This document shows positions 1 through 43,164 of a stretch of 43,164 nt of DNA, piece after piece. The translations under genes were made by a program, and so were the position numbers. The notes beneath the pieces were generated by a model. The model was not told the DNA's origin and did not search any database. It saw only the letters and a list, made by a program, of their open reading frames with translations. Each line of letters starts with the position of its first letter. The first letter of the stretch is position 1. The stretch is from a virus, in the IMG/VR virus record IMGVR_UViG_3300020421_000044, positions 1 to 43,164 of that record; one strand, written 5' to 3'.

Positions 1-147
1 AACAACAACGATCACAATTTTCAGATTTTGCAGGCACAGATTGATAACCTGCAAAAGCAACTGAATGAACTGAATGATCTCAAAGAGATGTTCAGACTAC
101 CAAAACCTCAAAACAAGGATCGTAAGTTGTTTGATGAAAAAGAGTGA
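1..147 (+). CDS. C-terminal end of a coiled-coil protein (5' truncated)
   Basis: Frame 1 is open from the first base of the window to a TGA at 145-147, giving 48 residues of a protein whose start lies outside. The visible part has Leu/Ile at heptad spacing (for example LQAQIDNLQKQLNELNDL), so it is very probably a coiled coil with a short charged tail. The next gene starts inside it at 134, the tight overlap typical of this cluster. I do not recognise the family and cannot assign a function from the tail alone. Confidence 0.6.
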   Translation, partial: NNNDHNFQILQAQIDNLQKQLNELNDLKEMFRLPKPQNKDRKLFDEKE

Positions 148-448
148 TTTTCAAATACTCCAACCTGTGCAATGGCACGACGTAAAAGGTTACATTTCTT
201 TTATTGATGATGCTTATCTAACGATATGCTTCATTGATCAACCTCTTCCTGAGTCAGCAAACTCTAGATGGGGTCGTCACTACGCAAACATTATTGTATA
301 CCCTGAATATTGGCATGAAGTACGCTGTCGTTTGGATGAAGAACAAGAAGAAGGGATGCACGTCCCGCCAACAAGCGACCTTCTTCAATTTGGAAGATGC
401 CGCTCTGTGGGAACAGCACATAAACAAAACCCTACACGTCAGAACTGA
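134..448 (+). CDS. Hypothetical protein, possibly the first part of a frameshifted gene
   Basis: The start at ATG 134 overlaps the upstream gene's stop by 14 bases. An upstream start at 74 would lie inside that gene and is less likely. The 104-residue product begins MKKSDFQILQPVQWHDVKGY and looks like a real folded protein up to about residue 62 (VYPEYWHEV). Its tail after that (EEQEEGMHVPPTSDLLQF and onward) looks like out-of-frame sequence. From about position 330 the +1 frame reads much better (FFNLEDAALWEQHINKTLHV). Either the gene is frameshifted, by mutation, sequencing error or a programmed slip near the A/G-rich run at 343-355, or two genes overlap here. No family is recognised with confidence. 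Confidence 0.55.
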   Translation: MKKSDFQILQPVQWHDVKGYISFIDDAYLTICFIDQPLPESANSRWGRHYANIIVYPEYWHEVRCRLDEEQEEGMHVPPTSDLLQFGRCRSVGTAHKQNPTRQN

Positions 449-476
449 CATCATCCCTATCTACGGTGACAGTTAA
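315..476 (+). CDS. Overlapping ORF, possible continuation of the gene at 134
   Basis: This frame reads from ATG 315 to TAA 474-476 and gives 53 residues ending NLEDAALWEQHINKTLHVRT...IPIYGDS, which has the composition of a genuine protein C terminus. It could be an independent small gene that starts inside the gene at 134. More likely it is the second half of that gene after a +1 frame change. The join would fall around 325-355, in an A/G-rich stretch. I cannot tell a programmed frameshift from a mutation or an assembly error. Confidence 0.4.
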   Translation: MKYAVVWMKNKKKGCTSRQQATFFNLEDAALWEQHINKTLHVRTDIIPIYGDS

Positions 477-481
477 GATAG

Positions 482-547
482 TGTCCACTAGGGTGTCCGC
501 ATGACCTCCGCACCCACTATACTATAGAGGTCATCAAGGGAACACCC
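482..547 (+). promoter_or_regulatory. Early-type promoter with upstream TGTCCA box and nested inverted repeats
   Basis: TATACT at 518-523 is the likely -10 for the gene at 549. A TGTCCA box starts at 482, exactly 36 bases upstream of the -10, the spacing shared with the promoters around 7.3-11.3 kb. No -35 is visible at 17-base spacing. A perfect 8-base inverted repeat, ATGACCTC (501-508) and GAGGTCAT (527-534), encloses the -10 in an 18-base loop. An outer pair, GGGTGT (491-496) and ACACCC (542-547), flanks it. Confidence 0.6.
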
Positions 548-548
548 A

Positions 549-827
549 ATGCAACTCACTAACTCTGTCTGTATCGTTGACTTCTTTCCTGAAGCATTCA
601 TTGCTGAAGCATGTGATGTTCACGGTATCAAAACTGTTGTTAAGCGTTTTGTCAAGCGTGTTACCTTCCCTTCCGATTATGGTAAGGACATGGTATCTTG
701 GTCAACTATCACAGCATTGACCTTTGCTAACGAAGTCAATTCACGTATCGCTGGTGGTGCAGATGTTACTGCATTTCACACTGATAAGTGTCCTGATAGC
801 TACTCTGGTTTCTCCTGTGTGTGCTGA
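549..827 (+). CDS. Hypothetical protein
   Basis: This is a 92-residue protein starting at the first ATG after the promoter at 518. There is no strong Shine-Dalgarno; the preceding bases are AAGGGAACACCCA. It starts MQLTNSVCIVDFFPEAFIAE, has a basic middle (VVKRFVKRVTF) and a Cys-containing tail (GFSCVC). No signal peptide, transmembrane segment or known motif is seen. It is the only gene of its transcription unit before the short gap at 828-873. Function unknown. Confidence 0.6.
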   Translation: MQLTNSVCIVDFFPEAFIAEACDVHGIKTVVKRFVKRVTFPSDYGKDMVSWSTITALTFANEVNSRIAGGADVTAFHTDKCPDSYSGFSCVC

Positions 828-828
828 G

Positions 829-869
829 AGGCACCTAGGAGCGACTGTAATGCCCCTCTAACCTATTAT
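829..869 (+). promoter_or_regulatory. Possible weak promoter of the boxed class
   Basis: AGGCAC at 829-834 lies 35 bases upstream of TATTAT at 864-869. The arms GAGAGGCA and TGCCCCTCT can pair with one bulge, as in the other boxed promoters. The -10 ends only four bases before the ATG at 874, so a transcript from it would start at or inside the start codon. This makes the call uncertain. Confidence 0.3.
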
Positions 870-873
870 TGCT

Positions 874-1044
874 ATGGAAACCCGATCTTTGAACTTGAGC
901 GTTAATCAACTCAATTTCATTATTGATATGATGTGGGATTTAGATCCCAAAGTTTGCAAGAGACTTGCAGAACAGAATCAGATGGATGATATTCAATTGC
1001 ATGATCAACTACAACACCAACTTCACACCAGAATCCATGACTGA
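874..1044 (+). CDS. Small hypothetical protein
   Basis: ATG 874 to TGA 1042-1044 encodes 56 residues (METRSLNLSVNQLNFIIDMM...). The second half is rich in Gln, His and Leu and probably helical. The stop overlaps the start of the next gene (ATG 1037), which supports translational coupling. No motif or family is recognised. Confidence 0.55.
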   Translation: METRSLNLSVNQLNFIIDMMWDLDPKVCKRLAEQNQMDDIQLHDQLQHQLHTRIHD

Positions 1045-1186
1045 TCTTAACAAATTTATTGAATCTATGGCATCCCTAGAGGAAAAAGCAGCAGAGTTAG
1101 AAGTAACTGTAGATCAACTTCTATCACAATTGAACAGGCGTGTGACACTACACAAACTGCCACACCAGAGGATGCACGGTCACTGA
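1037..1186 (+). CDS. Small coiled-coil hypothetical protein
   Basis: The chosen start, ATG 1037, gives 49 residues. An earlier in-frame start at 965 would lie wholly inside the preceding gene. Residues 5-35 (NKFIESMASLEEKAAELEVT and following) have leucines at heptad spacing and read as a coiled coil. The tail is basic and His-rich. The gene overlaps the upstream stop by eight bases. The box of the next promoter (1158) lies inside its 3' end. Function unknown. Confidence 0.55.
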   Translation: MTDLNKFIESMASLEEKAAELEVTVDQLLSQLNRRVTLHKLPHQRMHGH

Positions 1187-1199
1187 TCCTTGCTATAAT
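1158..1199 (+). promoter_or_regulatory. Boxed promoter (TGCCAC, 30-base gap, TATAAT)
   Basis: TGCCAC at 1158-1163 stands exactly 36 bases before TATAAT at 1194-1199. A small inverted repeat (AGGAT/ATCCT) lies between them, and the downstream leader contains CATACACAACA. No canonical -35 is visible. It drives the gene at 1226 and overlaps the end of the upstream gene. Confidence 0.65.
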
Positions 1200-1225
1200 A
1201 AGTTCATACACAACAAAGGACACAC

Positions 1226-1672
1226 ATGACCAACACCTCATTCGCTGAATTCGTAGCTACTGCTCCAGATAGAGCAGATAAAGCAGCAGAAGTATACAAG
1301 TATACTCAGTTACTTTGCCAAGCACTCATTGACAACTACATTGAGGATTGTGTGCATTCTTACAAGCGTAGTATTCTTACTGCTTCCTCTCAGTGGGACA
1401 TAGACTACAATACCAAGCGTATTGAAGAAGTCAAGCAGAACCCTGATTATGATTTCGTGATTGAATCTGGTAGAAAATACCATAAGATCGTGATGGTCAA
1501 CAATCAGCGTAGTGTACACGCATTTGTTGATAAGAAGACAGGTGAACTTTACAAAGCAGCAGGTTGGAAATCTCCTGCTAAGCACGTACGTGGTAATCTT
1601 TTAGATTCCGCTAGTCGTGAGGACATCTTACAGCGTTGCGACTGGGCAGGCGGATATCTTTACATGCGTTGA
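1226..1672 (+). CDS. Conserved-looking hypothetical phage protein
   Basis: This 148-residue protein starts at ATG 1226, preceded by an AAAGGA Shine-Dalgarno-like stretch. A helical N-terminal half (AAEVYKYTQLLCQALIDNYI) is followed by a compact beta-rich domain with FVIESGRKYHKIVM, SVHAFVDKKTGELYKAAGW and LQRCDWAGGYLYMR. This reads as a small globular domain of the sort often annotated as a conserved hypothetical in cyanophages, though I cannot name a family. It is transcribed from the boxed promoter just upstream, and its stop overlaps the -35 of the next promoter. Likely cytoplasmic; function unknown. Confidence 0.7.
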   Translation: MTNTSFAEFVATAPDRADKAAEVYKYTQLLCQALIDNYIEDCVHSYKRSILTASSQWDIDYNTKRIEEVKQNPDYDFVIESGRKYHKIVMVNNQRSVHAFVDKKTGELYKAAGWKSPAKHVRGNLLDSASREDILQRCDWAGGYLYMR

Positions 1673-1697
1673 CACGCAACCCCTTATACATTATAAT
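1669..1697 (+). promoter_or_regulatory. Canonical sigma70-type promoter
   Basis: TTGACA (1669-1674), a 17-base spacer and TATAAT (1692-1697) form a consensus bacterial promoter ahead of the gene at 1725. The -35 overlaps the TGA stop of the preceding gene. This promoter has a full -35 and lacks the TGGCAC-type box found at most other promoters here, a useful contrast. Confidence 0.75.
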
Positions 1698-1724
1698 ACA
1701 TAGGTCACTCCACTTCTTCCTCTC

Positions 1725-1961
1725 ATGCCAGTTCCTAACTTCTATCTCGTTGCTGACGGCAACGCATACGCACTAGACAAAGATGGTGCTCCCTTTGGTG
1801 CTCCAGTATTTGAAGACAATACCGTTGATTGGGATCATAGCTACGATTTTAGTGAAGATCTAGAAGATGATGAACTAGAGTACATTGCACATATGTGCCA
1901 ACTCCTTGTACAAGCACAAGGATTGACTATTGAACACTACAATGAGGTTTTTGTTAAATGA
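1725..1961 (+). CDS. Acidic hypothetical protein
   Basis: This is a 78-residue, strongly acidic protein (SYDFSEDLEDDELEYIAHM in the middle) starting MPVPNFYLVADGNAYALDKD. It is the first gene after the canonical promoter at 1669-1697 and heads a run of overlapping genes. The next gene starts at 1958 by an ATGA overlap. A highly acidic small phage protein could act as a DNA mimic or protein inhibitor, but nothing in the sequence shows this. Function unknown. Confidence 0.6.
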   Translation: MPVPNFYLVADGNAYALDKDGAPFGAPVFEDNTVDWDHSYDFSEDLEDDELEYIAHMCQLLVQAQGLTIEHYNEVFVK

Positions 1962-2215
1962 GTAAACCCAATCCACTAGCAGATTACATTGCTACGCTAG
2001 TCGAACCATTTTCTAATCGTTACACACGAGGTGAGTATACTATTACTGTTACTCCTCGTGCTGATCTAGATGATGAGGGTGTTGATCGCTATTGGCGAGC
2101 ATTCTCTAAGTTTCCTAACGATTTTGCTGCAGCATTGAACAAGATGCTGCCTCGTGACGTAGACTTTATTTCATACGATCACCTCTCCAACCAACTCACA
2201 CTCCTTAAAAAATGA
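1958..2215 (+). CDS. Hypothetical protein
   Basis: This 85-residue protein is translationally coupled to the upstream gene (ATGA at 1958-1961) and to the downstream one (ATGA at 2212-2215). It has a beta-like segment (YTRGEYTITVTPRADLDDEG) followed by a helical one (YWRAFSKFPNDFAAALNKML). No motif is recognised. The coupling indicates it is made together with its neighbours. Confidence 0.6.
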   Translation: MSKPNPLADYIATLVEPFSNRYTRGEYTITVTPRADLDDEGVDRYWRAFSKFPNDFAAALNKMLPRDVDFISYDHLSNQLTLLKK

Positions 2216-2439
2216 ACAACGAAGACGCACTCCGTATTTCTGAGCAACGTGACGCTATTTACGACTGGGTAGTATCGAGGTTCAGGTATTTCATGGAGAA
2301 TGATGAAATCGACAATGCACTGTGCCTTGCTGATGAATTCTTTGAGTGGATGGATCCCGACCAACTACATAACGAGGATACCTTATTTTTTAACGAGGAT
2401 GAACTCCAAGAACGATTCCTTGAAATCACAGAAGGTTGA
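2212..2439 (+). CDS. Acidic helical hypothetical protein
   Basis: This 75-residue, acidic, mostly helical protein (MNNEDALRISEQRDAIYDWV...) is coupled to the preceding gene by ATGA. It is rich in Asp, Glu and aromatic residues and has no membrane segment or known motif. It is the third member of the 1725-2560 run. Function unknown. Confidence 0.6.
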   Translation: MNNEDALRISEQRDAIYDWVVSRFRYFMENDEIDNALCLADEFFEWMDPDQLHNEDTLFFNEDELQERFLEITEG

Positions 2440-2446
2440 TGACACC

Positions 2447-2560
2447 ATGAAGACATTGATACTTGATTATATTAATCAGAGTAACAGTGGTAATCATGCT
2501 CAAGCAGAAGTCATCTTACATAAGATTAATACGATGAGGAAGCTAACTGATGTCAGTTAA
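2447..2560 (+). CDS. Very small hypothetical protein
   Basis: ATG 2447 gives 37 residues (MKTLILDYINQSNSGNHAQA...). Longer in-frame starts from 2300 would lie inside the preceding gene and are rejected. It sits seven bases after the upstream stop and overlaps the next gene by 11 bases. The size, spacing and tidy helix-like sequence suggest a genuine short peptide, but it is not recognised. Confidence 0.45.
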   Translation: MKTLILDYINQSNSGNHAQAEVILHKINTMRKLTDVS

Positions 2561-3128
2561 TTGTATATCAGCGTTTCCTTCTCCTATCTTACAATTCATT
2601 ATCCCTGAGTTTGCTGATGTACGTCAGCAGATAGTGGATAACATTTATTCTGTGATGGAAACAACTGAGTCTGTTAGTCTATCAAATGATGGTGGATGGC
2701 AGTCTCCCAAACAAGAACCACAACCAAAGCTACTGTTTAAAAGTGTCGATAGTATAATGACACAATTTCTTAATGAAGAATTACAGTACAACATTGGTAA
2801 TGTGTGGTATAATGTCAACACTGAAGGATCATTCAATCATAAGCATACTCATCCAGGATGTGATCTTGCTGCTGTATTCTATGTGAAAGTTCCTGAAGGT
2901 GATTGTGGTAGGATTGAGATCGAGAATCCAAACTATTTCAATCAGGTTAAACTACTAGATGCGATGAAACCAGATATCAAGGAGAGTATGATTGCATTTA
3001 CTTCTATGTGGTTTAACCCTGTAGAAGGCACTGGTATCATATTCCCATCCCATCTAATGCATCGTGTATCAAAGAACAACACCAAAGAAGATAGGATTAG
3101 TATTTCATGGAATATGCACGTAAACTGA
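2550..3128 (+). CDS. Putative 2OG-Fe(II) oxygenase
   Basis: This 192-residue protein resembles the small phage 2-oxoglutarate/Fe(II) oxygenase family (2OG-FeII_Oxy_5 type). Family members oxidise a substrate using Fe(II) and 2-oxoglutarate, but the substrate is unknown. Visible signs are the N-terminal FPSPILQF strand, an NHKHTHPG iron-site region with His97, His99 and His101, a beta-rich core (DLAAVFYVKVPEG), and the distal His171 and Arg182 in HRVSKNNTKEDRISISWN, the expected third metal ligand and 2-oxoglutarate anchor. It overlaps both neighbours. Two further members lie at 5887 and 13327. The fold assignment is fairly secure; the activity is inferred. Confidence 0.8.
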   Translation: MSVNCISAFPSPILQFIIPEFADVRQQIVDNIYSVMETTESVSLSNDGGWQSPKQEPQPKLLFKSVDSIMTQFLNEELQYNIGNVWYNVNTEGSFNHKHTHPGCDLAAVFYVKVPEGDCGRIEIENPNYFNQVKLLDAMKPDIKESMIAFTSMWFNPVEGTGIIFPSHLMHRVSKNNTKEDRISISWNMHVN

Positions 3129-3796
3129 TTGCAACTGTTGCTGCTGGATTATGTCTGGGTATGGCAACTACTGCACTAGCTAACGAAGACAAGATTACAC
3201 AAGGACTATTCTCGTATGATGCCATGGGTTGTATGCTCCTACGTGAGTGTACTGATGACATTGAACCAGTATGGGGAGTTGGTCTATTGAAGCAAGAGTT
3301 TCCTGATACTAATTGGGATCCTGTAGCACATGAGTTTACTCGTATGCTAAATGCTCTCACATTGATTGATGTACAGGTATTTCTTGCAGACCAAAAGTAT
3401 TTCCCTGTTGGTCATCGTGGTGTGTACCACACTGTCAGTAATAAAATGTACTTGAACAGGAGTTTTATGCATCGTCCCTCTACACTAATGAGTGTAATGA
3501 GACATGAAGGATGGCACGCTGCGCAGGATTGTATGGCAGGCACCATTAATAATAACATGATTGCTATTATTATGGATGAGGAGAAAGTACCACAGATCTG
3601 GCAAGACATTGCTACCAAGACATATGAAACTATGCCCCATGCTATTCCATGGGAGAAAGAAGCTACATGGGCGGGTAAAACTGAACGTATGACCATGAAA
3701 GCACTAGAATCGTGTGCTCGTGGACAAATGTGGACAGATTATGAACCGACACCTATGACACGCGAATGGTTGGAGAAGAATGGATATATCAAATAA
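3107..3796 (+). CDS. Exported protein with HExxH motif, putative metallopeptidase
   Basis: The 229-residue product begins with a clear signal peptide: a short basic N terminus, a hydrophobic core (LIATVAAGLCLGMATT), and ALA-NE as the likely cleavage site after residue 25. It is probably exported to the periplasm. Residues 133-137 are HEGWH inside MRHEGWHAAQDCMAG, which fits the zinc metallopeptidase HExxH motif. A third ligand is not obvious. Several Cys (GCMLLREC, DCMAG, ESCARG) could form disulfides. The start overlaps the oxygenase upstream by 22 bases, and its end overlaps two downstream reading frames. Cell-wall or periplasmic protein processing is possible but inferred. The family was not recognised. 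Confidence 0.65.
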   Translation: MEYARKLIATVAAGLCLGMATTALANEDKITQGLFSYDAMGCMLLRECTDDIEPVWGVGLLKQEFPDTNWDPVAHEFTRMLNALTLIDVQVFLADQKYFPVGHRGVYHTVSNKMYLNRSFMHRPSTLMSVMRHEGWHAAQDCMAGTINNNMIAIIMDEEKVPQIWQDIATKTYETMPHAIPWEKEATWAGKTERMTMKALESCARGQMWTDYEPTPMTREWLEKNGYIK

Positions 3797-4049
3797 ACAT
3801 AAACTCATCTTACTCACTCATAGATATGGTTCAGAAGACCTCTACATCGAAATCCCGCGCCAAGTCCGCAAAGACCTCAACTGGAAAGAAGGTGACACGC
3901 TCATCTGGGAGATCCAAAGCGACAACAGCATCGTCATTAGAAAAGAACTTAGCGTCTCTGAATACAAAGAAGAAGAAATCGCAAGATATCTCCAAGAAGA
4001 GTACGAGAAAGACCCCGACTCATTCTACCAAGCGCACTACGAAGGATAG
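3780..4049 (+). CDS. AbrB/MazE-like (SpoVT-AbrB fold) DNA-binding protein
   Basis: This 89-residue protein carries, at about residues 18-55, the pattern LYIEIPRQVRKDLNWKEGDT followed by LIWEIQSDNSIVIRKE. That is the swapped-hairpin AbrB/MazE signature (strand, IP, helix, GD, strand). Proteins of this fold bind DNA as dimers, as transition regulators or antitoxins. The C-terminal part is an acidic helix (EYKEEEIARYLQEEYEKDPD), a layout like antitoxins, where the tail contacts a toxin. No MazF-like partner is next to it. Its frame is overlapped by the coding frame starting at 3826. It overlaps the 3' end of the upstream gene by 17 bases. Confidence 0.65.
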   Translation: MDISNKHKLILLTHRYGSEDLYIEIPRQVRKDLNWKEGDTLIWEIQSDNSIVIRKELSVSEYKEEEIARYLQEEYEKDPDSFYQAHYEG

Positions 4050-4293
4050 AGGTGTCAAGCATACACGAACTAAGAACACTGAGTTGTTCCCATGTCGTAG
4101 TATGCCATGGAGACTTGAACCACGTACAGGTAAATTTAATCTATCGTGGTTCATGTGTTTTGATCATGCAGTAGATCAGATTGAACGTCAACAATTAAAA
4201 CCAAATGATTACAAGCTACAATGCCACACCAGTGTGCCATTATCTGATCCTCTTACAGGTGATGTAAGAACACAACGTTATGTCGTAGGTTAA
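3826..4293 (+). CDS. Basic hypothetical protein overlapping the AbrB-like gene in another frame
   Basis: From ATG 3826 the frame is open for 155 residues. Residues 1-80 are extremely rich in Lys, Ser, Thr and Arg (KTSTSKSRAKSAKTSTGKK...), like a histone-tail or nucleoid-binding extension. Residues 85-155 form an ordinary globular segment (WRLEPRTGKFNLSWFMCFDH, PNDYKLQCHTSVPLSDPLTG). The basic part coincides with the AbrB-like gene read in a different frame, so these 224 bases would be coding twice. If the overlap is not real, the gene could start at ATG 4102 and have only 63 residues. The C-terminal segment is the secure part. The stop overlaps the next start (TAATG). Confidence 0.5.
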   Translation: MVQKTSTSKSRAKSAKTSTGKKVTRSSGRSKATTASSLEKNLASLNTKKKKSQDISKKSTRKTPTHSTKRTTKDRGVKHTRTKNTELFPCRSMPWRLEPRTGKFNLSWFMCFDHAVDQIERQQLKPNDYKLQCHTSVPLSDPLTGDVRTQRYVVG

Positions 4294-4427
4294 TGTCAAA
4301 AGAACAACTCATCAAAGCATTAGAACAAGTTCTTAATGTTAAGTGTCAAACCATTTATACCAAGAACTCTCAAGGAATTGAAACATTACGTTATCAATTC
4401 ACAATACCTCTTGATAAAGCAAAGTAA
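4293..4427 (+). CDS. Small hypothetical protein
   Basis: ATG 4293 overlaps the preceding stop (TAATG) and reads to TAA 4425-4427, giving 44 residues (MSKEQLIKALEQVLNVKCQT...). A helix is followed by strand-like sequence. Its stop codon forms the beginning of the left arm of the inverted repeat around the next promoter. Not recognised. Confidence 0.5.
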   Translation: MSKEQLIKALEQVLNVKCQTIYTKNSQGIETLRYQFTIPLDKAK

Positions 4428-4460
4428 TAGTGGTATAATTATATGTGAACTCCACTATTA
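4411..4460 (+). promoter_or_regulatory. Sigma70-type promoter enclosed by a perfect 9-base inverted repeat
   Basis: TTGATA (4411-4416), a 17-base spacer and TATAAT (4434-4439) form a good promoter for the gene at 4466. TAATAGTGG (4425-4433) and CCACTATTA (4452-4460) are perfect inverted copies with an 18-base loop that begins with the -10. A repressor dimer bound here would cover the -10 and start site, so this looks like an operator. The box at -36 is absent, as at the other promoters with a real -35. Confidence 0.65.
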
Positions 4461-4465
4461 CTACC

Positions 4466-4615
4466 ATGGATGACAATAAGAAGTTTGACTTTAAGGAAGA
4501 AATGGAAGTACAAGCTAAGTTTGAAAGAGAACTTGGCATCATCGGTGAACATATAGCACAATATGATGATGCTACGTATGAAGCAGTAGAAACTGATTAC
4601 ACTACCCAATCATGA
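4466..4615 (+). CDS. Small acidic hypothetical protein
   Basis: ATG 4466 gives 49 residues (MDDNKKFDFKEEMEVQAKFE...), strongly charged, acidic and probably helical. It is the first gene after the operator-like promoter and is coupled to the next gene by ATGA at 4612-4615. No family is recognised. Confidence 0.5.
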   Translation: MDDNKKFDFKEEMEVQAKFERELGIIGEHIAQYDDATYEAVETDYTTQS

Positions 4616-4752
4616 GACTTACACCAGACGAATGTGAATACCTAGTTCTATGCCTACATAGGACTACTGAGTTCACTAAAGCTACTAATCGTGAAAATCA
4701 CGACAGAGTGGAGCAAAAACTCAAAGACTATCTCTATCGAGTTAAGTCATGA
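4612..4752 (+). CDS. Small hypothetical protein
   Basis: ATGA coupling to the upstream gene sets the start at 4612. The product has 46 residues (MRLTPDECEYLVLCLHRTTE...) and reads as two charged helices. It is the middle member of a series of tiny genes leading to pyrE. No motif is recognised. Confidence 0.5.
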   Translation: MRLTPDECEYLVLCLHRTTEFTKATNRENHDRVEQKLKDYLYRVKS

Positions 4753-4765
4753 TCATAAAGAAACA

Positions 4766-4849
4766 ATGAACAATTATGGACTAGAGATAGCATTCTGGGT
4801 TATAATAGGATGCTATTTTGTATACCTCTGGGAGGAACGTAAGTCATGA
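4766..4849 (+). CDS. 27-residue single-span membrane peptide
   Basis: ATG 4766 to TGA 4847-4849 encodes MNNYGLEIAFWVIIGCYFVY plus LWEERKS. The hydrophobic core at residues 6-21 is long enough for one transmembrane helix, with a charged, positive C-terminal end. It ends in an ATGA overlap with pyrE, which supports translation of this peptide. Tiny phage membrane peptides of this type often act on host envelope or enzymes, but no role can be read here. Confidence 0.45.
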   Translation: MNNYGLEIAFWVIIGCYFVYLWEERKS

Positions 4850-5433
4850 AAATGAGAACCCAATTCAGTGTGCCTACACTTCAGGAAGATATGAAACATA
4901 GAGACACACTGTTATCGCTCCTTAAAGAACGTGCATACAAGCATGGTAATTTTACACTGTCATCAGGTATTGAGAGCGAACACTATGTCAATTGTAAACC
5001 TGTCACACTCTCATGTGAAGGTAATGCATTGCTATCACATTTGTTAATTCCACATGTGGAAAAAGATGCCGTAGCTGTCGGTGGGTTGACATTAGGTGCT
5101 GATCCATTAGTTGTTGGTATTGCACAGAAAGCATACTATAAGTGTAGTAGGCACATTGATGCACTTATCATTAGAAAGAACCCTAAGGGTTATGGTACAA
5201 AAGAAGTGATCGAAGGTAATAAACCACCAAAAGGTTCTGTCATTACTGTATTAGAAGATGTTACCACAACAGGTAATAGTGCTATGATTGCAGTTAATGT
5301 TCTCAGAAATGCAGGATACAAGGTCAATAGAGTTGTAGCTATTGTAGATAGAATGGATGATCATAGTATCTGGAATGATGCTAAGATTGATTTCAAATCT
5401 CTTTACACACTGCAAGACCTTATCAATGCATAA
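4846..5433 (+). CDS. pyrE: Orotate phosphoribosyltransferase
   Basis: This 195-residue product has the usual length for bacterial OPRTase, which joins orotate to PRPP to give OMP in pyrimidine synthesis. Visible signatures are the FTLSSGIESEHYVNCKPVTL substrate region (about residues 36-55), GGLTLGADPLV (about 82-92), the mobile catalytic loop RKNPKGYGTKEVIEG (about 110-124, with Tyr where many bacterial enzymes have His), and the PRPP-binding motif VITVLEDVTTTGNS (about 132-145). It is the last gene in a coupled run of tiny genes (ATGA with the membrane peptide upstream) and overlaps the next gene by eight bases. It probably raises pyrimidine nucleotide supply during infection. Confidence 0.9.
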   Translation: MKMRTQFSVPTLQEDMKHRDTLLSLLKERAYKHGNFTLSSGIESEHYVNCKPVTLSCEGNALLSHLLIPHVEKDAVAVGGLTLGADPLVVGIAQKAYYKCSRHIDALIIRKNPKGYGTKEVIEGNKPPKGSVITVLEDVTTTGNSAMIAVNVLRNAGYKVNRVVAIVDRMDDHSIWNDAKIDFKSLYTLQDLINA

Positions 5434-5629
5434 TTTCTTACCAACAGAATACTTTGATTATAATGGTCGCCCTAGAACACCTGAACACTTACTCATGTTG
5501 ATCAGTGAACTAGAAGGATCATACCAACATCTCAAATTCATGGGATACAAAGATGACATGGACACACTTGATGAAATTAAACAACGTTATTACAAAGAAT
5601 ACTTCAAAGCAAAAAAGCATTCCAAATGA
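5426..5629 (+). CDS. Hypothetical protein
   Basis: The start is taken at ATG 5426, just inside the end of pyrE, because longer starts lie deeper in pyrE. The product has 67 residues (MHNFLPTEYFDYNGRPRTPE...) with two charged helices and a Lys-rich tail. Not recognised. Confidence 0.5.
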   Translation: MHNFLPTEYFDYNGRPRTPEHLLMLISELEGSYQHLKFMGYKDDMDTLDEIKQRYYKEYFKAKKHSK

Positions 5630-5630
5630 C

Positions 5631-5720
5631 GTGCTATACAGAATCTATCACAAAGCTAGATTAAAAGCACATAAACTACGTCCAGTACGTACACATTACA
5701 ATGCTAACACATACGGATGA
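5631..5720 (+). CDS. Possible 29-residue basic peptide (GTG start)
   Basis: From GTG 5631 a short basic frame runs to TGA 5718-5720 and ends in an ATGA overlap with the next gene, the arrangement of most real genes here. The sequence is LYRIYHKARLKAHKLRPVRT and a short tail. There is no clear ribosome binding site, and the non-ATG start makes it tentative. Confidence 0.25.
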   Translation: MLYRIYHKARLKAHKLRPVRTHYNANTYG

Positions 5721-5887
5721 AAACATTTACTAATACATCAACTAAACCATACGATAGGCATTACTATAAGGTTGAATTGAATGGTCAGTCAATTACATTG
5801 GAAGACTATGAGATGGTGAGACAAGTGTGTTACAAAACTGATGCAGTTGTTACTGTAATGGACTATACCAAGAAGGGATTCAAATAA
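5717..5887 (+). CDS. Small hypothetical protein
   Basis: ATG 5717 to TAA 5885-5887 encodes 56 residues (MKTFTNTSTKPYDRHYYKVE...), which looks like a small mixed alpha/beta domain. Both ends overlap neighbours (ATGA upstream, TAATG with the oxygenase downstream). No family is recognised. Confidence 0.5.
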   Translation: MKTFTNTSTKPYDRHYYKVELNGQSITLEDYEMVRQVCYKTDAVVTVMDYTKKGFK

Positions 5888-6489
5888 TGTATAATATCAT
5901 CCCCCTATTCCCAACACTAGTCTATCACACTAACATCAAAACAAATGTCAATGAGTTGATAGACTATTGTTATGAACAGAAAAGAAAGGATGATGTAGGA
6001 TCAACATACGAACAAAGATCAGGTGTTAACTCATATCAATCTAATTATCTACCAATCATAGAACCATTACAATCAGTAAGGGATAAGGTAGATGAAATAC
6101 TAAGTGAAGTATGTACTAGAGAAATATATCATGATGCTAATTGGATTAACATTAACCCAACAGGATCAAGGAATGTACAACATACACATCCTGGTTCAGA
6201 GTATTCAGCAGTATATTATCTGAAGAATGAAAGCAACACAGGTATTGTATTTGTAAACCCATATCAACATACTGCACATCACATCACCACATACACTAAT
6301 CAAAAGCTTGTAGAAGATACACGAGCATCACCACAATACAGGATAGAACCAACTCAAGGTGATCTATTATTATTCCCATCATACTTACCACATTGGGTAG
6401 AAGAAAACAAGGGAACAGAGGATAGAATTAGTATATCATGGAACATTAACATGATCACTGATAGTATGCAGAGAAAGATATTATTGTGA
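5887..6489 (+). CDS. Putative 2OG-Fe(II) oxygenase
   Basis: This 200-residue member is the same family as the genes at 2550 and 13327. It starts MYNIIPLFPTLVYHT, has the iron-site region QHTHPGSEYSAVYYL with His99 and His101, and ends with LFPSYLPHWVEENKGTEDRI, where His169 and Arg180 are the probable distal ligand and 2-oxoglutarate contact. It is distinct enough from the copy at 2550 not to be a recent duplicate. The start overlaps the upstream stop (TAATG). It is the last gene before the origin-like region. Substrate unknown. Confidence 0.8.
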   Translation: MYNIIPLFPTLVYHTNIKTNVNELIDYCYEQKRKDDVGSTYEQRSGVNSYQSNYLPIIEPLQSVRDKVDEILSEVCTREIYHDANWININPTGSRNVQHTHPGSEYSAVYYLKNESNTGIVFVNPYQHTAHHITTYTNQKLVEDTRASPQYRIEPTQGDLLLFPSYLPHWVEENKGTEDRISISWNINMITDSMQRKILL

Positions 6490-6906
6490 CACATATGTAC
6501 CACTCTCCGCACATTGGTGTAACAGGGTTTTCCACAGTTTTGACACAGGTTGTGGAAAACTTTTGTAATCATTAAAAAAATATAGGTAAGGTGCGGTCAC
6601 GAAGCTGTCTTAGGCTGCATCCTACCGAAAGTCAAGTACGGTTGTGCCAGTTGTTTTAGTGTCACAACAAACCTCAGAAACACTTGCAAAATACTCAGAG
6701 ATCCTTTATAATAACAGCATGGTTCTCCAAAAGACTCGGAAACACACTTTGTGACCTTTTGAGTTTTTTGGGAATCGCACTTTTCCACACCCTGTGGAAA
6801 ACTCAAAAAGTTAAAAAGTTTAATTTTTAAGTTTCTTATAAAAGTAAGAAAGTTAAAAAACTCATTTTTTAAGATTTTGAGGTTTTTTGAAAAATTTAAT
6901 TTTAAG
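6490..6906. other. Candidate replication origin with four cyanobacterial-type DnaA boxes
   Basis: This 417-base stretch has no convincing gene on either strand. It holds four exact copies of TTTTCCACA (as written at 6528-6536 and 6781-6789; inverted as TGTGGAAAA at 6551-6559 and 6793-6801), arranged as two facing pairs. TTTTCCACA is the DnaA-box form reported for cyanobacteria. Downstream, 6800-6906 is almost all A/T with repeated AAAGTT/TTTAA tracts, suitable as an unwinding region. A 11-base inverted repeat (TTTTGAGTTTT and AAAACTCAAAA) brackets the second box pair. Origin function is inferred from this layout. Confidence 0.55.
6684..6712 (+). promoter_or_regulatory. Sigma70-type promoter inside the origin-like region
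   Basis: TTGCAA (6684-6689), 17 bases, and TATAAT (6707-6712) make a good promoter reading toward the A/T-rich segment and the gene at 6907. Transcription through the A/T region could help open it or prime replication, as at T4 transcription-dependent origins. That role is inferred. Confidence 0.5.
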
Positions 6907-7143
6907 ATGTTTGTGAAAACGTACGAAAACCTTGATAGTTCAGCCATTAATAGGTTGAAAATTGATAAAGATGTAGTATTTGTTACATATCAGAGTAATA
7001 TTGACAAAGAATACGAATTTAACTGTGAAAACACAGTAGAATTCGATGAAAAAGTGTCAAATACTCTTAAGAACAAAGAATCTATTGGTAAACTACTTAA
7101 TACTAGTATTAAAGAAGGCAAACTCGTTGATATCACTAAATAA
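6907..7143 (+). CDS. KTSC-like small domain protein (tentative)
   Basis: The start is placed at ATG 6907. A TTG 30 bases upstream would add residues encoded by the A/T tract and is less likely. The 78-residue product has the pattern NLDSSAINRLKIDKDVVFVT, then YQSNIDKEYEF, and later ESIGKLLNTSIKEGKL. This resembles the small KTSC-type domain common in phages and plasmids, whose function is poorly known. It is the first gene after the origin-like region and is probably read from the promoter at 6684. Confidence 0.5.
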   Translation: MFVKTYENLDSSAINRLKIDKDVVFVTYQSNIDKEYEFNCENTVEFDEKVSNTLKNKESIGKLLNTSIKEGKLVDITK

Positions 7144-7176
7144 TTGCACTGTTTGAGGTAAATTACCGCAAAATCA

Positions 7177-7332
7177 ATGTCCAAACGTTATAAGAACGAA
7201 GGCAACAACAAGTACAATCAAATTAATGACGACTTTGAAGATTATGGTTACAACGTAAAGAATATTAGGAGATCACATAAGAAGAAGGTAGCAAAATTCA
7301 AACGAGAAGACAACTACTATGAGGACAGTTAA
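7177..7332 (+). CDS. Small basic hypothetical protein
   Basis: ATG 7177 to TAA 7330-7332 encodes 51 residues (MSKRYKNEGNNKYNQINDDF...) with a strongly basic middle (RRSHKKKVAKFKRE). The charge suggests nucleic-acid contact but there is no known motif. There is no box or -10 directly upstream, so it is probably cotranscribed with the gene at 6907. Confidence 0.5.
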   Translation: MSKRYKNEGNNKYNQINDDFEDYGYNVKNIRRSHKKKVAKFKREDNYYEDS

Positions 7333-7337
7333 ATAAG

Positions 7338-7393
7338 TGGCATAGCTATTGCCCCATTCCATCCTGTATGCTCTATATTAAGAGTGTACAGGA
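7338..7393 (+). promoter_or_regulatory. Boxed promoter with -10 inside an inverted repeat
   Basis: TGGCAT at 7338-7343 is 36 bases upstream of TATATT at 7374-7379, and no -35 is visible. TCCTGTA (7362-7368) and TACAGGA (7387-7393) are perfect inverted copies with an 18-base loop enclosing the -10. A small GGCA/TGCC pair lies just after the box. It serves the gene at 7401. Confidence 0.6.
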
Positions 7394-7400
7394 TTTTATT

Positions 7401-7676
7401 ATGCAAAACTTCAATGAATTCATCAACTACGTCTATGCATTTTATGGTGACGGCGGGATCTATGATCAAAAGCGCACTAAGGAACAAATTGCATTTGCCC
7501 TTTGTTCTTATCTTGACGATATCGATGCCCGTGATGATGACTATTACAGTTGGGGATATGGTGACAGTCTAGACCGTGAACGGGTGAGAGATGTTATGAA
7601 TGACATCTATGGTCCTGTGCCAGTTGTTGCCACTGAATCACATTTTAATGACTGCGGGGTGAAAATCCTCAACTAG
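7401..7676 (+). CDS. Acidic hypothetical protein
   Basis: The start is ATG 7401, because the earlier in-frame ATG at 7368 lies upstream of the probable transcription start. The 91-residue product is acidic and aromatic (MQNFNEFINYVYAFYGDGGI, DDIDARDDDYYSWGYGD). It is a single-gene cassette between two boxed promoters. No signal peptide or known motif is seen. Confidence 0.6.
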   Translation: MQNFNEFINYVYAFYGDGGIYDQKRTKEQIAFALCSYLDDIDARDDDYYSWGYGDSLDRERVRDVMNDIYGPVPVVATESHFNDCGVKILN

Positions 7677-7693
7677 CTGACCAGTTGGATTAG

Positions 7694-7736
7694 TGGCACA
7701 GTGGGTATACCAATTGGCACCCGCTGTGTCTATAAT
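7694..7736 (+). promoter_or_regulatory. Boxed promoter with 10-base-pair stem
   Basis: TGGCAC at 7694-7699 is 37 bases before TATAAT at 7731-7736. CACAGTGGGT (7697-7706) pairs with ACCCGCTGTG (7719-7728) as a 10-base-pair stem with one wobble. The right arm ends two bases before the -10. The leader AAGAACATACACAACACA follows. It drives the gene at 7766. Confidence 0.7.
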
Positions 7737-7765
7737 AAGAACATACACAACACAGAAACGATTTT

Positions 7766-7951
7766 ATGTACACAGTTCAATGCCCTGCTCTCGGTGAAGA
7801 GGAAATGACAAACGACCTCGACCGCGCAACCGATGTTTGCTACAGCATGGCAGAAGAGTCTGGATCATGGGCGGGTGTCCGTGATCTTATGGGAGATGTG
7901 ATCATTGAGTATGGTGACATTATGCAGGCAGTTGCCAACGGTGACCTGTAA
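7766..7951 (+). CDS. Small acidic hypothetical protein
   Basis: This 61-residue protein (MYTVQCPALGEEEMTNDLDR...) is acidic, with a helical second half (AGVRDLMGDVIIEYGDIMQA). The ATG follows the CA-rich leader without a Shine-Dalgarno. It is a single-gene cassette. Not recognised. Confidence 0.6.
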   Translation: MYTVQCPALGEEEMTNDLDRATDVCYSMAEESGSWAGVRDLMGDVIIEYGDIMQAVANGDL

Positions 7952-7964
7952 CCAGTTCACAAAC

Positions 7965-8006
7965 TGTCACCCATCCTGTTGAAAGGGTGGGCGGCTGCTC
8001 TATAAT
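7965..8006 (+). promoter_or_regulatory. Boxed promoter for the Api92-like gene
   Basis: TGTCAC at 7965-7970 is 36 bases before TATAAT at 8001-8006. CACCC (7968-7972) and GGGTG (7985-7989) can pair across a 12-base loop. The sequence after the -10 departs from the CA-rich leader seen elsewhere and runs into a structured leader. Confidence 0.65.
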
Positions 8007-8012
8007 ATAAAT

Positions 8013-8113
8013 GTGGGTCAGGTTAGATTCCTGATTAAACAGACGTGGGTCTAAAGATTCGTGAACTGCTTCTAATTTGGTGAAGAGAAAGCACGAAATT
8101 ACCACACGCCCAC
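8013..8113 (+). ncRNA. Structured 5' leader, possible cis-regulatory RNA
   Basis: The 100-base leader between the promoter and the gene at 8136 can fold as a three-way junction. The closing stem is GTGGG (8013-8017) with CCCAC (8109-8113). A second stem is TTAGA (8023-8027) with TCTAA (8050-8054). A third is TTCGTG (8058-8063) with CACGAA (8092-8097), topped by CTTC/GAAG. TCAGG/CCTGA (8018-8022, 8030-8034) is a competing hairpin that would allow switching. The Shine-Dalgarno lies just after the closing stem. No known riboswitch class was recognised. Confidence 0.4.
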
Positions 8114-8135
8114 TTATTCACACACAGGAGAACTT

Positions 8136-8588
8136 ATGCCAAATTGGTGTCACAATCGTGTTTCATTCTATTCAGAAAACGAAGAGCAAATAGAAAAGCT
8201 CTATAAGTTATTTGATGGTGAAAATGTATTTCAAAAGATCAAACCAGCTCCAGACTGGAAGAACACACCAAACGAAGCAGGTCAGCTGCCTGTTAAAAAA
8301 GAACATAAGAACCCAGATGGTAAGGTAGTCTGGACATCATATGATTTTCCTGATGGAAAGAATGATGACAGATGGTATTCATGGAATGTTGACAACTGGG
8401 GAACTAAATGGGATGTTGACCCATCATGTGACCATTTCGACGGCAATAGCTTTGAATGCGAATTTGAGACGGCATGGGCTCCAGCAGAGGGAATCTTCTA
8501 TGAGATAAGAGAGAAATTTCCTGATGTTGACATGACGTGGTTTTATGATGAACCAGGAATGATGGTTGCAGGATACCTAGGACAGTAG
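8136..8588 (+). CDS. Api92-like ferredoxin-fold protein
   Basis: This 150-residue protein opens with MPNWCHNRVSFYSENEEQIE, the MPNWCxNxVxF signature of the Api92/YubB-like family, whose domain has a ferredoxin-like fold. Family members are common on phages and plasmids and their function is not established. Later features are WYSWNVDNWGTKWD and a C-terminal FETAWAPAEG...WFYDEPG stretch also typical of the family. It has the clearest Shine-Dalgarno of the cassettes (AGGAG at 8126-8130, five bases before ATG) and a long structured leader, so its control differs from that of its neighbours. Confidence 0.75.
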   Translation: MPNWCHNRVSFYSENEEQIEKLYKLFDGENVFQKIKPAPDWKNTPNEAGQLPVKKEHKNPDGKVVWTSYDFPDGKNDDRWYSWNVDNWGTKWDVDPSCDHFDGNSFECEFETAWAPAEGIFYEIREKFPDVDMTWFYDEPGMMVAGYLGQ

Positions 8589-8594
8589 AGAAAC

Positions 8595-8636
8595 TGTCAC
8601 ATAGTGGGTTGCATGTGTGACCCACTAGATTATAAT
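8595..8636 (+). promoter_or_regulatory. Boxed promoter with perfect 8-base inverted repeat
   Basis: TGTCAC at 8595-8600 is 36 bases before TATAAT at 8631-8636. TAGTGGGT (8602-8609) and ACCCACTA (8620-8627) are perfect inverted copies with a 10-base loop that ends three bases before the -10. The leader AAGAATGTACACAACACA follows. It drives the gene at 8664. Confidence 0.7.
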
Positions 8637-8663
8637 AAGAATGTACACAACACATTCACTATT

Positions 8664-8840
8664 ATGTTTTTTAAGCACGTTCAACTTCACGAGTACGATT
8701 TAACAGACAAGGGCATCTCTCAAGCATGTTACGATGAAATGAAGCGTGACGGTTACATTCTACCAGAGGATGAGTTGAGAGTGCTTGCTGATTACAAGCG
8801 TGAACAGTTTAAAGACTATATGCGTCCACTGTTCGCGTAG
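8664..8840 (+). CDS. Small charged hypothetical protein
   Basis: The start is ATG 8664. The in-frame ATG at 8604 lies upstream of the -10 and cannot be used from this promoter. The 58-residue product (MFFKHVQLHEYDLTDKGISQ...) is helical and charged, ending FKDYMRPLFA. It is a single-gene cassette. Not recognised. Confidence 0.55.
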   Translation: MFFKHVQLHEYDLTDKGISQACYDEMKRDGYILPEDELRVLADYKREQFKDYMRPLFA

Positions 8841-8858
8841 CTGTGACAGTTTATAAAG

Positions 8859-8900
8859 TGGCACCCTATCGCTTCACAAGGGTGCTGCCTGCACTATAAT
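8859..8900 (+). promoter_or_regulatory. Boxed promoter with GGCACCCT/AGGGTGCT stem
   Basis: TGGCAC at 8859-8864 is 36 bases before TATAAT at 8895-8900. The box itself forms part of the left arm GGCACCCT, which pairs with AGGGTGCT near 8879-8886. The leader AAACACATACACAACACA follows. It drives the pair of genes at 8928 and 9098. Confidence 0.7.
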
Positions 8901-8927
8901 AAACACATACACAACACACACGGTATT

Positions 8928-9107
8928 ATGTCAACACTACATCATGAAAACTTACTTGAGACATGCTGGGATGAAGCATGGGAGAACTTCAGAGTAAGTA
9001 ACAAGTTAACCGAAGATGAATTGAACTGGTTAACTAACAACACTCTAGGCACATTGGACGCAATAGAGAAACAAGCACAAAGACTATTCGAGGGTCTATG
9101 TCAGTAG
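8928..9107 (+). CDS. Small acidic hypothetical protein
   Basis: ATG 8928 to TAG 9105-9107 encodes 59 residues (MSTLHHENLLETCWDEAWEN...), acidic and helical with several Trp. It follows the CA-rich leader without a Shine-Dalgarno and overlaps the next gene by 10 bases. No family is recognised. Confidence 0.55.
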   Translation: MSTLHHENLLETCWDEAWENFRVSNKLTEDELNWLTNNTLGTLDAIEKQAQRLFEGLCQ

Positions 9108-9331
9108 AAAAGTATTGGAACATATGCTCTTTTCTTAATGATGAAGAGGTGCATAAGGTCTGGGACATTATAGACAATGCTCTAGACCGTAAGGGGTGGG
9201 TAGGCACTGCTGATGATGCAGAATTGTCAATCCGTTTGTATGATCCTAATCTCAAACAAAACATTGACGCATCAACAGAGTATGACCCCGAACCATTTGA
9301 ACAGGATAACCCCTTCTTTCACGTCACCTAG
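9098..9331 (+). CDS. Acidic hypothetical protein
   Basis: This 77-residue, acidic protein (MSVEKYWNICSFLNDEEVHK...) overlaps the upstream gene by 10 bases and is probably coupled to it. A helical N-terminal half is followed by an Asp/Glu/Pro-rich tail (EYDPEPFEQDNPFFHV). Function unknown. Confidence 0.55.
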   Translation: MSVEKYWNICSFLNDEEVHKVWDIIDNALDRKGWVGTADDAELSIRLYDPNLKQNIDASTEYDPEPFEQDNPFFHVT

Positions 9332-9349
9332 CTGTGACACTTGACAAAC

Positions 9350-9391
9350 TGGCACGGGGTGGGTTGTATTGTCCCCCCGTTGCCCTATAAT
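9350..9391 (+). promoter_or_regulatory. Boxed promoter with GC-rich stem
   Basis: TGGCAC at 9350-9355 is 36 bases before TATAAT at 9386-9391. GGCACGGGG after the box pairs with CCCCGTTGCC next to the -10, with one bulge. A TTGACA at 9341 is too far upstream to serve as its -35. The leader AAACACATACACAACAAAGG follows. Confidence 0.65.
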
Positions 9392-9419
9392 AAACACATA
9401 CACAACAAAGGTCACACAC

Positions 9420-9731
9420 ATGCGCCAAATCGAAAGACAAATGAACTCAGCGATCAGAAACAAGACTGATTTCTGCAAGTCAAACACCATGGTAAGACAT
9501 GAGGACGGTTACGCCTTCGTTTATCTTCACGGGAACCACATTGGCACTGTTGCCGATGATGGGGCGTTGACCTTGTTTGATGGTGGGTGGAGATCCAACA
9601 CCACCAAATCACGCCTTAACGCTTTATGTGATGAGTTCGCCAGAGGTTGCGGCGTCTTCCAGAAAAACTGGGAGTGGTTCGTTTCAACTCGTGGAGGCAC
9701 CCAAGATTTCGACAGCGGGGTGACCGTATGA
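9420..9731 (+). CDS. Conserved-looking phage hypothetical protein
   Basis: The start is ATG 9420 after the CA-rich leader. The in-frame ATG at 9369 is upstream of the -10. The 103-residue product begins MRQIERQMNSAIRNKTDFCK. It has a beta-rich centre (VYLHGNHIGTVADDGALTLF, DGGWRSNTTKSRLNAL) and ends with VFQKNWEWFVSTRGG. The GGW-x-TNTTKSRLNA pattern looks familiar from many small phage proteins, but I know of no established function. It is coupled by ATGA to the gene at 9728. Confidence 0.6.
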   Translation: MRQIERQMNSAIRNKTDFCKSNTMVRHEDGYAFVYLHGNHIGTVADDGALTLFDGGWRSNTTKSRLNALCDEFARGCGVFQKNWEWFVSTRGGTQDFDSGVTV

Positions 9732-9874
9732 ATGAAAAGCAATTAATCAGACTTCGTGAGCAACTGCAAGAGGATCTGATCTGTTGGCGGGAGGGCAATG
9801 ACCTCCCAGACCATCAAGATGAGGTACTATGCGACATTGTACTAAATGCGTTCATCGATGCAGCAGGCGTGTAG
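9728..9874 (+). CDS. Small hypothetical protein
   Basis: ATGA coupling with the upstream gene sets the start at 9728. The product has 48 residues (MNEKQLIRLREQLQEDLICW...), a charged helix followed by an acidic segment. No motif is recognised. Confidence 0.5.
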   Translation: MNEKQLIRLREQLQEDLICWREGNDLPDHQDEVLCDIVLNAFIDAAGV

Positions 9875-9888
9875 ACCAGTTCACGTAG

Positions 9889-9930
9889 TGGCACACAAGC
9901 TCTGGCAACAGGCACGGGTGCCCCTATAAT
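9889..9930 (+). promoter_or_regulatory. Boxed promoter
   Basis: TGGCAC at 9889-9894 is 36 bases before TATAAT at 9925-9930. GGCAC in the box can pair with GTGCC at 9918-9922, or GGCAC at 9911-9915 can make a tight hairpin with the same GTGCC. The leader contains ACACACACAACACACC. It drives the genes at 9956 and 10258. Confidence 0.65.
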
Positions 9931-9955
9931 AAGAGAGTAACACACACAACACACC

Positions 9956-10261
9956 ATGAAAAGAATTGAAATCGCAATGGGTCGCAACATTCCAAACAGC
10001 GGCACAGTGACTGACCATATGATGAACGAATTCATCAAGTCAGATATCATGCCTCTGTTTGAATATGGAACGTTCATTGATGGCGAGGGGTTTTGGAAAG
10101 GTGAGTTTGAGAAGACTAAAATTTTCTACATTGAACTAGAAGACAGAGAGGTCCTTGACGCTATGCCTAAGTTTGAGGCAATCGCTGCAGCATACAAGCG
10201 AGCATTCAGACAGGAAGCAGTGATGATCTCAACCGTTGAAACTCACTATGCATTCACATGA
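9956..10261 (+). CDS. Hypothetical protein
   Basis: This is a 101-residue protein (MKRIEIAMGRNIPNSGTVTD...) with an alternating helix/strand pattern; IFYIELEDREVLDAMPKFEA may be a strand-helix unit. It is coupled by ATGA to the HicA-like gene that follows, so the two are made together. I looked for a HicB-like antitoxin signature because of that neighbour and did not find a convincing one. Function unknown. Confidence 0.6.
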   Translation: MKRIEIAMGRNIPNSGTVTDHMMNEFIKSDIMPLFEYGTFIDGEGFWKGEFEKTKIFYIELEDREVLDAMPKFEAIAAAYKRAFRQEAVMISTVETHYAFT

Positions 10262-10425
10262 CGACCAAACAACTCAGAAAACTTGCTAAGAAATACGGGT
10301 GGATCTTCACCCGTAGCGGCGGCAATCATTTAATATATCGCCGCGGCTCTGATCAATTGACCATCCCACTTGCCACCCGTGGATTTGTGGGGCACCAAAT
10401 CAAAAAGCAAATCACAAGAGCATGA
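10258..10425 (+). CDS. HicA-like small protein (possible mRNA interferase)
   Basis: ATG 10258 to TGA 10423-10425 encodes 55 residues. The pattern TTKQLRKLAKKYGWIFTRSG, then GNHLIYRRGSDQLTIPLATR, matches the HicA dsRBD-like fold: helix, GW, RSGGNH with the catalytic-type His, two strands with a TIP, then a C-terminal helix. HicA toxins cut mRNA and are paired with HicB. Here the upstream coupled gene (9956) is not HicB-like, and downstream comes a promoter. An orphan use in phage takeover or a novel partner is possible. The fold call is moderately secure; activity is inferred. Confidence 0.6.
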   Translation: MTTKQLRKLAKKYGWIFTRSGGNHLIYRRGSDQLTIPLATRGFVGHQIKKQITRA

Positions 10426-10482
10426 GCCACTATAACATGCCATACCTACCCGCTGCGGGTGAGTATAGACCAGATAGAGATC

Positions 10483-10525
10483 TGGCACAAGCTATGCAGG
10501 CAGTGCGCCTCTTTGCCTCTATAAT
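10483..10525 (+). promoter_or_regulatory. Boxed promoter
   Basis: TGGCAC at 10483-10488 is 37 bases before TATAAT at 10520-10525. GGCAC pairs with GTGCGCC near 10502-10508 with one bulge. A separate tight hairpin, ACCCG (10448-10452) with CGGGT (10456-10460), lies upstream just after the preceding stop. The leader is AGAACAACACACAGAAACG. Confidence 0.6.
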
Positions 10526-10549
10526 TAGAACAACACACAGAAACGAACA

Positions 10550-10771
10550 ATGCAAACCACTTGGGCAGTCCAACCAGCAGAATGGTTCAACTTTGACGAG
10601 AACGGCTGCGTATACTGCGCCGACATCGAAACAGCTTACAAGATCGCAGCGCAGCAGAAAGGCGACCAAATGATTTTCAGAATCAACAACAACACGACCC
10701 CTATTAAGTGGGTGCGAGTATACGAGGGAGAAGCTGCTGTGACAGTGCAGGAACTGTCCCACCTCAAGTAG
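10550..10771 (+). CDS. Hypothetical protein
   Basis: This 73-residue protein starts at the first ATG after the leader (MQTTWAVQPAEWFNFDENGC...). It has Trp-rich strand-like segments and a central helix (YCADIETAYKIAAQQKGDQM). A longer frame starting at 10422 covers the promoter and this gene in another frame and is not supported. The box of the next promoter lies in its 3' end. Not recognised. Confidence 0.6.
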   Translation: MQTTWAVQPAEWFNFDENGCVYCADIETAYKIAAQQKGDQMIFRINNNTTPIKWVRVYEGEAAVTVQELSHLK

Positions 10772-10796
10772 ACTTCGACCTGTCATCCCCTATAAT
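10755..10796 (+). promoter_or_regulatory. Boxed promoter giving a near-leaderless transcript
   Basis: TGTCCC at 10755-10760, inside the end of the upstream gene, is 36 bases before TATAAT at 10791-10796. GACAGT (10741-10746) and ACTGTC (10753-10758) form an inverted repeat around the box. The next ATG (10803) is only six bases after the -10, so the transcript should begin at or very near the start codon. Confidence 0.55.
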
Positions 10797-10802
10797 AAGG
10801 AC

Positions 10803-10973
10803 ATGAACAAAACAACCCCTCTCAAAGCATACTACAACGGCGCAGTCCTCATGAATGAGACAGCAGCAAAAGACCCCGTTGTCAGAGCAGCACTTGACGC
10901 AATGGCAAAGCGTAATTTCCAAACCCTTGAAGTTCCCACTGGTGGCACTTGGTACATAAGTGACAGGCACTAA
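10803..10973 (+). CDS. Small hypothetical protein, probably from a leaderless mRNA
   Basis: ATG 10803 to TAA 10971-10973 encodes 56 residues (MNKTTPLKAYYNGAVLMNET...), ending LEVPTGGTWYISDRH. The closeness of the -10 leaves no room for a ribosome binding site. An in-frame ATG at 10851 is a possible alternative start but would remove the strand-like first third. Function unknown. Confidence 0.5.
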   Translation: MNKTTPLKAYYNGAVLMNETAAKDPVVRAALDAMAKRNFQTLEVPTGGTWYISDRH

Positions 10974-10975
10974 AG

Positions 10976-11017
10976 TGGCACAGCATGACCCCACCCGTCA
11001 TGCTCACCCCTTATAAT
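10976..11017 (+). promoter_or_regulatory. Boxed promoter with perfect 8-base inverted repeat
   Basis: TGGCAC at 10976-10981 is 36 bases before TATAAT at 11012-11017. AGCATGAC (10982-10989) and GTCATGCT (10997-11004) are perfect inverted copies with a 7-base loop. The leader AAGAACATACACAACACA is the textbook version of this class. It drives the gene at 11042. Confidence 0.75.
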
Positions 11018-11041
11018 AAGAACATACACAACACACAGCAC

Positions 11042-11287
11042 ATGACCACAGCAACAGACACCACATACAACGGATGGGCAAACTATGAGACATGGAATGC
11101 CGCCTTGTGGATAGGCAATGACGAGACCATCTACCGTCACGCTCGCATCAACCGCAACCTAGGATACAGAGCATGGGCGAAGCGATTCATTGATGAGTTC
11201 GGTGAGTACATCACAGGCGACGGCGTGGCATGGTTGCACGACGACATCGACACAGACGAGATGGACGAGATGCTGGCAGAGCTCTAG
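11042..11287 (+). CDS. Conserved-looking phage protein of the NGWxNYETWNxALWI type
   Basis: The start is ATG 11042, after the leader; the frame is open from 10985, upstream of the -10. The 81-residue product contains YNGWANYETWNAALWIGNDE near the N terminus. I associate this signature with a small family common in cyanophages and other phages, of unknown function. The rest is helical and acidic (DDIDTDEMDEMLAEL). It is the last of the early-type cassettes, followed by the terminator region. Confidence 0.65.
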   Translation: MTTATDTTYNGWANYETWNAALWIGNDETIYRHARINRNLGYRAWAKRFIDEFGEYITGDGVAWLHDDIDTDEMDEMLAEL

Positions 11288-11302
11288 GGCACACGCCCCT
11301 AG
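11284..11302 (+). terminator. Stem-loop at the end of the last early-type gene
   Basis: CTAGGGC (11284-11290, containing the TAG stop) pairs with GCCCCTAG (11295-11302), with one extra C, around an ACAC loop. There is no T-run, so it may protect the mRNA end or attenuate transcription rather than terminate by itself. The stretch 11303-11350 shows nothing recognisable. Confidence 0.35.
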
Positions 11303-11350
11303 GCACGTTAGCGTAGCATCGGTAAGACCTAGGGCTGTGTGTGTACAGTA

Positions 11351-11377
11351 GGGGGGGCAGTATATGCCCCCTTTTTT
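11351..11377 (+). terminator. Strong intrinsic terminator at the early/late boundary
   Basis: GGGGGCA (11353-11359), loop GTATA, TGCCCCC (11365-11371), then six T. This is a textbook rho-independent terminator. It separates the early-type cassettes from the late promoter about 75 bases downstream. Confidence 0.85.
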
Positions 11378-11448
11378 ATGCCTTAGCGGGTCGCCAAGCG
11401 ATTTGAAAAACGGTTAAGTCCCTAACCTACAAAAGTATCCAGACGACC

Positions 11449-11456
11449 GATAAATA
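11449..11456 (+). promoter_or_regulatory. T4-type late promoter
   Basis: GATAAATA matches the late promoter consensus of T4-like phages (NATAAATA in cyanophages), which is read by the phage late sigma factor gp55. It lies 43 bases before the first late gene (11499) and after the terminator. Confidence 0.7.
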
Positions 11457-11498
11457 TATTTGTAAAGGTCGCATATAAAAAATTTCCCCCAGAAAAAA

Positions 11499-11747
11499 AT
11501 GCCCCAAAAAGTTGATTACAGTGACTACGACAAGATCTTAGAAAACTTTGATGCATTCTGTGACGAGTTTGAGAGTCGCGCCGCAAATTCATTCATGAGA
11601 GGTGATAATAATGAAGGACGAGTTAATGGAGAGGTTGAACGAGTTGGAGAGGACGTGCCTGTGGCAGTCCGAGAGGTTAAACAACTTGGAACAGAGGATA
11701 TCACAGCTAGAGAATCCGTCGTTGATGTACAAGCGACCAACGGGTGA
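11499..11747 (+). CDS. Hypothetical protein, first late gene
   Basis: This 82-residue ORF starts at ATG 11499 below the late promoter. Its first 35 residues (MPQKVDYSDYDKILENFDAF...) look like a genuine acidic helix-rich protein. From about residue 38 it is overlapped for 137 bases by the gene at 11611 in another frame, and its tail (VERVGEDVPVAVREVKQLGT) could be a by-product of that gene's coding. Either the tail is real and the region is dual-coding, or the protein needs only its N-terminal part. Unknown function. Confidence 0.5.
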   Translation: MPQKVDYSDYDKILENFDAFCDEFESRAANSFMRGDNNEGRVNGEVERVGEDVPVAVREVKQLGTEDITARESVVDVQATNG

Positions 11748-11841
11748 GGAATACGAAACTGTTGCACAGACACTCGACTATCTACACAATAATGTCGAAG
11801 GACTCAAAGGGGATCTACTCAAGATAGCTAAAGCAGTCTAA
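11611..11841 (+). CDS. Coiled-coil hypothetical late protein
   Basis: The chosen start, ATG 11611, has a good Shine-Dalgarno (GAGAGG, 11597-11602). A GTG at 11602 is an alternative. The 76-residue product has a clear heptad coiled coil at residues 1-33 (MKDELMERLNELERTCLWQS, ERLNNLEQRISQLEN) and a helical C terminus. It overlaps the upstream ORF in another frame and the next gene by one base (TAATG). A structural or scaffold role in the virion is possible but inferred. Confidence 0.6.
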   Translation: MKDELMERLNELERTCLWQSERLNNLEQRISQLENPSLMYKRPTGEEYETVAQTLDYLHNNVEGLKGDLLKIAKAV

Positions 11842-12761
11842 TGCCGATTATCGAAAACAACGGAATAACAGTAGGTCCTTGGCCGTTGCCGATGACTTTG
11901 TTGCGTTCTGATGTTTTAGCGAATATCGCAACACCTGGTGTAGGTGCGTATGAGTTACGTCCGATACCCTTTGAGAACATGGGAGAAGCAATCCTAGAGG
12001 GAGACATTTCAGGACTCAATGATTACGTAGCACCCTATCAACCATTTAAGGTTACTGTAAGTGTATTACCAGATCCTACAGAGAATGCGATTCTAAGCGT
12101 TTCTTTCGATCCTTCGGTAGGTGGATTACCTCTGCCAGTTACAACACCCTTTGCAGCGATTCTGGAAGAACCTAATCCTCAGACATTACCAAATAGGACA
12201 GGAACAAGTAAACCTCAGATCATACCTCCCAATGCATTGTGGACTGCTCCAGCAGTAACTGAAGCAACTATTCAATCTCTTGGAGGTGTCACGACTGCTA
12301 CGTTAGCTGGGTTTTATACTGAGAAAGCATTCTTTGACCGTACATGGATTCTGAAGTACCCCGATTGTGTTGCAAGGATAGGATATGATGGTATCAGGGT
12401 TTTGCGTATTTCGGATATCCCTCAGGGTGTGAAGTTAGAACCAGAGTTATTCGACGCTGCTCCGATATTTCCGAGTCCTATTACACCATTGAACTGGTAT
12501 CCTGCGACTAAGGCAGACGCTGAGATTTTAGATTCACCTGTAATGGCAGGATACTTATCAACATGTGAAGGAGTTATATCTTACAAAGCTAGTGAGATTC
12601 GTAAGTTAAGATTCTTTTACAATATTATTATTGTTACTGATAAGGGTGTATCGTTTAGACCTGTGTTTATGACAGTACAGAATCAGATGAGATGGGCGCA
12701 GAGTAGATTACAGTACGCCCTAAATATCCCTAAAACGCCGACCAATCTTCTTTCGACATGA
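11841..12761 (+). CDS. Late protein of unknown function, virion candidate
   Basis: This 306-residue protein lies between late small genes and the PAAR gene, overlapping the latter by four bases. It is rich in Pro and beta-type sequence (ITVGPWPLPMTLLRSDVLAN, ILEEPNPQTLPNRTGTSKPQ) with no signal peptide or membrane segment. The C-terminal part (IRKLRFFYNIIIVTDKGVSF, MRWAQSRLQYALNIPK) looks like an assembly domain. Its position directly before the spike-tip protein suggests a baseplate or spike-related role. I do not recognise the family, so this is inference from context. Confidence 0.6.
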   Translation: MPIIENNGITVGPWPLPMTLLRSDVLANIATPGVGAYELRPIPFENMGEAILEGDISGLNDYVAPYQPFKVTVSVLPDPTENAILSVSFDPSVGGLPLPVTTPFAAILEEPNPQTLPNRTGTSKPQIIPPNALWTAPAVTEATIQSLGGVTTATLAGFYTEKAFFDRTWILKYPDCVARIGYDGIRVLRISDIPQGVKLEPELFDAAPIFPSPITPLNWYPATKADAEILDSPVMAGYLSTCEGVISYKASEIRKLRFFYNIIIVTDKGVSFRPVFMTVQNQMRWAQSRLQYALNIPKTPTNLLST

Positions 12762-13153
12762 CATTAAGTACGATACCTGCGTTATATCATCCATTAGACT
12801 TAACTACTGGTCACGGACCTTGGCAACCTGTAGGGTTCATACCTATTGCACCAACACCTGCAGATGCGAAGGTGCCAGTACCGACTGGAGCTAGTGCAAA
12901 TGTTATTATTAACGGACGAAATGTTCATAAAGTAGGTGATGTAACTCTACCTCACTTTGCTCTATTACCTATACCTGGTGATCTGCACAGTGACACCATT
13001 GGTACAGGATCTCCTACGGTCTTTGTGAACGGTACACCTATGGCAGTGGTCGGAAGTACGATTGCATCTCCTGTAGGGGCATATGGAGGGGTTCTTACAG
13101 GATATGGAGCATTGACCGTACAGGTTGACAGCAAGGGCGGTTCAATATTATAA
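12758..13153 (+). CDS. PAAR-repeat spike-tip protein (gp5.4-like)
   Basis: This 131-residue protein is rich in short beta repeats ending in small residues: VPTGASANVIINGRNVHKVG, HSDTIGTGSPTVFVNGTPMA, VGSTIASPVGAYGG. This is the PAAR-domain pattern. PAAR proteins sharpen the tip of the central tail spike (gp5.4 in T4, VgrG tips in type VI secretion) and are pierced into the host envelope at injection. His residues such as VGDVTLPHF could help bind the usual metal ion. It is coupled by ATGA to the gene upstream and lies near the baseplate genes, as expected. Confidence 0.8.
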   Translation: MTLSTIPALYHPLDLTTGHGPWQPVGFIPIAPTPADAKVPVPTGASANVIINGRNVHKVGDVTLPHFALLPIPGDLHSDTIGTGSPTVFVNGTPMAVVGSTIASPVGAYGGVLTGYGALTVQVDSKGGSIL

Positions 13154-13177
13154 TATAGAAGTCAATACGATTAAATT

Positions 13178-13327
13178 ATGGCAAAAGCAAAATCTGGTTT
13201 GAGTGGTGGTCCTACAATCGAGTCAAAACCTAAGCGTACTCGACAGGGGTCAGGACAACACTCAAAGCATTCTGCAACATCTAGGAATGCGAGGAGAAAG
13301 AGATATCGCGGTCAAGGCAGAGGTTAA
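13178..13327 (+). CDS. Small Arg/Lys-rich protein
   Basis: ATG 13178 to TAA 13325-13327 encodes 49 residues, very basic and disordered-looking (MAKAKSGLSGGPTIESKPKR...NARRKRYRGQGRG). The Ser/Gly/Arg/Lys-rich composition suggests nucleic-acid binding or an unstructured virion component. It overlaps the oxygenase downstream by one base (TAATG). No motif beyond the composition. Confidence 0.55.
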   Translation: MAKAKSGLSGGPTIESKPKRTRQGSGQHSKHSATSRNARRKRYRGQGRG

Positions 13328-13851
13328 TGTCTGAATACATCGAACCGATGTTTGCAGTCCCAATCTTCCATCTTTATGCGGAGGATTGGGATCGTAAGAA
13401 GAAGCTACTGCAGGATATATCGAGTAAGCAGAAGTTGAAGAAAGATCCTGGCGAATATGTAAAGAGTGACTTCAGAGCAAAGAAAGCGGATTGGAATATT
13501 GTTGAACCTCTTATACGGAGCGAGTTTCAAAAGTTTAAGGAACAAGTTAATGTAAATCTGACTATTGACGCATATTGGTTTGAACGTGCGGGTAAAGGAG
13601 AGCAGCATCTGATACATAATCACGGAGCTGCGGGATTTAGTGCGGTAATGTATATTGAGTACGATCCAGAAGAGCATACACCCACGCAATTTGTCTGTCC
13701 ATTCAATAATGTTCTTGGATGGGTTGATATATACTCACCTCGTGACGTGCGTAGTGGATCTGTAATCTTCTTCCCTTCATTTGTACATCACTACACACTA
13801 CCTTGTGATAGTACCAAAGAACGTTTAATTCTTTCTTGGAATATGATATGA
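13327..13851 (+). CDS. Putative 2OG-Fe(II) oxygenase (late-region copy)
   Basis: This 174-residue member of the same family as the genes at 2550 and 5887 is here embedded in the late block. It opens MSEYIEPMFAVPIFHLYAED, has the iron-site region GEQHLIHNHGAAGFSAVMYI (His94, His97 and His99), and ends SFVHHYTLPCDSTKERLILSWN with His154/His155 and Arg166 as the likely distal ligand and 2-oxoglutarate contact. Expression with virion genes suggests a substrate different from the early copies, perhaps a structural protein, but that is inference. It is coupled by ATGA to the next gene. Confidence 0.75.
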   Translation: MSEYIEPMFAVPIFHLYAEDWDRKKKLLQDISSKQKLKKDPGEYVKSDFRAKKADWNIVEPLIRSEFQKFKEQVNVNLTIDAYWFERAGKGEQHLIHNHGAAGFSAVMYIEYDPEEHTPTQFVCPFNNVLGWVDIYSPRDVRSGSVIFFPSFVHHYTLPCDSTKERLILSWNMI

Positions 13852-14531
13852 ATTTAATTTGTAATCTACCCTCTGAAAAAGTGTGGGTACGTAAAGAATA
13901 CCTTCGTGATCATCAGGATGGTCATGGAGAGTTTGTAGAAGGTGTATGGGTAGCTTGTAAGAGTATACCTGGTCGTGCGTTTTATTTTGAAACGTATCTA
14001 CCTGAGTATGGTGCGATGTATGATAAACTTCCTATATCTGCTTTTCTCCGAGCGCCAAAAACACCGACGCCCGATATGAGTCTAGAGAACCTACAGTTTT
14101 GGAATTGTATGGATTATGGTCTAACTTGTATCAATAAGGGTTTCGTTAGCTCTATGGATGCAGAGATTTACACAAGAGACCATGGACTGATGCATGGTCA
14201 GTATTTGTTTACATTAGATAACTATCATGCAAACCCTGATGTGATAGATAATAATGTGAGCGAAGTGCCTCAAGAGCACAAATCGCACAATTGTATTGCG
14301 TTAGAGAATGGTCAGTTTGCATTGTATCCTAACAATAGGACACGATTCTACGACCTCTCTATCACTCCTGAGAACCCTACCTTCCCTGACTTTAAGGTTT
14401 CTACTATTGAATACCAAGTAGAGGCAGGAATCGACTGGGGACGTTTAGGAGACACTGATGATTATTTTTGGGAAACACATGATGAACGAAAACTACGGAC
14501 GGAGACCACTGATGGGCAACAGCAGAGTTGA
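13848..14531 (+). CDS. Late protein of unknown function
   Basis: The start, ATG 13848, overlaps the oxygenase stop (ATGA); an upstream in-frame ATG at 13836 would add four residues. The 227-residue protein (MNLICNLPSEKVWVRKEYLR...) is beta-rich and aromatic, with EGVWVACKSIPGRAFYFETY and a region NLQFWNCMDYGLTCINKG. It has no signal or membrane segment. Its location between an oxygenase and gp25 suggests a late or virion role. I do not recognise a named family. It overlaps the next gene by about 50 bases. Confidence 0.6.
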   Translation: MNLICNLPSEKVWVRKEYLRDHQDGHGEFVEGVWVACKSIPGRAFYFETYLPEYGAMYDKLPISAFLRAPKTPTPDMSLENLQFWNCMDYGLTCINKGFVSSMDAEIYTRDHGLMHGQYLFTLDNYHANPDVIDNNVSEVPQEHKSHNCIALENGQFALYPNNRTRFYDLSITPENPTFPDFKVSTIEYQVEAGIDWGRLGDTDDYFWETHDERKLRTETTDGQQQS

Positions 14532-14685
14532 TAAAGGCGAAGACTTCATTAAGTCTGGAATGACTCTCATTACCGAAGTTGAGAGTGATCGCTACATGCG
14601 TAAAAAAGGTAAGAGAAAAGAAGTACAAGAAGGAGAAATCTTTGACAATGATCTAGAGTGGGCGGACGGATTCGTCGGTAAGTGA
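14482..14685 (+). CDS. Small charged late protein
   Basis: The start is placed at ATG 14482 (ATG 14479 is equally possible, 14458 less so), giving 67 residues (MNENYGRRPLMGNSRVDKGE...), charged with a Lys-rich centre (RYMRKKGKRKEVQEGEI). It overlaps the upstream gene by 50 bases in another frame. Its TGA stop overlaps the late promoter of gp25. Unknown function. Confidence 0.5.
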   Translation: MNENYGRRPLMGNSRVDKGEDFIKSGMTLITEVESDRYMRKKGKRKEVQEGEIFDNDLEWADGFVGK

Positions 14686-14691
14686 TAAATA
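14684..14691 (+). promoter_or_regulatory. T4-type late promoter for the baseplate genes
   Basis: GATAAATA overlaps the stop of the upstream gene and lies 22 bases before the gp25 start. It fits the NATAAATA late consensus and probably drives gp25, gp6 and the giant gp7-like gene as one transcript. Confidence 0.75.
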
Positions 14692-14713
14692 GAAACAGCC
14701 TTGCTGTGTCTAC

Positions 14714-15103
14714 ATGCCTTCCTTTCAGACATATAAAGATCTGAGTGTTACTTTTAAGAAGCATCCTGTTACCAATGATTTGGTAACGGTGAAAGACCAA
14801 GCAGCTATTTCACAGTCAATAGCTGCTTTGCTTCAAACAGATAGGGGGGAAAGACTATTTCAACCTCAACTAGGTTCTGATTTGAGACAAATGCTGTTTC
14901 AACCATTAGACTTTGCTTCAGCTGCACTTATTAAAAGTAAAATTGCTGACTGTATTGGTAAGTATGAAACTAGAGTAGCTATCAATGACATTCGTTGTAC
15001 TCCAGACTTTAACAATAATGGTTACGACGTTGAATTGCATTACACCATCGTAGGAGATGGTAGACGAGTAGGGACTACATTCTTCTTAGATCGTACACGA
15101 TAA
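14714..15103 (+). CDS. 25: Baseplate wedge protein gp25
   Basis: This 129-residue protein matches gp25/GPW, the conserved wedge component related to the lysozyme-like fold of type VI TssE. It has the usual N-terminal region (MPSFQTYKDLSVTFKKHPVT), then LLQTDRGERLFQPQLGSDLR and MLFQPLDF, the strongest family signature, and a C-terminal beta hairpin (VELHYTIVGDGRRVGTTFFL). gp25 joins the wedge to the sheath-facing inner baseplate. It overlaps gp6 by one base, in the T4-like gene order, below the late promoter at 14684. Confidence 0.9.
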   Translation: MPSFQTYKDLSVTFKKHPVTNDLVTVKDQAAISQSIAALLQTDRGERLFQPQLGSDLRQMLFQPLDFASAALIKSKIADCIGKYETRVAINDIRCTPDFNNNGYDVELHYTIVGDGRRVGTTFFLDRTR

Positions 15104-16899
15104 TGCCATATACTCAGGTTGCCAACTTAGACTTTGAAGATATCAAAGCGACTCTTAAAGATTACATAAGAGGGCAGACAGATTTTACTGACTATGACTT
15201 TGAAGGTAGTGCATTAGCAAACCTGATCGATGTCTTAGCTTATAATACCTACTATACGGCGTTCAATACGAACATGGTAGTCAATGAACTATTCATTGAT
15301 TCTGCCACCTTAAGAGACAACGTAGTATCAATTGCGAAGCAACTAGGGTACAGACCCAAGAGTGCTACCGCTCCTACTGCGTATGTCTCTTTTACTGTAA
15401 CATATGGCACACCAACATCTGACACTGAACTGATTCTTAAGAAAGGAACGGGATTTATTTCTTCTTATGACAACAACATTTATCAGTATGTTACACCTGT
15501 AGATGTAAAAGCACAAGTTGTGAATAACGTAGCTACTTTTACTAATGTTCCTATTATAGAAGGATCACAGGTAGTTCAAAATTTTGTTGTTAACAATGCA
15601 TTAAAATCACAAAGATTTATTTTAGATAATAAGAATATCGATACCAACACAATTAGTGTAAAGGTATTACCTACTGGAGGTAGCTTCAGTGAACCATACC
15701 TTGTAGCAGATAATATTCTAGGTGTTGACGGTAATTCAAAAATATTCTTCCTTGATGAGATTGAAGATGGAAGATATGAGATATTATTGGGAGATGGTGT
15801 ACTGGGTAGGAAGTTAGAAGATCAATCTGGAATTACAGTATCTTACATGACCACATCTGGTCCTGCAAGTAATGGTGTTAGTACATTTGTATTTACTGGT
15901 GTACTAGAAAACCCTAATGGTGTATCTCCTGCTTCTTTCACTACAAGTATTACCTCTAGTGTTGCTTCTACGGGTGGTGAAGAGATGGAAACCACTCAGA
16001 AGATCAAATATACCGCTCCTAAGTCATACGGCACACAAGACCGTGCAGTGACCTCTCAGGACTATGAGGCAATTGTAAGAAAAGTATATCCAGCAACTAG
16101 TGATATCATTATTTTTGGTGGAGAGGATCAAGTTCCACCTGAATATGGTAAAGTGTTTATTGCATTGAAACCAAATGATGCTAGTTACCTTACTTCACTA
16201 ACAAAACAGAAAATTATTGCAGATCTTAAACAGTATGTCGTAGCTTCTGTTGAACCTAAAATAGTTGATCCTTCTATTTTGTTTGTTGAGATGACTAGTA
16301 AGATCTATTACAACGGATCTGCTACTGATCAGACACCATCGCAAATTAGAGACAAAGTAATTGGTAACGTACAGTCTTATCTTGATACTAGTGATACTGA
16401 AAAGTTCAATGGTAAGTTCAGGTATAGTAAGATGGTGGGTGTTATTGATGATTCTGATAATACTATCAATTCTAACCTAACAGCTATTACAATGAGAAAG
16501 GATTTTTATCCTCAACTCAATTCCACCTTCTATTACGAAGTGTGTTTCCAAAATTCTTTTGATAAAGACTGTGATGAACCAGTTCTGTCATCTACTGGGT
16601 TTAGGGTTACTGAGTATCCCAATTTTGATGTTTATGTAGAAGACAGGGATAGCAAAATTGTGCTATATACTCTAGATAGCGTAACTGGTGAAAAGGTTGT
16701 CCTTGACAAGGAAGTTGGCGATATTGATTATGTAAGTGGTGAACTTAAAATGTACAACTTAACTATCATCAAAGGTAGTTTCTTTGATAATCGCATCTCT
16801 GTTAGAGTCAAACCCCTTTCTAATGATATCAAGGCACTTCGCGAAGTGTATCTTGACGTTGATGTTGCTAATTCCTCGTTCACTGCATACAAAGAGTAA
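15103..16899 (+). CDS. 6: Baseplate wedge protein gp6 (baseplate J-like)
   Basis: This 598-residue protein, close in size to T4 gp6 (660), shows the family's N-terminal wedge region (TDFTDYDFEGSALANLIDVL, YNTYYTAFNTNMVVNELFID), the helix AIAKQLGY-like (VSIAKQLGYRPKSATAP), and the baseplate J-type core with repeated beta units and YGTQDRAVTSQDYEAIVRKV followed by YGKVFIALKP. gp6 dimers link neighbouring wedges and form the inner baseplate ring. It lies directly after gp25 and before the gp7-like gene, as in T4-like phages. The C-terminal 120 residues are more divergent. Confidence 0.85.
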   Translation: MPYTQVANLDFEDIKATLKDYIRGQTDFTDYDFEGSALANLIDVLAYNTYYTAFNTNMVVNELFIDSATLRDNVVSIAKQLGYRPKSATAPTAYVSFTVTYGTPTSDTELILKKGTGFISSYDNNIYQYVTPVDVKAQVVNNVATFTNVPIIEGSQVVQNFVVNNALKSQRFILDNKNIDTNTISVKVLPTGGSFSEPYLVADNILGVDGNSKIFFLDEIEDGRYEILLGDGVLGRKLEDQSGITVSYMTTSGPASNGVSTFVFTGVLENPNGVSPASFTTSITSSVASTGGEEMETTQKIKYTAPKSYGTQDRAVTSQDYEAIVRKVYPATSDIIIFGGEDQVPPEYGKVFIALKPNDASYLTSLTKQKIIADLKQYVVASVEPKIVDPSILFVEMTSKIYYNGSATDQTPSQIRDKVIGNVQSYLDTSDTEKFNGKFRYSKMVGVIDDSDNTINSNLTAITMRKDFYPQLNSTFYYEVCFQNSFDKDCDEPVLSSTGFRVTEYPNFDVYVEDRDSKIVLYTLDSVTGEKVVLDKEVGDIDYVSGELKMYNLTIIKGSFFDNRISVRVKPLSNDIKALREVYLDVDVANSSFTAYKE

Positions 16900-16904
16900 A
16901 GTAA

Positions 16905-19900
16905 ATGCCTGCTGTAAAGACTAAGAGAATTTCCACTCTAATTGAGACGCAGCTTCCAGCTTTTATTACTGATGAATACGAACTCTTTAGTAAGTTCATT
17001 CAAAAGTATTACGAAGCACAGGAGGTACAAGGTGGCACACTGGATGTAATTAATAACCTCCAGAAATACGCAGATATTAATTATTATGAAAAAAATCTCC
17101 TTAGACAATTTGATACTCTGGTCACTAGTATCAGTAGTTCTGACGATACAATTGTATTGGAAGATGCGACGAGTTTTCCAAAAAGAAACGGATACGTAAA
17201 AATTGATGACGAGATCATCTTCTACGCCTCTAGAACAGACACAGAGCTAAGAGAGTGCTCTAGGGGTGTCAGTGGCAATACATCGCTTGGTGACTTATAT
17301 GAGTCTACTAGTTTTACAACAACGGTTGCTGCTGCTCATGCTGCTGGACAGAAGGTTCATAATGTAAGTAACCTCTTCCTATATGCATTAGTTAAAAACT
17401 TTGAAAGTCAGTATCTAGGTTCTTTCCCTGAAAAGTATCTTAGGGGTGAAGTAGATAAGAGAACTCTGATCAAGAATATTCAGAAGTTTTACAAAGCTAA
17501 GGGAACTACAAGTTCCATCAAGTTTATTTTCAATACTGTTGTCGCCAGAGAGATTGACAACAAACCAGAGGTATACAAACCAAGAGATTTTACATATAAA
17601 TCTTCTGAAGCAGATTGGATTAACGTTTATGCACTTAAGTGTAAGGTTATATCTGGAGATGTAAAAAATCTAGTAGGAAAGAAGATTGTACAAACAGCTA
17701 CTGACGAATATGGGTATGCTGATACTACAGTAGATAATGTATATGCTGATGGTACATCAGATGGTGAGGTAATTTATAATATTGTACTAGCACCTGAAAC
17801 AGTTAATGGTACATTTGGAGTATCTACTAAAACTAAGCTTGAAAAAACCCTGTCAGGGACTGCATCTTCAGGGGATAGAATTAATGTGTTCTCTACTGTT
17901 GGATGGGGCAAGACAGGATCAGTATTAATTGGTGATGAGACGATTACTTTTGATAGTAAGAATGTAACACAGTTTATCATTGATGAAAGGGCGGCACAGA
18001 CTGCTGTTCAACATGTGGCAGGAACTTCAGTATACAAACCAGTAACCGTTAGTGGTTCTGGTGTTGTTTTACTGGTCATGGGTGTTGTATACAACCTACA
18101 ACCATCTGATGCACAACCATATTCTGCTATTGGGGACAAGATTCAAATCTCAAATCCAGGATTTGAAACTTCCGATTCCAAGATTGTTCAGACTGGTACT
18201 AATCAAACCAGATGGGTGTTAAGTTCAGGTGCTGCAGTCGATGTGCCTACACTTCCATCAGTTGCATCTTCATTAGATCAAGTTTCCACTAATGTGTCCG
18301 CTATCTTTGCAGATGAACAATACTATTATATCACAAGTTCTAGCTATCCATCGCATAAAATTTTAGATGGATCAACTGTCAACTACACAACACTTGATCA
18401 GAAACTGCTTCGTATCATTAGAAAGCAAGCAACTAGAACTACAGAAACATATCCAACACCTAGAAGAGATGTTGGTATTGCACTAAATGGTGTTCCTCTT
18501 TATGGATACAAAGATCCAGAAAGCATTAGGTTTGGTAAATTAGAAGAAATTAAGATCGACACTAGAGGAACTGGATATGCAACACCTCCTTTTGTTCTTG
18601 TAGATCAAGTTCCAAACAAAGCTAGAGCAGTTCTTGCTGGTCAGGTTGTAGAACGTATCATTGTTGATACTAATGATGTGTTCCCAAGAACCCCTGATAT
18701 CACTATCACCTCTGGGCGTAACGCATCTGTTAGTGCTATTGTTACTGGTGGAAAAGTAACCAGTCTTGTTATCGATAATGCAGGTGAGTTTTATTCTTCT
18801 GCTCCTTTAATCAGGATTAGAGATAATGCTGGTCGTGGTAGATTTGCAGAGTATCAGTCTATCGTTAATACTGATGGACAGATTACAGGATTTAATAAAA
18901 TTGCAGAAGGTAACTTCTATAATCAAGATACTGTTGCTGTTGATGTTATTCCAGTTGGTAATAGTGCAACTGGTATCCCACTTCTTAAAGAGTGGAACTA
19001 CAATAGATTTAAAAAATTAGAAAATGATTTAGATACTGAATACGGTTATATCTTTGCAAACTATAATAACGTATTAGAATATGGTTATGGATATGCTGCT
19101 AACCCTAAAGCTTTACGTGTTGCTCTAAGCGATAATATTAATAATGCAGGAACTGAACCTGCTGTAAAAACTCATTCTCCTATTATTGGATTTGCTTATG
19201 ATGGCAATCCGATCTATGGTCCTTTTGGTCACGAAAATCCCCTAGATTCAACCTCATCAATTGTGAGGATGACCTCTAGCTATTCCATCAATGGAAATCG
19301 TTCTGATGGTCCTTCGCTAACAACTTATCCTCTGGGTACGTTTGTTAATGATTACACATACACTCATAAGAGTGGCACACTAGATCAAAACAATGGAAGA
19401 TTTTGTATTACCCCAGACTTTCCGCAAGGAACTTATGCTTATTTCATTACTATTGATAGCAATCAAGTACCGCAATATCCATACCTTCTAGGAGAGAACT
19501 TCTATTCTCTACCAGTAGATAGTAATTACAATTCTAATATTAATCAAGATGATATTCCAAAGAATTCTAGAAGATTCTATCAAGCAGGTATGCAGAGAAA
19601 TGGCGAAGGTGTCATTGCTCAAATTGCAGAAGTAAAGCAAGGAAATGTAGAACAAGTCTCAGTAGTAGACTCATCTACTAATTTTAGTATTAACTCACAA
19701 GTATACTTTGATAATAAAGGAACAGAGGGTTCCGAAGTAGAAGCTATTGTAAACTCCGTTAAAGGTAAGAACGTTTCCTACTTAGAATGTAAAGAAGATA
19801 GAGTCGTAAAATTAACCACAATCCAAAGTGCATATCTATTTGCTGATGATACATTAAACCAACCCTCCTCTGGTGCGTCTGGTTCTATTGTAGGTACAGT

Positions 19901-22900
19901 AAAGAATGATAATACAATTGTACTAAGAAATGTCAATGGTACATTTGATGAAACAGGAACATTCTCTGCAACTATCAAAACATTTACCATTCTTCTAGAC
20001 CAAAGAAGTTCTTACACCAAAGGTGCTACATTAAGTTTGACTGATGGTGTCAATGCACCTATAGCTAAGGGTGAAGTATTAGAAGGAACTAACAGTCAGA
20101 ACGTAGTAGAGATTAAGGTTACCGAAGGAACTTGGGTTGTCAATGATGATTACTTCCTTCAGTCTGATGATCTATTCAATACATCTGGAACTAAGGTTGT
20201 AAGACTTACTTCTCTTAGTGATGGATTGAATCCATTTGAAGTTAATCAGAGTGTTGCACTTGTGGAAACTGATTCTCCACATGGGTTAGGAATTGGTGAC
20301 CAAGTTACAATTGATATCAATCCTGATGATACAACCAAAACTAAGACCTATTATATTAGGAAGAGGTTGTATCAAGAAGCTATTCTTGTACCACCTAGTA
20401 ATAAATCAACAATTGATTTTACAGGAATTGGTCGATATGAAATACTCAATGGTGGAGCAGACTATACTGCTGGCATTTACACTAGTGTTGCTCTTACTGG
20501 TGGATCGGGCACTGGTGCCACTGCTACATTCACTGTATCTGACGCTGGGATAGTATCTGGTATTCAGATTCAAGATGCTGGCAGTGGATATGCAAGAGGA
20601 GATTACCTTGGTGTAGCTGATGAAGATTTAGTAAGATCTGGTGCCTCTGTATCTACTGCAAGATTCCAAATTTATGTTGGACATGTTGGTGTGCCTGCTG
20701 GTGGTACAAAAGTTACAGTTAAGAGTTCATTTGGATTCTCTGATAATGACTTAATTAAAATTGGCGAGGAAGTTTTAAAGATTGAAAGTATTGCTGGCAA
20801 TGATCTCATTGTTGCTAGAGGACAAGAGGGAACTGATGATGTAGATCATTTTGATGGACAAGAAGTAGTATTATATAAACCACAATATAATTTTGCTACC
20901 AATTATCAAATCTTTGATGGTAATAATTCTGGTTATATTCAATCTTATGATCCTGTAACTCATAAAATCAATATTGTATATGATTATGGTACTCTTAAGT
21001 CAACAGCTAATGAAGTTGTATTGAGTTCTAGTTTCTTTGATAGTAGTAATCCTCAAAGACTAGTATCTGTCAAGTCTGCTGCAGACATTGTTTATAAATT
21101 CGAGTTTTCAGAAGACAATAATACATTTGTACCGAATCCTAATATAGATTTACAAGAATTTTACAAGTACAAGTTTGATACGTCTCATTCTAGTCTTACT
21201 GGGACTTATTTTGATATTAGTCCAAGTAATAACTATAATTTAATTACTGTAGAGAAAAACGAAACAACTATTCTTCCTGGCAACGCTGGTGCATTTACTG
21301 ATGTCAAGTTTGGTTTTGGATACAGAGATGCATCTAATAACTATCAAACAAAAGTAGGAACTGATTTTACTAACTTCTATTATTTTGACAAAAAGAATGT
21401 AGTTGATTCAGAAAATGCATTCTTTAAGATTATCACAGATCCTTTACAGGGAACTAAGACTCTCAATTATGTTACACCGAATCGTTTTGTTTATGACGTT
21501 ACCAGTTCTCCTTTGTGGGATGGTTCTGGATCCATTTCTTATACTACTACTGGTCAGTTCGCTATCGGTAAGATTAATACCACGCAAATTGTAAACTTAG
21601 GACTCAACTACAAAAAAGTTCCTGTTATTGTTGGTGTTGATCCAACTGCTAGTTATAGGGCAGAAGCTACAGTCAATTTTGATGTTGCAACACAAACTAT
21701 CACTGGTGTAGATATTACTGAGAAAGGTTCTAACTATGTGAATCCAAAAGTATACATTATCAATGGTGATGGTTCTGATGCCAAGTTCAATGTTCTAGCT
21801 AGAAATGGTGAGATTGCTTCTATTACTGTAGATAAACCTGGTAAAGGATATACATTCGCACCTGAGATTATTATCATTGAAGGTGATGTGGAAGCATATG
21901 CAGAGAGTACATCTATTGGTGTTCCTAAGAGTGTTAACCTTACTACAAATGGTGGTGCTTTCCATCTAGACAAAACTGTATCTTCCACTTTCAGTTCAAA
22001 CTATATTGTTGCTGTTAAGAACGTTAATGGCAATTTTAGTATTGGTGAAACTGTAATTCAAAAAATTAATAACGTAGAAGTATTCAGAGCAACTGTAACC
22101 GAGTGGAGGTTTGGATCTAATTTACTCAAGCTTGCAAATGTACAAGGTATTATTCGTGAGAACATTTCTATTGAGTCTTTGAGATTCCCTGTAGATGCAA
22201 TTGTTAGCAAAGTATTTGTTTCTACTTTCCAAGAAAATATTTCTAGTTTCTATGACAACTTAGGATACTATACATCTGACAGAGGTAAGTTAGGTGTATC
22301 CAATCAGAAGATCACAGATAGTTTCTTCTATCAAGACTATTCATATGTTGTCAAGTCTAAGACATCTATTGAACAGTGGCGTGATCTTATTAAATCTACC
22401 ACACACCCTGCAGGATTTAAGTTATTTGGACAGGTTGATGTAGAAGCTACTGCAAGTTCTGAGATGCCAGTTGAGATGCCAAAGGCATCACACTTTAGTG
22501 TTATTCAATTATGGGATCCAACAAAGAATAAAATTACTGTTGAGAACTCAAGTAGAATTGTTACTCAAAGTGTACAGAAGGTAGAGAATACAAGAATTAA
22601 TAAGGCATTTGGTACTGCTGCTCCTAGTGAGTTCTTGTTCAATGAAGTTCGTACGTTTGAACTATCTCTTGCAGCACCGTTTGATGGATACTATGACACA
22701 GATGGAAGACTACAAGGAACTACACAATTCCAAGTATTAGTTGATGGTACACCGTTTACTTTGTCATCAACATATGGCACTGTTATTACTTTGGATGGTG
22801 TGATTCAAGAACCAGGTGTTGCATATACAATCTCTGGTGATCAAATTACATTCTCTGCTCCACCTTTAGGAGATGGAGTTAAATTTGGTTCTGATTATAA

Positions 22901-25900
22901 AGGTGTTACTTTCTATGGTAAGGTATTCCAATTTAAGGATGCACAATATAATACAAAATACCTCAAGAAATTAAGAAACATTTACCAACGTGGTGGTACA
23001 TGGATTGATGCTGCAAATCAAATTGAAAGAAATGCAGATTTCATTATCAATGAAACTATTGGATATGGTAAAGCAACTTATGGCACTTTAGATTGGGCGA
23101 CTAAACAGGATGACTATGAAAGAAACATCAGAGCTATTTTAGATGCATATCAACATGATTTAAGATTTGGTGGAAATGTAAAAACAATTGACTATTCCGC
23201 TATCTTCAATGCTAGTGATGAATATCTTTATATTCAAAATAATAAAACTAAGTCTGTTGCTATTTTTGAATATGCAACTAGATTAGCAAAACTTGCTATT
23301 AGAAATTGGGATTGGATTGATGTTAACATCAATTACTTCCAAGGTAGCAATACAATGACTGTTAGCAGCACTAAGAATCTTGCTGTTGGTTTATTTGTAA
23401 GTTCTGGTAGAGCATTCCCTGTAGGAACAAAGATTGTATCTATTGATAGTGATACTCAGATCACGTTAAGCAATGCAGCACTAGCTAACTCTGGTGGTGG
23501 CGGTGGTGCTCCTAGTGGAACCACTTTACTAAGTGGCACAGCATCTACTGGATCTATTCCTACAAGCACTGGTGCTGTTGCTCCTGGCAACACTTATACT
23601 GTGCCACCTGGCGTAACTGTCACAACACCTATATCTTTTTCTGGTACTACACAAGCAGCATTCTCTTGGAGTGGTTTGAACAAAGGTATGTTCTATAAGG
23701 CAGGACAACTAATTGCGTTAAACAGAGCATATATTATTTCCGAATCATTGTCATGGGCACAAACAACATATCCATCACTCAATTGGGGATCTCTTTCTAC
23801 TAAGTGTGGTAGAGACATTGGTCTCATGTTAGATGCTTATGTTTATTCACTTAAGTTTGGTGGTAATGAAAAGATTGTAGAGGCAGCACAACTTTACTAT
23901 CAAAAGAAAGATTATCCTTATGGAGAAGAACTATATTATATCACTGGTCAATTAGATGAAACTGTAGCTACATTTGAATATGCTAGAGATCTATCAATTC
24001 AAGCAATGAGAAATCAATTGCCTGGTACAGATCCTGATGCATTGGTTGACTCTATTTCTCCTGTATGTGCAGAAGTAGAAAGTACATTAAACACATATCA
24101 TGATATTGTCAGGACTATTCTAACCGAAGGTAGAGGTTTAGTTGAAAAGACAAAACAGAATCCTAATAAGTCTGGTAATTGGACACAAGATTTAAGTTAC
24201 TCTAATTACAATATTCTTGGTGATCCTCTTCTACCTGTAGAAGAATGCACTATTGTAATTTCTGCAATGGATTCTCTGTTTGATAATTTAGAGGATGTAA
24301 TTAGAGAAGAGGATGTAACAAGATCACTTCCAGATTATATTGACGGTGAAAATAAAGACTTTGAATTATATTGGGATGATAATACACCTGTTAACACAGA
24401 AGAAGATGAAGATTTATTCCTCACAATTAACGCTGTATTACAAAGACCCAAGTTTACAGAAAATTATCCATTACAAGATTCTTATTGGATTGATAGAACT
24501 GTTATTCCCAATAAAATTAAATTTGACGTAGCTCCTATATGGGATCAAGATTTAGGTGCTAAGACTATTGGCGAACCAACTGCTGTAGAAAAAGTTGTAG
24601 GTATTGGTGTAGGAAACTACAAGAGACTTACTATCGACTTTGATTTAGTTGATGGTGTTAGAAACGGTCCTTTCTTAATTCTTGATGTAGAAGACAATAC
24701 TGTACAAAATATTGAATCTGAAGACAGCATGTATGTTTTCTTAGATGGTATTTTACAGGTAAAAGGAAAAGCATATACTGTATCAGGTCCTAATATTACA
24801 TTTAATAATCCTATTAAGAAAGAGCATAATGTTGATATTAGATATCTCTATGGTAGAGATGTTGGTCAGGTTCTAAACATCTATGATTATGCACCTGACA
24901 CATATTTTGCACAAGGAACATTCTCCTTTACAACTTCCACTCCTATCATGGATGGTTTAGTTGGTTATACTTGGATGGGATCCGCTCGTGGATTACCTAT
25001 TCATTGCTGGCAACAAAGAGCTAATGGAACATATAATCTCATTGGTGAACTGAAGAATGCAGTTAGAAGTGGTAACAATGTCTCTTTTGAACTTAAGTGT
25101 CACAACCCAGTAATAGAAAGTGGTTTGGACTTTACTTTTACTATCAAAGGATATTATGATAGAACATATGTTATTGCTGATGGAGATATTAGTAATCAAA
25201 CACTAACCTTCAAGAAAGACGGATCAAATAGAAAACTACTTAGAGATGATAATGGATTATGGTCTGGAACCATTCTTGGTAAAACTTATAAGGCACCATT
25301 TGTTTATCTCTCTAACAATGACAAAATTAGAGTAGATGGTGAAGAAGGTTTTAGAAGAATCAAGAGACTGCCTACAGAAGCTACCAGTAAAGATGGTAGA
25401 GATGGAGAACAAACTTCTGATGATATCTTTGGCACAGTCTCAATTGAGACTTATACTGGAATCACTAGAGGTGAGGGTCTATCTGTAGTCGCTATTATTG
25501 AGAATGGATCTGTTACTGAGTTAACATGGAACCAACGTAGTTATGATCCTATCACACAACCTACTGCATATCAGTATTATACACCACCTGTTCTTAAGTT
25601 TGAATCCTTAGATGGTAATGGTGGTGGTGCAAGAGCTAACGTTCTTGTAAGTAAGGGTCAAGTAATCAGTGTTGATTTAATTGATGGTGGTTCTGGGTAT
25701 ACCACTGCTCCTAAGGTTATTACAACCAGAAGGTTTGATATTCTTAAGGAAAGAGACATTGGTGTCTCACTAATCAATATTGGTATTAATCCATATGTAG
25801 AAACTTCTGGTTTAACTGCAATCTCATTTATTTCTGAGATTGATGAAGCTGGTCTTACTTCTGTTACTGGTATTAGTTCTTTACCTCTACAAATGTCAAG

Positions 25901-27212
25901 TGATCGTGACATTGTACTTGAAGCAGAAATTCAAACTGGAGCTACTGGATTACCAACATCCAATATTGTAGATAATGGGTTTGATATGCCAATTGGCATT
26001 GAGCAACCTGGCGGTGCAAATATTGTTTATATTGAACCAGATCCAGTTGAGATTGAAGGTGTAGGTGGTGTACTAAGACTCCAAGGTAGTGCATCTTATG
26101 TCAAGGCAGAAATTCAGGATATTGTAACTGCTAACACTATTTCTAGTGTAACTAAGTTAATTACTCAAACTCAGCAGATTGAGATTCCTAATAATGCAAT
26201 TAGTAATGTCAACTACTTTGAGAATGCTGCATACTTGGATCTTGATCTTAACATTGGTGATACCATTGTATACATCCCTGATACATCTAAGTTTGCTCCT
26301 AACGGTAGACTACTTATTGGTAACGAGATCGTATTCTACAACAGAAAGATCAATGACAGATTCTTACAGGTTATTAGAGGATATGAAAACACCACAGAAC
26401 AGTTCTGGTCTGCTGGTGCATATCTAAGACAGATTGAGGATGTAACAGTTCTATCTGCTGCTGTTGCTTCTATTGAATCTGAATCTGATGTCAGTATGGT
26501 GAGTGCATCATCTACTGCAGGTGGATTTGAAAGGAGAGTACAACGACAGATCTCTCCTGCTTCCGCGATGTCAGTAACCAGAGAAGCTACTGAGGTTGTT
26601 ATTACACCTCCACCTGGCGGTGTAGTTGACAGATATCAAGAAGTCGCATTCTTGACAGATCCTATCGCTCAAAGAAATGGTAATGGAGTGAGTCTTGTTT
26701 CTACAGCAGGTAAATACTATGTTACTCAAAGAAATGGCACAGAGCAATTTATTAGAAACGCTCTCTTTACTGCTTCTAGTGGTTATATTGGAAAATATGC
26801 TATCACTAACGTTGGATATACTATTGGTCACTTCGATGGTATCTTTGATGATGGTATGGGACTATCTGGTGTAAGTATTGGAGAAGTTTCAAGGTTCTTT
26901 GGTGGTTTGACTCTCAAAGACTTTAGTGAAAGAAGAGAATCGCAGTTTACATCTGCTGGTGATAAGTTCAACCTTGCACCTCCTTCAATCCAACAACCAG
27001 TTACTACTACAACTAGCTCTGGAACTATTCCCGCAAGTATTGCTGCTGTAAGCACTACACATTTTGCGGCGGCAGGATACCTATTCACTTCAGGTGGATC
27101 TGTCATTCAATACTCTAGTAAGACTGCAAATACCTTTGATGGTTGCACTCTTGTGAGGGGTAACAACTCCATTTCAAACGGACATGAGTTGATTCCGTTC
27201 GCAATTTCCTAA
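16905..27212 (+). CDS. 7: Giant baseplate wedge protein, gp7-like, with YHYH and repeat modules
   Basis: This 3435-residue protein is assigned as gp7-like from its place between gp6 and gp8 and from its N terminus (about residues 1-240, MPAVKTKRISTLIETQLPAF and a helical wedge segment). T4 gp7 has only 1032 residues. Insertions seen: four copies of a 'IGxExIxY...RG' unit (starting about 81, 323, 1266 and 3118), a YHYH domain near 730-850 (HSPIIGFAYDGNPIYGPFGH), many GxGY repeats (about 551, 623, 1182, 1223, 1564, 1604, 1643 and 2925), a SxDSxTQITLS unit near 2149 next to a GGGGG linker, and two related about 110-residue helical units (about 2025-2135 and 2263-2371). It probably carries many surface modules around a wedge core. 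Confidence 0.8.
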   Translation: MPAVKTKRISTLIETQLPAFITDEYELFSKFIQKYYEAQEVQGGTLDVINNLQKYADINYYEKNLLRQFDTLVTSISSSDDTIVLEDATSFPKRNGYVKIDDEIIFYASRTDTELRECSRGVSGNTSLGDLYESTSFTTTVAAAHAAGQKVHNVSNLFLYALVKNFESQYLGSFPEKYLRGEVDKRTLIKNIQKFYKAKGTTSSIKFIFNTVVAREIDNKPEVYKPRDFTYKSSEADWINVYALKCKVISGDVKNLVGKKIVQTATDEYGYADTTVDNVYADGTSDGEVIYNIVLAPETVNGTFGVSTKTKLEKTLSGTASSGDRINVFSTVGWGKTGSVLIGDETITFDSKNVTQFIIDERAAQTAVQHVAGTSVYKPVTVSGSGVVLLVMGVVYNLQPSDAQPYSAIGDKIQISNPGFETSDSKIVQTGTNQTRWVLSSGAAVDVPTLPSVASSLDQVSTNVSAIFADEQYYYITSSSYPSHKILDGSTVNYTTLDQKLLRIIRKQATRTTETYPTPRRDVGIALNGVPLYGYKDPESIRFGKLEEIKIDTRGTGYATPPFVLVDQVPNKARAVLAGQVVERIIVDTNDVFPRTPDITITSGRNASVSAIVTGGKVTSLVIDNAGEFYSSAPLIRIRDNAGRGRFAEYQSIVNTDGQITGFNKIAEGNFYNQDTVAVDVIPVGNSATGIPLLKEWNYNRFKKLENDLDTEYGYIFANYNNVLEYGYGYAANPKALRVALSDNINNAGTEPAVKTHSPIIGFAYDGNPIYGPFGHENPLDSTSSIVRMTSSYSINGNRSDGPSLTTYPLGTFVNDYTYTHKSGTLDQNNGRFCITPDFPQGTYAYFITIDSNQVPQYPYLLGENFYSLPVDSNYNSNINQDDIPKNSRRFYQAGMQRNGEGVIAQIAEVKQGNVEQVSVVDSSTNFSINSQVYFDNKGTEGSEVEAIVNSVKGKNVSYLECKEDRVVKLTTIQSAYLFADDTLNQPSSGASGSIVGTVKNDNTIVLRNVNGTFDETGTFSATIKTFTILLDQRSSYTKGATLSLTDGVNAPIAKGEVLEGTNSQNVVEIKVTEGTWVVNDDYFLQSDDLFNTSGTKVVRLTSLSDGLNPFEVNQSVALVETDSPHGLGIGDQVTIDINPDDTTKTKTYYIRKRLYQEAILVPPSNKSTIDFTGIGRYEILNGGADYTAGIYTSVALTGGSGTGATATFTVSDAGIVSGIQIQDAGSGYARGDYLGVADEDLVRSGASVSTARFQIYVGHVGVPAGGTKVTVKSSFGFSDNDLIKIGEEVLKIESIAGNDLIVARGQEGTDDVDHFDGQEVVLYKPQYNFATNYQIFDGNNSGYIQSYDPVTHKINIVYDYGTLKSTANEVVLSSSFFDSSNPQRLVSVKSAADIVYKFEFSEDNNTFVPNPNIDLQEFYKYKFDTSHSSLTGTYFDISPSNNYNLITVEKNETTILPGNAGAFTDVKFGFGYRDASNNYQTKVGTDFTNFYYFDKKNVVDSENAFFKIITDPLQGTKTLNYVTPNRFVYDVTSSPLWDGSGSISYTTTGQFAIGKINTTQIVNLGLNYKKVPVIVGVDPTASYRAEATVNFDVATQTITGVDITEKGSNYVNPKVYIINGDGSDAKFNVLARNGEIASITVDKPGKGYTFAPEIIIIEGDVEAYAESTSIGVPKSVNLTTNGGAFHLDKTVSSTFSSNYIVAVKNVNGNFSIGETVIQKINNVEVFRATVTEWRFGSNLLKLANVQGIIRENISIESLRFPVDAIVSKVFVSTFQENISSFYDNLGYYTSDRGKLGVSNQKITDSFFYQDYSYVVKSKTSIEQWRDLIKSTTHPAGFKLFGQVDVEATASSEMPVEMPKASHFSVIQLWDPTKNKITVENSSRIVTQSVQKVENTRINKAFGTAAPSEFLFNEVRTFELSLAAPFDGYYDTDGRLQGTTQFQVLVDGTPFTLSSTYGTVITLDGVIQEPGVAYTISGDQITFSAPPLGDGVKFGSDYKGVTFYGKVFQFKDAQYNTKYLKKLRNIYQRGGTWIDAANQIERNADFIINETIGYGKATYGTLDWATKQDDYERNIRAILDAYQHDLRFGGNVKTIDYSAIFNASDEYLYIQNNKTKSVAIFEYATRLAKLAIRNWDWIDVNINYFQGSNTMTVSSTKNLAVGLFVSSGRAFPVGTKIVSIDSDTQITLSNAALANSGGGGGAPSGTTLLSGTASTGSIPTSTGAVAPGNTYTVPPGVTVTTPISFSGTTQAAFSWSGLNKGMFYKAGQLIALNRAYIISESLSWAQTTYPSLNWGSLSTKCGRDIGLMLDAYVYSLKFGGNEKIVEAAQLYYQKKDYPYGEELYYITGQLDETVATFEYARDLSIQAMRNQLPGTDPDALVDSISPVCAEVESTLNTYHDIVRTILTEGRGLVEKTKQNPNKSGNWTQDLSYSNYNILGDPLLPVEECTIVISAMDSLFDNLEDVIREEDVTRSLPDYIDGENKDFELYWDDNTPVNTEEDEDLFLTINAVLQRPKFTENYPLQDSYWIDRTVIPNKIKFDVAPIWDQDLGAKTIGEPTAVEKVVGIGVGNYKRLTIDFDLVDGVRNGPFLILDVEDNTVQNIESEDSMYVFLDGILQVKGKAYTVSGPNITFNNPIKKEHNVDIRYLYGRDVGQVLNIYDYAPDTYFAQGTFSFTTSTPIMDGLVGYTWMGSARGLPIHCWQQRANGTYNLIGELKNAVRSGNNVSFELKCHNPVIESGLDFTFTIKGYYDRTYVIADGDISNQTLTFKKDGSNRKLLRDDNGLWSGTILGKTYKAPFVYLSNNDKIRVDGEEGFRRIKRLPTEATSKDGRDGEQTSDDIFGTVSIETYTGITRGEGLSVVAIIENGSVTELTWNQRSYDPITQPTAYQYYTPPVLKFESLDGNGGGARANVLVSKGQVISVDLIDGGSGYTTAPKVITTRRFDILKERDIGVSLINIGINPYVETSGLTAISFISEIDEAGLTSVTGISSLPLQMSSDRDIVLEAEIQTGATGLPTSNIVDNGFDMPIGIEQPGGANIVYIEPDPVEIEGVGGVLRLQGSASYVKAEIQDIVTANTISSVTKLITQTQQIEIPNNAISNVNYFENAAYLDLDLNIGDTIVYIPDTSKFAPNGRLLIGNEIVFYNRKINDRFLQVIRGYENTTEQFWSAGAYLRQIEDVTVLSAAVASIESESDVSMVSASSTAGGFERRVQRQISPASAMSVTREATEVVITPPPGGVVDRYQEVAFLTDPIAQRNGNGVSLVSTAGKYYVTQRNGTEQFIRNALFTASSGYIGKYAITNVGYTIGHFDGIFDDGMGLSGVSIGEVSRFFGGLTLKDFSERRESQFTSAGDKFNLAPPSIQQPVTTTTSSGTIPASIAAVSTTHFAAAGYLFTSGGSVIQYSSKTANTFDGCTLVRGNNSISNGHELIPFAIS
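22978..24018 (+). repeat. Internal duplication in the gp7-like gene
   Basis: Two about 110-residue units (encoded near 22978-23310 and 23691-24018) share the order: Asn-rich helix start, TYGTLDW/TYPSLNW, RNIRAILDAY/RDIGLMLDAY, H/YSLKFGGN-type RFGGN/KFGGN, a Tyr-rich segment, then ETVATFEYA/SVAIFEYA and A-I/M-RN. They diverge at the nucleotide level, so the duplication is old. Between them lie a SxDSxTQITLS unit and a Gly-rich linker. Confidence 0.6.
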
Positions 27213-27219
27213 ATATTGC

Positions 27220-27233
27220 TATAAATATAAATA
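27220..27233 (+). promoter_or_regulatory. Two overlapping T4-type late promoters
   Basis: TATAAATATAAATA contains two perfect TATAAATA late motifs (27220-27227 and 27226-27233), 37-50 bases before gp8. The doubled motif could give a wider start zone or simply a strong late promoter. Confidence 0.8.
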
Positions 27234-27269
27234 ACTCAGGCACAAACACTACGTCGGAACAGAAAAACA

Positions 27270-29084
27270 ATGGCTGCTATTATCTCTGATAAGTTTAGAA
27301 TTTTTAACGCTAAACAATTTCTAGAATCGTTAACTGAAGGTCCCAACGATACTAGCGCGGAACGCTCTAGAATGTATTTCTTTGTGGGTCGTCCACAACC
27401 TTGGAAAGCATATCTAGAAATTCACACGCAAAACTCCACGGCGTTTGTAGTTGGCAACGAAGTGTATGTTGGGACATATGGTTCCACAGCTTTCCGTGCC
27501 ACAGTTGCTGCAGTTTATGATAGTGCCCTTCTTTTGACCGACGTTTTTGGCAGCAACGGTGTTAATTCTGCTCCTTCTCTTGGTTCTACTCTTAAGGGTA
27601 GAAGCGGCGGTTCAGGCGGTTCTGATACTGGTGCCACAGCAGTCTCTGGTGTATATCGTTACGCTACTGAAGATGTTCCACCCCTTCCTCTCGATAACCA
27701 AACAGAGAAGTATGGTCTGTACGACGAAATGATTGCTGCTAAGCGTATCACTGATGCGTTTGCACGTACTGTTATCCGTCGTTACAACTGGGATCTAGTT
27801 GCTAACCCTAAGTATGATATGTGGAAACCTGACTATTCTGCTACACCAGGTGGCGGTGGTCAAATTGGTAAGCAAACTGCAACAGGCGCTTCAAGCATTG
27901 CAGATGCTAAGTTCTATGTAATGAACTCCACTTACGAAGTATTTAAGTGTCTTTACAACGGTGAAGATCCTTCTAACACAACTGGTCAGAACGCTACTGA
28001 AGAACCATCTACAGCTGGTGGTAACTATGCTTCTGCTACTGGTCTCTACACTGAGACAACTGGTGCTGGTTACATTTGGAAGTATATGTACACCATCCCT
28101 ACTGATGATGTTCTGAAGTTCCTTTCTTCTGACTTCATGCCAATCGTTCTTTCTAACAACGCTTCTAGACAAGCAGTTGTAGCTCTTGCTACTGCTGGTG
28201 CTGCTGATGTTGCTTTGATTGAGAACGCTGGTTCGGGTCTTCCCGCATCACAGACTCTATACACATCTATTAAGGGTGATGGATCTGGTGGAATTGTTAA
28301 GTTTGTAACAAACGGTGCTGGTGCAATTACATCTGCTGAGATTCAAGCTCGTGGATCAGGTTACACTTATGCTAATGTTCTATTTGCTAATGGCAACCTC
28401 TTCTCTGACGCTGGTCTAAGCAGTGCAGTAGCTACTGGTGGATCTGCTGTTGGCGCTATTGAAATAGTTCTTCCTCCTGCAGGTGGTCACGGTTCCGATC
28501 ACGAGACAGAACTAAATGGTAAGCGTGTTATGACTAACATTCGTCTTACTTACTCTGAAGGTCAAGGAGATTTCCCCGTAGATAACGACTTCCGTCGTAT
28601 TGGTATTGTTGCAGATCCATACAACTATGGTACTACAACTTTTGCTACTTCTGATACTCTTTCTGGTTTAAAGTCCGTTAAGATTACTGGTGCTTCTGCA
28701 GACTTCTCTGTTGACGAAAAAATTACTCAGACTGTAACTGGTGGTACAGCATATGGTACGGTTGTATCATGGACATTAGACAGTGGTTCTACAACTGCTG
28801 GTGTTCTTAAGTACATCCAAACTATTGATGCACACACCGATCAAGGTGTTGTAAGAGCATTTGAATCTAATGGTTCTAACGCTATTACTGGAGAGACTTC
28901 TACTGCTTCTGGTAACGTAGATACAAGTTACGCTTCCACACTACTAGGTGTCACTTTCGCAAGTGGTTTAGCTAACCCAGAGATTGAAAATAACTCTGGT
29001 AATGTCATCTATGTTGAGAACAGAAGACTAATTACTCGTGCTCCTGACCAGATTGAGGACATCAAACTAGTAATCGAGTTCTGA
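27270..29084 (+). CDS. 8: Baseplate wedge protein gp8
   Basis: This 604-residue protein starts MAAIISDKFRIFNAKQFLES and SRMYFFVGRPQPW, the gp8 family signature, with further hallmarks in YIWKYMYTIPTDDVLKFLSSD and the C-terminal FPVDNDFRRIGIVADP and VIYVENRRLITRAPDQIEDI. T4 gp8 has 334 residues; here the centre is expanded by GxGY repeats near 317 and 359 and by beta-rich inserts. gp8 dimers sit in the wedge between gp7 and gp10. It has its own late promoter pair just upstream and is followed by the DUF4815-type gene. The expansion may add surface modules. Confidence 0.85.
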   Translation: MAAIISDKFRIFNAKQFLESLTEGPNDTSAERSRMYFFVGRPQPWKAYLEIHTQNSTAFVVGNEVYVGTYGSTAFRATVAAVYDSALLLTDVFGSNGVNSAPSLGSTLKGRSGGSGGSDTGATAVSGVYRYATEDVPPLPLDNQTEKYGLYDEMIAAKRITDAFARTVIRRYNWDLVANPKYDMWKPDYSATPGGGGQIGKQTATGASSIADAKFYVMNSTYEVFKCLYNGEDPSNTTGQNATEEPSTAGGNYASATGLYTETTGAGYIWKYMYTIPTDDVLKFLSSDFMPIVLSNNASRQAVVALATAGAADVALIENAGSGLPASQTLYTSIKGDGSGGIVKFVTNGAGAITSAEIQARGSGYTYANVLFANGNLFSDAGLSSAVATGGSAVGAIEIVLPPAGGHGSDHETELNGKRVMTNIRLTYSEGQGDFPVDNDFRRIGIVADPYNYGTTTFATSDTLSGLKSVKITGASADFSVDEKITQTVTGGTAYGTVVSWTLDSGSTTAGVLKYIQTIDAHTDQGVVRAFESNGSNAITGETSTASGNVDTSYASTLLGVTFASGLANPEIENNSGNVIYVENRRLITRAPDQIEDIKLVIEF

Positions 29085-29101
29085 TACTGTTCAATTACTT
29101 C

Positions 29102-29109
29102 GCTAAATA
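29102..29109 (+). promoter_or_regulatory. Possible degenerate late promoter
   Basis: GCTAAATA differs from the NATAAATA late consensus at one position and lies 37 bases before the gene at 29146, a spacing like that of the perfect pair before gp8. There is an AT-rich palindromic run (ATACTAGTAT, 29121-29130) between it and the gene. Confidence 0.4.
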
Positions 29110-29145
29110 CTTCAACGAGAATACTAGTATTATTGGCGGAGTACG

Positions 29146-32100
29146 ATGCCTCAGAAGACGAACCTTAATGTAAGTCCTTACTACGAAGACTTTGATGCGA
29201 ACAAGAACTTTTATAAGATTCTGTTCCGTCCAGGTTATTCAATCCAAGGCAGAGAATTAACGCAGGTTCAATCTATTCTACAGAATCAGGTTGAAAGCTT
29301 TGGTAAGTACGCTTTTAAACAAGGCGAACTTGTCATACCTGGTGAAGTAGGTCTTAATACAAAATTAGATTACGTAAAACTATCGTCTGTTTCTGAGGTT
29401 GCGATCTCGGAAGGAGACGATATTGTTTATAAGAAATATGATATTTCACAACTAATCGGTCAACAACTGATTGGTTTAACTTCTGGTGTCAAAGCTACTA
29501 TTCTCGCAACAACTTTAGCAACAGAATCTGCCGCTGATACATTATATGTTAATTACATTAATAGTGGTAGTTCCAACACAGAAGCTAATTTCCGTCAAGG
29601 TGAAACTTTAGAAGTTGTTGATGGTGTTAATACACCGCTTCTAGTTGTTGGTACAGATGGTAGTGTACTTCCTACTAGTATTAAAGTAACAAACCCAAAC
29701 ACAGGAGAAACTACTTCTCTAGAAAGTCCTGCAATGGGATATGGTTCTGCTGTTAAGGTAGAAGAAGGTATTTACTTTGTCAATGGTTATTTTGTTCGTT
29801 GTGATCAAGAACTACTAGTCATTGATGAATATTATAACAAACCATCTGCAAAGGTTGGTTTTACAATTAAAGAAGAAATTGTTACTCCAGAGGAAGATCC
29901 ATCATTATATGATAATGCAATTGGTTCATCTAACTATACTGCACCTGGTGGACATAGATTAAAAATTTCTTTGAAGTTAAAAGAATTTGCACTTGGTGCA
30001 ATTACTGATAAGAATTTCATTCAACTTCTTACTGTTTCTGGAGGACAAGTACAAAGTAAGATTTCATCTACAGATTTTAGTGTACTAGAGCAAACTTTAG
30101 CACGTAGAACATTTGACGAATCTGGTAATTACGTTGTTGATAATTTCTCAGTTGATATCAGAGAGTGGGCACAAAAAGATAAGAACAAAGGATTCTATGC
30201 TGTAGATGAATTTGGTCTATACAATGGATATGATTTTGGAACATCTGCTAGAAAGATGGTTGCTAGTGTTGGTCCTGGTAAAGCATATGTCAAGGGTTAT
30301 GAGATTGTCAATAAGGAAACTAAGTATCTAGAAATTAACAAAGCTAGAGAAAGTCTGTCTTCTGATAATGTAACTTTAAAATCTAGAGGTTTACCTTCTT
30401 ACTGCATTACAAACGTATATGGTAGTGTTCCTTTAAACAAAGAAGGATCAGAGTTAACTGCATATCCTGACGTATTCTTATACTCCACATTTAATGATGG
30501 TTCTATTGGTCTTAATGATACAGAATTATCAACAGATCATAGACAAACAATTGACAGAAGAGGAAAATTCTTCTCTGCAAACGATGGTATTAAAACCATT
30601 ACTTTACAAATTACAAATCCAACTACTCTTATTGGAGCTGTAACAGATACAACATTCCAAACTCAGTTTGGTGAATTGTTCTATGTTAAGACAAGAAGTG
30701 ATACAGGAACACCAACTGCTATTGGATCATTTAAAACTCTTTCGTTTGCTACTACAAACAAACCACTGATTAATGCATCTGTATCTGTTCAGTTCTTAGA
30801 ACTAACTGTTTCTGGTCCTAAGAATGAACTAGAAGCATTGTTGATTGAATATGATCTTTCTGATAATGAAAATAAGAGAAGGATTTATTTAACCGAAGCT
30901 GATGCTGCAGCAGAAGGAACTGAATTTGGTCATGTTGTAGATTATGCTAACACAATTACTCCTATTATTGGTAAAGTAAAACCCAATAACTTCTTCCTAA
31001 AAGAAAGAGGTTCTGGTTTTAATCCTGATTCTGATATTGTTCTTTCTAGGGGTCGTCTAGCTGCTGGAACTAGTGCATACAATTCAACGTTTGGAATTTC
31101 TTATTTCGATCCTCAGTTCTTTACTAAAATTATTTTAGAATCAACACCAGCTGGTTATGATGAAGGTAAGTACGTATTTGGTGTAGATAGTGGAGCTTAT
31201 GGTGTTGTAGAAGGAACACCTTCTGGAGTTTACACTACAGGAACTATTCTATTTGTTAAAACACTGTCTGGTAGATTTTTGCCAGGTGAAACAATCAGAG
31301 ATGAAGATGGTAACACTGTAAGAATTGCTAAAGAAAATACTATCTCTCATTTTGTTGTACAAAACAGAGGTTTAGGATATGCTGATGGTGTATCACTTTT
31401 AATCAATGGACTAGAATATGACAATTCTAAAATTGAGTTGTTGAAGAGTATTGATGGAAAAATCTATAAAGCAGCTATCATTAATAGATCTGCTGTCAAT
31501 GTAGAGTATGCACAACCACCAGCTGTAACAGCTAAGAATCCAGATTCTGCTGGAGCTCCAAATGCAGGAGCTGCTATTGTTCCTATTCTTTACAGAGACA
31601 CAGTAACTACTTACACTCCACAGAACGTCAAGTCTCTTGGTTGTTCATATGGTTCAGGAAATTCAAATAGTTTCTCTGCAGACGTTGTAATTGATAGTCA
31701 AAAATATTCAGAAATTAAAACTGTAACAAATTATACATTCTTTGGTACACAAGGTTCTACTTTTGTTGAATCTACTAGCTTTAGTGCTGATGCATCAACT
31801 GCTGTACAACAAGGAGATTTAGTTCAATTCTCTGATGACGATAATAATTTAGTTCGTGCAATTGTACAATTTGCTACACAACAAGAGGGAGCATATAAAT
31901 CTAGAATTTATCTAGATACAGCTTTACCTGGTTCTGTTACTAATGCAAGTATTGTGAGATTACGTCCGAAGGTGGACAATTCTACAAGTGGCACACTATT
32001 GTATTCTACTGGTAGTAAGCAAGTTTCTCAAATTTCTTCTGGTGGTGATGATACTAAGATTAAGTATTTCTTCCGTAGAGATTTTGTAACTACAGCATCT

Positions 32101-35100
32101 AGTGGTGGTGGTATTATTACCTTTGCTGCACAATTACCATTTGGTACACAAAGATTTGCTGCGTTCAGTGAACAGAATCTTATGGTTACTGTTATTGATC
32201 CTGGCGATGCACCTGACATTGTTAAAGGTGACATTATCTATCTAGAAGAAGATGATGTAGAAATTACTTCTTCTACTGATACAGCTAGTGGTCTGACATC
32301 TGGTAGTATTAGTTTACAACTACCAACAACATACTTTGGTAATATTCCTACTAATGGAACATTCCCCAAACTTAAGTTGACTGCAACTTTAGAAGTATCT
32401 AATGCAAAACCAAGACTTAAGACTGTAGTTAGAAATAAGAGAATTACAGTTACATCTGCTGGTGACCGTGTTGTACCTCTAAGAGGAACAGATTATGACA
32501 CAGAGGTTGTAGAAATTCTATCATACTCTGATGCATTTAAACTAAGATATGTTTATGAAGGAACTTCCTCACAACCACCTCAGATTGATACTGCTGGTAA
32601 TTTGATTTCTGGTACTGATGTAACATCAAGATATACATTTGATGATGGTCAGAGAGATACAATCTATGATGTTTCTCGTATTGTTCTAAAACCTGGTTTT
32701 GAAGAAACAACTGGTCAACTTGTAATCGCTTTCGATTACTTTGAGCATTCACAAGGTGATTTTTGTACTATCGATAGCTACTTGCATGAAGCAGGTGTTG
32801 GTGAAGATGAAATTCCTTCTTTCAATTCTTCTGTTCTTGGTATCACAGAACTCAAGAATGTTCTTGACTTTAGACCGAAGGTAGATAGCAGTGCTATCAT
32901 TCCTGGTTTCCTTGATACATCTACACTAGAAAGAACTGAAGGATCATTCTCTGGTGCTGGTGCTGTTATTTCTGCAAGTCCTGCTCCTGATTTAAACCTA
33001 GAGTTTACATTCTCCTTTAGTCAAAAACAATACTTAGATCGTATTGATGGTATCTTCTTAGATCAGAATGGAGACTTTATTGTTAAGGAAGGTAATTCAT
33101 CTCTTAACCCAACTAAACCAGATCCAATTGAAGATGCTGTACCTCTCTTCTATGCATATATTCCTGCATTTACTAAGACAAGTAAAGATGTAAGAATTAC
33201 TCCTGTTGATAACCGTCGTTACACTATGCGTGACATCGGTAAACTAGAGAAGCGTATTGAACGTCTTGAGTATTACACTACACTTAGCATCTTAGAGCAA
33301 CAAGCTCTTAATATGCAAGTTAAAGATGATATTGGACTTGATAGATTTAAGTGTGGTTTCTTTGTTGATAACTTTGAAGCACATAGAATTGGTAATCTTT
33401 CTTCTCTTGATTATAGATGTGCAGTGGACAGTCAGCAAAGTGTCCTACGTCCTCAAGCAAAAGAAGATTCTGTTAATCTTGTAGAAGTTAATACTAGAGA
33501 AGATCAAAGATCTGTTGCTGGATATCAAAAAACTGGAAACATGGTAACCTTACCATATTCTCCACTATCTCTACTAGGAAATAATTTTGCTTCTGGAAAA
33601 TTAAATCCAAATCCATTTGTTGTTCTTCAGTATGTTGGTGATAGTGAACTAACACCAGCTATTGATCAATGGTATGATCAACACGAAGAACCTGTAGTTG
33701 TTGACACAAATACAGATCTATTCAATATTTTCTTAGCTAAGGAAAATGTAAAAGAAAGTTTCTCAAGTCTTTATAACTCTTTTGTAGTTAACTGGGTTGG
33801 AACATCCTCTACATTTACTGCAATCAATTCTCTTGGTGGAGTCAATTCTCAAATTGCAACTACCACTGTAACATCAGCATCTGTTGGTAGTTCTTCTAAT
33901 ATTAGTCCTCAGAATAATGATGTAGGAAAAGGTGTACAAACCAAAACTGTTGGAGACAATACTGTTTCTACTTCACTAGCTTTCTACACTAGAAGTCTTC
34001 CTGTTAAATTTAAAGTTAGTAGAATGAAACCCAACACTAGGATCTATGTGTTCCTAGAAGGTAGAGATATTTCTCGTTGGGTTAATCCTGATTTAAGATT
34101 TACTGGTATTGCTGGTAATTCATTGTCTGCATTTAATGGTGAAGTTACTACAGATGAATATGGTAACGCATCTGGTTTAATTGTTGTTCCTGCTGGTAAA
34201 CCTCCAGCACAAAATGCTACATGGAACGGAGATGTTGATACTCTATCGTATGATGAAGATGCAGAAGAGTTGAACTTCACTACTGGCGAACTAACATTTA
34301 GATTCACTTCTAGTGCAACTAACGAATCAAAACTAGGTGTAGATTCTTACAGTGAAGTTAAGTATTATGCTACTGGTATTTTACCAGAAAATCCTTCTAG
34401 CATTGTATCTACAAAACCATCAGTCTTTAAATCTAATGAAGGTGTTCAGTTTATTGAAAGTAATACTGACAATCCTATTAGACCAAATCCACTTGCCCAA
34501 ACATTTAAGATTGAGAATTTAGATGGTGGTTGTTTTGTAACTGGTGTTGATCTCTACTTTAATAAGAAGAGTACAAATATTCCAGTTAAGACATATATTA
34601 CTAATGTTGATGCAGAAAAACCTGCTAAGAACATTGTTCCTGGATCTGAGAAGACTCTATCTCCAAATACTTTCCTTAAGTGTTTTGCTAGTGGCAATAT
34701 GTCAGTTATTAGAGGAGAGAGTGTAACTGGTGCATCTTCTGCTGCTTCAGGTCCTATCCTCTCAATTTTTGATAAAAACAATGTAGAACTAGTAGCTACT
34801 GCATCTGGTAGATATAGTCTTACAAACGAACAGGTTTATACTGTTGTTCTTAGCAACCACAATGGTAAATCTTTTATTCCAAATGAAGATCTAATTATTC
34901 CATCTGTAACTGTCTCTAATGCAACAGATGCTACAGATTTCGTTCTTGCTATTGCAAAAGATAGTGGTAAGTTATCTGATATTAGAGTTACAAATCCAGG
35001 TCTTAACTATGACAGCGCAATCATCAGTATTGAAAGTCCACAACTTCCTGGCGGTTCTACTGCAACTGCAAGAATTGAAGTATCAGGTGGAAAGATTTAT

Positions 35101-37233
35101 AACGCTGAAATTTCTCTTTCTGGTTTTGGATACACAGAAGCACCTTCTGTTGTTATCAAAGGTGTTGGTAATGGTGCTGGAGGATGTGAAATTCAAACAT
35201 TCATTGAGATTGATACTCCCGCAGTTAGAATGGGTGTAGCTACTGATCAAGTTGGAGTTACAGAATCTACAACACCTTCACACTTTGCATTTGATTATCC
35301 TGTATATCTACAGAATGATACAGAATATGCACTTGTAATTGAGACAGATTCTATTGATTATGAATTGTGGTCTTCTAAGTTAGGTGCAACCGACATTGCT
35401 ACAAGTACGGTCATCACAACTCAACCATCTCTAGGTTCGGTATTCCGTTCCCAGAATACCGAAAGTTGGACTGAAGATATCTTTGAAGATCTTAAGTTCA
35501 CTATGTATCGTGCTGAGTTTAATACTGCAAGACCTGCAGAACTTCTAGTTAAGAATAGTAGTCTTGGTTATGAACTTCTCGATGAAAATCCATTCGAGAC
35601 AAATGCTAGTGCTAATACTAATTCCACTTCTAAGCTATTCAAGAATAATAACTCTATTGTTAAAGTAAATCATAGAGATCATGGATTTGAAGATAGTGGT
35701 AAATCGTATGTGTTCTATAGAACTGCATTAGAAACAGGTGGTATTACATCATCTATTCTAAACAGCACATTGTTCCAAGTATCTAACTCTGGTATTGATT
35801 CATATAATATTACTTCCAGTTCTCAAGCTGCTGGTAATTCTATTGGTGGTGGAGATGTGGTATACGCATCTACAAATAGAAAGTATGAAATTCTATATCC
35901 ACAAGTTTCATATCTATCATTTGCAGGAACTACTTTATTAACAGAAGTTAAAACAACTGATGTTGTTCCAGTAGATTCTAAAACAACTAATTACACTTCT
36001 TACTCTCAATCTGAGTATGAAAAAACATTCTTAAATGAACCACATTACTTTACTAATCAAAAATTCATTGCATCTAGTATCAATGAAACTTTGAACAGTG
36101 TATCTCAGTCACTTACATATAAGATGAATCTATCGTCTACTGTGTCTCATTTAAGTCCAATTATTGATCTTTCAAGTGCTACTGTTAAAACAGTATCAAA
36201 TAGAATTGAAAATGCTGGTGGTCAGGAAGACAGATTTGGAAGAAGAGATCAAGTTATTGAATTCTTCCCAGTTTACCAATTTAATCTTGCTGGTAACGGT
36301 GCCACAGATTTACAAGCTGATCAAACAATCAAAGGAGTTACTACTAAAGCAGTAGGAACTATTGCTAGAGTTAATGGTCAAATTGTATATGTAAGAGTTA
36401 AAACAAGTCAATTCTTCCAAAAAGGAGAAACTGTAACTTTAGGAAATCAATTGGGTCTTACTGCAGTAACAGTAGATTCAAATCCATCTCAAGTTCTAGC
36501 AAGTATTGCAGATGCTGCAACTATCGTAGCACGTAATCCATCGGTTATGCTTGAGACATATGATAACATTATTACTGGTAAAGCAACAATCTGGAATAGT
36601 AAAACACAGAAGCTAACTTTAAGAGTTGATGTTAATCCCATCAACGATGATTACAATGGTAGAATTATCGATAATGTTCTGTATAACAGAAATGCTGTTG
36701 TTGCAGATCAACTTGCTGATATCTTCCGCGTAGGAGACTTTGTTAAGTATCCAAATCAACCAGACGAAGAAAAGGCATATCTTGAAGTTGGTAAAGTAAC
36801 TTACACCAATGGTTTAGATTTCGTTGCTGAAGATACATCTAAGAATGGATCTGCTGCTGCCAAGTATGTAACTAAGGAAGTTTCTATTACAAGTCCAGCT
36901 ACTGCAATTGATGTACATCTACTTGCAAATGTAAGAGACATCTCTAACTTAGAAGTATTCTATAAATTTAAGAAAGCATCTAGTCAAGAGAACTTTGATG
37001 ATATTGATTGGATCTACTTTAATACAGAAGGAGAACCAGACACATATGAAATTGCAACTAGCGAGAATACAATTTCAGGGATTGTAGAGAAACAATCTGC
37101 ATACCAAGATCTTAAATATACTGCATCAAATCTACCAGAATATTCATCTTTCGCAATCAAAATTGTGATGAAAGGGGTAGATCCAGCGTATGTTCCTAAG
37201 ATTCAAGACATTCGTGCTGTTGCTGCATTCTAA
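29146..37233 (+). CDS. Very large DUF4815-type virion protein
   Basis: This 2695-residue protein opens MPQKTNLNVSPYYEDFDANK, NFYKILFRPGYSIQGRELTQ and VQSILQNQVESFGKYAFKQG, the DUF4815 N-terminal signature found in large phage tail proteins. Near residue 1357 comes RRYTMRDIGKLEKRIERLEY, a coiled coil followed by TLSILEQQALN, another usual part of the family. GxGY-type repeats occur near 619, 738, 1949 and 1992. It occupies the gp9/gp10 position after gp8, so a peripheral baseplate or fibre-anchor role is likely but inferred. No catalytic motif was seen. It is followed after nine bases by a small coiled-coil gene. Confidence 0.7.
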   Translation: MPQKTNLNVSPYYEDFDANKNFYKILFRPGYSIQGRELTQVQSILQNQVESFGKYAFKQGELVIPGEVGLNTKLDYVKLSSVSEVAISEGDDIVYKKYDISQLIGQQLIGLTSGVKATILATTLATESAADTLYVNYINSGSSNTEANFRQGETLEVVDGVNTPLLVVGTDGSVLPTSIKVTNPNTGETTSLESPAMGYGSAVKVEEGIYFVNGYFVRCDQELLVIDEYYNKPSAKVGFTIKEEIVTPEEDPSLYDNAIGSSNYTAPGGHRLKISLKLKEFALGAITDKNFIQLLTVSGGQVQSKISSTDFSVLEQTLARRTFDESGNYVVDNFSVDIREWAQKDKNKGFYAVDEFGLYNGYDFGTSARKMVASVGPGKAYVKGYEIVNKETKYLEINKARESLSSDNVTLKSRGLPSYCITNVYGSVPLNKEGSELTAYPDVFLYSTFNDGSIGLNDTELSTDHRQTIDRRGKFFSANDGIKTITLQITNPTTLIGAVTDTTFQTQFGELFYVKTRSDTGTPTAIGSFKTLSFATTNKPLINASVSVQFLELTVSGPKNELEALLIEYDLSDNENKRRIYLTEADAAAEGTEFGHVVDYANTITPIIGKVKPNNFFLKERGSGFNPDSDIVLSRGRLAAGTSAYNSTFGISYFDPQFFTKIILESTPAGYDEGKYVFGVDSGAYGVVEGTPSGVYTTGTILFVKTLSGRFLPGETIRDEDGNTVRIAKENTISHFVVQNRGLGYADGVSLLINGLEYDNSKIELLKSIDGKIYKAAIINRSAVNVEYAQPPAVTAKNPDSAGAPNAGAAIVPILYRDTVTTYTPQNVKSLGCSYGSGNSNSFSADVVIDSQKYSEIKTVTNYTFFGTQGSTFVESTSFSADASTAVQQGDLVQFSDDDNNLVRAIVQFATQQEGAYKSRIYLDTALPGSVTNASIVRLRPKVDNSTSGTLLYSTGSKQVSQISSGGDDTKIKYFFRRDFVTTASSGGGIITFAAQLPFGTQRFAAFSEQNLMVTVIDPGDAPDIVKGDIIYLEEDDVEITSSTDTASGLTSGSISLQLPTTYFGNIPTNGTFPKLKLTATLEVSNAKPRLKTVVRNKRITVTSAGDRVVPLRGTDYDTEVVEILSYSDAFKLRYVYEGTSSQPPQIDTAGNLISGTDVTSRYTFDDGQRDTIYDVSRIVLKPGFEETTGQLVIAFDYFEHSQGDFCTIDSYLHEAGVGEDEIPSFNSSVLGITELKNVLDFRPKVDSSAIIPGFLDTSTLERTEGSFSGAGAVISASPAPDLNLEFTFSFSQKQYLDRIDGIFLDQNGDFIVKEGNSSLNPTKPDPIEDAVPLFYAYIPAFTKTSKDVRITPVDNRRYTMRDIGKLEKRIERLEYYTTLSILEQQALNMQVKDDIGLDRFKCGFFVDNFEAHRIGNLSSLDYRCAVDSQQSVLRPQAKEDSVNLVEVNTREDQRSVAGYQKTGNMVTLPYSPLSLLGNNFASGKLNPNPFVVLQYVGDSELTPAIDQWYDQHEEPVVVDTNTDLFNIFLAKENVKESFSSLYNSFVVNWVGTSSTFTAINSLGGVNSQIATTTVTSASVGSSSNISPQNNDVGKGVQTKTVGDNTVSTSLAFYTRSLPVKFKVSRMKPNTRIYVFLEGRDISRWVNPDLRFTGIAGNSLSAFNGEVTTDEYGNASGLIVVPAGKPPAQNATWNGDVDTLSYDEDAEELNFTTGELTFRFTSSATNESKLGVDSYSEVKYYATGILPENPSSIVSTKPSVFKSNEGVQFIESNTDNPIRPNPLAQTFKIENLDGGCFVTGVDLYFNKKSTNIPVKTYITNVDAEKPAKNIVPGSEKTLSPNTFLKCFASGNMSVIRGESVTGASSAASGPILSIFDKNNVELVATASGRYSLTNEQVYTVVLSNHNGKSFIPNEDLIIPSVTVSNATDATDFVLAIAKDSGKLSDIRVTNPGLNYDSAIISIESPQLPGGSTATARIEVSGGKIYNAEISLSGFGYTEAPSVVIKGVGNGAGGCEIQTFIEIDTPAVRMGVATDQVGVTESTTPSHFAFDYPVYLQNDTEYALVIETDSIDYELWSSKLGATDIATSTVITTQPSLGSVFRSQNTESWTEDIFEDLKFTMYRAEFNTARPAELLVKNSSLGYELLDENPFETNASANTNSTSKLFKNNNSIVKVNHRDHGFEDSGKSYVFYRTALETGGITSSILNSTLFQVSNSGIDSYNITSSSQAAGNSIGGGDVVYASTNRKYEILYPQVSYLSFAGTTLLTEVKTTDVVPVDSKTTNYTSYSQSEYEKTFLNEPHYFTNQKFIASSINETLNSVSQSLTYKMNLSSTVSHLSPIIDLSSATVKTVSNRIENAGGQEDRFGRRDQVIEFFPVYQFNLAGNGATDLQADQTIKGVTTKAVGTIARVNGQIVYVRVKTSQFFQKGETVTLGNQLGLTAVTVDSNPSQVLASIADAATIVARNPSVMLETYDNIITGKATIWNSKTQKLTLRVDVNPINDDYNGRIIDNVLYNRNAVVADQLADIFRVGDFVKYPNQPDEEKAYLEVGKVTYTNGLDFVAEDTSKNGSAAAKYVTKEVSITSPATAIDVHLLANVRDISNLEVFYKFKKASSQENFDDIDWIYFNTEGEPDTYEIATSENTISGIVEKQSAYQDLKYTASNLPEYSSFAIKIVMKGVDPAYVPKIQDIRAVAAF

Positions 37234-37242
37234 TTTCCGCAT

Positions 37243-37449
37243 ATGGACTTTGTTAAAGTTGATGGACATGATGGTCTCGTAAGAGACCAAAACACTGGTG
37301 CCATCTTAAATTTGGACGATTCTGCTATAGCTGCAAGGAGAAAATCTATGCAGCTAAGTTCCGCATTGGACGACATAAATACATTGAAGAATGAAGTCTC
37401 TGAACTCAAATCACTACTGCACGGATTAATAAAAAATGCCAGCAATTAA
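37243..37449 (+). CDS. Small coiled-coil protein beside the fibre gene
   Basis: This 68-residue protein (MDFVKVDGHDGLVRDQNTGA...) has a short beta N-terminal segment, HDGLVRDQNTGAILNLD, and a C-terminal coiled coil (SALDDINTLKNEVSELKSLL). Similar small proteins occur in the tail-fibre region of T4-like phages, probably as accessory or assembly factors. It overlaps the start of the large fibre-like gene by 14 bases, so the two are made together. Confidence 0.6.
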   Translation: MDFVKVDGHDGLVRDQNTGAILNLDDSAIAARRKSMQLSSALDDINTLKNEVSELKSLLHGLIKNASN

Positions 37450-40400
37450 CGTAGCTAAGACGGACACCTTTGAGTCTCAAAGGCAGAAGATCAATCAAAT
37501 TAGCACAGCACTTTTCAACGTCACATCTGGTGGTAGTGACCTATCCACTGGTAACTTACAACTAGGAGATGGACTAGTTGGAAATCCGTCACTTAAGTTT
37601 AGTACGGACACACAATTAGGTATCTACAAAGCTGGTATAAAGACTCTAGGATTTGTCAATAGCGGTAAGAAAACTATTGACTTTAAGTTATCAGAACTTA
37701 CAGCATATCAAGATTTTAATATACAACAAAGAAAACTAGCACAGTCTCTAGTTACTATTGTAAGTGGTGGTAGTGGATACGATGCTGGTACATATACTGA
37801 AGTTCCTCTAATTGGTGGTACTGGACAAAACGCTACAGCAGATTTTGAGATCTTAACGTTTGATGGTTCTGTTACTACTACAGGTTCTGGTTATACACCT
37901 GGCGATTACTTAACAATTCCTCTGGAAGGCGGTAATGGTACTGGAGCAACTTGTAGTTTTACTATTACTGCTCTAGAAGGTACTCTTACAACTGCTGGTT
38001 CTGCTTATTTTCCAGGAAATTACAGTGGAGTTGCCCTCACAGGGGGTAATGGTTCTAATGCTACTGCAGACATTGTAATTTCTGGTACATCAACTCCATC
38101 AGGAACTATCACCCAAGCTGGTAGTGGATATACAGATGGTGTTTATTCACAGGTTCAAACATTTAACGAACCAGTACAAACATTTGTTGTTACATCTGTA
38201 ACTAACCCTAACGCTGGTCAACCAGGACAACCAAATTTCATTTACAACATTGATGGTGCTGATCAACCTCAACTAACATTAGACATTGGTAACACCTATA
38301 GATTTGATCTTTCAGATTCTTCTATCCAAGGTGCTAATCCAGGTCAAGCAGGAAGTGATCATAGAATGACCTTCCAACTTGCTAATGGACAGTCTATTGA
38401 CTTCCAAGACAAGTTTGAATTCTTTACTGCTGGTACTTACGGATTTCCTGGATGCTTTACTGATGTTGTAATGAAGACTGATTGCAACACAGGCACTCAG
38501 ATTGTTCGTTATGATTGTGCAAACCATCCTGGCATGGGTCCTGCTGGTGGTAGTATAACCCTACAAGACACATCAACATACACTTACTATGGTTGGCAAG
38601 GTTTCGTTGATGTCACTGTCTCAGGCGGTGTGGTTAGTGATGTTGTTTGGAATAATCCAGGCGTAGATTATAAAAATGGAGACGAATTACAACTTCCATT
38701 CGTAAATATTGGTGGAACAGGATCTGGTTTCCTTTACACCGTAGCTAACGTAGTAAACACAGGTGTAGTTACTACAGTAACCATTGTTAATAGTGGTACT
38801 GGTTATCAAGTTGGTGACGTACTTAGCGTAGCTGATTCTAGCGTAGGAAGTGGTGGTGGATCTGGTTTTCAGTTTACAGTTGATAATGTTCCTGGTGATC
38901 TTATCAACTTTGTTCTTAATGAAAGAGGATCTGGATATCAGGTTGGTGATGTATTAGGATTACCTAAACAAATTTCTAACGTATCTGTATATCTACCTGG
39001 CGAATCACCATCCTTTGCTACAACTTTAAGTACAGGTAGTGCTCAAGTTACTATCTCAGACACATCTAGTCTTGTAGTAGGTCTAAACGTACAACAGGGT
39101 GCTGGTGATACTGGAAGTTTGGATCAGGCAACTACTATCGCATCGATTGATAGTGCAACACAATTAACACTATCAGCAAATCCACTCGTAGATGGTGCAG
39201 CTAATCTAACGTTCTCTACAACTGCTACCAATGAGGTTACTTTAGCAGATACAACAGGACTTTCTATTGGATATAGAGTAGAGAAAGTAAGTGGTACAGG
39301 TGTACTAGCAGCAGATACAACTGTTGCTAACGTTGATAGCACGACATTAATTACTCTTTCTGATATACCAACTGCACTAGGACCTACCGTTATTAATTTT
39401 GTTCCTGCATTTGGTGATCCTGCAACTGATTTTGAATATACAATTGACACTCTTGGTGAATTAGGTAGCTTTACTTTAGTTAATGTAGGTAATGGTTATT
39501 CACCTGATGATGAATTTACTGTAAATGCTGCTGATCTCACACAACCAATTACATATCCTGTAACATCTAAGGATGTTCAAAGAATTACTTTAGTACAAAC
39601 TGTCTCTGGTGGAACTATTACTACCAGTGATACAATCTCAACCTTAGCTGGTGACATCACAAACATCTCCTTTACAGGTGGTGACACTACTCCAACTGTA
39701 ACTGGTCCTCTTTCTTGTAACTGTGTACAAGGAGACTTTACCGCAACTCTTGCAGACACTACTGGTATTAGTGTTGGAGACTTAGTATCAGAAAGTTTAA
39801 GTGGTAACCTTGCAATTGACGTTACTGTTGCATCTGTTGATAGTGCAACTCAAGTAACATTATCTGCAGCATTCTTAAGCACTGCAACTATCGACCTAAC
39901 ATTTACATCAGACGAAGCAGGATCATTTACTGGAGTTGCATCAACAACCACTGGAAATGGTGCTAATGCAACATTTGATGTTACCAGAAATGCAGATGGT
40001 ACTATCGCAACAGTTACAGTTAACGTTGGCGGTGCTGGATATGCCGATGCTGATACTCTAACGATTGCTGGTAACTTGGTTGGTGGAGCTACTCCTGCAG
40101 ATGACATTACAGTTACTGCTGACACCACAAATGCTTCGGTAGATATTGTTATTCTAGATGTTGGTCTAGACGGCAGCGGAAATATTTCATCTATCCTTCT
40201 AGAGCAAGATCAAGCTAATCTTCTTTCTTCTAGTGACACAATTATTAAGACTGGAGCTGCAGGAACTCAATATACTGTTGATGCTGCTGGAACTCTAGCA
40301 TATAGATTCTATATTGATACTGGATCTGGTGCTGTTTTAACACCAACATTTACAATGTATGTTGGTAGCACATATAGATTTGATATTAGTGACAACAGCA

Positions 40401-42823
40401 TGTCTGGTCACCAATTCAGTTTCTCTGAATTTAGAGATGGTTTCTATTCTCCAAGTTTAGTTGAGAATCTAACCACAACTCTAGATGTAGCAAGTTATAC
40501 AGTAACGCTAACATCTACAACAGGTATTAGTGCAGGAATGCTTGTCACTGTTTCTGCTGGAGATGGTGTTGTACTTTCAGACACAAGAGTTGCAAGTGTT
40601 GACAGTGCTACTCAAATTACTCTAGACAAACTACCATCTACAGGTGGTGCTGCTACACTAACCATCTCTGGTGTTGAATTCACTGACGGTGTACAAAGAG
40701 GTGCTGATTACGTTGATATTACTGTCACATCCGCAACACCAAACCTCTACTACTTCTGTGCTTCTGGAGATGGTCATGAAGATGAGGGTGGTGAGGATAA
40801 TCAAGAAGCATTGATTACTATCGATCCTAATAACCCCAAAGTATTTGGTAGTGGATTACTTCTAAGAGCTACAGATATTTCTTCTGTAAATATTGTCACA
40901 ATGGAAGTCCTCACTGGTGAGGTAACTGTTGCTGATATCAAATCCACTGAAGGTACTATTGATACTCTCAGTGCTCCCGATCTTTCTTCTGACACCATTA
41001 CAGCAACCACAAGTGTTAGCACTCCATTGGTTACTTCTGCTGCTGCTCTTACTCTGACAGGAACCTCTGTAGAATCTACTGGAGATTTCACAGTTGGTGG
41101 ATTAACTGTTACTCAAGCAGATGGTAATGTTGTTACTACTGGTGAACTTAAGACTACAGATAAATTAAATGTCAATGACAAGATAAGCATCGAGAATAAT
41201 ATTATTTCTACTGATGCTGGTAGTGACTTAGTTCTAACCGCACCTACTGGTAAAGTTACAAAGGTTACTGGTTTTGGTTCTATCAACATTCCTGCTGGTA
41301 CAACTGCACAACGTCCTGGCGCAGCTGCTGCAGAAAATGGATCTATTAGATATAACACAGATAGTAATCAATATGAAGGTTATAGTGCTTCTTCATCTTC
41401 TTGGTCTTCTCTTGGTGGTATTAGAGACCTAGATGGTAACACATACATCACTGCAGAACTTTCTATTGGTGCTAACGATAACACACTTTGGTTCTACAAT
41501 GATGGATCTAATAGTGTTAAGTTTACACCAAACGCATTAGAGTTTAGAACTAACAAGACCATTAAGTCTGCTAACACTTCTGCTCCTGCATTTACTGAGT
41601 GGATTGCAAATGCTCCTGTTCTAGTTGGTGCATATCTAAAACATAAGAACAATCTATATGAGGTTACAGTAGCAGGTAACACAGCTACAAGTGGTAACGA
41701 ACCTACACATACAAGTGGTGCTGCAACTAATGGCAGTTGCACATTAACTTTCTGGGGTCTTGCAGTTGCACCTTTAACATTTGTTGACGTTGAAGAAATT
41801 AGATTAGATCCATTAGGTTCTTCTCCTTTAGTAATTAACGGAGACTTAAGACTAAGAGATAATATTATTAGTACAGATCTCAATGATTTAACTTTCCAAC
41901 CTAATGCTGGTAAGAAAATCATATGTAATACAAATACTAGTTTAGCAATTCCATCTGGTACTGATGCTGAAAGAGGTGCAGTAATTCAGGGTGGTATCAG
42001 ATTTAATACAGACGCTGGTCAGTTTGAAGGATACGACGGAGCTAACTGGGGTTCTCTTGGTGGTGTTAAAGACGTTGATCAAAACACATACATCATTCCA
42101 GAAACTGCACCTGGCGCAAATGAAAACATCTTGTACTTCTACAATGATGGAACTAACACGATGCGTCTTACTGCATCTGCACTTGAGTTCTACTCTGTAG
42201 ATACTATCATCTCTAGCTCATCTAGTGAGTTTGAGATTACAGCAAGCTTGATGACATTTGATAATGCTGAAACAACTCTTGACAATACTCAAGCAGATAG
42301 AACATTCTTACATACCAGTAAGCAATACTTTGATCTAGGTCTTTCTGGTGGTTTATCAGTTGACCCAGTTCTCAGACTTGATAATCAAGGCGATGTTTAC
42401 TTCAATACCACGTTTGGTACAGGTAACTTTACTGGCGTCAAAGTTTTTGATGGAGATCTTAAAGAGTTTGAACTCGCAGATACTAAGATTCTAACAGAAA
42501 AAGTAACCTTAACAAAAGGTTCTGCAAACACAGGTGGATCTGATATTTACGATGCTGCATCCGCAGTAGGAGCTAAGACAGTTGTAGTTGCAGAAAACTT
42601 AAATAACAATGATAGAGAATTCTTTGAGTTTGGTATTATAGATAATGGAACAGACATTTTCCATACAGAGTATGGTAATGTCAGAACAGGGCAACAATTA
42701 ATTGTTCCCACTTTTGAAAGAACAGTTGGCAACCTAGCTAGAATCAATTTTGAAGTTGGTGCAGACCTTACTGCTGGTCATCAAATCGAGATCACTATCG
42801 TATCTACCGTTACTAAAAAATAA
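37436..42823 (+). CDS. Large fibre-like virion protein with cupredoxin-like segments
   Basis: This 1795-residue protein starts MPAINVAKTDTFESQRQKIN and LGIYKAGIKTLGF, like other cyanophage fibre/baseplate proteins. Seen: four tandem about 33-residue GSGY repeats (about 105-235); a cupredoxin-like segment (about 248-378) with His309 and C361-ANHPGM-367, an amicyanin-like C-x2-H-x2-M copper site; four 'SVDSATQITLS' units (about 539, 602, 768 and 1022); a second, altered cupredoxin-like segment (His992, Cys1108, His1114); and two copies of a fibre C-terminal module (GSIRYNTDSNQYEGY near 1302, GGIRFNTDAGQFEGY near 1520). It probably forms a trimeric fibre or baseplate appendage. Copper binding is inferred from residues only. 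Confidence 0.7.
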   Translation: MPAINVAKTDTFESQRQKINQISTALFNVTSGGSDLSTGNLQLGDGLVGNPSLKFSTDTQLGIYKAGIKTLGFVNSGKKTIDFKLSELTAYQDFNIQQRKLAQSLVTIVSGGSGYDAGTYTEVPLIGGTGQNATADFEILTFDGSVTTTGSGYTPGDYLTIPLEGGNGTGATCSFTITALEGTLTTAGSAYFPGNYSGVALTGGNGSNATADIVISGTSTPSGTITQAGSGYTDGVYSQVQTFNEPVQTFVVTSVTNPNAGQPGQPNFIYNIDGADQPQLTLDIGNTYRFDLSDSSIQGANPGQAGSDHRMTFQLANGQSIDFQDKFEFFTAGTYGFPGCFTDVVMKTDCNTGTQIVRYDCANHPGMGPAGGSITLQDTSTYTYYGWQGFVDVTVSGGVVSDVVWNNPGVDYKNGDELQLPFVNIGGTGSGFLYTVANVVNTGVVTTVTIVNSGTGYQVGDVLSVADSSVGSGGGSGFQFTVDNVPGDLINFVLNERGSGYQVGDVLGLPKQISNVSVYLPGESPSFATTLSTGSAQVTISDTSSLVVGLNVQQGAGDTGSLDQATTIASIDSATQLTLSANPLVDGAANLTFSTTATNEVTLADTTGLSIGYRVEKVSGTGVLAADTTVANVDSTTLITLSDIPTALGPTVINFVPAFGDPATDFEYTIDTLGELGSFTLVNVGNGYSPDDEFTVNAADLTQPITYPVTSKDVQRITLVQTVSGGTITTSDTISTLAGDITNISFTGGDTTPTVTGPLSCNCVQGDFTATLADTTGISVGDLVSESLSGNLAIDVTVASVDSATQVTLSAAFLSTATIDLTFTSDEAGSFTGVASTTTGNGANATFDVTRNADGTIATVTVNVGGAGYADADTLTIAGNLVGGATPADDITVTADTTNASVDIVILDVGLDGSGNISSILLEQDQANLLSSSDTIIKTGAAGTQYTVDAAGTLAYRFYIDTGSGAVLTPTFTMYVGSTYRFDISDNSMSGHQFSFSEFRDGFYSPSLVENLTTTLDVASYTVTLTSTTGISAGMLVTVSAGDGVVLSDTRVASVDSATQITLDKLPSTGGAATLTISGVEFTDGVQRGADYVDITVTSATPNLYYFCASGDGHEDEGGEDNQEALITIDPNNPKVFGSGLLLRATDISSVNIVTMEVLTGEVTVADIKSTEGTIDTLSAPDLSSDTITATTSVSTPLVTSAAALTLTGTSVESTGDFTVGGLTVTQADGNVVTTGELKTTDKLNVNDKISIENNIISTDAGSDLVLTAPTGKVTKVTGFGSINIPAGTTAQRPGAAAAENGSIRYNTDSNQYEGYSASSSSWSSLGGIRDLDGNTYITAELSIGANDNTLWFYNDGSNSVKFTPNALEFRTNKTIKSANTSAPAFTEWIANAPVLVGAYLKHKNNLYEVTVAGNTATSGNEPTHTSGAATNGSCTLTFWGLAVAPLTFVDVEEIRLDPLGSSPLVINGDLRLRDNIISTDLNDLTFQPNAGKKIICNTNTSLAIPSGTDAERGAVIQGGIRFNTDAGQFEGYDGANWGSLGGVKDVDQNTYIIPETAPGANENILYFYNDGTNTMRLTASALEFYSVDTIISSSSSEFEITASLMTFDNAETTLDNTQADRTFLHTSKQYFDLGLSGGLSVDPVLRLDNQGDVYFNTTFGTGNFTGVKVFDGDLKEFELADTKILTEKVTLTKGSANTGGSDIYDAASAVGAKTVVVAENLNNNDREFFEFGIIDNGTDIFHTEYGNVRTGQQLIVPTFERTVGNLARINFEVGADLTAGHQIEITIVSTVTKK
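37745..38160 (+). repeat. Four tandem GSGY repeats in the fibre-like gene
   Basis: The encoded repeats read GGSGYDAGTYTEVPLIGG, TGSGYTPGDYLTIPLEGG, AGSAYFPGNYSGVALTGG and AGSGYTDGVYSQVQTF, about 33 residues apart, each followed in the first three by a GxGxNA/TGAT and a beta strand. They are diverged in DNA sequence but regular in spacing, the mark of protein-level repeats with structural function. Confidence 0.65.
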
Positions 42824-42825
42824 AA

Positions 42826-43164
42826 ATGGCAACTACAACAGAAAAATTTGATTCTAAAGGTGGGTTTGCCATCGGCAAAACTGTCATTGTTGATGAGGAT
42901 AGAAATGCAAAAGATTTCAATACTTTAGAAGTAAAGAATAGACATTTTACCGATAGTTCACAAACTCGTTATATTTTAAGAGGTCTTAATACCTCTACGC
43001 TTGACTTGGATGGATTAGGAACAAAAATTCCTATTGCAAATTCTACTCTAAATTTTGTCACAGGAAACATTATTGCAGTTAATGATTCAGGAACTGTATA
43101 TGCTGTTAAGTTTGAGACTGCTGTCTCATGTGACGGATCAGGAAATGTAAATATTATGTCTAGT
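42826..43164 (+). CDS. Fibre-like virion protein, cut by the window end
   Basis: ATG 42826, three bases after the preceding stop, opens a frame that continues to the end of the window (113 residues, MATTTEKFDSKGGFAIGKTV...). The beta-rich sequence with RYILRGLNTSTLDLDGLGTK resembles the N-terminal attachment part of phage fibre proteins. It is in the same transcriptional direction as the fibre-like gene and probably encodes another appendage component. Length and domains beyond the edge are unknown. Confidence 0.6.
   Translation, partial: MATTTEKFDSKGGFAIGKTVIVDEDRNAKDFNTLEVKNRHFTDSSQTRYILRGLNTSTLDLDGLGTKIPIANSTLNFVTGNIIAVNDSGTVYAVKFETAVSCDGSGNVNIMSS

Follow-up and report, generated by a model that had tools for sequence, protein, structure and literature searches.

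Promoter elements in the window

The window, a 43,164-nt fragment of IMG/VR virus record IMGVR_UViG_3300020421_000044 (positions 1 to 43,164), comes from a T4-like cyanophage, a virus infecting ocean cyanobacteria. It contains twelve elements in which a dyad lies upstream of a -10 hexamer, and one variant with longer spacing. These are:

466–523, plus strand: dyad 466–487 (GTGACAgttaagatagTGTCCA), -10 TATACT 518–523, ATG 549
1142–1199, plus strand: dyad 1142–1163, -10 1194–1199, ATG 1226 (DUF7717 protein)
6644–6712, plus strand: variant, dyad 6644–6665, -35 TTGCAA 6684, -10 6707–6712
7322–7379, plus strand: degenerate dyad 7322–7343, -10 TATATT 7374–7379, ATG 7401; a 14-pair stem-loop with a T tail (7361–7394) spans the -10
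7678–7736, plus strand: dyad 7678–7699 (left arm weak), stem-loop in the spacer, -10 7731–7736, ATG 7766
7949–8006, plus strand: dyad 7949–7970, -35 TTGAAA 7979 (16-bp gap), -10 8001–8006, ATG 8136
8579–8636, plus strand: dyad 8579–8600, strong stem-loop in the spacer (MFE -16.2, z -6.8), -10 8631–8636, ATG 8664
8843–8900, plus strand: perfect dyad 8843–8864, -35 TTCACA 8873 (16-bp gap), -10 8895–8900, ATG 8928
9334–9391, plus strand: perfect dyad 9334–9355, -10 9386–9391, ATG 9420 of the Kyano_Gp96 gene
9873–9930, plus strand: dyad 9873–9894 (left arm weak), -10 9925–9930, ATG 9956 (DUF3574)
10467–10525, plus strand: right arm TGGCAC 10483–10488, left arm poor, -10 10520–10525, ATG 10550
10739–10796, plus strand: dyad 10739–10760, -35-like TAGACT 10769 (16-bp gap), -10 10791–10796
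10960–11017, plus strand: dyad 10960–10981, stem-loop in the spacer (z -6.3), -10 11012–11017, ATG 11042

A first-pass annotation of this DNA had reported a TGKCAC box beginning 36 or 37 bases before the -10 at a dozen sites. Direct reading of all 12 coordinate pairs confirmed this: the distance from the start of TGKCAC to the start of TATAAT is 36 at all but two of them, 7694 and 10483, where it is 37. Both motifs are exact at 8 of the 12 sites, and the other four carry one or two changes (482 TGTCCA/TATACT, 1158 TGCCAC, 7338 TGGCAT/TATATT and 10755 TGTCCC). Across the whole window, exact pairs occur six times at distance 36, twice at 37 and once each at 16, 47 and 69; none was found when the minus strand was scanned over the same length. 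The comparison with shuffled sequence that the first-pass annotation had proposed gave a clear outcome, as the two adjacent distances account for 8 pairs between positions 7000 and 11300, whereas 2000 dinucleotide-preserving shuffles of that region never yielded more than one. The first ATG lies 27–35 bases past the -10 in 10 of the 12 sites.

The -10 (TATAAT) is strong. The elements had been described as having no -35, which is overstated: the -35 is weak, but it is present and is enriched only at a 16-bp gap, where 19% reach at least 4/6, compared with no more than about 6% at each of the other gaps. When the -35 and -10 are scored together, four window sites attain 10–11 of 12, namely TTGAAA-16-TATAAT (7979) and TTCACA-16-TATAAT (8873) with 11/12, and the sites at 9902 and 10769 with 10/12. 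The related claim that promoters with a proper -35 lack the box did not hold, as the promoter at 6684 has a dyad (6644–6665). Its right arm lies 47 bases before the -10, one helical turn above 36. No ORF was found directly downstream of this variant.

The dyad

The box is real, but the first-pass annotation had seen only half of the site. TGKCAC forms the right-hand arm of a dyad of 24 bp, T-GTGMCA-S-TT-N4-AA-S-TGKCAC-A, which occupies -65 to -42 and is centred at about -53.5. Base statistics for the arms were compiled from 285 distinct elements. Of these, 175 have G-G or C-C at the inner S positions and 67 have complementary bases there (Fisher p = 3e-10, the deviation being away from pairing); within the arms, A often faces G. 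Because the arm bases anti-covary, the dyad behaves as a protein site rather than as a hairpin, and the same statistics rule out an RNA or cruciform hairpin formed by the dyad. The mirror-image dyad is most likely bound by a protein.

Some spacers do contain stem-loops, and it could be proposed that the dyad and spacer stem-loop end transcription of the upstream gene or direct the processing of its RNA, with an incidental -10, making up a recombination cassette of the PeSL (promoter-early stem-loop) type. Stems of at least 6 bp are present in 21% of spacers, compared with 2% in shuffles, some are classic terminators (e.g., AGGGGGTTGCACACCCCCTTTTT in ACG-2014h), and the genes involved are small and variable between relatives. 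Most elements, however, are without a strong stem, the two arms of the dyad show no covariation of the kind expected from base pairing, and few parts are conserved as well as TATAAT and its spacing. We thus regard this explanation as very improbable; a terminator in the spacer, nested inside a promoter, is the better reading.

Distribution among phages

All 13 T4-like cyanophages that were tested, each infecting picocyanobacteria, carry the dyad; they include Syn9, P-TIM40 and the freshwater phage S-CRM01, and S-B43 has only two sites. In both Syn9 and P-TIM40, dyads are followed by a -10 at 35–37 and then by an ATG. When dyads from the window and from seven cyanophages were chosen without regard to the -10, TATAAT occurred at 36 in 29 cases, at 37 in 8, and at any other distance in no more than 2. 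Matching stretches in IMG/VR number at least 120 per pattern. Full dyads from that source have the -10 at 36 in 58 cases and at 37 in 28, a set that is biased towards these values because the loci were fetched with 36/37 spacing; a less biased control on IMG/VR contigs returned 11 in all for wrong spacing versus at least 120 for right spacing. The scan of related phages suggested in the first-pass annotation therefore recovers the dyad and its 36/37 spacing across T4-like cyanophages, among which the element is abundant and conserved. Together, dyad and spacing can be used to recognize these promoters in metagenomic data.

Nine other phages tested contain no dyads or only chance numbers. The dyad is absent from podovirus P-SSP7 and siphovirus PSS2, which infect the same host group, and it is missing from HTVC008M, a member of the Kyanoviridae that infects SAR11. 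A chance match or reader bias has a single point in its favour, that the pattern began as a reader's hand measurement. It is already refuted by the shuffles, the wrong-spacing and reversed-pattern controls and the nine negative phages, and we give it virtually no weight.

Downstream genes and a previously reported early element

The window genes behind the elements belong mostly to families of unknown function. Absence of the box at equivalent promoters of relatives, which the first-pass annotation had named as evidence that would count against it, was not observed among the genes compared. The element is kept before the orthologous Kyano_Gp96 genes of the window, P-TIM40 and Syn9, before phrog_481 in four phages, cobS in two and the phrog_459 gene in three. 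Genes behind elements are small and vary between relatives, and gene order also differs between relatives.

A novel element that controls early genes in Syn9 and P-TIM40, and that is abundant and conserved among T4-like cyanophages, was reportedly described by Doron et al. in 2016. The dyad of the window is presumably this element; both concern T4-like cyanophages, and Syn9 and P-TIM40 carry the dyad at the same distance. The first-pass annotation had considered the promoter system to be new, but it is probably already known, because the reported element is from these two dyad carriers. Text searches of the literature for the motif letters returned nothing useful. Most of the genes behind the elements are small and have accessory or host-takeover roles; they are probably expressed early, a timing based on the reported 2016 work and on gene type. 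More doubtful is the idea that the dyad serves as operator for a so far undescribed activator, dimeric and restricted to T4-like cyanophages, which would be encoded by the phage, might be injected with its DNA and would take the place of the Alt/MotA/AsiA logic of T4; the 2016 element would then be different or have been described without the dyad.

Comparison with other promoter systems

T4-like cyanophages are without motA and asiA (PMC2984593, PMC5780444), in agreement with the first-pass annotation, and how their genes are switched on in the absence of T4's early and middle factors has been an open question (PMC2984593). These phages are abundant in the ocean, and the dyad bears on this question. 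T4 middle promoters (MotA box plus AsiA) similarly pair a -10 with an activator box upstream and have a weak -35 or none, but the MotA box is single and replaces the -35 at about -30, whereas the site here is a 24-bp dyad further upstream. Assignment as MotA middle promoters was rejected given the position of the site and the absence of motA from cyanomyoviruses (PMC2984593). Promoters with CRP-type activators, in which a dyad lies upstream of the -35 region, share the symmetric site, fixed distance and weak -35, but are centred at -41.5 or -61.5 rather than near -53.5. To our knowledge, GTGMCASTTN4AASTGKCAC is neither a CRP nor an NtcA site.

The PeSLs of T4-like phages (Arbiol 2010; Comeau 2014) are discussed in PMC4503421. 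They combine a sigma-70 promoter with a stem-loop or terminator in short units repeated among small accessory genes, a layout that some of the elements described here resemble; only about one-fifth of our elements have a clear stem. The dyad was not found in RB49, a PeSL phage, and we know of no PeSL that includes a dyad at -65 to -42.

Proposed promoter model

We consider it likely that the elements are promoters of a class shared across the T4-like cyanophage family and that host sigma-70 RNA polymerase uses them together with a dyad-bound activator. The promoter class with a site-specific factor proposed in the first-pass annotation has good support: the spacing is fixed, the dyad is symmetric, and the element recurs ahead of equivalent genes in distant relatives. 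Such promoters would consist of a strong TATAAT, a -35 that is usually weak or absent (16-bp gap), an AT-rich start region and the upstream 24-bp dyad. A dimeric protein, which could be encoded by the phage, delivered with the virion or recruited from the host, may bind the dyad and touch the alpha C-terminal domain or sigma region 4, and this contact with polymerase would make a good -35 unnecessary. The elements are most likely activator-dependent sigma-70 early promoters, with position providing the argument for activation rather than repression.

A symmetric site would suit a repressor equally well, and the dyad could be an operator at which a phage or host repressor closes the promoters later in infection. 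Repressors more often overlap the -35, the -10 or the start, however, and the placement of the dyad ahead of the core promoter, the constrained 36/37 distance and the weak -35 are as expected for an activator. We therefore consider repression unlikely.

In a variant of the activator model, the factor is a cyanobacterial transcription factor and the phages copied the site of this host regulator. An early promoter needs a factor that is already there at injection, and the element occurs in phages of marine and freshwater picocyanobacteria and not in the SAR11 phage HTVC008M. Against this, P-SSP7 and PSS2 are without the dyad, and a search for a host regulon gave no enrichment over the reversed control in 151 host-family genomes, where recurring sites fall inside a LysR-type coding sequence or have no -10. 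A host factor is possible, but not likely.

The first-pass annotation had noted that the identity of the factor was not visible, and our analysis found no factor either. The precise 24-bp site and fixed spacing make the search for the binding protein a simple pull-down. Phyletic subtraction (present in eight dyad phages, absent from HTVC008M and T4) gave no candidate with a DNA-binding domain recognizable by eye; the proteins that remain are those of psbA and psbD, apparent MazG, ThyX and Hli proteins and a few small unknowns.

A dyad upstream of the -10

The first-pass annotation described promoters with a TGKCAC box 36 bases upstream of the -10. The box is real at the twelve sites (named here by box start: 482, 1158, 7338, 7694, 7965, 8595, 8859, 9350, 9889, 10483, 10755 and 10976), but it is one half of a dyad. 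A mirrored arm lies ten bases upstream, as in GTGACA-N10-TGGCAC at 8843-8864 and 9334-9355; weak versions of this upstream arm occur at 7678, 9873 and 10467. With up to three mismatches allowed, the dyad pattern has 23 strand matches in the window, compared with a mean of 0.53 in shuffled sequence.

The consensus from 285 distinct IMG/VR elements is T-GTGMCA-S-TT-N4-AA-S-TGKCAC-A. Because the search set the arms and TATAAT and left the outer T, outer A and inner TT/AA free, conservation of the latter (80% for the outer T, 94% for the outer A, and also evident for inner TT and AA) is independent evidence for the dyad. If the -10 is taken as -12 to -7, the dyad spans -65 to -42 and is centered at about -53.5.

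An RNA or cruciform hairpin was considered and rejected. In the same 285 elements, the seventh bases of the arms (dyad positions 7 and 16) avoid pairing: 175 elements have G-G or C-C there, versus 67 with complementary bases (p 3e-10). Within the arms, A often stands opposite G. The pattern fits a putative protein site whose halves prefer slightly different letters. At these positions, a GTGMCAG half and a GTGMCAC half are commoner partners than two equal halves.

Spacing and core promoter

Coordinates read directly gave the twelve box-to--10 distances as annotated, 36 at ten sites and 37 at 7694 and 10483. Eight sites have exact TGKCAC and TATAAT and four have one or two changes. Over the whole window, exact pairs occur at 36 (n = 6), 37 (n = 2) and once each at three other distances; the minus strand has none. 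Across 2000 shuffles of 7000-11300 that preserved dinucleotides, the two-distance count peaked at 1, versus the 8 observed.

The preference extends beyond these sites. When the collection of dyads, from seven complete cyanophage genomes plus the window, required no -10, exact TATAAT followed at 36 (n = 29) or 37 (n = 8), with at most 2 at any other distance. The right-spacing pattern has at least 120 matches in IMG/VR, and a spacing eight bases shorter occurs in 11 contigs in all. The analysis shows a DNA site positionally linked to the -10. A few dyads in the window, P-TIM40 and IMG/VR have a spacing of 47, one helical turn further. One belongs to the promoter at 6684, previously taken to lack the box.

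The proposed absence of a -35 holds only in part. The -35 is weak, but hexamers resembling TTGACA are overrepresented at the 16-base gap alone: 4 or more matches out of 6 occur there in 19% of the elements, and in about 6% or less at other gaps. Four window sites score 10 or 11 of 12 together with the -10. A TG preceding the -10 is mildly enriched.

Core promoter features in the window
7979: -35 TTGAAA; 11 of 12 matches together with the -10
8873: -35 TTCACA; 11 of 12 matches together with the -10
9902 and 10769: -35-like hexamers; 10 of 12 matches together with the -10
6644-6712: dyad, -35 and -10 at spacing 47 rather than 36

Spacers contain stems of 6 bp or more in 21% of elements versus 2% of shuffles, with strong examples at 8595 (z about -6.8) and 10976 (z about -6.3). 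Some, e.g., in ACG-2014h, form full terminators within the dyad-to--10 spacer. This arrangement resembles the promoter-early stem-loops (PeSLs) of T4-like phages, which are promoter-terminator cassettes (PMC4503421). Separately, the 7338 promoter overlaps a terminator-like hairpin: its -10 is covered by a stem-loop of 14 pairs (7361-7394) with a T-rich tail.

Phage and host distribution

The window, a 43,164-base virus record in IMG/VR, encodes a PAAR protein and the T4-type baseplate proteins gp6 and gp8. Given these baseplate genes and the identity of gp6 to cyanophage proteins (80.8% to Synechococcus phage S-WAM2, 80.1% to S-B43, 78.9% to S-RSM4), it is a fragment of a T4-like cyanophage (Kyanoviridae).

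The dyad recurs across T4-like cyanophages of picocyanobacteria: Syn9, P-TIM40, S-PM2, P-SSM2, P-SSM4, P-HM2, S-RSM4, S-WAM2, ACG-2014h, S-CAM4 and S-CAM1. Freshwater cyanophage S-CRM01 has 24, many near-perfect palindromes, and S-B43 has two only. The -10 region of S-CRM01 is a variant, TATGCTAGCTAAGT, at the usual distance from the dyad. Scans of the T4, RB49, Ma-LMM01, P-SSP7, KVP40, phiM12, DLP6 and PSS2 genomes found no dyad. HTVC008M, a member of the Kyanoviridae that infects SAR11, has one weak match. Across 151 host-family genomes the dyad is not enriched relative to the reversed pattern, and those recurring among hosts fall inside the coding sequence of a LysR-type protein or have no -10. 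The dyad thus tracks T4-like phages of picocyanobacteria. Near-identical dyads like GTGCCACTAATYAAACTGTCAC, up to several per genome, occur in four host-family genomes, mostly intergenic, some beside apparent methyltransferase genes, and with no -10.

Mechanism and relation to known promoters

The most probable reading is that sigma-70 RNA polymerase of the host starts transcription at these -10s, with a dyad-bound dimeric protein offsetting the poor -35 by touching polymerase. Activation, this contact and the early timing of the elements are what we infer. A search for the dyad-binding factor among genes present in eight dyad phages and absent from HTVC008M and T4 did not identify it. In favor of a phage factor, the site is lacking in host genomes and in the other phages that infect these hosts. 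In favor of a host factor, the SAR11 phage HTVC008M has lost the dyad, and early genes must be transcribed without delay.

According to PMC2984593, motA, asiA and alt are missing from cyanomyoviruses, in agreement with the annotation's statement on MotA and AsiA, and as of 2010 it was not clear how these phages control early and middle expression. The annotation's suggestion that the promoter system would be new probably does not stand. Doron et al. 2016 reportedly found that early genes of Syn9 are controlled by a novel regulatory element, obtained similar results for P-TIM40, and described the element as conserved among T4-like cyanophages. As both phages carry the present dyad, we file the promoter under a class that is probably known, and the two elements are likely the same. 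The details worked out here are the dyad and its spacing, the -35, the terminators nested in some elements and the absence from hosts.

Genes served

The elements at 7338-11017 sit in a run of small genes directly before gp25 and gp6, a region variable among relatives. The first ATG is 27-35 bases past the -10 at 10 of the 12 sites. Equivalent genes in distant phages retain the element, which precedes the Kyano_Gp96 gene in Syn9 and P-TIM40 as well as in the window. For phrog_481 this holds in four phages, for the phrog_459 "peptidase" in three and for cobS (phrog_249) in two. The remaining genes mostly encode small proteins without assigned function. Adjoining gp6, where relatives have VrlC-like structural genes, is a 3435-residue ORF (16905-27212) whose first part carries a YHYH domain. 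Behind one element, 9956-10261 encodes a DUF3574 protein with a weak, sub-threshold match to an S-adenosylmethionine lyase family (E 0.006).
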